NCBI GenBank assembly: GCA_015680905.1
Contig: CM027380.1
Coordinates: forward strand, 11,302,001 to 11,366,000
Direction: 5' to 3'
Source of the DNA: Coptis chinensis
Lineage: Eukaryota; Streptophyta; Magnoliopsida; Ranunculales; Ranunculaceae
Length of the DNA stretch: 64,000 nucleotides
Below the pieces are notes generated by a model. That model was not told the origin of the DNA, ran no database searches, and was given only the letters and a program-made list of their open reading frames with translations. Both the position numbers and the translations under genes were made by a program. This document shows positions 1 to 64,000 of the stretch, piece by piece (positions within the stretch are counted from its first letter, which is position 1; each line of letters starts with the position of its first letter).

Positions 1-620
1 AAGTCTTCTTGCTGGCCAGAAAGTTTCTTGAGAATGAAGCTCTTCATGCTTCTCCTCTTCATTCGGCCAAGTATCTACTTTACCCGACAGATGAGACGAT
101 GGGGCAATTGATGGTATCAACGAAACATCAGCATCCATAAAATTCTGCACAACTAATGCATACAATATCTCTTCTAACGCCTTCTTCCTCTCATTTGCCT
201 TAACCTCAACAATTCTCCTAAAGTTTTCACAATAATAACAACTTTCAGTAAACCCCCAACTACTCTATCAATTCAACTATTGCAAATTTAAAAGTAAAAC
301 TAACCTGTACAAAACGAGGCCCGTCGGTGGAGAGGGCTCTTCTTTGGGTGTAACTTTCTCGGCATCACGATCGGTTTTGTATTTGTTCAAGCTGTTGATT
401 AACAGCAGAGGAACAAGATGGGGATGACTTTTCAATATCTGAGATAAAACTGTCCAATGGGAGACTCTAATCGAAGAGGCACAATTGGCGAATCAAGTAA
501 AAGCGTCCAATAGAGACTCTAATCAAAGAGGCTTAATTGGCGAACCACCAAGCGGATGAAGCTCTAACAACAAAGCTTCTTCTACCTCCAAATGCAAATC
601 TCCTCTACCCATTCTTTTCG
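1..620 (-). pseudogene. DUF760 (UV-B-induced protein At3g17800-like) pseudogene, runs off left edge
   Basis: Two exon-like blocks can be read on the minus strand. The downstream block (217 to 1) encodes RIVEVKANERKKALEEIL and continues through a YALVVQ and a PSIAPSS segment, which I recognise as the conserved core of DUF760 chloroplast proteins (UV-B-induced At3g17800 family). The upstream block ends at 305 with a GT donor and joins in phase to the AG acceptor at 218-219, giving ...LVLYR|RIVEV. The upstream block contains LESPIGQF and SHPHLVP, but small indels shift the frame between them, and a stretch of about 50 bp (CGCCAATT...TCTATTGGA type) is present twice. Homology to the family also stops abruptly near position 40. 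Family members are plastid-targeted; their molecular function is not established. I call it a pseudogene because of the frame breaks. An active gene with sequence errors is less likely. Confidence 0.7.
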
Positions 621-2792
621 AACCACAATTCCATCCATCAAAATAACAAACTCAATACAATAAATCTCAAGTAAACAATAATAATAATAGTAATTAAATA
701 CTGACCTTCATTTTTTTTTTGCACATACAAAGTGCAGGGAAAGGGAAATCTAATAAAATAACATTAAATAAACATTCAAATGAAATAAGAGTACATTTCC
801 CCAAAAATGGAAATCAACAATGTTCAACTATCAAAATAGAACATTAAAACACAAAGACATACCATATTAAACTTCAATGTAAATTCTACTTCTCTCAAGC
901 AAAAGTTCAGAAACCAACTCTACAATGCCTTAATAGACCCGATTAGATAGCCCGGTACTAGTATCAAAGTCTACGGGGAGAGGGATATCATATTATAAGC
1001 ACAAAGAGATCAATCAAGAAGGATCTAGAGAATCAAGTGATGGTAGCAACCAGGGAGAAACTTACTTGGCTTCACCGATATAGCCGATATAAGAGGTCCA
1101 TATATACCTCCTCTCGTGGAACAGTTATAGTCCCTTTTCCTGTACAAGTGAATTTCGAGTACTAAAGTAACATTAGCATTGTATTCTTAATAATGCTCTT
1201 ACCAACACCCCCAGCCTTCTTCAACTATATTAAAATCCTTCCAAATTCTCTCACCCTACGGGAAGTTGGAGCAAATTGATAAAAATGTCCTTTGGGAATA
1301 TACTATTAATAACAACGAGAACTACCTCTTGCTTTATTCATTTGCATGACTTATGATGAATCGAAAAGTAAGAATGTAGGTAGAAGTTGAATTAAAGTTG
1401 AAATTAGTAATAAAATTGACCACTCACTTGGATATATATGTCAAATATTCGTCTCCCTAGAGTGTTATTTCTCGATCGCGTGTGAACATTATTTCAGCAA
1501 AATGAAGCTTCACGTTATAACTTCCTGCCGTAAGTTGCGCCATAGTACTTACTTGAGTGAGAATGGAGCAATGCGGGCAGTTGAATACTGGTCTCCAACT
1601 GAATTGCTTGTAGTTGTTTGTACTTCGCCTTTTGAGGTTAGTTGTACTACTACAACCCCATTTGTCGAAGAAAAGAAGAATGATGCCGCACCCATCACAT
1701 TCAAGTCCTGCTCATATTGCTCTTCATGAAGAACAACCCTGAACCTCCGCATGAATTCACTTAACAAGTTATAGTCTTCAACAACAATGATACAATATTT
1801 ATTCAGAGAAAGAAATTTTTACCGGGATCCCCTGGTAGATCATAAGCCAAATTGTATTGACTAATACCAAGTTCGTGAACTTACACTGGATTTTCCAGAC
1901 GAGGAAGGTTCTTCTTCAAGCACCAATCAACTCTCGCAAAATAAAAAATTCTGCTTGTTTATTTCTCTTGGCTGTCTTTTATGAATAGGAAATACATTTG
2001 GATGATCGGGGACACTTACAAGTTGGTCGGTCAAGAAAACTAGAAATTGCGTTCCTATTATACCACGTAAAGAAGGTCATTTACATAAGAAACCCAACGT
2101 ATTCTAAAAAGAATGGAGCATTGAATATAAAGAACTAACAATTTAGTTCCCTTTGCTTCCGGATGTCCCATTAAAATTGTTATAAGATATGTCACTTTGC
2201 AAGACACATTAGCACCAAGTTAATTTAGGAATTTTTAGATGGATAAGCCACATGCATTTTACTTAAAAATACATACAAGTTGTATCTGGTTTTCGATAAC
2301 CATGGGGATATTTGTCGATTAAAGTGTTATTTGTCGATACCTACATTCATAAACTTCAGCCCTTGATTGGAAAAAGAAAAAATGAAGGGTAAACAAAGAC
2401 CATTATTGTAAGTATGTAATAAATGGAATTTTATTTGAAAAAACTCAAAGCGTAATTATAATCTATATAGATGCTATTTAATTACAAGAATCGCAGATTT
2501 GAATAATGGATCAAGGGATTCGGAACTTGATCTTTTCGTGTCCCTACAAAAGAAAAGGCGTTCATAAGAAAAGATGGGATAACATGAGTTGCATCCGCTT
2601 AATATTTATGTCTCCATCAGTGTCTTTAAGGGACTATAATAAAATGTATATCTAATGGCTTGACAAATGATTATCAAAGATAAACTGTAATGACAAATGA
2701 GAATCCAACAAAGTAAATATAATACTACTTACCTGCAGACTTAGGCTTTAACATCTAAACACCCAAAATGACCAAGCTTCAGAAAACCACAG
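621..2792. other. Intergenic stretch with no recognised feature
   Basis: AT-rich sequence with short overlapping ORFs on both strands (for example 1502-1729 plus and 1549-1767 minus) that show no family motif I can recognise. I see no repeat ends, RNA gene or clear splice structure. Confidence 0.5.
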
Positions 2793-3118
<326 letters not shown>

Positions 3119-4004
3119 AGATTGACGCTCTCAAATCAAACACAGCCACCAACCTCCCACCGTGGCAACTAGTAGAGTGACTCCACTCCTTAATCAAAGG
3201 TGGCGATCTTGATCTTTATACGCTATAGTTACGGGGCCGTCTTTGCCTCGGGACCTCGCAATCTCCTCTTTGCGTGGGTCGGTACCAAGATCGTGGCGCC
3301 TTTTCAACTTCATTTTCAACGAACAAGAGTAGTTGGCTCCCGATCCTAAAATCTATAGTATCCTATCGGCACTTATTGTGGACGCTTAACGCCCGGATGA
3401 TGCTTCCGTTTCTTCAAGAACGTTCACTATGGTTTTGACCTTGATGCAAGCAAATGAATCGTGGTTGCCGCTATGAACGATTAGGGTTTTGGAGTACTAC
3501 TGACCTTCATTAATCCATTAGAAAGATTGGCTTTTGAGCCAAAAAAGAAACAGAATATGTTCGGTGATTAGCCGGGAGTAAAGGCATTGATGATTCAACC
3601 AACCTCCTATTCCCCGAAAGAAAATCGCATAGAACTCAAAATACGAAAACTTTTAGTTCAAAATCGAAGAGAGAGATGAGAAGGAAGAGCCAATGAACAT
3701 CGATTAAGGACTTTGACACAGTTATTGAAACCTAACGCCAAAGTTAAGAGAGAGAGAGAGAGTCGTGGGAGATCGGCGTTTTTTGGTAGAGGAACGCTTA
3801 CTAAAGAGAGAGAGAGAGTGGGAGATCGAAAGTGTTTTTGGGTAGAGGCACGTACTTGGAAATGTTTCTGGAGGTGTTGGAAGAATGGAGAAACCGAGCC
3901 CTGGGTTTCTAAGTTCTAACTACTTTTAATTAGTGGGCTCTTGCAGTTTTTTTTTTGGTAACTTAGGCTCTTGCAGTTGGGGAGCGAAAAATACCTGGGT
4001 CTTA
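3119..4004. other. Intergenic stretch with GA-rich microsatellites
   Basis: No gene recognised. Short (AG)n runs lie at about 3744-3760 and 3802-3815. A more GC-rich block at about 3215-3480 reads unlike its surroundings, but I could not match it to a family. Confidence 0.4.
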
Positions 4005-4306
4005 AGGACTGTCACATAAAGTCCGGAAATATGTAACTGTTTTTGAAGACCAGTCACAAATTATACTCCACAACCTAGAAAAAACCATTTGTCACACTTC
4101 TAGATATGACAATCACAAATAGTTCTCCACACATATACACCTTCTTTAGAAAAAAAAACCATTTGTGACCGTTTCGAAAACGCACGTCACAAAAAACTTT
4201 TTAAAACAGTCACAAAAACCCTTTTCTACCATTTGTGACCGTTTCAAATATAACAGTCACAAATAACATTTTAAAACAGTCACAAAAAGCCTTTTTTCTA
4301 CTAGTG
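4005..4306. mobile_element. CACTA (En/Spm) transposon end fragment
   Basis: Reading the minus strand from 4306 gives CACTAGTAGAAAAAAGGC, the CACTA signature followed by the AGAAA-type tail. It is followed by many subterminal repeats of the type TTTGTGACTGTTT and TTTGTGACCGTTTC in both orientations (about 4013-4290). CACTA elements have this arrangement: short terminal repeats plus dense subterminal motifs bound by the transposase. No transposase gene and no opposite end are visible, so it is a truncated or one-ended fragment. Its outer edge at 4306 lies exactly where the Ty3 gag homology stops, which suggests that it inserted into that element. Confidence 0.7.
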
Positions 4307-4719
4307 GGATGAGCTGATCTGAGGACGACCTGGCTGAGTGATGCAAGAGGATCTGAGTCAGATGATGCTGAGTTGTCAGATTGCACATTGATCATACTAT
4401 GGTTGTTAGTGGGAGGTTGCTTGTCCCTGACTTCTGTGGTGAATAGTGACGCCTTGTATGACTGGAACATCTTCTGAATGATCTGGACTGCGCTGGATTT
4501 TTCGCCTGTTTTGTCCAGTCGTTGGGTGAGATCGTCAAGGCGTTGATTAGTGGTTGTAGTGAGGGTTGTGACCGCGTTGTTGTTGATGGCGTCTGGAGTC
4601 ACGTTGTTGGTGTCGGAAGTGGTTTGCTCGCGCATAGCTTGGTTCTCTTGCTGGAGCGTGGTGAATGATTCTTGGAGGAACTTTACTTGATCTACCAAAG
4701 CTTGTAGTTGTGCTTCCAT
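4307..4719 (-). pseudogene. gag: Ty3/gypsy gag, 5' fragment
   Basis: The ORF starts at 4719 with MEAQLQALVDQVKFLQES, a glutamine-rich coiled-coil start, followed by an RLDDLTQRLDKT helix and VQIIQKMFQSYKASLFT. This matches in order and spacing the gag start at 19585 of the Tat element in this window (coiled coil, NELSHRIGQ, then QIVQKMLKTYRASPFS). It is therefore the N-terminus of a related but distinct Ty3 gag. Homology ends at 4307, where the CACTA end begins, and the reading frame simply runs on into CACTA sequence. The Retrotrans_gag domain and pol are missing. Confidence 0.72.
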
Positions 4720-5596
4720 GGTGGTTGTGTTGATCTGAGGACGACCTGGCGGAGGAATTGGAATAAGTTTCGATGCGTTTTGGTATTTTGGCTATAATTT
4801 TCGTTACAGTTGTCAGAATCACGCGTGCGACCCCAATTCGGAAAGATCTCGGTGGCGCGCACACTGTCAGTGGATTTGATGGATGATTTGGCTGAGGATG
4901 ACCTGGAGATGGATGACCTGGAGGAAGACGACCTGGCTGGATGTGTTTTGGTATTTTGGCCATAACTTTGGCTATAGTTGTCAGAATCACACGTGCGACC
5001 CCAATTCGGAAAGATCTCGGCGGTGTGCACACTGTTATGTGGTACTTGATGGACGACCTGGCTGAGAACGACCTGAGGAGGACGACCTGGCTGAAAACGA
5101 CATGAGGAGGATGATCTGGCTGAGGTTTTGATATAGCTCTGTGTGCTGGTGTGTGCTTTTCCTCATTGATATAGGTCCATAGATTGGCATGCTATGAAAT
5201 TTCTGTTTGAGATTGGCTGAACCAACACTTTAGTTGACCTGGTAAGGAGCAACCTATAAGTTGGATTCCTAGATCTGTATTATCACCGATTCGCCGTAAA
5301 GGAACGTGTGACATGGTGGTAGTTGCAACCCTCGGGTTGGTACTGGATCAACTGCAAGTGATCTGTAAGTAAGAAATATATCTTGCAACATAAAAGTGTG
5401 CATAGATTATCCGAAGATTAAAGATTAGTATAAATGAAGAATAGTTGAATGTAGACTTATCTCTTAGAACGCTGACTTTTCGCTTGCTGTCATTTATAGT
5501 TGAATGGAAGAATACTAATTGTTCTTCCCTTGTGGTTTTACCAAGTTTCGTGGGCTTGAGAAAATGGTGTGAATACTTTTTCTCAAGAAAACGAAT
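4720..5596 (-). repeat. Ty3 leader region with a 168-bp tandem duplication
   Basis: Between the primer binding site and gag start, a block starting TTTTGGTATTTTGGC occurs at 4778 and again at 4946 (offset 168 bp) and shares a CCCCAATTCGGAAAGATCTC segment. Both copies are followed by arrays of a GACGACCTGGCTGAG-like motif (4737, about 4893-4937, 5053-5110); one more copy sits at 4321. No coding role is evident. Confidence 0.7.
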
Positions 5597-6080
5597 CGAC
5601 AGATGGCGCCAATGTAGAGGTACAGTTTAGGCAAGACCTTACAATCTCGGAGAATAGGATTTGTATAAGATGTTTGACTGAACTCAGGTCGGTGTTCTAA
5701 GTTGTCTATGCATCCAGTTCTCTGATGAACTAGAATCAAGTCAGACATAGTTCATTCTGAGTGTTTGATCGAGTTGGAGATGGAGAGAATCTGAGCCCCT
5801 TGAGAATGGGGAAGATGCCTCCTTTTATAGGCGTAGATCCATATTTTGTGATGTTTTGATAATTGTTTTACTCCTTCCGTTACGAAGTAATGATCTGTCA
5901 TTAATGATGTTGTTGACTAGCTTGCAATGGTTACGTTTCCTAGGTTGTTTGACCTTAGGTCGTATATACGACCTGCTTGTAGTCTGGACACATGGTCTGC
6001 CACGAGTGGTTGAGAGTGGAGGGTACTGACAATACCCAATAGAATACACTGTCGGTTTTGAGTATTCTTCCTTTGCCATG
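5597..6080 (-). mobile_element. Ty3/gypsy 5' LTR (partial bounds) with primer binding site
   Basis: On the minus strand, LTR-like sequence ends in TACA at 5613 and is followed by T and TGGCGCCATCTGTCG (5611-5597), a primer binding site close to the TGGCGCCGTCTGTGG of the complete Tat element at 19505. A TATAAAAGG box lies on the minus strand at about 5821-5829, giving a transcribed leader of normal length. I could not fix the 5' end of the LTR; the upper bound is a guess. Confidence 0.55.
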
Positions 6081-6420
6081 TATTTTTTTTCACCTACTCT
6101 TATTAATTTATGAAGCCTTGGTATGATTCAAAAATTATGGTAAAAACATCATCATGCACTTGGATAAGACATGTTATATCGGTATGGAAGAAACAATGGG
6201 AATCAGACAGTTAATTTATTAGAACAATTATTTTTAAAATTGTCACGAGCAATTTCTAGTTAGTATACAAAATGAACGAAATCGAAAGTGGTTGAAATTT
6301 TCGTGAAATTACTTCAAAAACTTGCAAACATAAAATGTAGGGTTCGAAATGTTTCTATGCCCATCCAAAACAAAAATTTGTGAACATTTCGCAAAAATTT
6401 CCAAAATTTAGTTCCTTGTT

Positions 6421-6452
<32 letters not shown>

Positions 6453-7009
6453 GCTTAGCCGCTTCAAATTACAGTTATTGGTACAGCGACGGACTCAAAT
6501 TACTCTTCTTTCGAGTGGGGGCATTTTCTAGCCTTTTAAGAGGCATCACAGTTATTTCGAGTTTGGTTGATTTAGGCTTAGTATGTACTCTGATGTAGTA
6601 CACTAGTACTACCAGTCGTTGCAGTAGCATATGGTGCCTGGAGCATTTCTCACGTGTTTGACAAATCTGTCTAAGGCAGTAATTAAACTCGTACTGGCTT
6701 CTTTGGAAAGTTAGGATATATATCGGACCTGAGTTGGGTTTATACTTCAGTTTCAATTTGTAGGTCTAGGCGCAATCTCTAAAGGTCATAGGACTCATAG
6801 CTCATAAGAGGGGATCAGACTATATTTCCAACATATTGGCTAGCGTGAACTGGATTTCAAACTTTGACACCGTGCAAGCGAGAATGTGATTTCCTCCTTT
6901 AAGAATTGTGCCTGCCTACTTCTACTTTTCCGTTGTTGTTGTTGTTGTTTTCTCAGAAATCATAATATTTGTTGAAATGGAAATTCACAAACACTCTTAG
7001 CACTAATAC
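6081..7009. other. Intergenic, AT-rich, with a TA/TG microsatellite
   Basis: No gene is recognised. A (TA)n run followed by TGTGTG lies at 6420-6452. The last 10 bases (7000-7009, gcactaatac) are the left target duplication of the element that follows. Confidence 0.5.
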
Positions 7010-7157
7010 GAGTCAGAATTTTTTGTTCACCAGCAGTTATGCTGGTAGATTCTACCAACACCTTAATTGCTCCACTTGTTAATGCCTACAGCTGGTTTTG
7101 AAGTAATTTAGTTGTTTTTTATTAAAATATATTTATAATTAAATTTTTCCAAAAAGA
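7010..7157 (+). repeat. Left terminal inverted repeat of the Pack-MULE-like element
   Basis: Pairs with 12176-12323 at roughly 80% identity by eye; preceded by the target duplication gcactaatac. Confidence 0.8.
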
Positions 7158-7285
7158 AAATATCAATTTACTACTACTCTTATTCTTCTTCTTCTTGTTC
7201 TCAAGAACAAGCAACAATCGCCCACCAATCTACGTAACAGTCTCAATCGTACTTGTCATTGTAGCAATCACAACAACTACTCGCC
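7158..7285 (+). pseudogene. Captured gene fragment, putative signal-peptide exon of a FAS1 gene
   Basis: One plus-strand frame runs through a phenylalanine-rich hydrophobic stretch and then VTVSIVLVIVAITTT, like a secretory signal or membrane segment. It ends exactly where the outer hAT begins. The FAS1-coding part resumes on the far side at about 11532, so this is probably the 5' part of the same captured gene. That link is an inference; there is no domain here to prove it. Confidence 0.4.
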
Positions 7286-7381
7286 TAGTGGCGTAGCTAG
7301 GAATTTCTTCTAGGGAGGGGGCCTAGTGCGACCACTAGTAAAGACAAATCGACAAATAAGTAAAAAAAGAACAACTATAAC

Positions 7382-10300
7382 CAGGGGCGGATCCAGGAAT
7401 GTTAAGCTAGGGTTGTACTTAAGATAAACTAAAAAATAAAAAATTATAACAATGTCCCACCAAAAACTATATAGGTATCATCTTTGCTTTCATATTTCCG
7501 ACAAACATACCAAAAAGTAATCATCTTCATTATACTATTCAAAATGAACAAAAACAAATGTTTTCACATAGACACATAGTCACAATAGATCTTGACAAGT
7601 ATAACAAAAGACATCCAAAAGTTAAAACATGACACTAATAAAATCGTGACTTGCGAGGTTTCTTATCAAATTCATCTATTACTAACTTTATATCAATTTC
7701 GTTAGCAAACTCCCTTTCGATGTATATAACCATGCAATCCGCAAGAAACTCGTCATCTATCTTGTTACGGACTCGTGTTTTAACAAATTTCATAGTTGAA
7801 AAGGCTCGTTCAGCAGTCGCTATGGAGATATGAAGAGTCAAGACAAAATGAATCAATCTATTAATCAAATGATAAATAATCGACTTTCTTGTTTCAACTA
7901 AAGCTCGACATAACTCAGAAATGGTAGACAATTTTTGAAAACAAGGATGATGAGTCACATCAAACTTATAATGTTGTAGTTGACTTCTCAAAATAAGTAT
8001 CTCATGCTTCGTGAAGTCTTCACAATAATATTTCTCGGCAAGCTTGCAAATATCATCAATATGAAAGTGCTTAAAAGCATCTTTCGGGTCCAAAGCCGAA
8101 CTAAGAAAAAGAAGCTCCATTGCCTCCTCAGAGAATCTACTCTTCAACTCCACCAACTGGTAATTTATTACAGCATTGAATATATCAACGTGGTAATGGT
8201 GCTCAACTGTAATACAATCATTCTGCTGGCAAGAACGACGTGTATCCGTCATATGACGAGAGCTCATATTAGGAATATCAATGTCATGCTTCTTGCAAAA
8301 AGAAATCACATTCCCAAGGAAACTATCCCAACTTGTTTCTCTAAACACTTGAAGAAGCTCCTTCGTACTTGAGACTAAGCCCATGACATTTAGAATGTCT
8401 TGAGACTTCACTTGCAAGGCTTTACATAATACATTTGTGATTCCCATAGTCTTATACAATAAATGAAACATAAAGACAAATTCAAAGTCTCTCATAGCAA
8501 CATAAGAACCCTTAGCTTCCCTATGCATGGTGTTACTAAACCCATTCTTCATGATGAGTACAAGAACCGTACAAATTACATCATACATCTCCATCAAGCT
8601 ACAAATGGATTCATAGTGGAGTTTCTCCAGCTCGTTGCAATCTACAAACTTGATTAGCACCTCGTCCACTATTAAGCTCACCAATTGTTAACAATTTCCT
8701 CTTTTCGAGCTTTCTCTAACTCTTTCTTCCTCTTAGGCGGAAAATGGAGATTAACAATGAATGCCAACTTTGAAAAGAATAACCAAACATCGAAAACATC
8801 TTTAGAAGCCGCAACTAATGCAAGTTGTAGTCGATGCGCAAAATAATGCATATAATATGCATAAGGACACTCCTTAAGAAATAGTGTTTGTAATCCATTC
8901 TATTGACCACGCATATTACTAGCACCATCATAACCTTGGCCTCTCATATTTCCAATAAGCAAATTCTTATTAGCAAGAATTTTGGAAATCTTTTTTTTAA
9001 AGTTAATGCATAAGTGTCTTCAACACCAACAATAGCAAAAAACTTATCTCTAACAAAACCATTACGATTAACAAATCTTATAAGCTCTCTCAGTGAATTA
9101 TCTTGTGCTTCATCCACAAGGATACAAAACTTTGCATCACCAACATCCTCATGTATTTTCTTTCTCACATTTTTGGCAAATATATACAAAAGTGCCTTTT
9201 GAATACCATGTGAAGTATGCATTGCATTTCCCGAACAATTACCTACTATTTCAGCAATTTTCTTGTTCAACAATTTTGAAAACTCGAACATTGCAAGGAA
9301 GTTTTCACAATTCTTTGATTTCTTTGACTCATCATGGCCTCTAAAAGAAAACCCTTGTAGTGCAAGCATCCGAATACATTGAACAACATTTCGGAGTAGA
9401 GTCCAATTATTTGCAATCGCTTCATTAGAAAGTCTATTGATAACACTATCTATATGTCGAGAAGGATTCATTAGATTCACAATACAATGTTGCCGACCTA
9501 TGTGGAGAACAAAGACCACATTCATGTTTCAAAAAAGGACATTGCTTCCCACTGTTAACTTTCCTCTAATTTTGAAACCCATCAATGGTAAACACCGGAT
9601 GCTTCGGAGGATTGGTTTCAAAGAGAAAACAATAGAAATAATATGCTTTATCCTTGTGGAGTGAGTACTCTAGCCAAGGAAATAGTTTGTACCAATTAGC
9701 GTTGAACCGACGTCCTTGCTTTCCAAACATAGTCAATGGATAATCTTTTTCGTTCTCATGAGCCGGTCGACAAGGTCCCATTCTAAGATAAGCTACTCGG
9801 ACTTCATCACGCTTAACAAGCGGGTATTCATATATAGCAATACGTTTACCCGGATCATGTTCAAATAGAGAAGTGACATCAACTTCCATAGGTGTAACTT
9901 CTTGAGCTTTGGAAGAATATTCAACTCCAACTCTTTGGACTCGAGAAGAAGGTTCAACTCTTTCAATTTCGACAACTTGAACTTTGGTAGGACGTTGCTC
10001 ATCCCCATCAAGTTTTGAATTATCAAAAATAGAAGTTGAAGTTTCGCCACTTTCCAGTTTATCATCTTTTCGTTTATAGAATGATAGAAGAGTTAATGAT
10101 TTTTTGGGCGCTTGATGATGCGACATTGAAACCTAAGATATTAAATAATTATCAATATACAATAGATAGAGAAAATAATTATCATTGGGTGTTATCACAT
10201 CATCCACACAATCCAAAATTTCTAATGCATAAAACAAAATCCAATTCAAACAAATAGTTCTATTGGTGTCACTAAATCCCTAAACAAATAAACAAATTTA

Positions 10301-10750
10301 TATAAACAATTTAAATAAATTGGTCTTAACTAAACTAATGTCTAATGCACAAATATTTATACAACTAAACAAGTATCATAATAAGTTAATAAATTGAGAA
10401 TAATTGAAATAAAAAATTTACCTTGTGAGAATAATAAACTAGAGTTTGCAAGAGTCGAAGAAGTGAAGAACCGAATAAAAGAATAAGTAAATACTGAAAT
10501 ACTCCCAAGAAAGATATACTACTCATTAGTGCTGTCACCCGAGAGTTTAGACTTTAGAAGTTATGACTTCTGACTTTTGAGTTACTCGAGAGGCCGAGAG
10601 TTTCTCTCTATTCATTATTTCTAAATTTCTAACTTTCTAATGGGCTGGGCTAAGTTTGTTGGGCTTAACTTTCTATTTTGAACGCTACTGCTTTTTTTTT
10701 TACGAAAGCTTGGGTGTGCTGCAGCGCCCCCCCCCCTGGATCCGCCTCTG
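7382..10750 (-). mobile_element. Inner hAT transposon with perfect 8-bp target duplication
   Basis: The left end CAGGGGCGGATCCAGG (7382) and inverted right end CAGAGGCGGATCCAGG (10750) are matching terminal inverted repeats. The 8-mer actataac flanks both sides (7374-7381 and 10751-10758). Eight-base duplications and CAGGGGCGGA-like ends are hAT hallmarks. The 3369-bp element carries a broken transposase on the minus strand. Confidence 0.93.
7635..10126 (-). pseudogene. hAT transposase, TTF zinc finger/DUF4371/HAT dimerisation type (ZMYM1-like)
   Basis: Blocks in order from 10126: a start MSHHQAPKKSLTLLSFYKRK; the TTF-type zinc-finger region around WYKLFPWLEYS and YYFYCFLFE (about 9710-9620); the DUF4371 block (FRGHDESKKSKNCENF, then AKFCILVDEAQDNS, about 9345-9100); the catalytic-region motif GQGYDGASNMRGQ (about 8945-8895); YAYYMHYFAHRLQLALVAAS; and the C-terminal HAT dimerisation segment ATAERAFSTMKFVKTRV ending at 7635. 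Tryptophan codons have become stops at the FQN(W)RKV and RGQ(W)NGL positions. The frame shifts near 9525, and a segment before 8684 seems missing. The family catalyses cut-and-paste transposition in the nucleus; this copy cannot make a full protein. Confidence 0.88.
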
Positions 10751-10909
10751 ACTATAACAACAACTTATACAATCAATACTTTGTATTAGAAATGATCACT
10801 CAACAAACGATCGCAAAAATGAGTATCGATTGTATATAAATAGTATAAACGCAAAATAAATAAATAAAAACGTTTTTCAACTCTACTAACCTAACAATTC
10901 ACAACTGCC

Positions 10910-11060
10910 CTCAACGATGTGATCTTTTGGAAGCATTGAACGATTGCTTCATCATCAATGTTATCAAATATGTCTCGTTCTATGTATGTAACCAAACAAT
11001 CGTTCAACCATTCATTTCTCATTCGGTTGCGTAACCGATTCTTTATCATGTACATAGAGA
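10910..11060 (-). pseudogene. C-terminal remnant of the outer hAT transposase
   Basis: The minus strand encodes about 55 residues, including LRNRMRNEWLNDCLV and TYIERDIFDNIDDEA, ending in a stop. It aligns with the inner element's VRNKIDDEFLADCMV and IYIEREFANEID, so it is the tail of a second, divergent hAT transposase. Confidence 0.75.
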
Positions 11061-11531
11061 AATTGAGGGTTTGAATGTATTAAAATGTCTAACCTTAGAT
11101 GATTCATGGGTTTAACTTATTAGGTGATGTACCATATACGCAGTACGCCTATATGACTGTATCAAATATCAATGGCCAATGGATAGTTTAATTTGGAGAG
11201 TTGGTGAGTTGAAATTGAGAAGTTGAGTGTAAGACGTTGATGTTGATTTTTGGTTGAGTGAAGAAACCAAAAACATATGGGGCAGACGGGTAATGAGCCT
11301 AATTTGCCTAAACAATTAGTTTTTTCTTTGTTCATGTTTCATTGTTGGCCACGAACTGCAAGCAAGACTATTTCGAAGCTTTAGAGTTTGTGCTTCATTT
11401 TGAAGCAAATTCTTATCATCTCAGCTTTTGTCCGTCATGGACCTATTATGTAGAGTAATACTAAAACTTTTATTTTCTTAACAAGCTCAGGGGGCTACGC
11501 CCTACCTGGCCTGTACGTGGCTCTGCCACTG

Positions 11532-11965
11532 CGGCCCTCACCCGAACACCAAACCTCCTCAAACACCCTTCTCTTCAAACCAATATTCTTTAATAACCCA
11601 TCAACTCTCGACAAACGACGCTTCTAGATCACTCCGTAACTCTGCTCCATTTCTTCAAATCTCACAGAACCTCTCCTTCTAGTTTATCAACCATTTTTCT
11701 ATTCAATATACAGTTATTTCTAATAACATGTTAATGAGAAACCTTCTTTGGTATCATAACTCTTTTGTTAAGCTTTCTTTAGATAATCTTTTGAAACAAC
11801 CTCAAGATAGTTGTGTTCCTACATTGCTTACTGGAAAGAATATTTCTATTACAAAGATTGGTTGAAAACTTGAAATCAACGGAGTTTTGATTTCTCATCC
11901 TGATATTTTCAGTCATGGGCTATATTTGATTCACATAGGTCACACCGTTCTCTTTGATTAATTAT
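11532..11965 (+). pseudogene. Captured fasciclin-like (FAS1, FLA19/20/21-type) gene fragment
   Basis: A plus-strand frame from about 11725 reads RNLLWYHNSFVKLSLDNLLK, then SCVPTLLTGKNISITKIG, an in-frame TGA near 11863, and EINGVLISHPDIFSHG, then HIGHTVLFD and a stop. The pattern (LLxYH, PTLLxGKxxxITK, INxVxISHPDIF, xHGxxxxF) is the H1/H2 core of plant FAS1-like arabinogalactan proteins, which are secreted cell-wall or GPI-anchored glycoproteins. Upstream sequence (11545-11720) is coding-like but frameshifted. The fragment lies wholly inside the Pack-MULE-like inverted repeats, so it was probably captured by that element. I name the family from memory of its motifs; no search was run. Confidence 0.6.
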
Positions 11966-12175
11966 ACATTGGAGCAAAAACAAGAATAGTATCTCATTAA
12001 ATTGCATGTTTGCAGACAGGATATGAGTGTAAATATTAATGTAACACAAGCAAGCTAGAAAGATGTGGAATCAAGATATAATACAGTTGAGCAAAGATGT
12101 GGAATCCAGATATAATACAGTTTAGCTCCAATGGGCTGGCGGTCTGTTCTTGATAAAGGGAAATATCAACCAAAG

Positions 12176-12323
12176 CCTCTTTTTTGGTAAAATTTAATTG
12201 TAAAATAGTTTTAATAAAAAATAACTAAATTGCTTCAAAAACCAGCTATAGGCATTAACATGTGGAGCAATTACTGTGCTGGTAGAATCTACAGCATAAC
12301 TGCTAGTAAACAAATTTGGACTC
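12176..12323 (-). repeat. Right terminal inverted repeat of the Pack-MULE-like element
   Basis: Inverted copy of 7010-7157; followed directly by gcactaatac at 12324-12333. Confidence 0.8.
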
Positions 12324-12333
12324 GCACTAATAC

Positions 12334-13229
12334 CGTTCGGTACTTTGGTTGAACACAAACAAGATTATATATTTCTATATGGTCATGTTTGGCAGCATGA
12401 ATTGCCCAATCCGAAGAAATAAGACCCTATATACTAGGTTTTGGTGTTTGGTCCGGTTCATTTTATGAATTGGGGCCACAACTAATGAGTAGGGTATAAA
12501 CAGAATAGATTGTGAAACTAGAAAAAACATGTATAGTGGATCTTTGGAATTAGGTGAGATATCGTAATACACGAAAGAAATACAGGAGAAAAAACATATT
12601 TTTATTATTCATTCGAGTTATACATTCAAAAAATCATACTTTTTTCTGCACCCACTCATTTTTTCTCTCACAAATTTTTCCCTTCACCTTTTCAAATTAA
12701 AATTAGAGATCAGAAACAGGAGGAACAAGCAATAAAAAAAAAAAAACATAAACGATATATGACTTCTTCTTCTTTACCGTCTCCATTCCGATTGACCAAC
12801 CACCGTTTTGATTCTTCTATAAAATTATGTTGAATTGAAGTTTGATATTTCTTTTTGAAATTACTAATATGGGTTTTCTTTAGTTGATTTGTGTGTGTGT
12901 GTTTTTTTTTTTTTTGGATTTTTATTTGATTGGGAGAGTTGGAAAAAAAAACAATGAAAAATAGTATGAGACAATCCCTTTAAAGTAAAAAAGACCAAAC
13001 AATTTCTAGAGTAATTACTTTTGGAATATCCACCACTTGTTTTCCATATCCTATACATGGTCGAATACTACTGAATTTCATATGGCCAAACAGAGCCGTA
13101 CACAAACAATATATAAATACACTTTATACATACTTTTTGACACAATCACATACCATACTTCCGGAGAACCAACACTTCATTTACTATAGATTTACAAGTA
13201 TGCAAACTGTGCTAAGCATCGATTTTTTA
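12334..13229. other. Intergenic, no recognised feature
   Basis: AT-rich DNA with homopolymer runs at about 12732-12746 and 12900-12916. The ORFs present are short and have no family signature. Confidence 0.5.
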
Positions 13230-13653
13230 AAGACTTAAAACCCGTCCCTCAAGATCGGTAGTTAGCATAATTTTTTTAGATTCTAATTGTAAATAATAAT
13301 TGTAATTATATAAGAGAGACTTATCTATTTATTTTTTAAAAATAAAATAGGATATAATTATGTTATATAAGTGATATTATGGAAGTTCTTTTAAATTATT
13401 AATAATAAAACAGAATTTGTTTTAATTTCAATATGGAAAATAGAAATAATTATTTAATTTAAATGACATTAGAGAGGTGTTTCTAAATTATTAATAAAAA
13501 AGATACCTTATTAATAAAAGTGAGGCTTATTTTAAATTTAGTGAGAGAGTTGTTTCTAAATTAAGTAAATAAATAAATCTTAAATTGCCTACTTGATATT
13601 GGAAAGGGTATTTCGGAAGACCCAACTATCATATGGCTATCATATAGTATAGA
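13230..13653 (-). mobile_element. Possible non-autonomous Helitron
   Basis: On the minus strand the piece starts TCTATACTATATGATAGCC at 13653 with an A just before it, like a plant Helitron 5' end, and ends near 13230 after an imperfect hairpin (ACCGATC...GACGGGT). That hairpin resembles the better Helitron 3' end at 59854. A clean CTRR terminus is not present, so this is tentative. Confidence 0.35.
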
Positions 13654-14402
13654 TATTGCTTAAATCGTTATAATGTTGGAGGGGCTATAAGAGTCTCTCA
13701 CCTTATATAAATGTAACTTTTTCTTTTTGGTATATACACAATTACACAAACAATAAAAACACTTTCATACTTCTATAAATACTGCATTTCTTTTTGCCAT
13801 TATACACACATTCATGTAGTCTCAGTCTTGAAAGTAAATTGGGTCATTCAGTCTTGAAAGTAAATTGGGTGGTGGAACCTTCCGATAGCGAAGCATGGCA
13901 CCTATACACTTTTAACAAACTATCAATTTCAACCCTAGTGACTCGTGGAGTCGTGGCAACTAGTTTGAAACCGGCAATGCCTAGTAGTCAGGGGTCCCCA
14001 AAGGCACTCCTGTGAGTGTCCTTAGCTTGTATAGCAAAACCATCTGAACTGCTTCTTGGGCACCATATTAAGTGGGTCAGCTCGATTATATTATTTTATT
14101 TGGTAACTGCTTAACAAAATAATCAAGAACGCCTCTATATTATTGCAAAATGAACTATCAGTCTATCAGTGATCAGTCTATGACAACAGACTATATTATA
14201 GCGAAAAAAAAAACAACATATTGAAGTTGAAACAGACCAGAAACGAAAGGGCGATTATGTCAATTTCAGTGAGCACTAACTCGTAAGTATCTAAGTCACG
14301 AACAAGGTTGAAAACGATACCACTGCTTCAGTGCATTTGGTAGTTTGTGAAGGAAAAGTTGGACAACGAACCTCTTTTGAATCCCAAGATGATAAGAGAA
14401 TC

Positions 14403-14447
<45 letters not shown>

Positions 14448-14712
14448 AAGAAACATTGCATTCACCAAGTGAGTTAGATCAACTAAAAAAATTAACTTGA
14501 GCCTCAATTGAATGTGACTCAGAAAATGTCAGGACTGCTAAAAAACTATATACAGTATAAATTACAAGTACAATAAATGCCGCATCTGCATTTATTGAAA
14601 CGTTTCAATAAGCTTCTGTTGAAGAAATGTTTCAAAAATGAAGATGAATATGATGTGGTTTTCTTAAACCCCCATCTTGGATTCAATCTCAAACCTGAAG
14701 TAAAACTTTGTT
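13654..14712. other. Intergenic, downstream of the EPFL gene
   Basis: A 22-bp unit (cagtcttgaaagtaaattgg type) is duplicated at about 13826-13871, and a (TA)n run lies at 14405-14443. No gene is recognised. The part next to 14713 probably contains the 3' untranslated region and terminator of the EPFL gene. Confidence 0.45.
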
Positions 14713-15166
14713 TTAAGGATTGAAAAGATGATTACCACATCTGCATTTCCACCCCAATGGCTTGTAATTTGTGTATTTCTTGCTCGTTGTGGATGACAGA
14801 AACTTATCGTGTTTGTTTAATGGAACTAAAGGTCCGTTACCAGGTTGAATTGGCGTTGTAGGCACTTGAACGGCCATGCATGGATGACATTCACTACATC
14901 TATTGTAGCAACTTGGTGGTCTTGAACCTAAGCGCATTTTTTCTTCTGTTACCACTCCCTACATAGTGAAACAAACATTTGACATATTCTCTCAATCAAA
15001 TAAACAAACCCCAAGAATTGAAAAAATGAAAAATGAAGTTGTTCTAGCTTACCCGTTGAAGAGTTGAAGGTGGTTGTTGATGAAAGCAAGAAGCTTGAAA
15101 GCAAAGAAGATGAAGAATAAATATAAATACAGCTGTGGTTTGGAGAAGTTCATGATTTAAACTCAT
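14713..15166 (-). CDS. EPFL: EPIDERMAL PATTERNING FACTOR-like secreted peptide (EPFL1/2/3 type), two exons
   Basis: Exon 1 is 15166-15053 (38 codons) and exon 2 is 14958-14713 (81 codons plus stop). The 94-bp intron (15052-14959) has GT and AG borders and joins in phase as ...TLQR|GVVTEEKM, giving 119 residues. I chose the ATG at 15166 because it puts a hydrophobic secretion signal (TTAVFIFILHLLCFQ) at residues 10-24; upstream in-frame ATGs exist but would bury it. The C-terminal half has the EPFL cysteine pattern: LGSRPPSCYNRCSECHPC, AVQVPTTP, a loop, then YTNYKPLGWKCRCGNHLFNP. The six cysteines should form the family's three disulfides. EPFL peptides are apoplastic ligands of ERECTA-family receptor kinases and act in stomatal patterning and organ growth. 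The NYKPxGWKC ending and long loop point to the EPFL1-3 subgroup. No disruption is seen; it appears functional. Confidence 0.93.
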
Positions 15167-16391
15167 GGTCCTGGAAGACCATCTCATCTCACATTCACAC
15201 CATGAAGTATAATATCGAAACAAAGAAAATAAAAGGTGAACCAAGCTAGTGAAGTGTTCTACATTATACAGCTAATTCTTCAATGATGAAAACAGAGAGA
15301 ACAGAAACAGAGAAAGTGCAGGGTTTTCATTAGAGACTAGAGAAGTAAAAGGGGTATAACTTTAGAAGAAGAAAAAGTTTGGTGAGAGTTTTATTAAATA
15401 ATGTTCATGAGTAGAAGGTGAGTCTCACCTCAATTAGAGTGGAAGTTGCAGTGAAAAGCACAAGACATGAAAAGAAATGGGAGAAGAGTAATACAACATC
15501 AGAGAAAAGCAGAAGAAAAAGCTATGCCCAGTTCCATTTTATTTCCTTTCTCAATCTTCTCTACTAAAAAACTGCATTTTTCTGGTTTATGCAGTACTGT
15601 AGCTGTTAAGAAAATGAAAGGGATTTATGTGGGGCTTGAAATAAAGAACCACGGCTTCTTAATACGCCCATTAATATATTGTTTTAAACACAGTTTTGAG
15701 TTTTCTGACTCTTGACTGATCGAATCAAATGAAAATGGATTGGATGTAGCACTGGGTTTACTGCTTTGTAACCGTACAAAAAGCCTGCTTTGCTATAAAG
15801 AAGTGATGTAAATAGTGCCTAAACTTCCATTCAATTTTTACTGCTTTCTATGTTTACCTGATTTGTTTCTGTGTTATACAGATTCCCAATTAGTCAAACA
15901 GGACAGATGTCAGAGAAAAGTTGGCAGAGATTCAGACAAGTGAGAGAAACAGCAGAGAGGGAGTTAAGAAGCTACCTAAGGTGAAATCTTTTGGGTTTCA
16001 CGGTATGGAAAGATAGAAACAGAACAGTGAAGGCCTGATAACAAAAGGCTACGTATTTTGTTACTCTATTTCTAACTTTATGAACTTGTGAGCCAAATAG
16101 AGAAGGATTTGTTATTGTGTGTTTTTTCATTTTGACTGAAGCAATGAAGCAAAATGGCAAGTTATAAAGGAGAGTGAGACAGTGGAGTAAAATTGGTGAT
16201 TTTGTTTTACTTGTCTGAATGGCTCTTGTATCAATGTGTATTCCGTTATAGAAAGAAAAAGCTTGTGGCGTAGCACTGTTAATGTTAGTGTACTATAGTT
16301 TGCAATAATAGAAATAGATTGTACAACACTACAACAGTAACAACACATGTAAAGAGAGTGTGACCCATACCCTACTCCAGCAGTTCTGTAC
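15167..16391. other. Upstream region of the EPFL gene; no other gene recognised
   Basis: This holds the likely promoter and 5' untranslated region of the minus-strand EPFL gene, but I cannot point to a definite TATA box. Short ORFs (for example 15467-15715 plus, 16127-16465 minus) have no recognisable family motif. Confidence 0.45.
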
Positions 16392-16405
16392 CTAGAAGAT
16401 CTATA

Positions 16406-17036
16406 CAAAAAATTCGCTCCGAGGGGTTTAGGAGCGAAAAGTCTTCCGGCCCATCCACCAAGCATCCACTATTTTTTAGCTAATGATTAATTCTACGTAA
16501 TTAAAGTGTAACCAAATAGTTATTTTATTCTCTCTCTAAATCATCTTATTTTTTTATATATATAATAATAAATAATAAATAATTATAATAAATTGAATTT
16601 TTTTACACTAACATTTATGAAAAAACTCTTAAATTTTATCATAATTTTTAAACAAAATTAAATACAATTACAAATTTCTATTTTATTACAACCTAAAATA
16701 TTGACGATAATAGCTAACACAAAATAAAATTGAGAAATTCGTGTTGTAATTGAATAAAATAGAACCCCTTGAAAAATCTGCAACACAAAATTAAAAATTT
16801 ATTTGTAAATTTGTAAATTTTAATTTTAGTTAATAATATATCTTCTTCTTTTTTATGGAAACACATATAAATGAAATATCTATAGAGAAAAAATATATAT
16901 ATATGATGATTTGGAGAGAGAATAAAATAAATAGTTGTTTAAAATTGATTAACTAGAGTTAATCAATAGTTAAAATAGATGGTGGATTAGTGATTAGGAG
17001 ACTTTTCGCTTATTAGCGCATAGGAGCAAAAAAATT
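16406..17036. mobile_element. 631-bp non-autonomous inverted-repeat element (MITE-like)
   Basis: The left arm (GCGAAAAGTCTTCCGG, CCATCCACCAAGCATCCA, TTTATTCTCTCTC; about 16430-16540) recurs inverted at about 16905-17025 (GCGAAAAGTCTCC, AATCCACCATC, TTTATTCTCTCTCC). The direct repeat ctagaagatctata flanks both sides (16392-16405 and 17037-17050). The interior is AT-rich and non-coding. The flanking repeat is longer than a usual target duplication, so the exact element edge is uncertain. Confidence 0.6.
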
Positions 17037-17268
17037 CTAGAAGATCTATATCATTCCTAATTCATTCATGCTATATATGGCTTCTCTGCATGCCCACTTT
17101 GGAGTCCTATGTATTGGTTCACCCAATGAGTTTAACCAATTTTGACTTTAACAAATAATATTAAGGCTTGATTGTTGCGTAATGAAAAAAATTAACCACC
17201 CTTACAAATGAACTACATATTTTATTTTATTTCTATTTTTTTTAAAAAAAATTGTGTTTAGAGTTTAG

Positions 17269-17998
17269 GGGTGTGCATGGGTATTCGATTATTTGAAATC
17301 GAACTAGAACCGTTTATAGCGGTCCTAGGTACTAAAATGTTAGACTCATTAAAAGTGAGTCTTCAAGAACTGAACCCGTTAGAACCGAATAGTAAAAAAC
17401 CGATAGGTACCCAAACCGAAACCGATTATTATAATTTTGATATATAAAGTTTAGTATTATATTACACTAAATAAATGCAAACTCAAACATTATAATATAT
17501 AGTTTTTTTTAGGTGTAAAAGTCAACTAAATATATTGCGTAATTAAAAGTCTACAATTATTGTAGTACATAGACTTATTCTACATGTTAAAATTTAGTGT
17601 GATATATATTTATATAGAACGTATGTATGTACATATTATATAATGTATTCGTGTTTAATGTGAAATGCAAGTTAATACACACACACGTACGTACAATTTA
17701 TGAGATATATTTAAGATTTTTAGAAAATTTTCAAAGATTTTTGAATTTATGACCATTACAAGTGTTATTGTCACACTAAAAACCAACTTTTATATCGGTT
17801 ACGTAATTTTAGTAATAATAATGTATAGCCCAAGAAGAAACCAAAACCCAAACCGGAACCGACTTAATTAATGGGTATGGTTACAAGTTTTCTAAATATA
17901 AAAAAAAAACTAAAAAGCCAAAGCCGGTAGGAACTGTTAAAAATAGAACCAAACTCAAAACCAATAAGAACCGAACCGGAACCAACCCATGAACACCC
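17269..17998. mobile_element. hAT-like MITE, 730 bp
   Basis: The left end GGGTGTGCATGGGT and right end ACCCATGAACACCC are inverted repeats. The flanking 8-mers are gagtttag (17261-17268) and tagtttag (17999-18006), 7 of 8 identical. The subterminal sequence is rich in AACCGAACC/GGTTCGG-type motifs. There is no coding capacity. Confidence 0.75.
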
Positions 17999-18419
17999 TA
18001 GTTTAGACTTTAGAACATGTGATTCTAATATTTCCCTTTGGATTTAATATGCATGTTACATTGTTAGCATAGTTCAGACTTTCGAAATTTACAAAATTCT
18101 AACAGCTCCATAAATTGAAATTCCAATAGGAATTCTGAAAGATTTATAGTAAAATTCAAAATTTACATTTTTCGACCATTACATCATTATTTCAATATAA
18201 TTTCTTCAAAAACCGAAATATTTAGGAAAATTCTGAGATCCTGTTCGAAATGTCAAACTATGCATATTACATTGTTGTCTCTTTGGATATGCTTGATCTA
18301 TTTTTTACTTTTATTTTTTTTTCTGGTTGGATTCCATTATTGATGTTGGATAGACCTATGTGTTCTTCGCTACCATGTAAGGAGGCAAATCATAATTACA
18401 CGAACAATGGTCTAGAAAC

Positions 18420-18620
18420 AAGAAATCATAAAAGTGTCTGGATTCAGAGAGGGTACCCGCACAAGGTAACTTATGTGAATGCACCCAATCTCGTTAGATT
18501 ATCATTGTGATTGATATTATTTAACGTGTGATTAACAACGTTTTATTTCTTTGTTACCAAAAATAGTTGTCAAAATCTTTTAATTCGGTAACTAAATCTA
18601 ACCAGATCAAAAACAAATCC
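18420..18620 (-). repeat. Inverted dispersed copy of part of the 32.3-36.5 kb duplicated unit
   Basis: The blocks GAGAGGGTACC, GCACCCAATCTC, TTAGATTATCATTGTGA and CGTTTTATTTCTTTGTTA match, in inverted orientation, 32530-32725 and its second copy at 34675-34875. Confidence 0.75.
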
Positions 18621-18789
18621 AAAAGAGAGAGAGAGAGAGTTAATTTAGCTGCCGAAAACTTATCTTCTTTTCATCAAAAAATAAAAGATGCATCTTCTTC
18701 CCACCAAACTGCTTGCTATACTCTATTACCATAAAACAATTATCTTGGTTTTAGAAGAGAAAATTCGAATTCTCAATGAATATTTTGTG

Positions 18790-18895
18790 TTGCTGTCTAG
18801 TTTAGGTCTTCGCCAAAGCACACCAAGTTGTTGTCCTGGTTTAAGGTCTTACACTCAATGGACTACTCTGCCATGGATGATATACTAGTGCATGC
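18790..18895 (+). pseudogene. Flavin-containing monooxygenase-like pseudogene, 5' piece
   Basis: A plus-strand frame reads FRSSPKHTKLL, then FKVLHSMDYSAMDDIL up to the retrotransposon insertion. In plant FMO-like proteins an HSxxY segment directly precedes the second Rossmann motif (GKxVxVIGxxKSA), which is found on the other side of the 13-kb element at 31949. The two pieces are one broken gene; the frames differ by one base across the join, so it was already a pseudogene or decayed later. Confidence 0.65.
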
Positions 18896-19503
18896 TGTAG
18901 GGGAGTAATATCCTCATTAAGGAATATCACGCACGCGTGAAGCATAAGCGAACTCAGGACTTGACCTCCAAGACCGACCTGTGAGCAGCTCCCTTGTGAA
19001 GACATACGCGCGCAGCATAGGTGAACCCAAGACATCGACCTCCAAGACCGATCTGTGAGCAACTCCTTTCATGTAGGTGGTACGAACAAGGATGTCTCAG
19101 TACGAATACACGGCCAGAGACAGAACGCCTCAAATAAAGTCACCACCAGGGGTAATCATTACCAAAATCTTACTTGGACTTCCCACCACCGGGAAATAGG
19201 GACTACCGCGCCAACTCCCAATCAGCACATGACTTATACTAAAACCAGCCCAACACTCATTCACAATCTCCACCTTACATGTGTGCAAGAAACATACTTG
19301 TCTCTAGGATTGACACTTCCACAAGCCTATAAATACCACCTACTTGAACTACGTGAGACCTGATTCCTCTCTCCCCTAAAAAGAAAAACCAAGAGAGGAT
19401 ACGTAGACAGCTCGCTCATCAGCAAACTCGGTCTCTCCAGAAAACCTCAACCCATTCCCCTCTCTTCACAATATCTAAAGGGAAATCAAAACGCCCCTTT
19501 ACA
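18896..19503 (+). repeat. 5' LTR of the Tat element
   Basis: Starts TGTAGGGGAGTAATATC and ends CCTTTACA. A TATAAATA box at 19328-19335 marks the promoter. Inside U3 a segment containing ACCTCCAAGACCGA and CTGTGAGCA(G/A)CTCC is present twice (about 18955-19000 and 19030-19080). Confidence 0.95.
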
Positions 19504-19504
19504 T

Positions 19505-19519
19505 TGGCGCCGTCTGTGG
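19505..19519 (+). promoter_or_regulatory. Primer binding site of the Tat element
   Basis: TGGCGCCGTCTGTGG lies one base after the LTR end. It would pair with the 3' end of a host tRNA to prime minus-strand DNA synthesis; I could not assign which tRNA. Confidence 0.85.
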
Positions 19520-19584
19520 TTTCGATTCCTTGAGAAATCACTTTAACCCAACTCAAAAATCTACAATTCTCAAGCCCACGAAGC

Positions 19585-20979
19585 ATGGTTAGCCTCGAAG
19601 CTCAAGTTCAAAACCTCGCAGACCAGTTGGGTTTAACAAATGAGAGCATTTCCTTGCTCAGGCAAGAAAATGCTGCTTTACGAGCACAAGTAGACGCTTA
19701 CCAACAGCAACCAGTCGGTAACGTTGCGGAGAACGACATCAACGAGGTTAATCAACAGATTAACGAATTATCACATAGGATAGGCCAGAGTGCAGTCAGA
19801 AAGGATGCGACCCAAATTGTTCAAAAGATGCTCAAAACATACCGCGCGTCCCCGTTCAGTGCTGAGGTTCTCAATAAACCCTCTCCTCAAGATTTTATCC
19901 AGCCACGCTTCCTAATGTATGATGGTAGCACCTGCCCCGGTCAGCATGTGGCTCGGTACATTCAAAGTCTGTCCCTCTACAGTTCTCCTGAGTTTGATCA
20001 TCTTCACTGTCGACTATTTCCAGCCAGTCTCAAGGATGGCGCACTTGATTGGTTCTTCTGTCTTGAACCTGATTCTATTAAAGCTTTTGAACAACTTACT
20101 GATCTGTTTGCTAGCCAATACGTGCACAATAGATGAAAGAAGGCAGATCTTGATTCGCTATTCCAGCTCTCATTCAGGGAAGATGAAACCATTCGCCAAT
20201 TCTTAGGACGGTTCAAGGATGAACTGTTGTGTATGGAAAGCGGACTGAAAGAGTCTTTTGCCACATTGGCATTTTCTAACGCCTGTCGAGTGTGTAATAC
20301 CGACCTCTCCAGATCACTGATGAAAGAGCGCCCAGAAACGCTGTCCGAACTATACGCCCGGGTCGACAAGTATATCAAGTTGCAAGAAAGTTTGAAATCC
20401 AGTGGTTTAGCCGAGGTCCAGGAGGTGGCAGCGATCTCTGATCATACCCCGCGTGCCAAAAAGCGATCCAGGTCGCTGGCAATAAAAGCAGGTACCCGGT
20501 AGGATAACAATAGAGAGTTCGCTGTCTTGACACACTCCCCTAGTTACATACTGGACAAGATCCAGCGCGCCTCATACTTCCGACCAGATGTGAGGCAGCC
20601 AATAGATCGACCTGACAAGCCCTACTGCGCATTCCACAAAGCAAAATGCCATGAAACCAATGCGTGCTGGGGGCTTAAGCACTATCTCCAGGACCTCGTC
20701 AAAGCTGGTCATATTAAACAGTACACCAACATTCCTGACGGTGATTTGCGCCATAAACTCATGGCTCGCCAAGTGCGCAGTCGATCTCCACCTCGCCGTC
20801 ACTACCAAGAGTTTCAAGCTCGCCCCCACAGTAGAGGACGTCCCAGAGACCGTTCTCGTCACGAGCTAAGACAACACTCCTCAGATCGTGACAATGCTAG
20901 AACAATTCACATGATTACCTTCCCCGATGATTCCATCACCTCATCCAGAGAGAAAAGACGTCGTGTCAGCGCTCTTTAG
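19585..20979 (+). pseudogene. gag: Tat element gag
   Basis: One frame runs from MVSLEAQVQNLADQLG to the stop at 20977-20979, interrupted by two in-frame stops, TGA at 20134-20136 and TAG at 20500-20502. Residues 1-70 form a coiled coil. The Retrotrans_gag capsid domain follows (YDGSTCPGQHVARYIQ, LPxSLKDGALDWF-type block, about codons 110-230). A Cys/His cluster YCAFHKAKCHETNAC (about 20623-20667) corresponds to the Tat-type CxxH...GHxTxxC finger with the usual Gly changed to Cys. The C-terminus is rich in Arg and Ser. Gag builds the virus-like particle and packages the RNA in the cytoplasm. Confidence 0.9.
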
Positions 20980-22075
20980 GAAGTGTATCATTTTACTTCC
21001 AAGGCAGCACACGCTCCGCGCAGCTCAGGTCGCCATTCAGGAGATATCATTTTCACAGAGGCCGACCTCAACAAGGTTTGCCTTCCTCACAACGACGACC
21101 GGTCCCCCACGTCAAGATCGGCCGATCGATAAATAAAAGCGTCTTGATCGACCCAGGGAGTTCGTGCGACATTTTATTCTATCACACCGTCCAAGAAATG
21201 AGTTTACCCAAGTCAATTCTTATAGATCCGATTGCCCTCCTTTATGGGTTCAATGGCTCCAGGGCCGACCCTGTCGATGACATCATCCTTCCAGTATCAA
21301 TAGGGTCTAAAGAGGACAAAGTCAGCTGCAATACACGCTTCAATGTCCTGGACATCAAGTTGTCCTATAATGCCATACTAGGACGATGATGGATCCACCA
21401 AATTCAAGTTGTACTGTCAACATTGCATCAAGTTCTCCGTTTCCCAGGCCCCAGAGGAATGATGGAGCTGAGAAGCAATCAACTGGAAGCATATCATTGT
21501 AACCAAATCTTGTCAGCAGGTAGGATCGACAGTGGACCAATCCACACAAGCAACGAGCCCACCAGTTATACCATGGCCAAAGACCTGATTGCCGAGGTCA
21601 GAGCCCAAGCATCAAAACCGCACGCTGGGGGCTCCAGTAAGAAGATGCAGTCGTCTGTTTCCACTCCAGAAGTCAACCTAACCACTGTCGATCCATCAGG
21701 ACGGATCCCAGACGTCGCGACAGTTGTTGTCAACACAGCAATCACGACCCCAGAGGTCACCTCCACTGTTTTTGCCCCTCCAGTTAGCATCTCAACCGCC
21801 TCACCGCCATGTGTCGCGACAACAAATCTCAATTCGGCGGTCATCCCATTGCCATCATGATCACAGAGACCATTCCAGCCCCTGTTCTCGTCACCATAGA
21901 CATCGATCCAGCTCGGGCGACTACTTTCACTCTCCCTCAGATCGCTAAAGTATCACCACACGAAGAAGCATCGTCACCCAAGCCAACACCTCAACAGGTC
22001 GACAGAGAGCGAGTGAACTTAGGAACTAATGATGATCCCAAGTTTGTATATGTAGGGGCTACACTTAAGGCCTAA
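20980..22075 (+). pseudogene. pol: Tat element protease and protease-RT linker, broken
   Basis: After gag, the gag frame continues past the stop as VYHFTSKAAH and beyond. A frame change near 21070-21130 leads into SVLIDPGSSCDILFYHTV, the aspartic protease core (D-x-G-S, here IDPGSS in place of the common VDGGSS). A stop interrupts it after NAILGR (21387-21389). The Pro/Thr/Val-rich linker to 21860 shifts frame again into the 21809-22075 stretch. The enzyme would cleave the Gag-Pol polyprotein. Confidence 0.8.
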
Positions 22076-22980
22076 CTTGTAAATTTTTTGGCCATGAATA
22101 AAGATGTTTTCGCTTGGTCGTATATCGATGTACCCGGAATAGATCCCAACGTAGCATGTCATAGAATAAATGTAAACCCCAATGCTAGACTAGTTCGCCA
22201 ACGACCTCGCCGCTTATCCCTACGGTTTCAAAAAGTCATTAACGACGAGGTTGACAAACTCAAGCAGGTCGGTTTCATCAGAAAGGTCGACTATCCAGAC
22301 TGGATCACAAACATTGTTGTGGTCCCCAAAAAGAATGGAACAGTTCACCTATGTGTCGATTTCACGAATGTCAATCAAGAAACCCCAAAAGATAGTTTTC
22401 CCCTACCTCATATTGACCGACTTGTCGACCAAACCTGTGGGCATGAATTTCTCTCCTTCATGGACGCGTACAGCGGATACAACCAAATTCCACTCGCTGA
22501 AGAAGATCAAGAGAAGACCTCGTTCATTATCGAGCAAGGAATTTATTGTTACAACGTCCTCCCGTTTGGCCTTAAGAATGCCGGAGCGACATATCAGCGT
22601 CTGGTAACTGACATGTTCCAGGACATGTTAGGTGAGACCATGAAGGTTTACATTGACGACATAGTCGTCAAAAGCAAGAAAGCAGGCGACCACATCACTC
22701 ACCTTGAGCAAGCTTTCTCCAGGTTACGCTGCACTCGAATGAAGTTGAACCCAGAGAAATGCCTCTTTGGAGCGTCCTCTGGTAAGTTTCTAGGATATCA
22801 GGTGTCACAGCGAGGGATCGAAGCAAATCCAGACCAAATCCGAGTGTTCTTAGACATGCCTGATCCACAGACAAAGAAGCAGATACAGAAGTTATCAGGC
22901 ATGGTCGTTGCACTTAACCAATTCATATCCAGGGCGTCAGACAAGTGTCGCCCGTTCCTACAACTCCTAAAAAAGGCGAG
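22076..22980 (+). pseudogene. pol: Tat element reverse transcriptase
   Basis: The segment starts DVFAWSYIDVPGIDP and contains the RT motifs: VVVPKKNGTVHLCVDFTNVN, PHIDRLVDQTCGHEFLSFMD, YCYNVLPFGLKNAGATYQRL, VYIDDIVVKS (catalytic YIDD at 22649-22660) and KLNPEKCLFGASSGKFLGY. The fold and both catalytic aspartates are present. An upstream stop (22072-22074) separates it from the linker, and a frameshift in the A-run near 22968-22975 separates it from RNase H. It copies the element's RNA into DNA within the particle. Confidence 0.93.
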
Positions 22981-23450
22981 CAGTTCTCATGGAACGATCA
23001 ATGCCACCAAGCATTCGCGACTCTCAAAGAATACCTCACCACGCCTCCCGTCTTAGCCAAACCAATAGATGGAGAGACACTAGGGCTATATTTGGCAATA
23101 TCAGACTTCGCCATCAGCTCAGTTCTCTTCAAAGAGGAGAACAACTCAGAAAAGCCGATCTACTTTACAAGTAAGATGCTCACGCCAGCTGAAAGGAATT
23201 ATTCTTTCCTTAAAAGAGTCGTACTTGCTTTGTTGTATTCGACAAGAAAATTCAGGCCGTACTTTCAAGCACATCCGATCAAAGTACTGACCGACCTCCC
23301 TTTGAAGAAGATCCTCCACAAAGAAAACAAGACTACTCGTATGGCAGTATGGGCCGAAGAGCTCGGTGAACACCACATGGAGTTTGTACCTCGCACCTCT
23401 CAGAAAGGTCAAGTCGTCGCCGATTTCCTAGCAGATTTCCCTGTTAAGGA
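22981..23450 (+). pseudogene. pol: Tat element first RNase H (degenerate)
   Basis: FSWNDQCHQAFATLKEYL, then LYLAISDFAISSVLFKEE, PIYFTSKMLTPAERNY and FRPYFQAHPIKVLTDLPLKK follow the order of the ordinary Ty3 RNase H. The usual catalytic-site residues are changed (for example AISDFAIS where TDAS-like is usual, and FLKRVV where a glutamate is usual). An inactive first RNase H beside a second, intact-looking one is typical of Tat elements. Confidence 0.88.
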
Positions 23451-23995
23451 ACCAGAGATGGAGCTCGCAAATGCCAAGAAACATGTCAAATCAATCTGGT
23501 CTCTCTTTGTAGATGGCTCTAGCAACCCTGGAGGGAGAGGCATTGGGGTCGTCTTAGTGTCCCCCGAAGGGATTATGGTCGAAAAATCAATTCGACTCGA
23601 CTTCGCATCTTCCAACAACGAGGTGGAGTACGAAGCGTTGATCATGGGCCTTCATATGGCGCTACAGCTCGGTGTGCAAGAACTTCAAGTCTTTAGTGAC
23701 TCGCAACTGGTCGTTCGCCAGATTGCCAAAGAGTACACTACCCATGAAGGTAACATTTCGAAGTATCTTCAGGTCGTTCATCATTTATTGTCTTCTTTTA
23801 AGAAATCTACCATCCATCATTTTTTGTGTGATGAGAACCGTCACACAGACAGTCTAGCTTACTTAGCCACTCAAACACCGAGTTGCATTCCACGACAACT
23901 CCTCATTGAGGTAGTCGACCGACCTGCGTACCAGGTCGAGCATGCCCTAGTTATAACCGATTTGTTCTCTCTCCGAAGCTCAGTTGAGTCAGACA
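23451..23995 (+). pseudogene. pol: Tat element second, archaeal-type RNase H
   Basis: SLFVDGSSNPGGRGIGVVLV carries the first aspartate, SSNNEVEYEALIMGLHMAL the glutamate, VFSDSQLVVRQI the second aspartate, and DENRHTDSLAYLATQ the last acidic site. The domain would remove RNA from the hybrid. A frame change near 23996 cuts it from integrase. Confidence 0.9.
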
Positions 23996-25216
23996 TGGAT
24001 GCAACCTATCATGGACTACATCCACCATGGCACACTCCCTACAGAACGTACCAAAGCCAAGCAAATCCCATATCAAGCACGTCGATATTGCTTATTACAC
24101 AATAAGTTGTTCAGAAAATCTGCTGGTGGACCGCACTTGCGATGCATTACTCCAGAGCAGGGCCAATTGATATTTGCTGAAATCCATGAAGGAGAATGCG
24201 GAAACCATGCCGGAGGTCTCTCTTTAGCCCATAAGGCAATTTCCCAGGGCTACTTTTGGCCCCGTATGCAGATCGATGCCAAAGCATACGTTCTCAAGTG
24301 CTTAAAATGTCAAACATTCGGCCACAACATCATTCAACCCGCTCGCGAGCTGATCAATATAGCAAGCCCATGGCCATTTCACATGTGGGGTATGGACATC
24401 ATGGGACCATTCGTCCCACAGAAGAGCACTGGTTTTCGATTCGTCTTAGCTGCAACAGACTATTTCACTAAGTGGGTTGAGGCCATTCCTTTAGCACATG
24501 TCAAAGAATCACATGTCCGAAACTTCATCTGGACTCACATCATCACCATATTTGGTTTGCCAACATACACTAGTGATGGACAATGGACCCTAATTCAAAG
24601 GCAGAACAGTCAAAGACTTTCTAACCAAGTGGAAGATAATTCATGCATTTTTACTCCACAATACGCTCAGAGTAATGGTCAAGCAGAAGCCAGCAACAAG
24701 GCCATCTTAGAAAATTTGAAGAAAAAGATTGAAAAGAACAAAAGCCAATGGCCGAACCAGTTGGAGAACATCTTGTGGGCTCATCGCACCACAGCTCGGT
24801 CCAGTATAGGCGAATCTCCATTCTCTTTGTGTTATGGCATAGAAGCTGTCATTCCCACCGAACTGATAGTCACTACGACCCGGTCCGAGCTCGTCGAGAC
24901 GGGACACAATGATTCTGTTTTAGCACGAGAGGTCGATTTGCTAGAAGAACGGCGTGACTTAGCCGCCATCAGAGTCGCATCTTATCAACAAACCCTGAAG
25001 AACTCCTACAATAAACGGGTACATCCTCGATCTTTCCAGCCTGGTGATCTAGTGCTAAAAAAGACGCAAGACGACTCCAAGTTAGCCCCTACATGGGAAG
25101 GCCCATACATCGTAGAACGCATTGTAGGCAATGGAGCATACTGGATAAAAACTCAAGATGGGAAATTGTTACCTCGCCCTTGGAATACTTATCTGCTGAA
25201 AAGATTTTATCAATAA
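23996..25216 (+). pseudogene. pol: Tat element integrase
   Basis: The HHCC finger is seen as H..GECGNH then CLKCQ (about 24185-24310). The DDE core starts WGMDIMGPF (about 24390) and FVLAATDYFTKWVEAIPL, with the second aspartate in TYTSDGQW (about 24570) and the glutamate in SNGQAEASNK (about 24675). Between about 24585 and 24650 the expected residues (VKDFLTKWKIIHAF) lie in another frame, so a pair of compensating indels has scrambled the middle of the core. The C-terminal chromo-like end is GDLVLKK, then APTWEGPYIV, ending KRFYQ and TAA. Confidence 0.9.
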
Positions 25217-25399
25217 AACCATTGTTGTTGTATATTCCATTTTTCAAGCACTGTAAGTTCAAGGTTCAATTTTTATGTTACCTAGTACAAGGTATTCCCT
25301 TTACTTGCATCAAAAAGTCCTACAGTTCGCATTAGAAGCACGACTAGTATACTTACCTAATCCAACACGCTCAGTGAACCATATGCTCTCATAAACATG

Positions 25400-26040
25400 A
25401 ACGCTCTCCGTGAGCAAACAACTCTCTGGCGCTTACAGGCTCCATAGCCTCTCCAATTCTTGTCACGTCGAGGACCTATCTTTCTAGGATCGACCAAACG
25501 AGAATGTTCTCCGCGAGCAGACATCTCTCTAGTGCTTACAGGCTCCATAGCCTCTCTAATTCTAGTCACGTCGAGGACCTATCTTTCTAGGATCGACTAA
25601 ACGAGAATGCTCTCCGCGAGCAGACAGCTCTCTGGAGCTTACAGGCTCCATAGCCTACCCAATTCTTGTCACGTCGAGGACCTATATTTCTAGGATTGAC
25701 TAAACGAGAACGCTCTCCATGAGCAGACAGCTCTCTAGAGCTTACAGGCTCCACAGCCTCTCCAATTCTTGTCACGTCGAGGACCTATCTTTCTAGGATC
25801 GACTAAACGAGAACGCTCTCCGTGAGCAGACAGCTCTCTAGAGCTTACAGGCTCCACAGCCTCTCCAACTCTTGTCACGTCGAGGACTTATATTTCTAGG
25901 ATCGACTAAACGAGAACACTCTCCGTGAGCAGACAGCTCTCTGGAGCTCGCAGGCTCTACAACCCCCCCCCAGAGCCTCGTTCATCGACGACCCTATACT
26001 CCTAGAGTTGACCATACGAAAGCGTTCTCCATGAGCGTCA
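25400..26040 (+). repeat. Tandem array, ~103-bp unit, about 6 copies
   Basis: Units with CTCTCCGTGAGCAGACAG, CTTACAGGCTCCATAGCC, CTTGTCACGTCGAGGAC and TTTCTAGGATCGACTAAACG start at about 25403, 25507, 25609, 25712, 25815 and 25917, and a degenerate unit follows to about 26040. The array lies between pol and the antisense ORFs. Confidence 0.9.
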
Positions 26041-26688
26041 CGCTTATACTGACCCACACGCTCTGCCTGACCAGAGCATTCCTTTGAGTCTTACTTCTAA
26101 GACTCAGCACAATACACTTAGGGAAGAACTCTTAGTTCTAGACTCAGGTTATCTAGCATACTCCTAACATCTCTTCTCTTATAACATGATAAACAAGAAA
26201 GACAGCGCTAATCACAGGCACATCATGTGTCTACACTAAATCTCAAGCTCCTCAGTTATTTCAATCCACATGCACAATAAGCAGGACACTAGCTATAAAC
26301 AAGTAAGCAGAAACATGCATTCGGAGCACAACCAGTAGCAATATGTGACCAACCGCCACAACAATTACATCCACCGATCTGCTGGGATTACCCAGAAAAT
26401 CCAGATCGGTATCTATTACAAATTTAACAAAGTATCGAACTGCCACTTCCGTGGAAACTAGTTCTTTGTACTAAAAGGGCGAACTGCTCAGGCAAGCCTG
26501 AAGACACAGCTCTATTGTTAACTTTCATATAAGAGAGGAGAACGTAAACAACACTTACAAATTTTTGCTGACAGAGACAAAGGTAGATCACATCATCAAA
26601 TATCAGTTAAGACATGCTTATCTTCTGGTGCCGCGCTAGTAGAAGCAGTTTGCCAGGCAGATCTCAGCATCACGCGCATTCCTTGCCC
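26041..26688. other. Tat element spacer
   Basis: Non-coding sequence between the tandem array and the antisense ORF block. No motif is recognised. Confidence 0.5.
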
Positions 26689-27669
26689 CTATTCCTCGCC
26701 TATAGTCGCTTTCTTCATGGCGTCATACTTCTCGTCCAGAGCGGCATATGCGACACAGGCTTTGGTATACGCCTCCTGTGCTTTGCGCGCCACCTTTTGG
26801 CATTTTTTAGCATAAGCAGTCACTTTAGCTAATTCCCTTTCTAGCTCAGTCATATCAGTCACTAATGCAGCATTCTCAGCAGCAACATTCTGGTACTTGG
26901 TGGTCATCACTTCTAGCTTCCTCTTGTCAGCCCCCCACGCAGCTCGCATACACCCCAGCTCGACGTGAGGGTTATCATCAGTCTCGGTGTTTTGCACAAC
27001 ATCTTTCAATTTATCATACCCTGCAAGAAACTGCACGAACGAAGTTAAAGAACCAGACTCCCCTGGAAACAGACATAACAACTTAGTATGTCATGAACTC
27101 ACCAAACAAGCGGCCATGTCCAACGTCCCCAACAGCGTCTCCATGTCCTCATCTTTCACCTCTGCCTTGTCACCATCCAACACGATCCCCTTCAGAACGC
27201 TAGTCGCTATGGGCGCCGAGTGGAAGCTACAGTCCGAACGTTTCACCATACGCTTCTTCCCCGTCTTCCCTATGTAGTAGAATTCGCTCCCCACATCCCC
27301 ACATCGCGGGGATGAACTCTCACCAGCAACTTGGCAACCTTGCCCCAGGTCGCTACGCTTCACAGCATGACGAGCTCTCTTGCCTACTCGCTGTGGCGAC
27401 CTAAACACAATGCCGCCAGCCGGACGACCAGCTCTCCTAGGTCGTTTGTGACCCTTGGCTCCTACAGCAGTAGCCTTCCTCTTACCACGATCACCATGCA
27501 CATGAGGATCAAATTCCATCTCCTCCATTATCAGAGGCGACATTTCCCTCATACTCCCTTCTCCTCTCACATATGGGCGACACCTTGTCATGGTCAAACC
27601 TAGGAACAGAGATACTACTGAATGAGTTACTGTTATACACCAAATCCTTCTCAACAGAGTAGCACTCAC
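26689..27669 (-). pseudogene. Antisense ORF of the Tat element, downstream copy
   Basis: The minus strand reads a basic, Arg-rich segment (KRPRRAGRPAGG), then FYYIGKTGKKRMVKRSDCSF and VLKGIVLDGDKAEV, a stop, and after a short gap FVQFLAGYDKLKDVVQNTET and a heptad-rich coiled coil (about 26880-26690). The upstream block at 28690-29330 has the same order (QFVYLDDNGGQ, VKRSDCSFRSSK, IALDGNRKEL, LVSGFQKLKEIAQFTETD, coiled coil). The two are therefore duplicated copies of one antisense gene end. Antisense ORFs are known from Tat elements; their role is unclear. The C-terminal part is long and open, but the whole copy is interrupted. Confidence 0.7.
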
Positions 27670-28689
27670 AATGGAAAATAAACGTACCTGTAGAAGCAGC
27701 GGCGAGGGTAGTGCACAACGATAGGGCAGAGCGACAGGGCAGAGAAGAGCTACGACAAGAAGCCAAGCAAATGCCTTTTGGTATTCTGCGCACAGTTTAT
27801 TTAATATAAAACGTCTTTTCCCTAAGCGCCTTATAATTACCTTGAGACGCCAAACGCCATCTGCCCGCCATCATTATGTCCTTTGAACCGCCCGTTTTCT
27901 TACACGTGTCACGCACATGAGGGCATACTGCCGTCTGCGACACTGAACACAACACACTTCGTCCTACTCTATGTACGAGAGCCCAGCGATCTCGTGGCAT
28001 CATTCCGAGCGTCACCAAACAGCTGAAGACAAGTTAACAATAGGACGCTCATACAAGCTTACTAGTTATTGGCAACGCAGTTATCACCGCAACACAACAG
28101 CCATGCATAGTTATAGCAGTATCATCATTCATAAACACAATCAAACAAGTGGTACACACGCACAGTTGAGAAACAAACAATAAACATGGCATATAAGCAT
28201 ACAATGACATGTTCTAACATACCTGAACTACCATTCGTTCTTTAGCCGAAGTTCTGAGACTACTCAGGAAATCCAACCCGGCTAAACAATTTTCGTCATC
28301 ACATGGTTACCCCAAACCAGAACGGGGTACCAGATCGTTCACAGTAATAGCACATAAAAATAAAAAGACGAACGCCCAGTTACCCGGAAACCAAATATTA
28401 TATCACGGCTTATAAGGCGACAAAGATAACAAAACAAATTTACAGCTCGTCCTCTCTAGGCACAACAGTTAGTTCTCCAGGCACGAGCGATTCATCAATT
28501 TCAGCATCCCTTCCATCCACCACAACCGACACTCAATCAAAGTTCAAACTCATTAGCACACCAGACGCAGCAGCTTCAGCTCGCGGTACCACGACTTCTG
28601 GAATGATCACTGAAGAAGCGAGCACACTGCTAGCATCTCCCTGCACCTGTTCTACCACGGTCCGAGACGTACAGTATGCATGTTCTCCT
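27670..28689. other. Tat element spacer between the two antisense blocks
   Basis: No domain recognised. It may hold decayed N-terminal sequence of the downstream antisense copy. Confidence 0.4.
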
Positions 28690-30802
28690 TCAAAGCGTTA
28701 TAGTCCGCTTCCAGTTTAACAAAGTCCGCATCCAGAACGTCATAGGCCTTGGTAGCGTCCTGAGCAACCTTCTTTCAGTGTAAGGTATACTTCGTTCAAA
28801 CCTACAATTTCCACGATCGCATTTGCGAACATTCTCTTCCGCTCCTTGTAGTTTTTGCCTCAGCTCTTCTGCTTCAGTATCTTTCAGCATCTTGGCCAGA
28901 CTTAGAGCTTGATGTGCTTTCTTCAGGTCTTCCAGTTCATCACGCTCCATCTTCGCGGCCTCCTGAACATTTTTTAGCTCGTTGGACAACTTCACCACAG
29001 CTTCTCTATCTGTCTCTGTGAACTGAGCAATCTCCTTCAATTTCTGAAACCCACTTACTAGCTGCAATTACACACATATGTTACTAACCAAGTCACAACA
29101 ACGTGCATAGGTGAACAGTTACATCAAAAGAAGACAAACTCACGTACCAAACATTACGCGATTTCCATTCGCTTCAGGTTATCAGCCAGCCCTTTCTCAT
29201 CCAGCTCCTTACGGTTGCCATCCAGAGCTATCTATTCTAACAGACAGGCCGATACCTTACTCGACCTGAAGCTACAATCACTTCGCTTCACAGTTCATTG
29301 CCCCCCATTGTCATCCAGATACACAAACTGTGCCTCTAGGTCATCAGCAACCACAACAGCTTTTCCACTCGCTTTGCGGGGAGCTTTGCTTTCGCCAGCG
29401 GACTGGGTTCACTCCCCTAGTCGAGACGGACTAGACCCTTCCCCAAAAGTGGCCAAGTCCATGACCTGCTCCGATCGCGCCCGACTCCGTGTCATCAGAA
29501 GTAGCACCACCGCCTCACCACCGGACCCGCTGGCTGGAGCTTTCCCCAAGAGTGTGCCACGCTACCTTGGCAACTCGGGTAACGCTTTGCTCAGAGGAGT
29601 CATGTCGTCTCTTCTCCGACTTGCTCCTTGCGCGAGGATTGAAGACCACCGTCTCCAGCTCCACAGGCGCATCGATCGATCCCACTTCAAGTCGGGAACT
29701 CGACCCACCAACCCCTGAGGCACCAACTCTAGCGGGTCGTCTCAAGCCACCACGAGTCCGATTCCTATCTTCCCGCGTTACCAAGTCGCTCGTACGCGTC
29801 TCCATCACTTCTCGCCTTGTCTGACCTCGAGCTCAGTCTTTTTGAGCTTTTCCTTTTTCCCGGATCGCAAGCCTACCCCTTTCCACAAAAAAATGTGCAA
29901 CATCGGGCGGCAACTGCGCTTGTTTTTCTGCTTGAGTCAGCCGCGCGAATCTCTATCTCCCCACGATCAGTTCGCGTCTTCACAGAAAAATCTACAGACA
30001 AAGCAAAATCATGGGCCTGTTAGCATAACTGTCAATCATTAAGTAAAGCGACAAAAGAAAAATATTCCTACCCACCGAATATGTTACAAATCCTAATTTG
30101 CAACCTACATCCGTTAGCACAGTAGTTGCCAACTAGCAAAGAACCTCTTTGTCCGGGCCTCGTTTACACCACCGTCGATCACATCGAACGCAGCGTCGTC
30201 ATCGTTTGCAAGCTAAAGTTCAAATTACCAGATCGCCTCATAACATAATGCTTAACTATGTCGAATACACCTATGTCGTATTCCCCACTCGCATTCAACA
30301 GGTCAAACACCTTAAACAATTGCCAGGTGTTACCAACGAACTGACAAGGAGACTTCCAACAATGGGCCAAGAAGTCACACACCAGTTTCGAGAACGGTAT
30401 TCGCATATGCGCTCTTAGTTGGCCCTCACAGATGATTACCCCCCCCATTCGGGCGGTTGTACTCTTCAATACGTACATTTTCACTCAACCGTGGCTCATG
30501 TATCTCCAGGTCGGGAATGTTGATTTCATAAGCTGCCCTCAGTTCGGGGAACGAGCTTGCCGCACTACGATCTACCTCTCTAAGGGGCAACTCACTTGAT
30601 GACGACATCTCCCTCGACCTGACGTACTGGCCACGACACCTTCTGACCCAGATCGATTGTTACCCTCATCTACCGTAACTTCCTCATCCAACTCATTCTG
30701 AATGCCAACACTCACCGATTCTTCATTATCATCCTCATAATCTCCACAACTTAATGAAACCTCACGAACCTCTTCCGATCGAGTATCATCAGAATCAGAC
30801 AT
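28690..30802 (-). pseudogene. Antisense ORF of the Tat element, upstream copy with Transposase_28-like domain
   Basis: From 30802: an acidic Ser/Glu-rich N-terminus (MSDSDDTRSEEVREVSLS), a frame change, MSSSSELPLREVDRSAASSF, then QLRAHMRIPFSKLVCDFLA and CQFVGNTWQLFKVFDLL (about 30455-30340), which resembles the 'putative gypsy type transposon' (Transposase_28) domain often annotated in plant Ty3 antisense genes. A basic region (about 29800-29520), the VKRSDCSF block with stops (about 29330-29220) and a coiled coil (29067-28690, KLSNELKNVQEAAKMERD) follow. Several stops and frame changes break it. Its promoter would have to be internal, since it opposes the LTR transcript. Confidence 0.68.
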
Positions 30803-31312
30803 TATAACGTTTCCTATTTATCAATTACTCAAGTTTAAACCCTACAACCTAACACTGGCCTACCTACTTAACAAATCGCACTTGAGCGAGAGGAAAGCAA
30901 ATTGAAAATGCAAAAGTAACAGCAGCAGAAGCACTCACCTGAGAAACCCTAGCTTGCATTTTTGCGGAGAAGGAAACAGGAAATACCTTTTTGATTTTCC
31001 CAAATTTGATTTTGTACAAACCGCCCGTTCAGTTACCAAGAAGTTATGATTACAGCTTATGCCCTAGCCCGCACACGTGTTCAAGGACTGTCTTTTCAAG
31101 AGTTCCGAATAATGCGGCGACACGTCTCTTTACCAACTGCTACGATTTTGTCACGTGCCAATCACAGACTACCTTCCCTTTCCCGCCAAATCAACTTTCC
31201 ACATGATTCAAAGTTTATAGCATCCCAGTCGGATCATCCACCACAGCTCGCTTATGCTCCACACGTTCTTTTGTTTTTCTCTCAGCAGATCATTTCCCGG
31301 GACATAAACAAT

Positions 31313-31329
31313 CTACTGAGAGGGGGCTG
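31313..31329 (+). promoter_or_regulatory. Polypurine tract of the Tat element
   Basis: CTGAGAGGGGGCTG directly precedes the 3' LTR; the purine run primes plus-strand DNA synthesis. Confidence 0.75.
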
Positions 31330-31938
31330 TGTAGGGGAGTAATATCCTCATTAAGGAATATCACGCACGCGTGAAGCATAACCGAACTCAGGACATCGAC
31401 CTCCAAGACCGACTTATGAGCAGCTCCCTTGTGAAGACATACGCGCGCAGCATAGGTGAACCCAAGACATCGACCTCCAAGACCGATCTGTGAGCAGCTC
31501 CTTTCATGTAGGTGGTACGAACAAGGATGTCTCAGTACGAACACACGACCAGAGACAGAACGCTTCAAATAAAGTCACCACCAGGGGTAATCATTACCAA
31601 AATCTTACTTGTACTTCCCACCATCGGGAAATAGGGACTACCGCGCCAACTCCCAATCAGCACACGACTTATACTAAAACCAGCCCAACACTCATTCACA
31701 ATCTCCATCTTACACGTGTGCAAGAAACACACGTGTCTCTAGGATTGACACTTCCACAAGCCTATAAATACCACCTACTTGAACTACGTGAGACCTGATT
31801 CCTCTCTCCCCTAAAAAGAAAAACCAAGAGAGGATACGTAGGCAGCTCGCTCATCAGCGAACTCGGTCTCTCCAAAAAACCTCAACCCATTCCCCTCTCT
31901 TCACAATATCTAAATGGAAACCAAAACGCCCCTTTACA
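31330..31938 (+). repeat. 3' LTR of the Tat element
   Basis: Copy of 18896-19503 with about 22 differences by eye; TATAAATA at 31763-31770; ends TTTACA and is followed by the target duplication catgc. Confidence 0.95.
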
Positions 31939-31943
31939 CATGC

Positions 31944-32080
31944 CAATGACCAACCTCATCAATGGAAAGACGGTTACTGTCATCGGAATACTGAAATCTG
32001 CATTGGACATTGCAAATGAATGTGTGATGGCAAATGATGACACAAAGTTCACGCTTAACCGAAACAGTATAACTATCAAC
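31944..32080 (+). pseudogene. Flavin-containing monooxygenase-like pseudogene, 3' piece
   Basis: The frame MPMTNLINGKTVTVIGILKS continues as ALDIANECVMAND. GKxVxVIGxxKSALDIAxEC is the second Rossmann (NADPH-binding) motif region of plant FMO-like monooxygenases. It continues the piece at 18790-18895 across the Tat insertion, with a one-base frame difference. Confidence 0.8.
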
Positions 32081-33104
32081 AAACACAATCATTTGATAAA
32101 TTACAACTAAGAACTTATAATTAAACAGGGTGTTTATGATCCTCCACAAGTACTATTTTTGTTTGATTATACATTGCTTTATTTAGAATACTTAGTATAA
32201 TGTATTAATTTTCGAAAATTTGCAAGAGTAGAGCACCCTTGTACAATGATATACATGGTTGCACATTTACCGTGCATTTGGACTCGTTATAATTGGTATA
32301 GATTGAAGAAAACATTTCAGTAAGTTTTTGCTTAGTTATTCTAATTCCAACCAATCGCAACAACCAACAAGAAGTAACCAAGATTTACTATCTGTTTGAG
32401 AACTCAGTACTCTGCCTTTGAGAGACTAGAGTTACACATTTAAAACTAGAGATTGAAACTGAAATTGCATGAGTCCCACTAACAAATAAGTTTTTGTAAC
32501 TTTCTGGGAGGGAGAAGATGAGTTTTCGCGGAATTAACACATTTGTTTTCGATTTGGTTACATTTAGTTACCAAATTAAAATATTTGACAGCTATTTTCC
32601 TTAACAAAGAAATAAAACGGTGTTAACCACACCTTAAATAATCTCATTCACAATGATAATCTAAAGAGATTGGGTGCGTCCACACAAGTTGCCTTGTGTT
32701 GGTACCCTCTTTGAATCTGGACTCATCGTAAAATATGAATTTCACACTAAGAATTAATATTTTGAAAAAATAAATAGGATGTTGATTTATTTGTTAGCTC
32801 AAGCCATAGTCTATCGAAAGAACATATACATTTTATTACAATTTTAAATTCAAAATGTAGACTAATTACAAAATTCTTTCTTTGCAATTCGTCATCTTTT
32901 TGAGACATACATCACGTAGTTTTAAAGGCTAGTCTATGATCATTACAACTAATTATTTCAAGAGAAAGGCTACTATAAACCTAACAAACATGATATATAA
33001 GTAGTCAATATGAGAAATGTAATGTCATACGAGGATAACTACAAGATGATAGCTCATTTACGCTAGTGTAGCAAGATTTATCAAACAAAGTTTGTTTAGC
33101 GCGG

Positions 33105-33275
33105 AGTTTATAGTGATCAACTCAATTGGTTGTGTATCCCTATTTTATGGAGAGGTTGCAAGTTTAAATCCCATCAAGTATTAGTTGAGATTTCTTTCTT
33201 GTGTAATTTATGTGATGTACCTTTGGGCCAGATAAGCCTTCATGCTAGAAATAGGGTGTTGTTACAATAGGTGGA
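33105..33275 (+). mobile_element. tRNA-derived SINE-like sequence (copy 1)
   Basis: TAGTGATCAACTCAATTGGT resembles a pol III A box and GGTTGCAAGTTTAAATCCC a B box (compare GGTTCGAATCC). They have about tRNA spacing and are followed by a non-tRNA tail (TGTGATGTACCTTTGGGCCA). Confidence 0.55.
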
Positions 33276-34214
33276 TCAAGGAGTGAAAACAAGTCTTCAT
33301 GGCCAAGGTAGAAACGGTTGGGTACACTAAAAAACTAGCGCATCAGCAAGAGCCTTCAGACTAGATTCTTTTCGGGGTTGATGAGCCATCGGAATATGGT
33401 CATTCAATGTAACATCTTCCTTAACCCTTTAAATATATATATTTTTTTTTAAAAAAGTTTTTCATCGGTGTTTTTACAAGTATACAAATAATGTAACAAT
33501 TGAGGGAAAAAAAACTTCCATTTGAACTCTGCCCCTTTGTTTTGAGTGATGAGGATTGGGAAATGGGTCCTTACTTTAGCTAGATATATCACAATTGGGC
33601 CGGGTAAGGCTTGATAGGAGTACATGACGGGGGCTTCGATGAGTCGGGGCTCAATCAGGCCATTAATTCAAGGCCAACTCAATAGGTCTCTACTCTCGTG
33701 TTTTGGGCTTCAGAATCTGGTTCTTTAATTTGGACACTGAGTTTTGAGCTGTTACTCAATTTGGACTCGAGTTGGGCTGATGCTCAGGCTAAAAAGTCTC
33801 CGAGGAGAAATGTGAGTTGTGCAAAAATTTTGGTAAACTATACAGACAAATATTAATTCAGATTTTGTGTTTAATCTCCCTGGTTCATACATACCCTGCA
33901 TAAAAACCCCCTCAATATGTACTAACCCATAAAAACCCCCTCTTTTTCTAAAATACCCAAACTGACTAAAATACCCCCCACACATAAAACCCTAGATCTC
34001 AAATTTCTTTTCTCTCTTTCTTCTTGCCGCATCCTCTCTTCTTGTAAACCATAGATATCCTGCAAAACCAAATTAACATAGAAGATAAGATGACAAAACA
34101 ACCGAAAAATAAGAGAGAAACACCCAACAAAACAAAAAAATCAAAAGTTTCCATGTCACAAACAAAATGGAAGAAAGCAATTACCGATAAAAAGACGAAA
34201 TCGAAAAGTAAAAA

Positions 34215-34320
<106 letters not shown>

Positions 34321-35254
34321 GTTTGTAAATAAACGAAATCTAAGGTGAAAATGCTTAATTTATTATATAAATATGCATTTATGATCCACAAGCATGGAAA
34401 AGGACTTTTGCTTAATTAGTCATTTGGACTCGTTATAATTGGTATAGATTGAAGAAAACATTTCATTAAGTTTTTGCTTAGTTGTTCTAATTCCAACCAA
34501 TCGCAACAACCAACAAGAAGTAACCAAGATTTACTATCTGTTTGAGAACTCAGTACTCTGCCTTTGAGAGACTAGAGCTAAACATTTAAAACTAGAGATT
34601 GAAACTGAAATTGCATGAGTCCCACTTACAAATAAGTTTTTGTAACTTTCTGGGAGGGAACAAGATGAGTTTTCGCAGAATTAACACGTTTGTTTTCGAT
34701 TTGGTTACATTTAGTTACCAAATTAAAATATTTGACAGCTATTTTCCGTAACAAAGAAATAAGACGGTGTTAATCACACCTTAAATAATCTCATTCACAA
34801 TGATAATCTAAAGAGATTGGGTGCGCCCACACAAGTTGCCTTGTGCTGGTACCCTCTTTGAATCCGGACTCATCGTAAAATATGAATTTCATACTAAGAA
34901 TTAATATTTTGAAAAAACAAATAGGATGCTGATTTATTTGTTAGTTCAAGCCATAGTCTATCGAAAGAACATATACATTTTATTACAATTTTAAATTCAA
35001 AATGTAGACTAATTACAAAATTCTTTCTTTGCAATTCGTCATCTCTTTGAGAGGTACATCACGTAGTTTTAAAGGTTAGTCTATGATTATTACAACTAAT
35101 TATTTCAAGAGAAAGGCTACCATAAACCTAACAAACATGATATATAAGTAGTCAATATGAGAAATGTAATGTCATACGAGGATAACTACAAGATGATAGC
35201 TCATTTACGGTAGTGTAGCAAGATTTATCAAACAAAGTTTGTTTAGTGCGGAGT

Positions 35255-35455
35255 TTAGAGTGATCAACTCAATTGGTTGTGTATACCTCTTTTATAGTGA
35301 TCAACTCAATTGGTTGTGTATCCCTCTTTTATGGAGAGGTTGCAAGTTTAAATCCCATCAAGTATTGGTTGAGATTTCTTCCTTGTGTAATTTATGTGAT
35401 GTACCTTTGGGCCAAATAAGCCTTCGTGCTAGAAATAGGGTGTTGTTACAATAGG
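35255..35455 (+). mobile_element. tRNA-derived SINE-like sequence (copy 2) with duplicated A-box segment
   Basis: Same sequence as 33105-33275, but the A-box part (TGATCAACTCAATTGGTTGT) occurs twice, 37 bp apart (35261 and 35298). Confidence 0.55.
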
Positions 35456-35614
35456 TGGATCAAGGAATGAAAACAAGTCTTCATGGCCAAGGTAGCTAGA
35501 AACGGTTGGGTCTACTAAAAAACTAGCGCATCAGCAAGAGCATTTGGACTAGATTTTTTTAGGGGTTGATGAGCCATTGGAATCGGGTCATTCAATGTAA
35601 CGTCTGCCTTAACC

Positions 35615-35616
<2 letters not shown>

Positions 35617-35689
<73 letters not shown>
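35617..35689. repeat. (TA)n microsatellite
   Basis: A pure TA run inside copy 2 at a site where copy 1 has only a short TA tract (about 33433-33442). Confidence 0.98.
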
Positions 35690-35692
<3 letters not shown>

Positions 35693-36924
35693 TTTCATCG
35701 GTGTTTTTACAAGTATACAAATAATGTAACAATTGAGGGAAAAAAACTTCCATTTGAACTCTGCCCCTCTGTTTTGAGTGATGAGAATTGGGAAGTGGAT
35801 TCTTACTTTAGCTAGATATATCACAATTGGGCCGGGTAAGGCCTGATAGGAGTACAGGACGGGGGCTTTGATGAGTCGAGGCTCAATCAGGCCATTAATT
35901 CAAGGCAAGCTTAATAGGTCTCTACTCTCGTGTTTTGGGCTTCAGAATTTGGTTTTCTAATTTGGACACTGAGTTTTGAGCTGTTACTCAATTTGGACTC
36001 GAGTTGGGTTGATGCTCAAGCTAAAAAGTCTCCGAGGAGAAATGTGAGTTGTGCAAAAATTTCGGTAAACTGTACAGACAAATATTAATTCAGATTTTGT
36101 GTTTAATCTCCCTGGTTCATACATACCCTACATAAAAACCCCCTCAATAAGTACTAACCCATAAAAACCCCCTCAATAAGTACTAACCCATAAAAACCCC
36201 CTCTTTTTCTAAAATATCCAAACTGACTAAAATACCCCCCACACATAAAACCCTAGATCTCAAATTTCTCTTCTCTCTTTCTTCTCGCTGCATCATCTCT
36301 TCTTGCAAACCCTAGATATCCTACAAAACCAAATTAATTAACAAAGAAGATAAGATAGCAAAACAACCGAAAAATAAGAAAGAAACACCCAACAAAACAA
36401 AAAAATCAAAAGTTTCCATGTCACAAACAAAAAGGAAGAAAGCAACTACCAATAAAAAAAGATGAAATCGAAGGTAAAAATCATATATATATATATATAC
36501 TAGAGTGCCACTCTTATAGTGACACTCTTATCTCACTCTTCATTTGAGCCGTCGGATCTCGCCCTCAAGATCTGAAGATCTCATTTACTGATATGACCGA
36601 TATTTCAAAATTTCAGTGTATTTCAAAATAAAAAAAAATGAAAATAACAAAATAAACCGAAATTGGGTTCTCTCTCTCTACAGCTCTAGGCTTCTTCTTC
36701 TCATCATTTGGCAATTCGGTTTCTTCATTTGGCTTCTTCTTCTCTGACAGGTATCATTTGGCAATTCAACTATAGTGCACTTTTGGTTATGGTGCTTGCC
36801 TATTGGAACGTTTTAATTGACACTTGGATTGTCATTATACCATAAAAACTTGAATTTTGATTTAATTTAGGTTGCTATGATTATAGTTATGATTGATACC
36901 CTCATTTAAAGACGGCGACAATTC

Positions 36925-38935
36925 AGGTGAACTCTTTCAGAGTTCGGTGAACTCTGTCGTATTCTTCATTCCGATTCTCGTCGAGTTTTGAACTCGTCGT
37001 GGAGTTCGTGAACTCTATCAGAGTTTTGAACTCTTTCCGAGTTCGGTGAACTCTGTCGTATTCTTCATGCCGTATTCTGTCAGAGTTTTGAACTCTTTCA
37101 GAGTTCGGTGAACTATGTCATATTCTTCATGCCGTATTCTGTCAGAGTTTTGAATTTTGTCAGAGTTCGTTGAAGTAGCATATTCGGTAAACTCGCCGAG
37201 TTTTTGAACTCTGTCGATGATTCGCCGAGTTTTGAACTCTTTCGAGTTCGTGAACTCTGTCGTATTCTTCATGCCGATTATGTCGAGTTTTGAACTCGTC
37301 GAGTTTGAACTCCATGGGAGTGAACTCCATTAGAGTTTTGAACTCTGAAGTTCGGTGAAGTAGCATATTCGGTGAACTCAATGTCGAGTTTTCTTCTGCC
37401 CGAGTTTTGAACTCTGTAGTTATTCTTCAGTTTTGCCGCCGATTCTCATCAAAGTTTTGAACTTTGTCGAGTTCGTGAACTCTGTCGAGTTTTAAATTCT
37501 GTCGAGTTCGGTGAAGTTTTCGGTCGTTATTCTTCATGCCGTCGATTACGTTAGAGTTTTGAACTCGCCGAGTTCGGTGAACTCTATCGAGTTTTGAACT
37601 CTTCGAGTTCACCGCGAAGCATATTCGTGAACTCATCGCGATTCTTCATGCCGTGATCTCATCGAGTTTTGAATAGAAGTTTTGAACTCTTTCGAGTTCG
37701 GTGAACTCTGTCGAGTTTTGAACTCTCTTTCGAGTTCGTGAACTCGGTCGTATTCTTCATGCTTCATGATACATCTCCAAAGTTTTGAACTCTGAAGAGT
37801 TCACCGAACTCTATCGAATTTTGAACTCGCCAAAGTTTATTGAAGTAGCATATTCGGATTGAACTTTGAACTCGTCGAGTTCACCAAAATAGTATATTCG
37901 GTGAACTCTGCCGCCGAGTTTTGAACTCGTCGTATTCTTCATTCCGAGTTTTGAACTCGCGTCGAGTTCGGTAAACTTTGTCGAGTTTTAAATTTCGCCG
38001 AAGTTCGATGAACTCGTCGTATTCTTCATGCGTGATTCGTCCGAGTTTTGAACTCGTCGAAGTTTGAACTCTATCGAGTTTTGAACTCTTTCGAGTTCGT
38101 GAAGTAGCATATTCGGTGAACTTCTGTCGAGTTCACCGGCAGCATATTCGTGAAACTCGCCGAAGTTTTGAACTCATGCCCGATTCTTCAACTCGACTCT
38201 CGCCGAGTTCGGTGAACTCTATCGAGTTTTGAACTCTTTTCGAGTTCGGTGAACTCATTCGTATTCTTCATGCCGTCGATTGAACTCCGAGTTTTGAACT
38301 CTTTTCGAAGTGATGGTGAGTTTTGAACTCTGTCGTATTCTTCATTCTTCATGCCGTGATGAGTTTTGAACTGTCAGAGTTTTGAACTCATTCGAGTTCG
38401 TTGAAGTAGCATATTCGGGTGAACTCGTCGGAGTTTTGAACTCTTTCGGGGAGTTAGGTGAAGTTCGTGAACTCGAGTTTTGAACTCGTCGAGTTCGTAT
38501 TCTTCATGCCGTATTTTGAATCGAGTAAAGTTGAAGTAGCATATTCGGTGAACTCGCCGAGTTTTGAACTCGTCGATTCTTCATGTCGTGATTCTCGTCG
38601 AGTTTTGAACTCGTTAGAATTCATGCCGTGAACTCTATCGAGTTTTGAACTCTATCGAGTTCGGTGAAGTAGCATATTCGGTGAACTCGCCGAGTTTTGA
38701 ACTCTGTTAGAGTTCGAGTTTTGAACTCTATCGAAGTTTTGAACTCTCGTCGAGTTCGTGAACTAGCATATTCGGTGAACTTTGTCGAGTTTTGAACTCT
38801 ATCGAGTTTTGAACTGAACGTGAACGAGCATATTCGTGAACTAGCATATTTCGGTGAACTCTGTCGAGTTTTGAACTCGATGCGAGTTTCGGTGAAGTAG
38901 CATATTTGGTTAACTCTGTCAGAGTTTTGATGTTT
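36925..38935. repeat. Left GAGTTTTGAACTC subterminal array
   Basis: About 2 kb of irregularly repeated GAGTTTTGAACTC (itself nearly palindromic), GAGTTCGGTGAACTC, GTAGCATATTCGGTGAA and CGTATTCTTCATGCCG. The order of modules varies, so it is a mosaic rather than a simple satellite. ORFs read in it are artefacts of the repeat. Confidence 0.95.
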
Positions 38936-39016
38936 AAGTTATTTACATTGTTTATGTACATTGGGATTTTTGACTGTTTAAGTTATTTATATTTTTAATT
39001 TTTTTGATTTATAGAA

Positions 39017-41340
39017 ATGGAGACAGAGACATCAATCAATATCGAAGAAGACGTAGTTGGGTCTTCGTCTACTAAAGCCCCTGTTCAAGGCACGCAAACA
39101 TTAGCTGCTCCTTATATAGGAATGACTTTTACAAGTGTTGATGAGGCAAATACTTATTACAAAGAGTATGGTCAACAAGAGGGATTTGAGACTTCGTGTT
39201 CTGGACGACTTCCAAGCAACAAAAAATCAGGTGGATTTGGTTAGTGGTTGTTTTACCGGGTTTGCTCACGTGAAGGGGTTAACAAGAGAGATGAAGTCCG
39301 ATCAAGAAATACATCAACTATCCGGTGTGGTTGCCAAGCTAGAATTTATATTAAGAAAAGAATGCATGAAGAGATATATGAGGTCAGCGTTGCTCATAAT
39401 GACCATAGTCACGGTCTGGTGACCCCATCGAAGAGAATTTGCATGAAAACTAACAAACATATGCCCGGAAGCGGCGGGTGCTTGACCGAGATATTTAGTG
39501 ATAGCGGTTTATCCGTTGGGAAAGTGGCATCTGTTTTCCATGGAGAGGAAGTTGGGTTTACACGGAAAGATTGTTGGAACCATTATTATGGTTTGACCGT
39601 AAAGATGCCTAAAGAAGGTGATGCAACTGCCGTGCTGCAATATTTTATGCAGAAGAGTGCTGAGGATCCCCGGTTCTATTACGCTATTGATTTAGATGAA
39701 AATGGGACTGCGGTGAACTTTTTCTGGGTTCATGGGAGGTCTCGATGCCAGTATGAATATTTCGGGGATGTTGTGTCTTTTGATACCACATATCGTATCA
39801 ATGCATATTCCATGCCTTTTGCCCCTTTTAATGGAGTCAACCATCATTATCAGTCGATTCAGTTTGGTTGCGCATTGTTGCTTGATGAGACAGAAGATAC
39901 ATTCATATGGCTATTTAAGGCCTGGCTTGCAGCCATGGGTGGTCGTGCGCCAACTGCAATCATCACTGACCAGGATAGAGCGATGACAGCAGCCATTGCC
40001 AAAGTGTTTCCTAATACTTGTCATCGTTACTGTCTTTGGCATATTATGTAGAAATTCTAAGAGAAGATGTCATTTACCAAATTTGAGACATTGGTAACCG
40101 AAGTTGAAGAACACTATTTCTTTTTCAGATAGGATTGTTGATTTTGAGAGAAGATGGTGTACAATCATTGAGAAGTATGAGTTGTCCGAAAATCCTTGGT
40201 TGATGAGAGATATATTCAACGCGGGAGAAATGGGTTCCTTGTTATTTCGGTGGCACCTTTTTTGTCGGTATGCACACGATCGGGTCGAAGTGAATCGATG
40301 AATGCTCATTATGACTAGTTTGTCAATTCGGACGACTCACGCTTTATGCAGTTTGTACATGGTAATGAGAAGTCTTTGGCTTTGCTTGCTAGGAAAGAAA
40401 GAGATTCGATTACCGCGACCGAGCATAGTTCACGGATTGTGCCTAACGATGCTTTCATCCTTATGCATGCCTTGAAAGGTCTATAATGATCTCAATATTC
40501 AATAAATTTAAAGAGCAACTAGAAAAGGCAAAGATGGAGTACAAAATTGATGGGGAACAAATTGACGGTATGGAACCGAAGCTACATGGTGAAATGGAGA
40601 GACCCATTTGAAGAATTTCGTTTGGAGAGTGAGTTTCGATAGAGGAACCTTAGAGGGAGATCATGAATGCAAGTACTTTCAGTTTATGGGTTTGCTTTGT
40701 GGTCATATCTTAAAGGTTTTATGCGCCACGAGATTGAAGAGATTCCAAACCATTTTAGATTGACGCGGTGGATGCAAAAGTCTAACACTTATATAGAGCG
40801 GAGTTTGATAATTGGATTTGTGGTGGGAATGTCTCAAATGAACCTTTGAGAGTGGCTCATTCTATCAAGGTTGCTTCTCAAGTGGCTTTACGCGTCGCGA
40901 TACTTTTGAGGGTTATTCATATTTTATTGAAAAGATTGGTGAAATGGCTATTGAAATTTCAAAGTTTAATGAGACTTCCTACAAAGGAGACGCAGAAGTT
41001 GCAGAGCCTCCAGTTGTAGAGCCTTCGATACCTTCGGTTAATACATCACAGGTTTTTTTAATTTGAATGTTTAATTTGATATAAATTTAGTGTTTAATTC
41101 GGTGTTTAATTTGATATAAATATTTATTTTAATTCGGTCTTTATTTCAGCTATTGATTTTGAATCCCAACATTTCTCAAACAAAATGGAGGGGGAAGAAG
41201 AAAGCGGATAGATGGAAATCCCCCAAAGAGATAACCCTAAACAATTCAGGAAGAAAGTGTCACAGATGTGGATAGATTTCTAACCATGACTCGAGAAATT
41301 GTCCAAAGAAAAATAATAATAAAACTGGTCGATTGTAAGT
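39017..41340 (+). pseudogene. FAR1/FRS-type MULE transposase pseudogene
   Basis: Opens METETSINIEEDVVGSSST; FAR1 DNA-binding domain with PYIGMTFTSVDEANTYYKEY and STIRCGCQARIYIKK (about 39105-39420); MULE transposase domain with VVSFDTTYRINAY (first D, about 39773), AIITDQDRAM (second D, about 39958) and CHRYCLWHIM (about 40020); then RIVDFERRWCTIIEKYELSE (about 40122-40180). A SWIM finger remnant CKYFQFMGLLCGHILKVL lies at about 40660-40715, and a CHRCG...CPKK knuckle at about 41255-41310. TAG stops at 39242 and 40049 and several later frameshifts break it. FAR1/FRS proteins descend from such transposases; the position between inverted ends argues for a transposon copy rather than a host FRS gene. 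Confidence 0.85.
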
Positions 41341-42369
41341 ATAGCTTTATTCAAAACTCTTTGATTCTAAATGTTCACTAGTTCTAATGATATTTTATCC
41401 GAAAGCGTCATGGACTTCATTGATGTCCGGACTTGTTAAGAGTGGTTTAGATATGGCAGCCTTGTTAGAGTTTTATCAAGTGTTGTTAAGTTGAACTGCG
41501 GTCGAGGGTTGTGTTCCATTGCATCATTATGTCCATTGGATAGTATCTAATGTTGTCCGCTAGCTAGGCTCTAGATAGGAAACATCATAATGATAGACCG
41601 GTGCTTTTTTGATAACTTCTTTCTCCTTTTTATTTTCAAAGTTCAATATTCTTTGGTTTAGGTTACATTTGGGGAGTTTAATTAGACCGAAGTTCTAATC
41701 TCATTGATGTTGTAGAATAGAGAAGTATGGCTCAAGGAGAAATGGAGAATCTGGAGGCAAAGCTTTGCTTTAGGTAAAAAATCGCGCCTACTCATCTATT
41801 CGTTCCAGCCCTCGACTTTGCATCGGTCGATCTTGATCTTTTCATCATTCTCTGCGGTTATGTTTCGACCGCTTCTGAGTTCCACAAGATGCCACGGTAT
41901 CACCGCCACCTTGACTATGCACCATTGAAGAAAAGGCCAAAATTGAGTTATTAGCTACAACGGAGAAATTGTCGTGAAAAATGAGAGAAGAAGCGTAGTG
42001 TTGAAAGAAGGTGGAGAAGTTGAAGAGATTTGAAACTTGGAGTGAAAGGCTTGAACAAACCAAAGCTAGGTGTGGGCAGGCTATACTTGTTGCTAATTCA
42101 TTCTGATGTGCTTAAATGTTGTAATACGAACAATAATATTTGGGATTGCATAAAGCATTTTGATGTGCTTATTATAAATGTTACTGTTGTTACACCAAGC
42201 GGGCCCACTTGCAATTTTGTTCCGTAAGTTGATATGATGTATTGATGCAGATACTATACCACCAGTATAATGCCAACATTTGTCAACAACAAATTTACCT
42301 CAACTCATATGATCATCAATCAACATCAACACAAACAAACCAAACTGATAAATTGCCAAAACATCAACA
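41341..42369. other. No recognised feature
   Basis: Moderately AT-rich DNA after the transposase remnant; short ORFs without known motifs. Confidence 0.45.
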
Positions 42370-42394
42370 TCAACAATATGGACTTAGTACGGCC

Positions 42395-42965
42395 ATATCG
42401 TTTGGATTTGAATTTGGATAAAAAAAATGGCGTGTCTGTTTGGACTAAGTCCAAACGGTGTGGCCATGCCGTTTGGGACAAAGTCCAAACAGACGCCATT
42501 TTTTTTGCAAATTCAAAGTCCAAACGGCATGGCCACACCGTTTGGCCTTAGTCTCAAACGGTGTGACCATGCCGTTTGGACTTTGAACTTGCAAAAAATG
42601 GCGTGTTTGTTTGGACTTTAGTCTCAAAGCGGCAAAGTCCCACACCATTTTTTTTGCAAGTTTAGTACCAAAGCGGTATGGCCATGCCGCGTTGGGACTA
42701 AGTCCAAACGGCATGGCCACACCGTTTGGCCTTAAAGTACCAAAGCGGTATGGCCATGCCGTTGGGGACTAAAGTCCAACGGGCATGTGGCCATACCGTT
42801 GGCCTTAGTTCCAAACGGCATAGCCGCATCGCTTGAGACAAACGGCAAGGCCAAACGGTTTGGCCATGCCGCATTGGACTTTGAACTTGCAAAAAAATGG
42901 CGCGGTCTGTTTGGACTTTGTCCCAAACGGGTCCAAACGGTGTGACCACAACGTTCAAGAGGCAA
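42395..42965. repeat. Palindromic CCGTTTGG/CCAAACGG array
   Basis: Units of GGTGTGGCCATGCCGTTTGG and inverted CCAAACGGCATGGCCACACC alternate with TTTGGACTAAGTCCAAA-type palindromes and a CGCCATTTTTTTTGCAA module. More than ten copies in both orientations allow long hairpins. The ORFs across it are repeat artefacts. Confidence 0.93.
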
Positions 42966-43549
42966 AAAAATAGATCTTTTGTGTTTTGGCAAAAACATTG
43001 CGCATTTGCATTAGATTTTTGTGTTTTGGTAAATAACATTGGGATTTTTGTTTTGTGTTCGCATTAGAGATAGAGATAACATTGGGACATTAGAGATAAC
43101 ATTGGGACAATGTTACGCATTAGATTATTAATAGAGATACTTCGATGTGACAAATTAAAATCATAAATTGTCCGGAGAGCACAAGAAGAGCCATTGAATG
43201 GATATAAACCGAGATCTAAGCAAAAGCACATACGCCTGACCACTGGTAAGTAGTATAACTGTTTACTCCACTGACAGCAGACGTCCTATTAAAATCAATG
43301 CCTGCTAATAGCAGAAACATAACCAAAGGCAATGTGACATGAAATACATGAAACCCTAGGATCTTAGGTGAACATGAAAAGAATGACAAGTCCAAAGCAA
43401 GATCACTATCATTTCATATTTCAACAATATGACACCATGTGAAATACATTGTGCAATTATCGAAAATAAAGCTAAGTTGCTACATATCAACAACTTGCAC
43501 TTACAAAAGAGTCCTAACATAACATTTTTTGACTACAAAGAGATTTCCA
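42966..43549. other. No recognised feature
   Basis: A small duplicated GAGATAACATTGGGACA unit lies at about 43070-43110; otherwise nothing recognised. Confidence 0.45.
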
Positions 43550-46500
43550 ATCTAACTTTCTGACTTTATCTCCTTCCTGCAAAACAAAAAAATTGAATAA
43601 ACAGATCAGTCAAGCAAAGTTAAATCAAACTGCTTTATTAAGGTCTGACAGAAAAACTAACCTCTCCACTTGCTTCATCATGTTCACCATCTTCCACCAC
43701 CACCATTTGCCTAATTACCCCCCAATAAAAACACATGAATCAGTATAAATACTACCACATATGTCAAATCCAACACCAAATCTAGAAACCTCATTGATTG
43801 GAAAACTCTTGAACTTAAGTCATGATCAACTCTCAAAAGAACAAAGAAAGACAAATGCCAATAAACACTCCCCGCATCATCTCAACTAACACAAACGGAA
43901 AAGTAAAGCAAAACCCCAGATCATCTCAAATGCCAATAAACACTCCCCGCGATCATCTCAACTAACACAAACTGAAAAGTAAAGCAAAACCAAAGATCAT
44001 CTCAAATGCCAATAAACACTCCCCCGCATCATCTCAACTAACACAAACAAACCATTTCCATTTCCAACACTCGTCCCCAACACAAGATAAAAGGAGGTAA
44101 ACTAACCAAACTAACCACTAAACCCTAAACTAACCAAACTCAACATACCTAAATCCTATGCTCCTTCATGATATCGTCCGCCAATGAACTTGCACCGGGT
44201 CAAATTGTATGCCTCCATGAACTCGTTTCAGGCATCCTCGAATCGCAGCCCCACCCAATTGCAGGCCTTGATTGAAAAGAGAAATTTCATCAACGACGGG
44301 TCTTTGTCAAAATTAAAACACAAAACTATATTAGTATATACATTTACATTTATAAAATACCAAAACAAAACAAAACAAAAATTAACGTTGTAAGATATTA
44401 ACTCACCAGATTATGATATGGAAAACTCTGTAGGGAGTAGTGACTAAGATGATCAGGGTTTATCATTCGAATATGACTATTGTTTTCGTACCAACTCATG
44501 TATCTACTAACACATTCCCATGGATAAGACGGAATGGGTCCTCGTTGTTCAAGTTGAATCAAGTGATTCTGCCAATTACTCCAGTAGGAAGACGTAATAT
44601 TAAATTTCAAATCATACCCGCGTCCGGAAGTAGTTCGCATCGAGGTCATTGGTTTTGGGGGATCTGAGGGTACAAACTGCATATAACCCAACTGACGCAC
44701 AACCCTCGCAACATTGTACTGCTCGACATTATCAAGAAAGCATATAAATCCCTCGAAAAATGTTATTTCATCCACCGGCCGTGTAGCTCGAACTTCAACA
44801 TAGGGATACCATTCAACCTGTCAAATAGCATATGATCGAGGAAATTAATCATTAATCACATACTAATAATATTAATTAATAAATAAAACTATTTACATAC
44901 AAAAATGCTTACATCGGTACAAGTCATATTATCAATGGTGGCTCGGGTATACTTCAATGCATTTGTTGTTGTGCTAGCATAAAAGATCGAGATGGCGAAA
45001 GTACCTATTAGCCGCGGGACATGCTCAAATGATAGTCCCTCATTTGGGTATGGCTTTCGAACATGGGAAATACTCATAAATCCATGCCTACATTAATATA
45101 GACACCGAAGTTAATATTGTAATAGATAGATAAAATTGACATTGAAAAAAAACAAAAACTAATACCGTAGGAGAGTGAAATAGCCCGAAACACCCTTCAC
45201 CTTGGCACTTGTGGCAATCCCAAGACCTTCGCACAAGTAAGCCGAAGGCCGCACCCCACGCGCGAAGTCTCTCGATCTCCGGCAAATTTCAAAAGCGGTC
45301 TCGGATAACAAACGGAACTGCAGTTCAGGGCGCGGTCGGAAGAAGGCGGTACATCCAAAGAAAAATAACGGATAAGCTCTCACAAAGAACTGCGCACCTC
45401 TTTTTGGGTTGACGCCTTCTTCACAACAACCCCATTTTCATCACGTAAATCTTCATCTCTTACCTTCCTAGCAAACTGCTTCATCAAGAAATCCATCCTA
45501 ACTTTGGAAGTGAACTTATTGGATTTCATCTCCGCATCTATCTTATCCATGGGTATGCCAAGATTTTTGTGGAGGAGTCTTTTTGTCTGTTCCAAGGTCA
45601 AATCAGTGTCCCCGATCCTTCGCTTTGCCTCGATCGGAACTCCTAAGAGTTGGGAAACATCGCCCAACGCGGATTGTCATCTCGCCCATGGCATATGAAG
45701 CGTGTTGGTCTCTGGATGCCACCTCTCCACAAACGCAGAGACCAACACAGGGATCCTGATGCCTGTATACACCTAAGACCAGAGCACATAAGTCGGTCCT
45801 TTGAAGCTCCACGTGAAAAGTAGAACATCCTGAACACTCTCCTCGATATCCCATTGTACCAACTTGTTTAGGTGCCCATGACACTTCAACACCCGCTCCG
45901 CCCCTAAAACAACAAAACTTAGTATTAATGTATGCACAAGTTTCAGAATACAAAATTTAAATACTAATAGACACTATATGATAATATTACCTGCCCTCCC
46001 AAACATCGCGAGCCACGTGCATTGCATAGTCATACAACAGATGTGACACACAATGGCCACCTCCATAAACACCTCTCTTGAACTCCAAGTCATTGTTAGA
46101 CTTTCTCACAATATTCACTGGAGGTACAGGTACATGGACTTCCTCGTCATCCTCCTCCTCCTCCGTGTCCTCCGCGTCCTCTTCCTCCTCGTCAGTCTTC
46201 CTCTTCTGCATCATCAACACCCTCTTCTTCACTATCAGCATGACTTAGAACTACACTCTTCCCATGATCCATATTTACGTCATCGTCATCTACATCTACA
46301 TCTACATCTAAAATCTACATCTACATCTACATCTACATTTCATCTACATCAATTTAACTATCCCCTTTCTTCTTTTTGATTTCCTAACTCTACACCACTT
46401 ACAACATTCTTTGGGATCATCCGCTTCCGATCCCCTACTTAACTGATGCGAAGTGGTTGTTCTCCTTCCCTCTTTTTTCTCAGGCTCCTCATCAGCGACC

Positions 46501-46590
46501 CAACTACTACTCCCCACCTAACAACTTCTTAGCACCGCGGAAAACACTTTTTGCTGCATTCTTCACATTCACATTCTTTGTTCGAGGCAT
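43550..46590 (-). pseudogene. Plant mobile domain (PMD, aminotransferase-like) gene, broken
   Basis: From the ATG at 46590: MPRTKNVNVKNAAKSVFRG, a frameshift, an acidic region (TDEEEEDAEDTEEEEDDEE, about 46195-46140), then LVSAFVERWHPETNTLHMPW and GDVSQLLGVPIEAKRR (about 45750-45600), which is the core of the plant mobile domain. Further pieces are FEGFICFLDNVEQYNVARVV and YWSNWQNHLIQ (44775-44400). Two 3' exon-like blocks (about 43710-43664 and 43577-43550) join as ...EASGE|EGDKVRKLD with GT/AG borders. Stops and frameshifts occur throughout. PMD genes are often carried by transposons and include the MAIN/MAIL regulators; this copy sits inside the large MULE-like region, oriented opposite to its transposase. 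Confidence 0.72.
43853..44051. repeat. 75-bp tandem repeat, about 2.7 copies
   Basis: AAATGCCAATAAACACTCCC occurs at 43853, 43928 and 44003, each followed by ATCATCTCAACTAACACAAA. It lies within intronic sequence of the PMD pseudogene. Confidence 0.9.
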
Positions 46591-46809
46591 TGCTACAAAA
46601 TAAATAGGAGTTAAAAATAAGACATTCAACTAATTCAAATTGTTGCAATACCAATGTGAAAAAACAAAGAACGAAATAAAGTGTGCATGCCAATCTATAT
46701 CTAAGGTGTGCATGCTATCTAGGCAAACTATACTCTATTAAATCCCCCTCCACACACTAACAAAAAAACCCAATCTAATTCAAGCATGCGAACCCAATCT
46801 CATTATTCA

Positions 46810-48715
46810 ATTTCTCTTTGGATTATTCTACTATGAAGATTTTTATTTCATGGAACCCCGAAGCTAGCAGCCTACATTTGTCGGGGGCCTGCGATAATCT
46901 TTATGAGCTTATCAAAAGCACTAAGTGGGCATTTCTAATTTCATTTTTCTTTTATTTCATGATAAGTATTTTCATAGCAATCATGTCCGCACCTAGCGAC
47001 AAAACTATCAGATTGGGAACCCGGCGGAATATTTGTTTTCGTTTTTATTCATTTATGGCTTTTTTGGGCTTGTACTTTTTCAAAGATAGCCTACCCGGAG
47101 GAAAGCAACCCTTAGTACCGCTTATTTTTCAGTGATCTTTTCTTATTTCTAGGCCATTTACCCGAGCTTGCTTGGCTTTCAAAGTGGATTGAAGGGATAG
47201 ACCTTCTTTACGTTAATCTTAGGTGTTTTTGTTTAGTTGAGGAGGACTATAATGCAAAATGATCGAAAGGACTGGGCTGGAAAGGGAGGAGAAAACAATT
47301 CAAATGGATAGCATGCGAAAATGATCTACTATTATTATAAGAGGGGTAAGCCCTCTTTCTTAAGTTATAGCATCGTTCGAATGGACGAACGACAAGAGCT
47401 TGATTCCAACTCACTTACGTTTTAGGATATGTCGGCAAGTCCAATACAAACAAAAAGAAAGAAGTTGAACCCAAAGACCACCAGCGTTTGCATTTCATCT
47501 CAGTAAAGATGAAATAAGCATTTACCTTTTTGCTTTGGCAAAGACTACTCATTTCGCGGTAGACTTTTCTAGCTTTATTGCTGGCTCTAAGCCTACCACT
47601 TTGAAAACCTAACCTTCGTTCGATAGAGCTAACCCCTTTGATATGAAAGTTTTCCAACCCACCCGAGAGAGGAGAGCTAGGAACCTAAGGAAATAAATTG
47701 AATTTGCTCTACATCATCCGGAACTAAATAAGCTTTGGGGTCTTAATTTCAATTCTAATCCGCATATAGAATTAGAACCGAGCTATCCCATGATCGTGAT
47801 TTGATCATCATTATAGGGCGGAGAAACCACGCCTTTTATGATGAAAGGGGAGCATTATGTCCGATCAATACACCACCGTGCTCTAATTCTAATAAAGGGT
47901 GCTATGGAAGAAATTAGGGCGAATCGAGGTTTAGCGGTGCTTATCACTTTCAGACGCCGGACTCGTCGGGTTTATCGGAAGATTTTCTGAAAAGCTTAGT
48001 GCAAGTGTCGACTACACGAGCATTCCCTTACTCGGCAGAGCTTTCTCAAGAAAAAGGAAATAACTACTGACGGATAATCTTCATTCGGACTACACGATCT
48101 TTTTCACCAAGAGCTTGTTCGAAATGGGGCGCATGGGGAAGTACTTTGGAATGATTTGATTGGGACGCTTAGTGAGTTAATGAGCACTCGTTTGCACGGT
48201 TCCATCAACGCTTTTCTTGCGTGTTAGAATCGAATTCATAATCTATAAAGCTATAAAGAAGAGATGCCCCGTAGAAGACTCCAGGCCACCTAAGCTAACA
48301 AAAGGCTAAGGATACCCTTTTAGTTGTTTGTTCTTATGCCGACTAAAGCTAGCTGCGCCACAGCTTGAATCTCCCTAGAAATCCCCACTCGTAGCCCTTG
48401 ACTTGGGTGTGTTAAGCATATTACTGGTTTCTTACCAAAGCCTTGGTTGGCTCAACTTTTTCTCTATCTCTAATGGCTAGACCAAAATCCCCACTTAAGC
48501 CTGCCTAGAATCTTGCTTCTGGGCTGCCCCTCTAGAGAAGTCGCTTTAAACCCCATCCCCCCTATAAGAGGTCGAATTGCTTGTACAACTAACCCGCTAC
48601 CTCTCTAAGAAATCTGAGTACTTAACATTTTCGATCCCATATCGAGGAGGTGAGCCAAAATGAGCCATCAATACAAGATAGAATATATAGGACTCCCCTT
48701 TTTTTTTTTAGCCAT
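46810..48715. other. Probable mitochondrial-derived DNA (NUMT)
   Basis: The base composition and texture change sharply at about 46.8 kb and back at about 48.7 kb: evenly mixed bases with blocks such as GAAAGGGAGGAGAAAAC and CTTGACTTGGGTGTGTTAAG, in the style of plant mitochondrial non-coding DNA. The plus ORF 46818-47135 has a hydrophobic stretch (AFLISFFFYFMISIFIAIM) that I cannot name. This is an impression from texture only; no mitochondrial gene was recognised. Confidence 0.4.
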
Positions 48716-48739
48716 CCGCCAACCGGATCAATCCACTTT

Positions 48740-49080
48740 AGCTCAAAAACTCGATAGAGTTCACGAATAGAGTTCACCGAATATGCTACTTTCACGAACT
48801 CGACAGAGTTCAAAACTCTGACGTAAATTTAGAACTCGATGAATTTAAAACTCGAATTCACGAACTCGAATTTAGAACTCTGACAGAATTCAAAACTCTG
48901 ACAGAATTTAAAACTCTGACAGAGTTCACCGAACTCTGACAGAATTCAAAACTCTGACAGAGTTCAAAACTCTCACATAATTTAAAACTCTGACAGAGTT
49001 CACCGAATATGCTAGTTCACCGAACTCGACAGTAATTTAAAACTCGACAGAAGTTCACGAACTCTGACAAAGCATGAAGA
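48740..49080. repeat. Right subterminal array, inverted relative to 36925-38935
   Basis: CTCGACAGAGTTCAAAACTC, GAGTTCACCGAATATGCTA and GAGTTCACCGAACTC are reverse complements of the left-array modules. Confidence 0.93.
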
Positions 49081-49586
49081 ATAATGCATGAGTTCAAGCT
49101 AATTAAATAACATTCAAACTTAATTAAATAATATTCAAACTTCAACGAAAATACCATTAAAGCTAATTAAATTTGCAAAATTATTACATGTACCCAATTT
49201 GAATAAAGGTTACCCAATTCGAATAAATTCACTACACAGAAGGTTACCCAATTTGAATAAAGTTCATACACGCGGTTGTCTAATGTTTTCTTCAAATACA
49301 GAAACTTGTTTACTTCCAAGTTTCTTGTTCCAAACAACAATATAAACAATTTCATACCCAATAAACGGTTGAACCAAGCGTTTTAAACTTGTTTACTTGT
49401 TACAGTATTCACCCAATTTCGCGTTTTAAACAATTGCCAAGAATAAAGTTTACTAGGTTCAACCGTTTAAACAACATCCAACGATATACCCAATTTGTTG
49501 TTTACTAATTAAACAACAAATCAAACGAATTAAATGTTCAAAAATACCTTAATCCAGAAGCTTGGTTCAAATTGGAGAAGAAGAAG

Positions 49587-49588
<2 letters not shown>

Positions 49589-49652
<64 letters not shown>
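49589..49652. repeat. (GA)n microsatellite within the right TIR
   Basis: About 32 GA units; the left TIR has only CTCTCTCTCT at 36669-36678, so the run has expanded on the right. Confidence 0.97.
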
Positions 49653-49654
<2 letters not shown>

Positions 49655-49857
49655 CCAACCCAATTTCGTGTTTTTGGTATTTTCTTTTTTTTTTTATTTT
49701 GAAATAAACCAAAATTTTATATAAACCAAAATTTTCGGACGGACGGTGAGGAGAAGAGTGAGATATATATAATATATATATAGTGACACTCTTATCTTTT
49801 CTTTTTCGATCTCGCCCTCTAGATCCCAAGATCTATATATATAAACCAAAAAATTTT

Positions 49858-49860
<3 letters not shown>

Positions 49861-49951
<91 letters not shown>
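49861..49951. repeat. (TA)n microsatellite
   Basis: An uninterrupted TA run of about 90 bp. Confidence 0.98.
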
Positions 49952-49952
<1 letters not shown>

Positions 49953-50101
49953 TTTTATATATGAAAATCATATTTTATATAATAAATTAAGCATTTTCAC
50001 CTTAGATTTCGTTTATTTATATATTATTAGTAAATAAACGAAATTTAAGGTGAAAATGCTTAATTTATTATATAAATATGCATTTTCATATATAAAAGTA
50101 C
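49952..50101. repeat. ~150-bp near-perfect palindrome
   Basis: ACTTTTATATATGAAAAT and TAAATTAAGCATTTTCACCT on the left mirror AGGTGAAAATGCTTAATTTA and ATTTTCATATATAAAAGT on the right, centred near 50027. One arm is also present at 34318-34375. Confidence 0.92.
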
Positions 50102-50107
50102 AATTAC

Positions 50108-50143
<36 letters not shown>

Positions 50144-50245
50144 ATGAATTAGTAAATTACATATATAGCTTCATATGTAAATTTGTATTTAAGCATATTC
50201 TAAATGTGAATTCGTATTTTCACAAGTGAATTTGTATTTATATAT

Positions 50246-53183
50246 TTGAAATTTGTATTGCAACAGGATGTAAAATCTACTGGTTCTTACAAGGTATTCC
50301 GTTATTCTGCTTTGCTAATGCTAAAACTTGTACAAGATTTGAAGGGAAGAATTAGGGATATTCATATCACCAAGATGAAAGAAACTCCTTTTGGTCATCT
50401 TTTTATGGTTTTTGTCGATGAAAAGGTCGATAATAGAATGTTAGAGAAACCAAGCCACATCATTATAAAGTTGTTAACCAGTTGGTGCAAGGAAAGGCAT
50501 AAGCTTAAGATATGAAATAAGTTTGTGTCTTTATGTCCATCTAATATGGATGTAACCTTTGGGCTTCCGATGATGGGGAAAGTTGTTGTTTTCCAGTCAG
50601 GAACGAGAATAGATGAAGCTATTTCTGGATCACCATTCCTGTTAAGACGTTTCTCCGGAGTTAACAAGATAACAACAACGGTTGTAAAAGAAATCTTGAA
50701 CCAGATTGTAGACTCAACGGACCTTACGGATATTGAAGATGTGGTGAGACTACTCGTCATTTTTCTGGTGATGATAGTATTTGTAAGTAGTGGTGCGAGT
50801 GGAATAGCTTGGTCCTTCCCAAAGCATGTTGAGACTTTGGAAGCTATGTGGAGTGTGTCATGGGCTACCTCAGTTCACTCAGAACTGATTGAAAATTTTC
50901 AGAAGTGGGATAGCAATAGTCCATTCAAAATTTCAGGATGCATTATTCAGCTTTAGGTAAGATACTTACATTGTCTACAAATTCATATTTTCATATGTAA
51001 GTTTAGTTTGTTTTTTGACATATGCGTAGTCATATTTTCATAGCATATAACACCTCACATGATAAGAGAGAATATATATTTGCATATGTATATGTCAGAT
51101 GTCATATGTTGGTAATATACTAACATTATATTGTCTGCATTTTAGTATTTTCATATGTAATTTTGTTTTTACATATGCATAGTCATATTTTCATAGTCTA
51201 TATCACCTGTCTGGTGTATGAAAACATATATATGAAAATAGAAATTTACATATGAAAATCTATATATGCATATGAAAATTGAAATTTACATATCCATTGC
51301 AGATGTCATATGTCATATGTTGGAAAAAGAATTCTATTAAAATGTTGCTAATACAAATTCACATGTTATGTGCAGTACTTTTTGTGTGAGCATGTAATAC
51401 TTTGTGAGCCAGTCTGCGAGACTTGCTTCCCACGGATTGCAAAGTGGTCGATGGAACGACTAGCGGATGAAGTACCAAAAACTTTCAAGCTAGAAAATGT
51501 TCCCAATTGCCACATCAAAGTAAGATTGGAATTGACCGAGGAAGAGAAAGAGGCATTATACCCTAAACACCACCAAAGTGAAGCTGAAAGCTTGAGGAAG
51601 GAAAATGCTTAGTTGAAGAGGGAGAATGAAGAGTTGAGGAAACTTAATAAAGATTTAAGGGGTGAAGTTGGTAGACTGACGAGAATAGTTTGTGAAGAGA
51701 GTCTAGAAGATATGTTTGAAAATCATGAACATATATAGCAAGTTCTATGGGGAGGAAAACATAAGAAATATAGATTCTATTGAAGGAGGAGGAGATGTCG
51801 GTTTGGTTGAAGGGGGATGAGATGTAGATATGGTTGAAGGAGGAGGAGATGTAGATATGGTTGAAGGGGTAGGTAGAGAACAGAGATGTGGATTTGGTTG
51901 AAAAGGAAAGCAAAAGAGAGCCCGAGTTGTCCGAGAAAGAGTTGGATGAAAAGGAAGACATTGGAGAGACTGAGTTGTCTGAGAAAAAGTTGGCTGAGAA
52001 AGAGACATGTGAAGATGAGTAGAAAGGTGAGGCAGAGGCAGATGAAAAGGAAGAATCCGAGTTGGATGGAGAAGAGAAAAGCAGAGAGACAAAGTCAGAT
52101 GAAGATGAGGAGGAAAAAGGTGATGGAAAACCTAACTCGATATTTAAGAAAGTTAAGGAAAGGGAGTGGATGAAGAAAACATCAACAATATATGAGTTCG
52201 GAAATATTAAGAAGCAAACAAGGAATACTAAAGTTGCTGAAATTGAATTGAATGATGAACCGGTGATTGATGCAAATGATTTCGAGACTCCACCACCACG
52301 CGTAGGAAAGCCTATGTCAAGACCACATTCAACCAAGATGAGGAGTCTACTTAATAAAGAGAAGTTACCGTTGGTGGAAAGTTTTTTCAGAAAAGCAAAC
52401 CAGAAGTAAAATTTACTTTTCATAAATATATATAATTTTTTCTTATCGTCTATGTAATTGCACAAATTGTTTTGATCGTGTATGCATATTGCAGTACAAT
52501 TACGTGGATGGACATTCAAATACAGTTGAAAATACAGGGGGAACACGTGAACCACCTGATGTTGAACTTCTTCGTCAGTGATAAGGTAAATCTTTTTATT
52601 ACTCAAATCTTTTAAAATTAAAAAAACTTGCAATTTAGTAATTTTTTGTACTGTTTATGGTAAATCATTGATTGGTACGTGCACTTCTAACTCCCCAAGG
52701 AAGTGGAAAAGCTAATTGGATCTTCTCTACCAAAGTGTCTCCATTTCTCATCATTTGCATGGGTAAACATCTTCTATGTAATTTAATTACTAAAGTTGAA
52801 TATGTAAATTCAACTAAATATGCAAACAAGGCATGAAGATGTTGTTGTTCTTATTTGTTATAGTTGGCTTTAAGAGATAACCAGAAACAAGGCATGAAAG
52901 TCTATGTCACAGATCGATGTCCTAAAACAGTTGGACAACAAGGTTGCTCATCTATTTTTTTTATCATAAATAGTCCCAAGTTAAGAAAATACAAAAATGG
53001 TTATCACTGGACTTTGCTTCATGTTAATACTTTGAATTGAGAATGGACGCACTATAACTCTTTAAGGCCAAGGAACTACAAGAAGAAGAAATACATTTCG
53101 TTAGAAGATGCTAAAATGTTGGTAAGTGAAATTTTATTTTAAGTTACTATGTAAATTTAAGTTTACATAGGTCAGTTACTATG

Positions 53184-53239
<56 letters not shown>

Positions 53240-53608
53240 CATAGTTTTGGTAATTTTTTGTTCAATTTAATGTAGCAAGAGAGGGTGGTGGAAGCTATTA
53301 GATATATGCGTCAGGAGCTAAGGTTGCTAGATGTGGATTTGATAAAAGATATCAAAGTTGGAGCATGCTCACAACAAGGAGCATCGTAAGAACTTAACTT
53401 CCCAAACTTAAATGTCTTTTTAATCTCTTATCTTAAACTTCTTTTTTTGCATTTTCAGTTCAGATTGTGGTTTCTTCGTCATTTTGTTTGTGAAAACTAT
53501 CCAAGATATAACACTAGAAGCCACGAAACAATTGAGGGTTAACCTGACATATGAGATTGTATCAAGCCAACAAGAAAAATGGGATCCAAAAGAAGAATGC
53601 AAGAAATG
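50246..53608 (+). pseudogene. Ulp1 (C48) protease-like gene of a KI-type MULE
   Basis: Exon-like block 1 (50246-50955) reads YKVFRYSALLMLKLVQDLKG, GLPMMGKVVVFQSG, and DLTDIEDVVRLLVIFL with AWSFPKHVETL, a region typical of plant transposon-borne Ulp1 proteins. The GT after 50956 joins the block at about 51376 (QL[W]YFLCEHVILCEP). A Lys/Glu-rich segment follows (about 51880-52410). The protease end is seen as YHWTLLHVNTLN (histidine, about 53000), THYNSLRP (Asp to Asn), RYMRQELRLLDVDLIKD and, after an intron, SDCGFFVILFVK (cysteine, about 53460), ending KWDPKEECKK and TGA. Stops at 50513 and elsewhere break it. Ulp1 enzymes cut SUMO; the loss of Asp and the stops imply inactivity. Confidence 0.72.
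53187..53236. repeat. (TA)n microsatellite in an intron of the Ulp1-like gene
   Basis: A TA run of about 50 bp flanked by ATGTAAAT/ATTTACAT, part of a recurring CTATGTAAATxTxxATTTACAT theme. Confidence 0.95.
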
Positions 53609-54126
53609 AAGAGCTTATTTTCCGTATTTCTAGTTAATTACATTGTGTTTATTTGTGGTAAAACATTGGAACCATTCTAACTCGGGAGTGTTCGATTATG
53701 ATGTACTATTACTATTAATGTGTTGGAGTTGTTTAGTATTGTTCTGCATATTCAGTCTTTGCTGGATTATACTTTTTTGTATGGTTACTTTACCAAAACA
53801 TTTAATTATGATGGATGAAATGTTTATATCTTTTTTGGAAATATTATATGTGCAGAGTCAAAGTCCCTTTCTCTGTCAGGTTAAGTACCAATATAATTAT
53901 CTATATTTGTGAATCCAAGGTTACTTGAAAATCACTCTTTGTCCTAATAACATACTTCATTATGGTAGTTATTAAGAAGCTATTTATTGTCATCACAAAC
54001 ACATAATCTCCAAACAACCAACTGATCACCATTTCATCCTCTATCCCTAAATTGGATAGCAAAGCTAGCTCAAACATCTACTAAATTGGATAGCAAAGCT
54101 TTAGTGACTATGTAAATATAGATTTA
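53609..54126. other. Intergenic between the Ulp1-like and mudrA-like genes
   Basis: No gene is recognised. A small GGATAGCAAAGCT duplication occurs at about 54054 and 54089. Confidence 0.45.
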
Positions 54127-55012
54127 GGGGCCATTTGTTTTTGCCTCTTATAAGACCTTGAGGTCTTATAACCTCTTATAAGATGTGACCTAGTGATTTT
54201 GAACATTTTTTTGGTTTGTTTTTTGCCTATTATAAGAGGCATTCTACTAGAAATGTCTTATAAGAGGCTCCAATTCTATAAGTATCAAAATTGGATATAC
54301 TTTAATTTTATAAGTCTTATAACTTTAAAAATGACTCAAATACCACCGTCCATATACCCCTAACCTAATTTCTCTCTTCTTCTTTTTTCATTATCTTCTT
54401 CTCCAAATAACTCCATTGCCCTAGCCACCACCACCACCACCACTGCCACCACTACCACCACCATCATCACCACCACGACTACCACCAGCATCATCACCCC
54501 CACCACCACTAGCACCATACTATTTAGACTATCACCACCATCACTACCGGCCACCACCGTGCTATTAAGACCACCACCACCATCACTACCACTATACTAT
54601 TAAGACCAATATCATCACCACCACCACCACCACCACCACTACCACCGTACTATTAAGACTATCACCACCACCGTGCTATTAAGACCACTACCACCACCAC
54701 CGCCAATTAAGGTAATTTCCTAAAATCGATATTCTAATTATCAAAATTAATTTGAAACTGAAAATCAAACTATACGCTTGTTTCAAATTAATCTATTCAA
54801 GTTAAATGTGATATAAAACAGGATTATATTTGTCAAATAACCATCTATAGGATGTCATGTATTTGTTTTTTCTATTTTTACAAGTGCTAATTATAAGAGA
54901 AACTTAAAATGAAAAACAAACCACTTTATAAGACCATCTTATAAGACCCTCTTATAACACATGGTCTTATAAGAACCTCTTATAACTTAACCCAAAAAAA
55001 ACAAATAGCCCC
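54127..55012. mobile_element. PIF/Harbinger-like MITE with CCA-rich interior
   Basis: The left end GGGGCCATTTGTTTTTGCC and inverted right end GGGGCTATTTGTTTTTTT match, with the 3-bp target duplication TTA on both sides (54124-54126, 55013-55015). The subterminal zones contain repeated CTTATAAGA. The middle (about 54424-54710) is rich in CCACCACCA runs, unlike a typical MITE. Confidence 0.8.
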
Positions 55013-55365
55013 TTACATATATAATGACTATGTAAAAATACATTTACATATATTCTGTCAGGTGTCAGGCCAATTTCATTCTCAAAAGGTATTATGTAAA
55101 TTTAAGTTTTCATAGCTTTAGTGACTATGCAAATATAGTTTTACATATATATGACTACGTAAAAATACATTTACATATATTTGGTTAGGTGTCCAGAACT
55201 TTTCAATCCCAAAAGTTATTATGTATATTTAAGTTTGCATAGGTCAAGTTACTATGTAAATATATATTTACATATATAATGACTATGTAAAAATACATTT
55301 ACATAAATTTTGTCAGGTGTCATGCTAATTTCATCCCCAAAAGTTATTATGTAAAACTATATTTT
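55013..55365. repeat. Tandem repeat, ~125-bp unit, 3 copies
   Basis: Units containing GACTATGTAAAAATACATTT, TCAGGTGTC and AAAGTTATTATGTA recur about every 125 bp (55025, 55150, 55275). The same TTACATATA theme is present in introns of both KI genes (50130-51300, 57890-58030). Confidence 0.85.
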
Positions 55366-55506
55366 CATTCTCCAACTAAAAAACATAACATATAAAATCC
55401 AAAATCAAACTATAAAATCCAACATCAGAAAAAAGAAAGCAAGTTCATCGACATCTTGTTTTTCATATATGAGCAACATCAAAGAATAGATGAAAAAAAT
55501 GTAAAT

Positions 55507-58500
55507 TCATTGAACCGGTGCAGAGTATGTTGTAGGAGTGGATCCCACTCTTGGGTTGCGGTGGCCATAGCAAGGGCCCTTGTTCTTCTTCCTATCTCTT
55601 GTAGCTGATAGGGTTATATACTAAAAGCATTACTTTTGTAATAACTCTAATTCTTTATATTTTGAATGAGAATCATATGGGCAAATGTTATCCATATTAT
55701 ATATGTTATTAGTTATATGTATGTGTCTAATACTTTATATTGTAGATGATATGGTGTGGACACACAGAAGATCATATCATCAGTACCTTATAAAGTATAA
55801 GTAAACGTTCACAACCTAAATGGATTTGGACAAACCATTGGTATGGTTATAGTATAATCTGGTATTAGTCTATCTTGACTATAGGATTACACTAGTACAC
55901 TTTGTGTGTATTGAACAGGACCAAGTGAGGTTATTTCTCTTTATACTGATTATATAAGAGAACAAACACCTCTGTTATTATGGATGTTTGTCCTCCTAAT
56001 CCAGATATAATAATGGGCACTTACGTGCATTGTACATTGCTTTAAATCATCAATTAGTGAGATTCATTTGTGAATTAACAAACTCGATGGATTGGGTAAT
56101 GACATTGTATGTAAGGTGTGTTATTGATTATAGAGGAAATCCGTGTCCCGCAAGAGGTCGGGCTGATGATGTCCCCTTGAGGAGCTCATAAGGATTGTCA
56201 TGTAAACCCTGCAGGTGAATTTAATCCGACATGACAATGAGGTTGAGTGGTATTACTCAAGGACATAAGAAGTTGATTAATGTAGTTGTCAGTAACTTGA
56301 CTTAATCAACGGACATTCGATATCTTAAACATGGGGAGATCAACGAGCATATAATATGGAGCCCATAAATGTAACACGTAATTTGGGATTAGGGCGGTAG
56401 TGCAACAATGGCCTTTAGTGGAATAAGCCATTTATTGACGGACTTGGGTCGTGTGTTCTGGGCGAACATGGGAAGTGTAAGCCCATCAGGAGGCCCAACC
56501 CTAATTTCTCCTCATGGTCCTTGTTGTAGCCTATAAATAAAAACATTTCTTCTTGGCCAAAATTCACTATTCATCTGGATTGAAAAGAGTGGCAAGGAAA
56601 GATAGATCCAAAATCAGTTCTAGCTTTGTGAGAAATAAAGGGGTTGGTAGATCGTTGCCCACACAACGTCCAATCTATTGAAAGGAATACAATAGAAGAT
56701 CAAGAGGTGGTTACTGATTTCATAGCTATTGGGTTCTCAGAGTTATCAAGAAGCTGATCTAAAATGTATGATTTTCTATCCAAAACCATGACACCCCTTA
56801 TTCTGCTGTGCGTGGGTTTTCACGGTTTGTAGAAATTTGCATTCTGAAATAACGGTTCCTACAGTAGCACCCGTGCTATGCTTCCATTTCTTGTCTGGTC
56901 TCCCCATCTTCTTTTTTAGATCCGGAGGTAATAAATCAGGCACACTTGGTATTTTAGCAGGCATTTTACTGTTCTCCACAGGTACTATAGCTCTTGAATA
57001 ACTATCACGAAATATCTAAGAATAGAAGAATTTATCACAGTTGGTATACACATTCAATCCATCAGCCAAAATGGAGCACAGTGCTTGTGCACAAGAGAAT
57101 CATTCAATTCTCCACCAATTACAAGAGCAGTGACTTCTGTTCAAGTCAACCAAGTGAGTATGAGTAGCACGCACCTTAAAAATACCCTCCCTTGACTTGA
57201 GAACCACCCAACTTCTCTCCACCTCGATCCTCTCAGCCAATAAAGTTTCCATAGATGGACATAAGATAGTAGTCCAGCTCCTATCTAACTCCCGCCGATT
57301 AGACATCATTTTCATAATTTTCCCACGGATCTTGTCCACCATTGCAGTGATAGGCAAGTGGCGTTCTAGTAGGATCCAAGAGTTGAAGCTTTCCGCAATA
57401 TTGGAACACATATCGTCATATCTATTTCCTTGAAATTAAGCATTACACAAATGTTCATAACCTATGGCAGACAAAAATGTTTTCACTTGATTGCCGCAAA
57501 CATCTTGAAAATCAGCCATTTCTTTCTCAAACTTAGGGTGCGTCCCAGCATAGGCAAGGTCTGAAAAAAGATCCAGGGTATGCAAGCGGAAGCAATGGTT
57601 GCTGGGCATAGCTGAATTAAGATTAATTTTAAGGTGCCACAAACAATAACCATGATGGGAATCGGGAAAAATGCGAGAGACACCCATGAGTAGACCATGA
57701 TTTCTGTCAGATATAAAAGTTAGCCTACGATCTTTGGAGACCACCAACCTAAGTTGCTCCAAGAACCAATCCCAATTATCATCAGTTTCAGAAAGTACAA
57801 CCGCCATAGCTACTGGAAAAATACCTAGAACACAAATAAACATCAATTACTGATTTGGTTTTGCGTACCATACTCATTATGAAAACTTAACTCTTATATA
57901 TAAAAATAAGTTTTCATAGGCTAAATTATTATGTAAATATTAAAATGCATAGGCTAAACTACTATGTGAACGTAAATTTTCATAGTTTATGATTGTTTAG
58001 TTTTACAAACTACTATGAACTACTATGTGAAAAGTTACAAACTCATAAAGACATACCCCCATTTGCATTTTTGGCAGTAGCTGACAAGACACACCCCTAT
58101 TATTTTGTTTTCACAAAAGTTCCATCCAAACAAGCATAGGACGACAGAAGTTAAAGCTGTGAATACAAGCACCAAATGCAACAAAGAATCTCTTGAACTT
58201 TCATGTTGTTGATTTCTTTTCCAAAACAACATGACTCCCTGGATTGGTTTCTTTCAGCTTTCCAACATACCAATGTAACTAATGATAAGATAAAGCATGG
58301 TCCCCATGTATCTCTTTCAATGCAAGATCTATGCCGGTATGCACAAAGTAATAATTCAAGTTCACATCATATACCCTTAGAAAATGGTTAGTGATTTCAC
58401 CTGGCTTAATCAAAGGCTTGTCTCTCACCATGTCTAAAACAATACTCTTTACAAGTTTAGTATTCACTGGGGGATTGTTAACGTCAGAGAATCCAGCTCC

Positions 58501-59120
58501 ACATATGTGTTTTGCTTCCATTGTCTTTATTTCAAAGAACTTCAGCATCTTATACTTCTTGGATGCGTGAACTCTCCATAGACACCCAGTTTCAATCTTC
58601 AAATAACACTCAGCCGTGACTCTATCAGGATCATTCTTCTTAATAAGAACTTTGTAATGATTAATAAGACAATGGCGTAAAAGCTTAACATGAAAATTGG
58701 TAGCACCACCAGAAAATCTCTGTCCCACACCAATCAAAATAGGCAAAGAAGCGACATTAGCATATTTTTCATTATATGTAGCAGAAGAACTAGAAGTACA
58801 AGAAGAAGCCTGAAGAGAGACTTTGGAACTAGAACCAGCATCACACAAAGCAAAAAAATCCTCTTGACGATGTTGTTATAAAAAATGTATCAAAACTTTT
58901 AACCAAATTGAAGCAAACAAGGGATTGAAGCTCTGAGTCAGTATCTATCACAATACGCTTTGAATCCCTTACAAAAGATAGTTCTATAGACAATAGAGTA
59001 AGGTCTGGCCACTTTTCAAAAATCATACACTTTAAATCAGCAATCATATCGTTAGTCCCAACACGGATACTCATAATTTACGTCTCGTACATAATAGCAA
59101 AAAGAGCAGTCCCATCCATG
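55507..59120 (-). pseudogene. mudrA: mudrA-like MULE transposase (KI type), split by an LTR insertion
   Basis: From ATG 59120: MDGTALFAIMYE, then SIRVGTNDMIADLKC (a PB1-like N-terminus, about 59074-58870); MuDR N-terminal domain with RVTAECYLKIETGCLWRVHA (about 58620-58560) and KSIVLDMVRDKPLIKPGEI; MULE core with CLFGWNF and DGTFVKTK (about 58135-58100), an intron ending at 57842, IFPVAMAVVLSETDDNWDWF, FISDRNHGLLMGV (about 57715) and HHGYCLWHLK; SWIM finger CSCNWWRIE...FSCAQAL (about 57130-57075); and LPPDLKKKMGRPDKKWK. The last residues (NKGPCYGHRNPRVGSTPTTY, ending SAPVQ and TGA) lie at 55605-55507 beyond the inserted LTR. Stops at several points make it inactive. It faces the Ulp1-like gene, the arrangement seen in KI (Kaonashi) MULEs. 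Confidence 0.85.
55606..56782 (+). mobile_element. Solo-LTR-like insertion
   Basis: Starts TGATAGGGTTATATAC and ends TTTTCTATCCA (inverted start TGGATAG), with a TATAAATAA box at 56532-56540 in the proper place for an LTR promoter. No primer binding site or internal coding sequence adjoins it. It interrupts the last exon of the mudrA-like gene. I found no matching 5-bp target duplication, so bounds may be off by a few bases or an end may have decayed. By texture it resembles Ty1/copia LTRs. Confidence 0.6.
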
Positions 59121-59853
59121 TCTGGATTTGCAAAAAACAACAAAATCAAATTGATGAACATATGTAAATGTATTTTTACATAGTCAATATTACCAACGAA
59201 ACAATATTTTCAGCAATTTAACTTTTAAATTTTCATGGTCAAAATAAAAATCGCAAAGAAGATGGAAAAGTGGTGAATCTCTTTAGCGTCTAACCTTCTT
59301 TTGTCAATTGAGAAACAAAGGAGGTCAAATCGTGTTATCCAAGCAGATGAATCGGTGTTCTTCTTGGTCGAAATTACGATGAATCTGTAAAAAGGGTAAA
59401 ACGGATAATAAAATAAAATAGGAAATAGAAATCAAACTGGATTTGCCCTGTTATTGGAAAATAGGGAGGTTATGTGGTATGGGCTGATAGGAAAGGGTTT
59501 ATACTCAACCGGATTAAAACCAAGGGGCTGAGCCCCATTTCTTAAATATTAATGTTACTACACTTCGGAGGAACGTAGTAAAATAGTTGCTAATATCCAT
59601 AAAAGAGGGGTATAGACGATATATAGGTTAAGACGTTTGACGACTTTCATTTGCTTTTTCTTTCTTCAGTAAAGAAGAGTTTGTTTCTTCAGAGATACAT
59701 GAAAATGAGCTATATACATATCAAAAATACACAAAGTGTATACATATGGAGCCGTATATAGAATTATAGATTGAACTAGGGAGATGCGTGGGTCCCGAGG
59801 ACCGCACACCCAAAGATTAAGAAAAACTCCATTACTACATTAGTAATTATTAA
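59121..59853. other. Upstream region of the mudrA-like gene and possible element end
   Basis: Probably holds the promoter side of the mudrA-like gene. No terminal inverted repeat matching the left side of the gene pair was found. Confidence 0.4.
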
Positions 59854-60190
59854 CTAGCTTTTGAACCCGTCCTACGAACGGGTGTCATTCTAAAAGTATT
59901 AGCAACTATACATAACTATGAGATATATATGAATATTATATTGACCACTCATCCAAATTTTTTGCAATCTGAAAATCCCACTTTCAAAAAAAATAAAGAA
60001 CCCACTATTGATAAAACTCTACAACTTTTTTGTTGTTGTTTAATTAATAATATAAGTTTAATTGAAGTTTTGGAAGAATGCCCAAGGAGGTGAAAATCAC
60101 ATTGATGCTAATTGAATAGCAAAGCATTATGATAAACACCATTTTAAATGCAAAACTATACTTGTCAAGACATTCCCATTATATATGATA
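59854..60190 (-). mobile_element. Helitron 3' end (minus orientation)
   Basis: On the minus strand the hairpin ACCCGTTCGTAGGACGGGT (6-bp stem) is followed by TCAAAAG, then CTAG (59857-59854) and a T. Hairpin, short spacer and CTRR before T is the canonical Helitron 3' terminus. The 5' TC end was not found; the upper bound is arbitrary. Confidence 0.6.
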
Positions 60191-60191
60191 C

Positions 60192-61590
60192 AACTATGTT
60201 TTGAGGTTAGTTCGATACATTTGCATCCAGTTTCTGAATTTCTGTTAATTATTTCTTGAGGTAAGTTTGATGCATTTATATCCTGTTGCCAATTTCTGGT
60301 TAATTATTCTTTGGAGATAGTTCGATTAATTTGCATTTAGTTTATGATTTTCCTCTAAATATTTTTTAAGGTTAGTACGTTGCATCTGCATCAAGTTTTC
60401 GATTCCCTGTTAATTATATTCTTTGAGATTAGAATAAACCTTTAATCATGAAGAACAATTCCTTTAGAATAAATATTCAATAACAACCATCTAATGATAA
60501 ATTGGAAGGCCTAGTTGCTTTTATATAATAACCAATGTTTCTAATTCTAGTTAGAAACCAAAATAGAAATCTTACTAATTAACCTAGATCTAGAACAAAT
60601 AAGAAACTCTACTAATTCAATATATAAGACTACTAATGATATAATTAGAAGCTTCTATATATGCCCATGCATCATACTCCCTGGCTTGAAACAAACGTGT
60701 CCTCAAGTTTGGTTGCATGTAGACTTGCGAATTAATATTCTGCAAAACTCTTGTACTTTATCATCATAGTTTCATGCACTTGCGTCTAGTTTCCAATTTC
60801 CCGTTAATTATGCTTTGAGGTTAGTTCGATGCACTTGCATCAAGTTTCTGATTTTCCGTTAATTATTCTTTGAGGTTAGTCCGATATATTTGCATCTAGT
60901 TTTGGATTTCTTGTTAATTATTTTTTGAGGTTAGTACGATGCATTTACACCCAGTTTCTGATTTCCCGTTAATTATTCTTTGAGGTTAGTTCCAAGTAGT
61001 TGTGTCCAATTTCCGATTTCTCGTTAATTATGTTTTGAGGTTAGTTTGATGCATTTGCTACCAGTTTTTGATTTCCCGATAATCATTTTTTGAGGTTAGA
61101 TCGATGCATTCACATCCAGTTTCCGATTTCCCATTAGTTTTTTTTCCATTGAAGTTAGTTTAATGCATTTACATCCAATTCTCCGATTTCCCATTAATTA
61201 TCTTTTGAAGTTAGTTAAATGCACTTACAACCAGTTTTCAATTTATCGTTAATCATTGTTTTAGGTTACTTTCAAGCATTTGCATTCAGTTTATGATTTT
61301 CAGTTAATTATTCTTTTAGGTTAGATTGTTAGTTATTCTTTGGTGTTAGTTCAATGCATTTGCATCCAATGTCTGATTTCCCATTAATTATCTTTTAAAG
61401 TTAGATAAATGTAATTTCATCCAATTTTCAATTTGTCGTTAATCATATTTTTAGGTTAGTTCCATGCATTTGCATTCAATTTTTGATTTCCCGTTAATTC
61501 TTCGATCATTTAGGCTAGTTCAATGCAGTTGCATCTATTTCTTGATTTCCCATTAATTACTTTTTAGAGGTTAGTTGGATGCATTAGCAA
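60192..61590. repeat. 55-bp minisatellite, about 20 copies, interrupted
   Basis: A unit of the form TTTGAGGTTAGTTCGATGCA + TTTGCATCCAGTTTCTGATT + TCCCGTTAATTATTC recurs at 60201, 60256, 60310, 60366, 60423 and, after a break, at 60815, 60870, 60925, 60980, 61035, 61090 and onward to about 61571. Copies are diverged (often 75-90% by eye). The break (about 60440-60780) holds unrelated AT-rich sequence. Confidence 0.93.
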
Positions 61591-61616
61591 GGTAGTGGAA
61601 CTGGGATGGAATATTC

Positions 61617-62275
61617 TGTTGGCATTATCCCTCACATGAGGAGAGAAAAGGAGTTGATTTCTGCTTAGAGAAGTCTGAGCGCAACCCGCACTCATATTGG
61701 TCTTGCTCGGAGCACGACCCGCTCGTGCCTTGATGAATTGCCTAACAAGTGAGCGCACCCCGTGCTCGACTTAGCCTTACCGTGAGCGCGACCTGCGCCC
61801 ATGCCTATTTTGGCAGGATTCTATTTTTCCGGAACCGCGAGTTTGACACTATATGTTTGGGTTTTTGGCAAAACCAAACACACGAGAGGTAGTACAAAAG
61901 TCAGAGAAAACCAAATATTGAAAGCTATCAAGATTGAGAGATAACATTTACAGAGAGACAACCCTGTAAAGAGATAAGAGTGATCTAGTAAGGTGAGATA
62001 CTGAAAGGAGAGATTGTAATCTTCCTTCCCACTTTATAAAGAACTAGCTCTTGTGGAAGTAGGCACCATTGGCCAAACCACGGTATATCTTTGTATTGTG
62101 GTATGCGTTTAATTCTGCTTTACATTATTATCTGTTGTTAATAGTTGTTTAGCGAGTTGGGCATGTTAGTCTAGGTTGTAGTTGATATTTAGAATTTGTC
62201 TAGAGTTGAATTGAGTTCAAATACAAGTTATCTGTGTAGTGGGGGAATCGATTAGTATTGGTATAAACCCCAACA
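61617..62275 (+). repeat. 5' LTR of a Ty1/copia element
   Basis: Starts TGTTGGCATTATCC and ends ACCCCAACA (TGTTGG/CCAACA ends); TATAAA at 62035-62040. Length 659 bp. The preceding five bases, tattc (61612-61616), are the expected target duplication. The 3' LTR lies outside the window. Confidence 0.85.
61962..62175 (+). repeat. Remainder of captured region and right TIR approach (see Pack-MULE entry) is not here; this span is copia LTR interior
   Basis: Interior of the copia LTR, holding the TATA box and R region. No separate feature. Confidence 0.3.
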
Positions 62276-62277
62276 AG

Positions 62278-62295
62278 TGGTATCAGAGCCAGGTT
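62278..62295 (+). promoter_or_regulatory. Primer binding site, initiator tRNA-Met type
   Basis: TGGTATCAGAGCCAGGTT lies two bases after the LTR end; TGGTATCAGAGC is complementary to the 3' end of plant initiator methionine tRNA. Confidence 0.95.
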
Positions 62296-62384
62296 AGATT
62301 AGCCTAGGGTGTTATCCAAATCTTGGTCGGAAGGTATTTGACAAAATTCCTGAGAGAAGATTTGAGTTTAAATAACTTGTAGAA

Positions 62385-64000
62385 ATGGACCATTCCGTGA
62401 ACACTCGCATGACGAGTCTGAATAGGAAGAACTACACCATTTGGAAAGCCAAGATGGAAAACTTACTTTATTGCAAAGACTTGGCACAACCCATTGAGAA
62501 TGGAGGAGAAAGACCGAAAACTGTTGCTGCGGCTGAGTGGAGCAAGCTTGACATAAAACCAATTGGGTACATTCGACAGTGGATTAACGACAGCGTCTTT
62601 CACCATGTATCCCAAGAGACTACAGCTTTTGGCTTGTAGAAGAAACTCGAAGACCTTTATGAGAGGAAGTCGGGCGGAAACAAAATGTTGGTCGTTAAGA
62701 AGTTTGCCGACACGAAGTACCAAGAAGGTTCTTCAATGTCAGAGCATCTTAACGAATTATAGAATACCATCAATCAAATGCATTTGATGAAGATTGATTT
62801 GGGAGACAAAGTTGAGGCTTTGTTTCTATTAGGCTCTCTACCCGAAAGTTGGGAGACATTAGCAGTCTCTCTACACGGAGCATCCAAGGATGGAATAGTT
62901 ATCGTGGAGATGGCTACTGCGTCTTTGTTGAATGAGGAGAATAGAAGGAGTTCAAAAGGCAGCTCCTCTCACTTAAAGATCCTTGTCACAGAGAAACGGG
63001 GGAGAGATAGATACAGAAAACCATCTTGTTCTAGAGGTGATGACAGAAGTAAATCTAGGGGTGAAGCTAGAACTCCTAAGGCAGAGAGGCAATGTTACTA
63101 TTGTGCCACCAAGGGCCACTTCAGATATGAGTGCAGAACATTGAAGAAGGATGAGAAGAATAACTATCTACATGAAGACATGGTGCAGAGGAACGGAAAC
63201 ACAAGCAGAGATACTACTGCACTAGTCGACGACCTAGTGGAAATTGTGTCAGATTGTGGTGTATGCTATCTTAATACCTCATGTCAGGATACAGAGTGGG
63301 TGATAGATACAAGAGCATCCTATCACGTCACACCACACAGGAAATTCTTCACTACCTACAGCTGTGGTGAATATGGTGAAGTGAAGATGGGTAACAGTGG
63401 CGTCTCAAAGATTATAGGCTTTAGAGATGTTCATGTAGAAACCAATGTCAGCTACACCTTGATACTCAAGGATGTAAGACATGTCTCTGGCATTCGGCTA
63501 AGCCTAATTTTGGCTGGGAAGTTAGATGACGATGGCTTTGTAAACTCGTTTGGTAATGGGGCATGGAAACTAAGCAGAGGTTCCATTGTAGTAGCCAAAG
63601 GGAAGAAAACTTGCTCTCTTTACAAAACACAGGCTAGTTTGTGTAAAGCATAAGTGAATGCGGCAGAAGAAGAAGCTTTCTCTGAACTGTGGCATAAGAA
63701 ACTGTGTCATATGGGCATAAAAGGGATGGAAGTTCTTGCTAAGCAAAAGGTCTTGCCAGACATCAAAAGTACTCATTTAAATACATGTACTCACTATTTG
63801 GTAGGAAAGCAACACAGGGTGTCTTTCCAAAGATTCCCGTCTCACAGAAAGGACAATGTCCTTGAACTAGTGCACACAGACTTATGTGGTCCTATAAAAG
63901 TGAAGTCCCATGGGGGAGCTTCACACTTCGTGACCTTCATTGATGATGCGTCAAGAAAGATATGGGCCTATAGTCTGAAGACCAAGGTTGAAGTACTTGG
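62385..64000 (+). pseudogene. gag-pol: Ty1/copia gag-pol, 5' part, with in-frame stops
   Basis: One frame from MDHSVNTRMTSLNRKNYTIW runs to the window end, broken only by TAG 62637-62639, TAG 62760-62762 and TAA 63651-63653. Order: gag (KMENLLYCKDL, then LGSLPESWETLAVSL), the CCHC knuckle CYYCATKGHFRYEC (about 63090-63135), protease WVIDTRASYHVTP (about 63298-63337; Arg replaces the catalytic-loop Gly of DTGAS), GAG-pre-integrase ELWHKKLCHMGIKGMEVLAK (about 63690-63750), and integrase start LVHTDLCGPIKVKSHGG with FVTFIDDASRKIWAY. The style is that of TNT1-94-type polyproteins. Reverse transcriptase and RNase H would follow beyond the window. The stops and the protease change mean it cannot act alone. 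Confidence 0.92.

Follow-up and report, generated by a model that had tools for sequence, protein, structure and literature searches.

In the group table of Dupeyron et al. 2019 (PMC6446971), the Mutator-like elements (MULEs) of the Jittery / FAR1 group (36) combine an N-end FAR1 domain, a MULE core and a C end with SWIM-like and CCHC-like motifs, and their terminal inverted repeats (TIRs) measure tens to hundreds of bp; the plant sub-group has 1 ORF, and no plant mobile domain (PMD) is listed for it. Half of the members of a plant sub-group in the Hop group (35) have FAR1 too, again with no PMD listed. MuDR-type MULEs are known to carry an antisense PMD, and in the MUDR, MUDRAVI2, MDR and MULE-Monocots groups (47–50) of the same table a PMD is present in most members, sometimes to mostly in antisense, whereas FAR1 is missing from the plant entries of these groups, which list SWIM, CCHC or C2H2 fingers. 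PMDs carried by MULEs have been described too as captured PMD-C genes (Ikeda et al. 2017, PMC5418596), in that case as transposase-fusion proteins of grasses and Amborella, and that work proposes an anti-silencing use of PMD on MULEs.

Other described elements share separate traits with the locus presented here. MuTAnT / AutoMuTAnT of Medicago (PMC4486113) has a Jittery-like transposase, long foldback TIRs and insertion into (TA)n, but AutoMuTAnT is 4.9 kb long with a single ORF, and the available text mentions neither PMD nor arrays nor cargo. The SaTar / AgS-MULE elements of guayule and rice (PMC5907723) are microsatellite-targeted and stack end to end, although those in the available text are mostly non-autonomous, with lengths between hundreds of bp and about 2 kb, besides one autonomous element of 5.3 kb. 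The 16-kb FHY3/FAR1 mobile element at the kochia EPSPS locus (PMC6808082) is large, FAR1-type and endowed with several predicted genes, but its other three genes are ubiquitin-like, of the endonuclease/exonuclease/phosphatase superfamily and of no known domain, respectively, and the term "mobile domain" is absent from the main text of that paper. Finally, the animal foldback-type MULEs Muta1 (PMC5225508) and Tm1 (PMC3169594) present composite TIRs and subterminal tandem repeats, with a palindromic terminal motif in Muta1; their repeats, of 12–15 bp, lie in short TIRs, and no PMD is mentioned in the portions of both papers that were available.

The window analysed here, a 64,000-nucleotide stretch of the 935.6-Mb Coptis chinensis assembly, contains a 13.3-kb segment (about 36502–49792) that is a single copy of a Mutator-like element, with a MULE transposase domain and TIRs at both sides. 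Its features, together with a related site in the flank, are the following:

34218–34377, no strand: site without the element in the tandem duplicate of the flank, (CA)n(TA)n followed by GTAAATAAACGAAAT...
36502–36700, plus strand: left TIR, starting with CGGTTTGTCTAGAGTGCCACTC after TA repeats in most other copies
36700–36927, plus strand: left inner region, with a putative 5′ UTR exon and putative splice donor GACAG/GTATC
36928–38930, plus strand: left subterminal array, built from the hairpin units GAGTTTTGAACTC, GAGTTCGGTGAACTC, TATTCTTCATGCCG and AGCATATTCGG
39017–41336, plus strand: FAR1-MULE transposase pseudogene, with a weak SWIM and a CCHC-like motif
41337–42389, plus strand: post-transposase region, kept in 10/10 copies at 92–95%
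42390–42935, no strand: giant foldback between the convergent genes
42936–44139, no strand: spacer with 76-bp tandem repeats at 43852–44048, conserved in copies
44140–46600, minus strand: PMD pseudogene, multi-exon, with about seven frame changes
46601–46792, minus strand: region upstream of the PMD gene, common to both right-arm types
46793–48735, no strand: type-B cargo block, replaced in type-A copies by an unrelated 3.1–4.1 kb
48736–49085, minus strand: right subterminal array, in opposite orientation to its left counterpart
49086–49588, minus strand: right inner region, shared only with the two other type-B copies whose right arm is intact
49589–49652: GA tract
49653–49792, minus strand: right TIR
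49782–49862, plus strand: a further piece of an end of this family, directly oriented, that abuts the right end

The initial annotation had placed inverted ends around an element at 36524..49775; the element and its ends were confirmed, while its limits had to be moved slightly outwards, to 36502 and 49792. Alignment of the inverted ends (36500–36680 against 49653–49800, GA tract excluded) gave 115 identities in 130 columns, with 44 gap columns, and a score of 119.2, which was not reached in any of 300 dinucleotide shuffles (maximum 64.2). Such ends were present in other copies too, the first bases of the left one being missing in the window copy. Similarity between the inner regions of both sides (36700–36927 vs 49085–49588) was not significant, as 12 of 300 shuffles scored as well. 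The left inner region was conserved at 95.6–99.6% in the 9 of 10 copies with near-full coverage, with its donor string retained in 7 of the 9 other copies checked, and the right inner region showed best pieces of 96.2% and 98.4% identity in the two type-B copies that have it.

TA repeats adjoin both ends of the element, as they do the ends of most other copies read, so that no target duplication of 8–11 bp is legible there. Nine of the 10 other copies have a run of 8 or more TA no farther than 60 bp from their left end, and the tandem duplicate of the left flank, which lacks the element, represents an unoccupied paralogous site within a TA microsatellite. The element thus sits inside (TA)n, as microsatellite-targeted MULEs of the MuTAnT / SaTar kind do, and the end fragment at 49782–49862 recalls the stacking of the latter. 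The two flank duplicates differ by 4.55%, i.e., roughly 2.3% per lineage, a value below the terminal branches of the copies (about 3–6%); this mismatch is not easily reconciled with an insertion later than the duplication, unless mutation is faster in the element.

The transposase gene bears the FAR1 domain (PF03101, 41.4 bits, cut-off 28.1) at its N end and the MULE domain (PF10551, 104.7 bits, cut-off 27.6), supporting its earlier assignment to the FAR1 type, although as a pseudogene interrupted by no fewer than five frame changes and six in-frame stops. The SWIM match reached 11.8 bits, under the cut-off of 19.6, and the CCHC-like motif CHRCG...HDSRNC near the C end was recognized by eye only. 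No match to DBD_Tnp_Mut, the MuDR DNA-binding domain, was reported for this transposase, that domain being found only in the other MULE, at 58.3–58.9 kb. The window, with this second MULE at 57.4–58.9 kb, is crowded with transposon-like frames. Two pieces of the post-transposase region (41337..42389) gave no Pfam match, and an AG just upstream of the transposase ATG was retained in 9 of 9 other copies checked.

Antisense to the transposase and convergent with it, the PMD gene announced by the initial annotation was recovered on the minus strand, also as a pseudogene: its joined pieces matched the profile over positions 19–347 of 347 with 107.7 bits, whereas the best single frame gave 32.4 bits, just below the cut-off of 34.9. 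Its ATG, at about 46591, follows directly after the acceptor TTTTGTAG, which was found at the corresponding place in 10 of 11 copies, the remaining one being truncated there. The element has an antisense PMD, as MuDR-type MULEs do, next to a FAR1-type transposase, in a gene that is separate and not fused to the transposase as in PMD-C. The likeness to Jittery is one of domain make-up. The Hop-group plant sub-group shares FAR1 without PMD (PMC6446971, group table), and because the second convergent gene was present in 10 of 10 other end-selected copies (defined below), the element would be at most a variant of Jittery / FAR1 and not a typical member, differing from it also in the arrays and the foldback. 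A literature search outside Repbase and most subscription journals, in sources partly consulted, returned no FAR1-type MULE with PMD. For FAR1-lineage MULEs such an architecture had been anticipated to be uncommon; the table gives no PMD for the FAR1/Jittery group (PMC6446971).

Inside the ends, the arrays described in the initial annotation are indeed inverted: within the window GAGTTTTGAACTC appears in the arrays only, 27 times on the plus strand at 36928–38930 and 2 times on the minus strand in the right one, and the inverted match between both arrays had an E value of 1.5e-28 among the matches listed. Short inverted repeats occupied 27.5% of the bases of the left array against a shuffle mean of 3.8%, and 23.1% of the right one against 4.5% (20 shuffles each). 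In all ten left arrays measured, that of the window included, the fraction was 25–45%, with shuffle maxima under 10% (20 shuffles each). The best array pieces aligned at only 68–85% across copies, in contrast to 88–95% for the genes; the arrays persist as hairpins while their sequence turns over fast. The FAR1-binding motif CACGCGC was absent from the arrays and occurred once in the whole element, at 45257. These hairpin arrays extend over 0.8–2 kb, far from the short TIR repeats of Muta1 and Tm1.

Between the convergent genes, what had been proposed as a palindromic array showed strong self-complementarity (−197.3 kcal/mol, z −20.8 for 42390–42935) but corresponds to one long nested foldback and not to an array. 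By the short-hairpin measure it was not exceptional (10.6% vs a shuffle maximum of 11.4%), so that it stands out as a long fold only. The foldback was present in 11 of 11 copies (546–1187 bp as cut for folding), and in each of them it was more stable than all 8 shuffles.

Whether this arrangement belongs to one locus or to a family was addressed in two sets of copies. In the ten best left-end matches other than the window (end-selected set), which lie on six contigs, transposase, foldback, spacer and PMD followed the same order and orientation in all cases, with genes and spacer about 88–95% identical, and the left array lay between end and transposase in 9 of them. For only 6 of these ten did the fetched 17 kb include a right end in the expected orientation. 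The second set comprised ten of the eleven best transposase matches besides the window (C9:4182041 was left out); 7 had the PMD at the expected distance, in one more the 1.8-kb stretch took in no more than the spacer and the edge of the PMD, and the remaining two gave no PMD match at that distance. A first look at the genome yielded 740 transposase and 850 PMD candidates, of which 40 each were scored, at 94–100% and 95–100%, respectively. The element is probably a family of hundreds of copies, and the notion of a one-off composite is thereby refuted. The co-occurrence of FAR1 and PMD that the initial annotation suggested looking for is borne out, and the independent contexts for FAR1, PMD and arrays that it feared were not encountered in the copies looked at. 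In addition, the left flanks of the copies are unlike each other where they are not pure TA, which argues against segmental duplications of one locus. Scans of viral contigs revealed no relatives of the transposase or the PMD.

Very probably, then, the segment is a decayed copy of a high-copy, TA-microsatellite-dwelling Mutator-like family with a two-gene convergent layout. As read from the sequence, the FAR1-MULE gene runs inward from the left and the PMD gene inward from the right, with the foldback where they converge, and the right-arm slot holds different cargo in different subfamilies. A mechanism can be sketched, each step of which we place between doubtful and slightly better than even. 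The transposase from intact family members would use its FAR1 and zinc-finger parts to bind the repeats of ends and arrays, and would cut the ends, after which the element would be re-inserted in (TA)n. The donor-like string near the left end and the acceptor 2–3 bases before each ATG suggest that the arrays sit inside long putative 5′ UTR introns of both genes; they may be removed from the mRNA by splicing and at the same time provide hairpin-forming platforms for binding at multiple sites. The PMD protein could be an accessory comparable to mudrB, with chromatin or silencing as its most likely target, and the foldback a putative two-way transcript end or, if transcribed through, a putative hairpin source of small RNA. 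The copies seen, all broken, must either owe their movement to protein from another source or have been broken since.

The alternative that the PMD is a dead passenger, a transduplicated host gene carried through one burst with no use to the element, has somewhat less than an even chance. All 11 copies examined are broken, with transposase frames of at most 287 codons and a disrupted second PMD exon (about 240 codons) in every one, although assembly errors could contribute to the frame changes. Purifying selection on the PMD was not detected, the variants shared among copies falling 39/46/43 at codon positions 1/2/3 (p 0.74), which is why it may be a passenger; the third-position excess of the transposase was likewise non-significant (30/31/45, p 0.14), in a test that left out its first 75-residue piece, which was not found, and all columns missing in two or more copies. 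A copy tree of long terminal and short internal branches and the capture of host sequences known for MULEs (PMC5418596) also agree with a passenger. Against it stand the start and acceptor conserved in nearly all copies, the full-profile length of the window copy, a position that mirrors that of the transposase, and the recurrence of antisense PMD in other MULE groups (PMC6446971, group table). Transposase and PMD distances correlate among the 11 copies (Mantel r 0.40, p 0.044), but the separate trees disagree, partly with poor support, and exchange between copies is thus possible.

A second alternative refers to the block at 46793–48735, suspected by the initial annotation to be mitochondrial. 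The block itself is real: it was found at about 40 places in the genome (42 match rows, with 40 of 78 candidates scored), flanked by the PMD 5′ end at left and an array at right in 10 of 10 sampled places. It is, consequently, a dispersed, repeated module of the element, and a single nuclear insertion of mitochondrial DNA is rejected. Its capture from mitochondrial DNA, followed by amplification along with the element, likewise has somewhat less than an even chance; the look of the sequence and that first impression speak for it, together with its being unrelated to the type-A right arm. By contrast, the RNA-family, tRNA, Pfam and PDB searches tried gave no support, nor did mitochondrial proteins; plasmid and viral collections, the latter scanned with a 44-base stretch of the block, gave no match, though little plant DNA is expected in them; its CpG content is not distinct from that of the element's genes; and in the assembly COX1 is represented by 3 short pieces and not in full, which leaves nothing to compare the block with. 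No tRNA was found in the window, and known RNA families gave only sub-threshold microRNA look-alikes and one sRNA, which are located in the foldback, the right array and a hairpin at 49.9–50.2 kb. Five ORFs of the type-A cargo searched against Pfam yielded one BED zinc finger and nothing else.

Rather unlikely is the fusion of two elements, a FAR1 MULE at left and a PMD-bearing MuDR-type MULE at right, joined at the foldback and mobilised as one. The differing types of right arm and inner right end, and a PMD typical of MuDR-type groups (PMC6446971, table), speak for it, but the join is common to all ten other copies, and 84 bp of the left end recur at 96–100% in three type-A right ends, which makes any fusion older than the spread of the family. 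Finally, a chance pile-up of independent insertions (FAR1 MULE, PMD gene, satellite arrays and organelle DNA), for which the crowding of the window with transposon-like frames, the second MULE among them, and the two transposase-selected copies lacking a PMD at the expected distance could be invoked, is extremely improbable and was rejected on the order and orientation shared by all end-selected copies and the PMD placement in 7 of 10 transposase-selected ones.

Returning to the convergent two-gene family, a broader proposal joins its parts, and as a whole we consider it quite improbable: a MULE of FAR1/Jittery lineage would have independently captured a PMD at the convergent place typical of the MuDR type, with its large self-complementary arrays tucked into the 5′ introns of the two genes and a giant hairpin where the genes meet; PMD and hairpin would constitute an element-encoded escape from, or tuning of, silencing, and the slot upstream of the PMD a cargo bay with amplified organelle DNA.

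PMD genes ride on MULEs repeatedly, and a carrier of FAR1 type, not MuDR type, provides an independent case for comparison. The unoccupied paralogous site offers a direct view of insertion into a TA microsatellite, and the arrays, together with the intergenic foldback, provide a concrete, testable link from the structure of the element to splicing and small RNA.

This Mutator-like element (MULE) has inverted ends, the left one beginning at 36502 and the right one reaching to 49792; 115/130 aligned columns are identical, with 44 gap columns, and none of 300 dinucleotide shuffles gave as good a similarity. Inside these ends lie arrays of short hairpin units, mutually inverted as the initial annotation had claimed, with short inverted repeats enriched about 7-fold in the left array and about 5-fold in the right one over shuffled sequence. 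The FAR1-type transposase and the oppositely oriented plant mobile domain (PMD) gene that it also described are present, both as pseudogenes.

Features of the window copy
36928-38930: left array of short hairpin units, inside the left end
From 39017, plus strand: transposase pseudogene; FAR1 (41.4 bits) and MULE (104.7 bits), both above cut-off
About 46591 to 44140, minus strand: PMD pseudogene; joined pieces 107.7 bits, profile positions 19-347 of 347
About 48745-49082: right array of short hairpin units, inside the right end

The transposase showed a weak SWIM match (11.8 bits) and, by eye, a CCHC-like motif, and the best single PMD frame was slightly below cut-off (32.4 vs. 34.9). Counted by eye from the reading frames, the transposase carries at least five frame changes and six in-frame stops, and the PMD gene about seven frame changes. 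Where both genes converge, the region 42390-42935 folds on itself with a z of -20.8; the palindromic array of the initial annotation is more aptly called a single large nested foldback.

The window spans 11302001-11366000 of contig C4 in an assembly of 935.6 Mb and 116 contigs, and has the content of a plant nuclear genome (PMD, a FAR1-type MULE, genes with introns). The search for further copies in this assembly retrieved 49 match rows with the left end alone; of 540 first-look candidates, 40 were scored. The ten best left-end matches besides the window were fetched as 17 kb each, and all of them presented the transposase, downstream region, foldback, spacer, and PMD in identical order and orientation; the C8 60.90 Mb copy (contig and position) has its PMD truncated at 71% of the full length. 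The left array was located between the end and the transposase in nine of the ten, and six showed a right end, oriented as expected, within the fetched 17 kb. In the C9 28.93 Mb copy, the entire set lies in reverse orientation to the matched end, and the array adjoining the transposase is gone. A second sample, drawn so that the choice was not made by the ends, was made up of the eleven best transposase matches besides the window, less C9:4182041; none of these ten had been fetched previously. A 1.8-kb stretch read at the distance expected for PMD contained it in 7/10, spacer as far as the PMD edge in one, and no match in two. Other copies with the left end exist, and transposase and PMD co-occur repeatedly, which answers two of the checks suggested at the outset. 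First-look counts of 740 for the transposase and 850 for PMD (40 of each scored), which are candidates and not confirmed matches, point to a family of hundreds of copies.

The right arm is a slot for differing cargo, and the copies divide into types by the sequence upstream of PMD.

Content of the right-arm slot (contig and Mb)
Type B, 1.9-kb block: window, C4 47.59, C1 76.92
Type A1, 3.1 kb, DNA unrelated to the type-B block: C3 37.31, C4 26.49, C7 79.40; also C3 106.69 as far as matching (2.6 kb) and C9 28.93 with an insertion
Type A2, 4.1 kb, DNA unrelated to the type-B block: C3 35.33, C1 36.84

About 14 kb beyond the split copy at C8 60.90 Mb lies the block with a PMD 5' end, so this copy, too, appears to be of type B. 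The block gave 42 match rows, with 40 candidates scored, and its flanks were fetched at ten places, picked so that five had the complete block and five a form starting later (a chosen split, not an estimate); 46725-47143 was missing in all five of the latter. The possible mitochondrial DNA of the initial annotation corresponds to this block. At 10/10 sampled places it is flanked by the PMD 5' end and, opposite, by the array; it therefore belongs to the element as a module and is not a stray insertion. A mitochondrial origin gained no support from RNA-family, tRNA, Pfam, or PDB comparisons, and the assembly, where only three short pieces of COX1 and no full gene were found, thus offers no mitochondrial genome for comparison. 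Both type-A2 copies share an identical BED-zinc-finger reading frame in this slot, perhaps a captured hAT fragment, and the type-A1 copy at C7 79.40 Mb has there a 148-aa frame, organelle-like by eye, with no Pfam match.

The left flank of the element is tandemly duplicated (32275-34217 vs. 34421-36483; 1956 aligned bases with 4.55% substitutions and 12 gaps). The flank of the first duplicate continues through (CA)n(TA)n into GTAAATAAACGAAAT without interruption; in the second, GTAAATAAACGAAAT is found only past the element's right end, at about 50030-50085. The first duplicate is therefore an unoccupied site, and the element sits in a TA microsatellite. The argument from the right side is weaker than that from the left, as only about 55 bases are common and about 165 bases (TA repeat and hairpin arm) differ. 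The whole duplication (32275-36483, about 2.1 kb) retains this unoccupied site in its first copy. A same-family end fragment abuts the right end at 49782-49862, resembling the end-to-end stacking of SaTar MULEs in the passages of PMC5907723 used here. Directly to the right of the element lies a second long hairpin (49905-50145; arms of 115 nt, 82% complementary), of which the unoccupied duplicate has only one arm, and just beyond the element there is a gene fragment with a weak PMD-like match (50516-50953, plus strand; E 0.012, 15.3 bits). Elsewhere in the window, a different, MuDR-type MULE was detected at 57439-58875 (minus strand; MULE domain 46.8 bits and DBD_Tnp_Mut 40.7 bits, in separate frames), together with long reading frames resembling, by eye, Ty3/gypsy and Ty1/copia retrotransposons (19534-25216 and 62376-63998, plus strand) and a hAT transposase (7635-10132, minus strand).

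Neither a transposase frame longer than 287 codons nor an unbroken second PMD exon (about 240 codons) was found in the 11 copies. The joined transposase and PMD tree showed long terminal and short internal branches, a shape as expected from a burst. The terminal branches exceed the divergence per lineage in the duplicated flank, which is at odds with insertion after the duplication unless the element mutates faster. Transposase variants common to at least two copies were distributed 30/31/45 over codon positions 1/2/3 (p 0.14). Indel events common to several copies numbered 89 and 118, and private ones 124 and 108; the common ones would fit a history in which protein from another source copied members that were broken beforehand, and alignment noise or assembly error might also have produced them.

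Hairpins are kept in the copies despite sequence turnover. Genes align between copies at about 88-95% and the best array pieces at 68-85%, and the left array varies from about 0.8 to 2.0 kb; short inverted repeats occupy 25-45% of bases in 10/10 left arrays (window and nine copies), and 20 shuffles of each array all stayed below 10%. Likewise, all 11 foldbacks fold lower than each of their eight shuffles, that of the window being the shortest as cut and having the smallest folding energy.

These data establish the anatomy of the element, the co-occurrence of its modules, and its target. Intact family members would supply the transposase, which would bind the ends and arrays, cut, and put the element into (TA)n. 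The arrays are probably situated within 5' UTR introns. An acceptor AG precedes the start codon by 2-3 bases in both genes and is kept in 9/9 other copies checked for the transposase and in 10/11 for PMD; among candidate acceptors ranked by a crude T-richness score, it comes first of 127 in the left interval and shares third place among 199 in the right interval. A donor-like string is present near the left end in 7/9 other copies. PMD would act as an accessory protein, in a position comparable to that of mudrB as named in the portions of PMC6446971 cited here; that it is a passenger is nearly as likely. Variants in PMD common to at least two copies fall 39/46/43 over the codon positions (p 0.74), so selection on it was undetectable in this sample.

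In the portions of Dupeyron et al. (PMC6446971) cited here, PMD, often antisense, is listed for MuDR-type plant groups, and no PMD is listed either for the FAR1/Jittery plant sub-group, with one ORF, or for the Hop-group plant sub-group, half of whose members have FAR1. Ikeda et al. (PMC5418596), in the passages relevant here, report two captures of PMD by MULEs, in the form of fusion proteins, and propose that it serves against silencing. MuTAnT is described in part of PMC4486113 as a Jittery-like MULE targeting (TA)n, but it is small; the kochia FAR1 element (PMC6808082) has 16 kb and four predicted genes, with "mobile domain" absent from the main text; and composite repeated ends of MULEs are on record in sections on Muta1 (PMC5225508) and Tm1 (PMC3169594). 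Every ingredient therefore has precedent, the full combination was not found in the open-access literature searched, and the element would be new in combining ingredients each already known singly.
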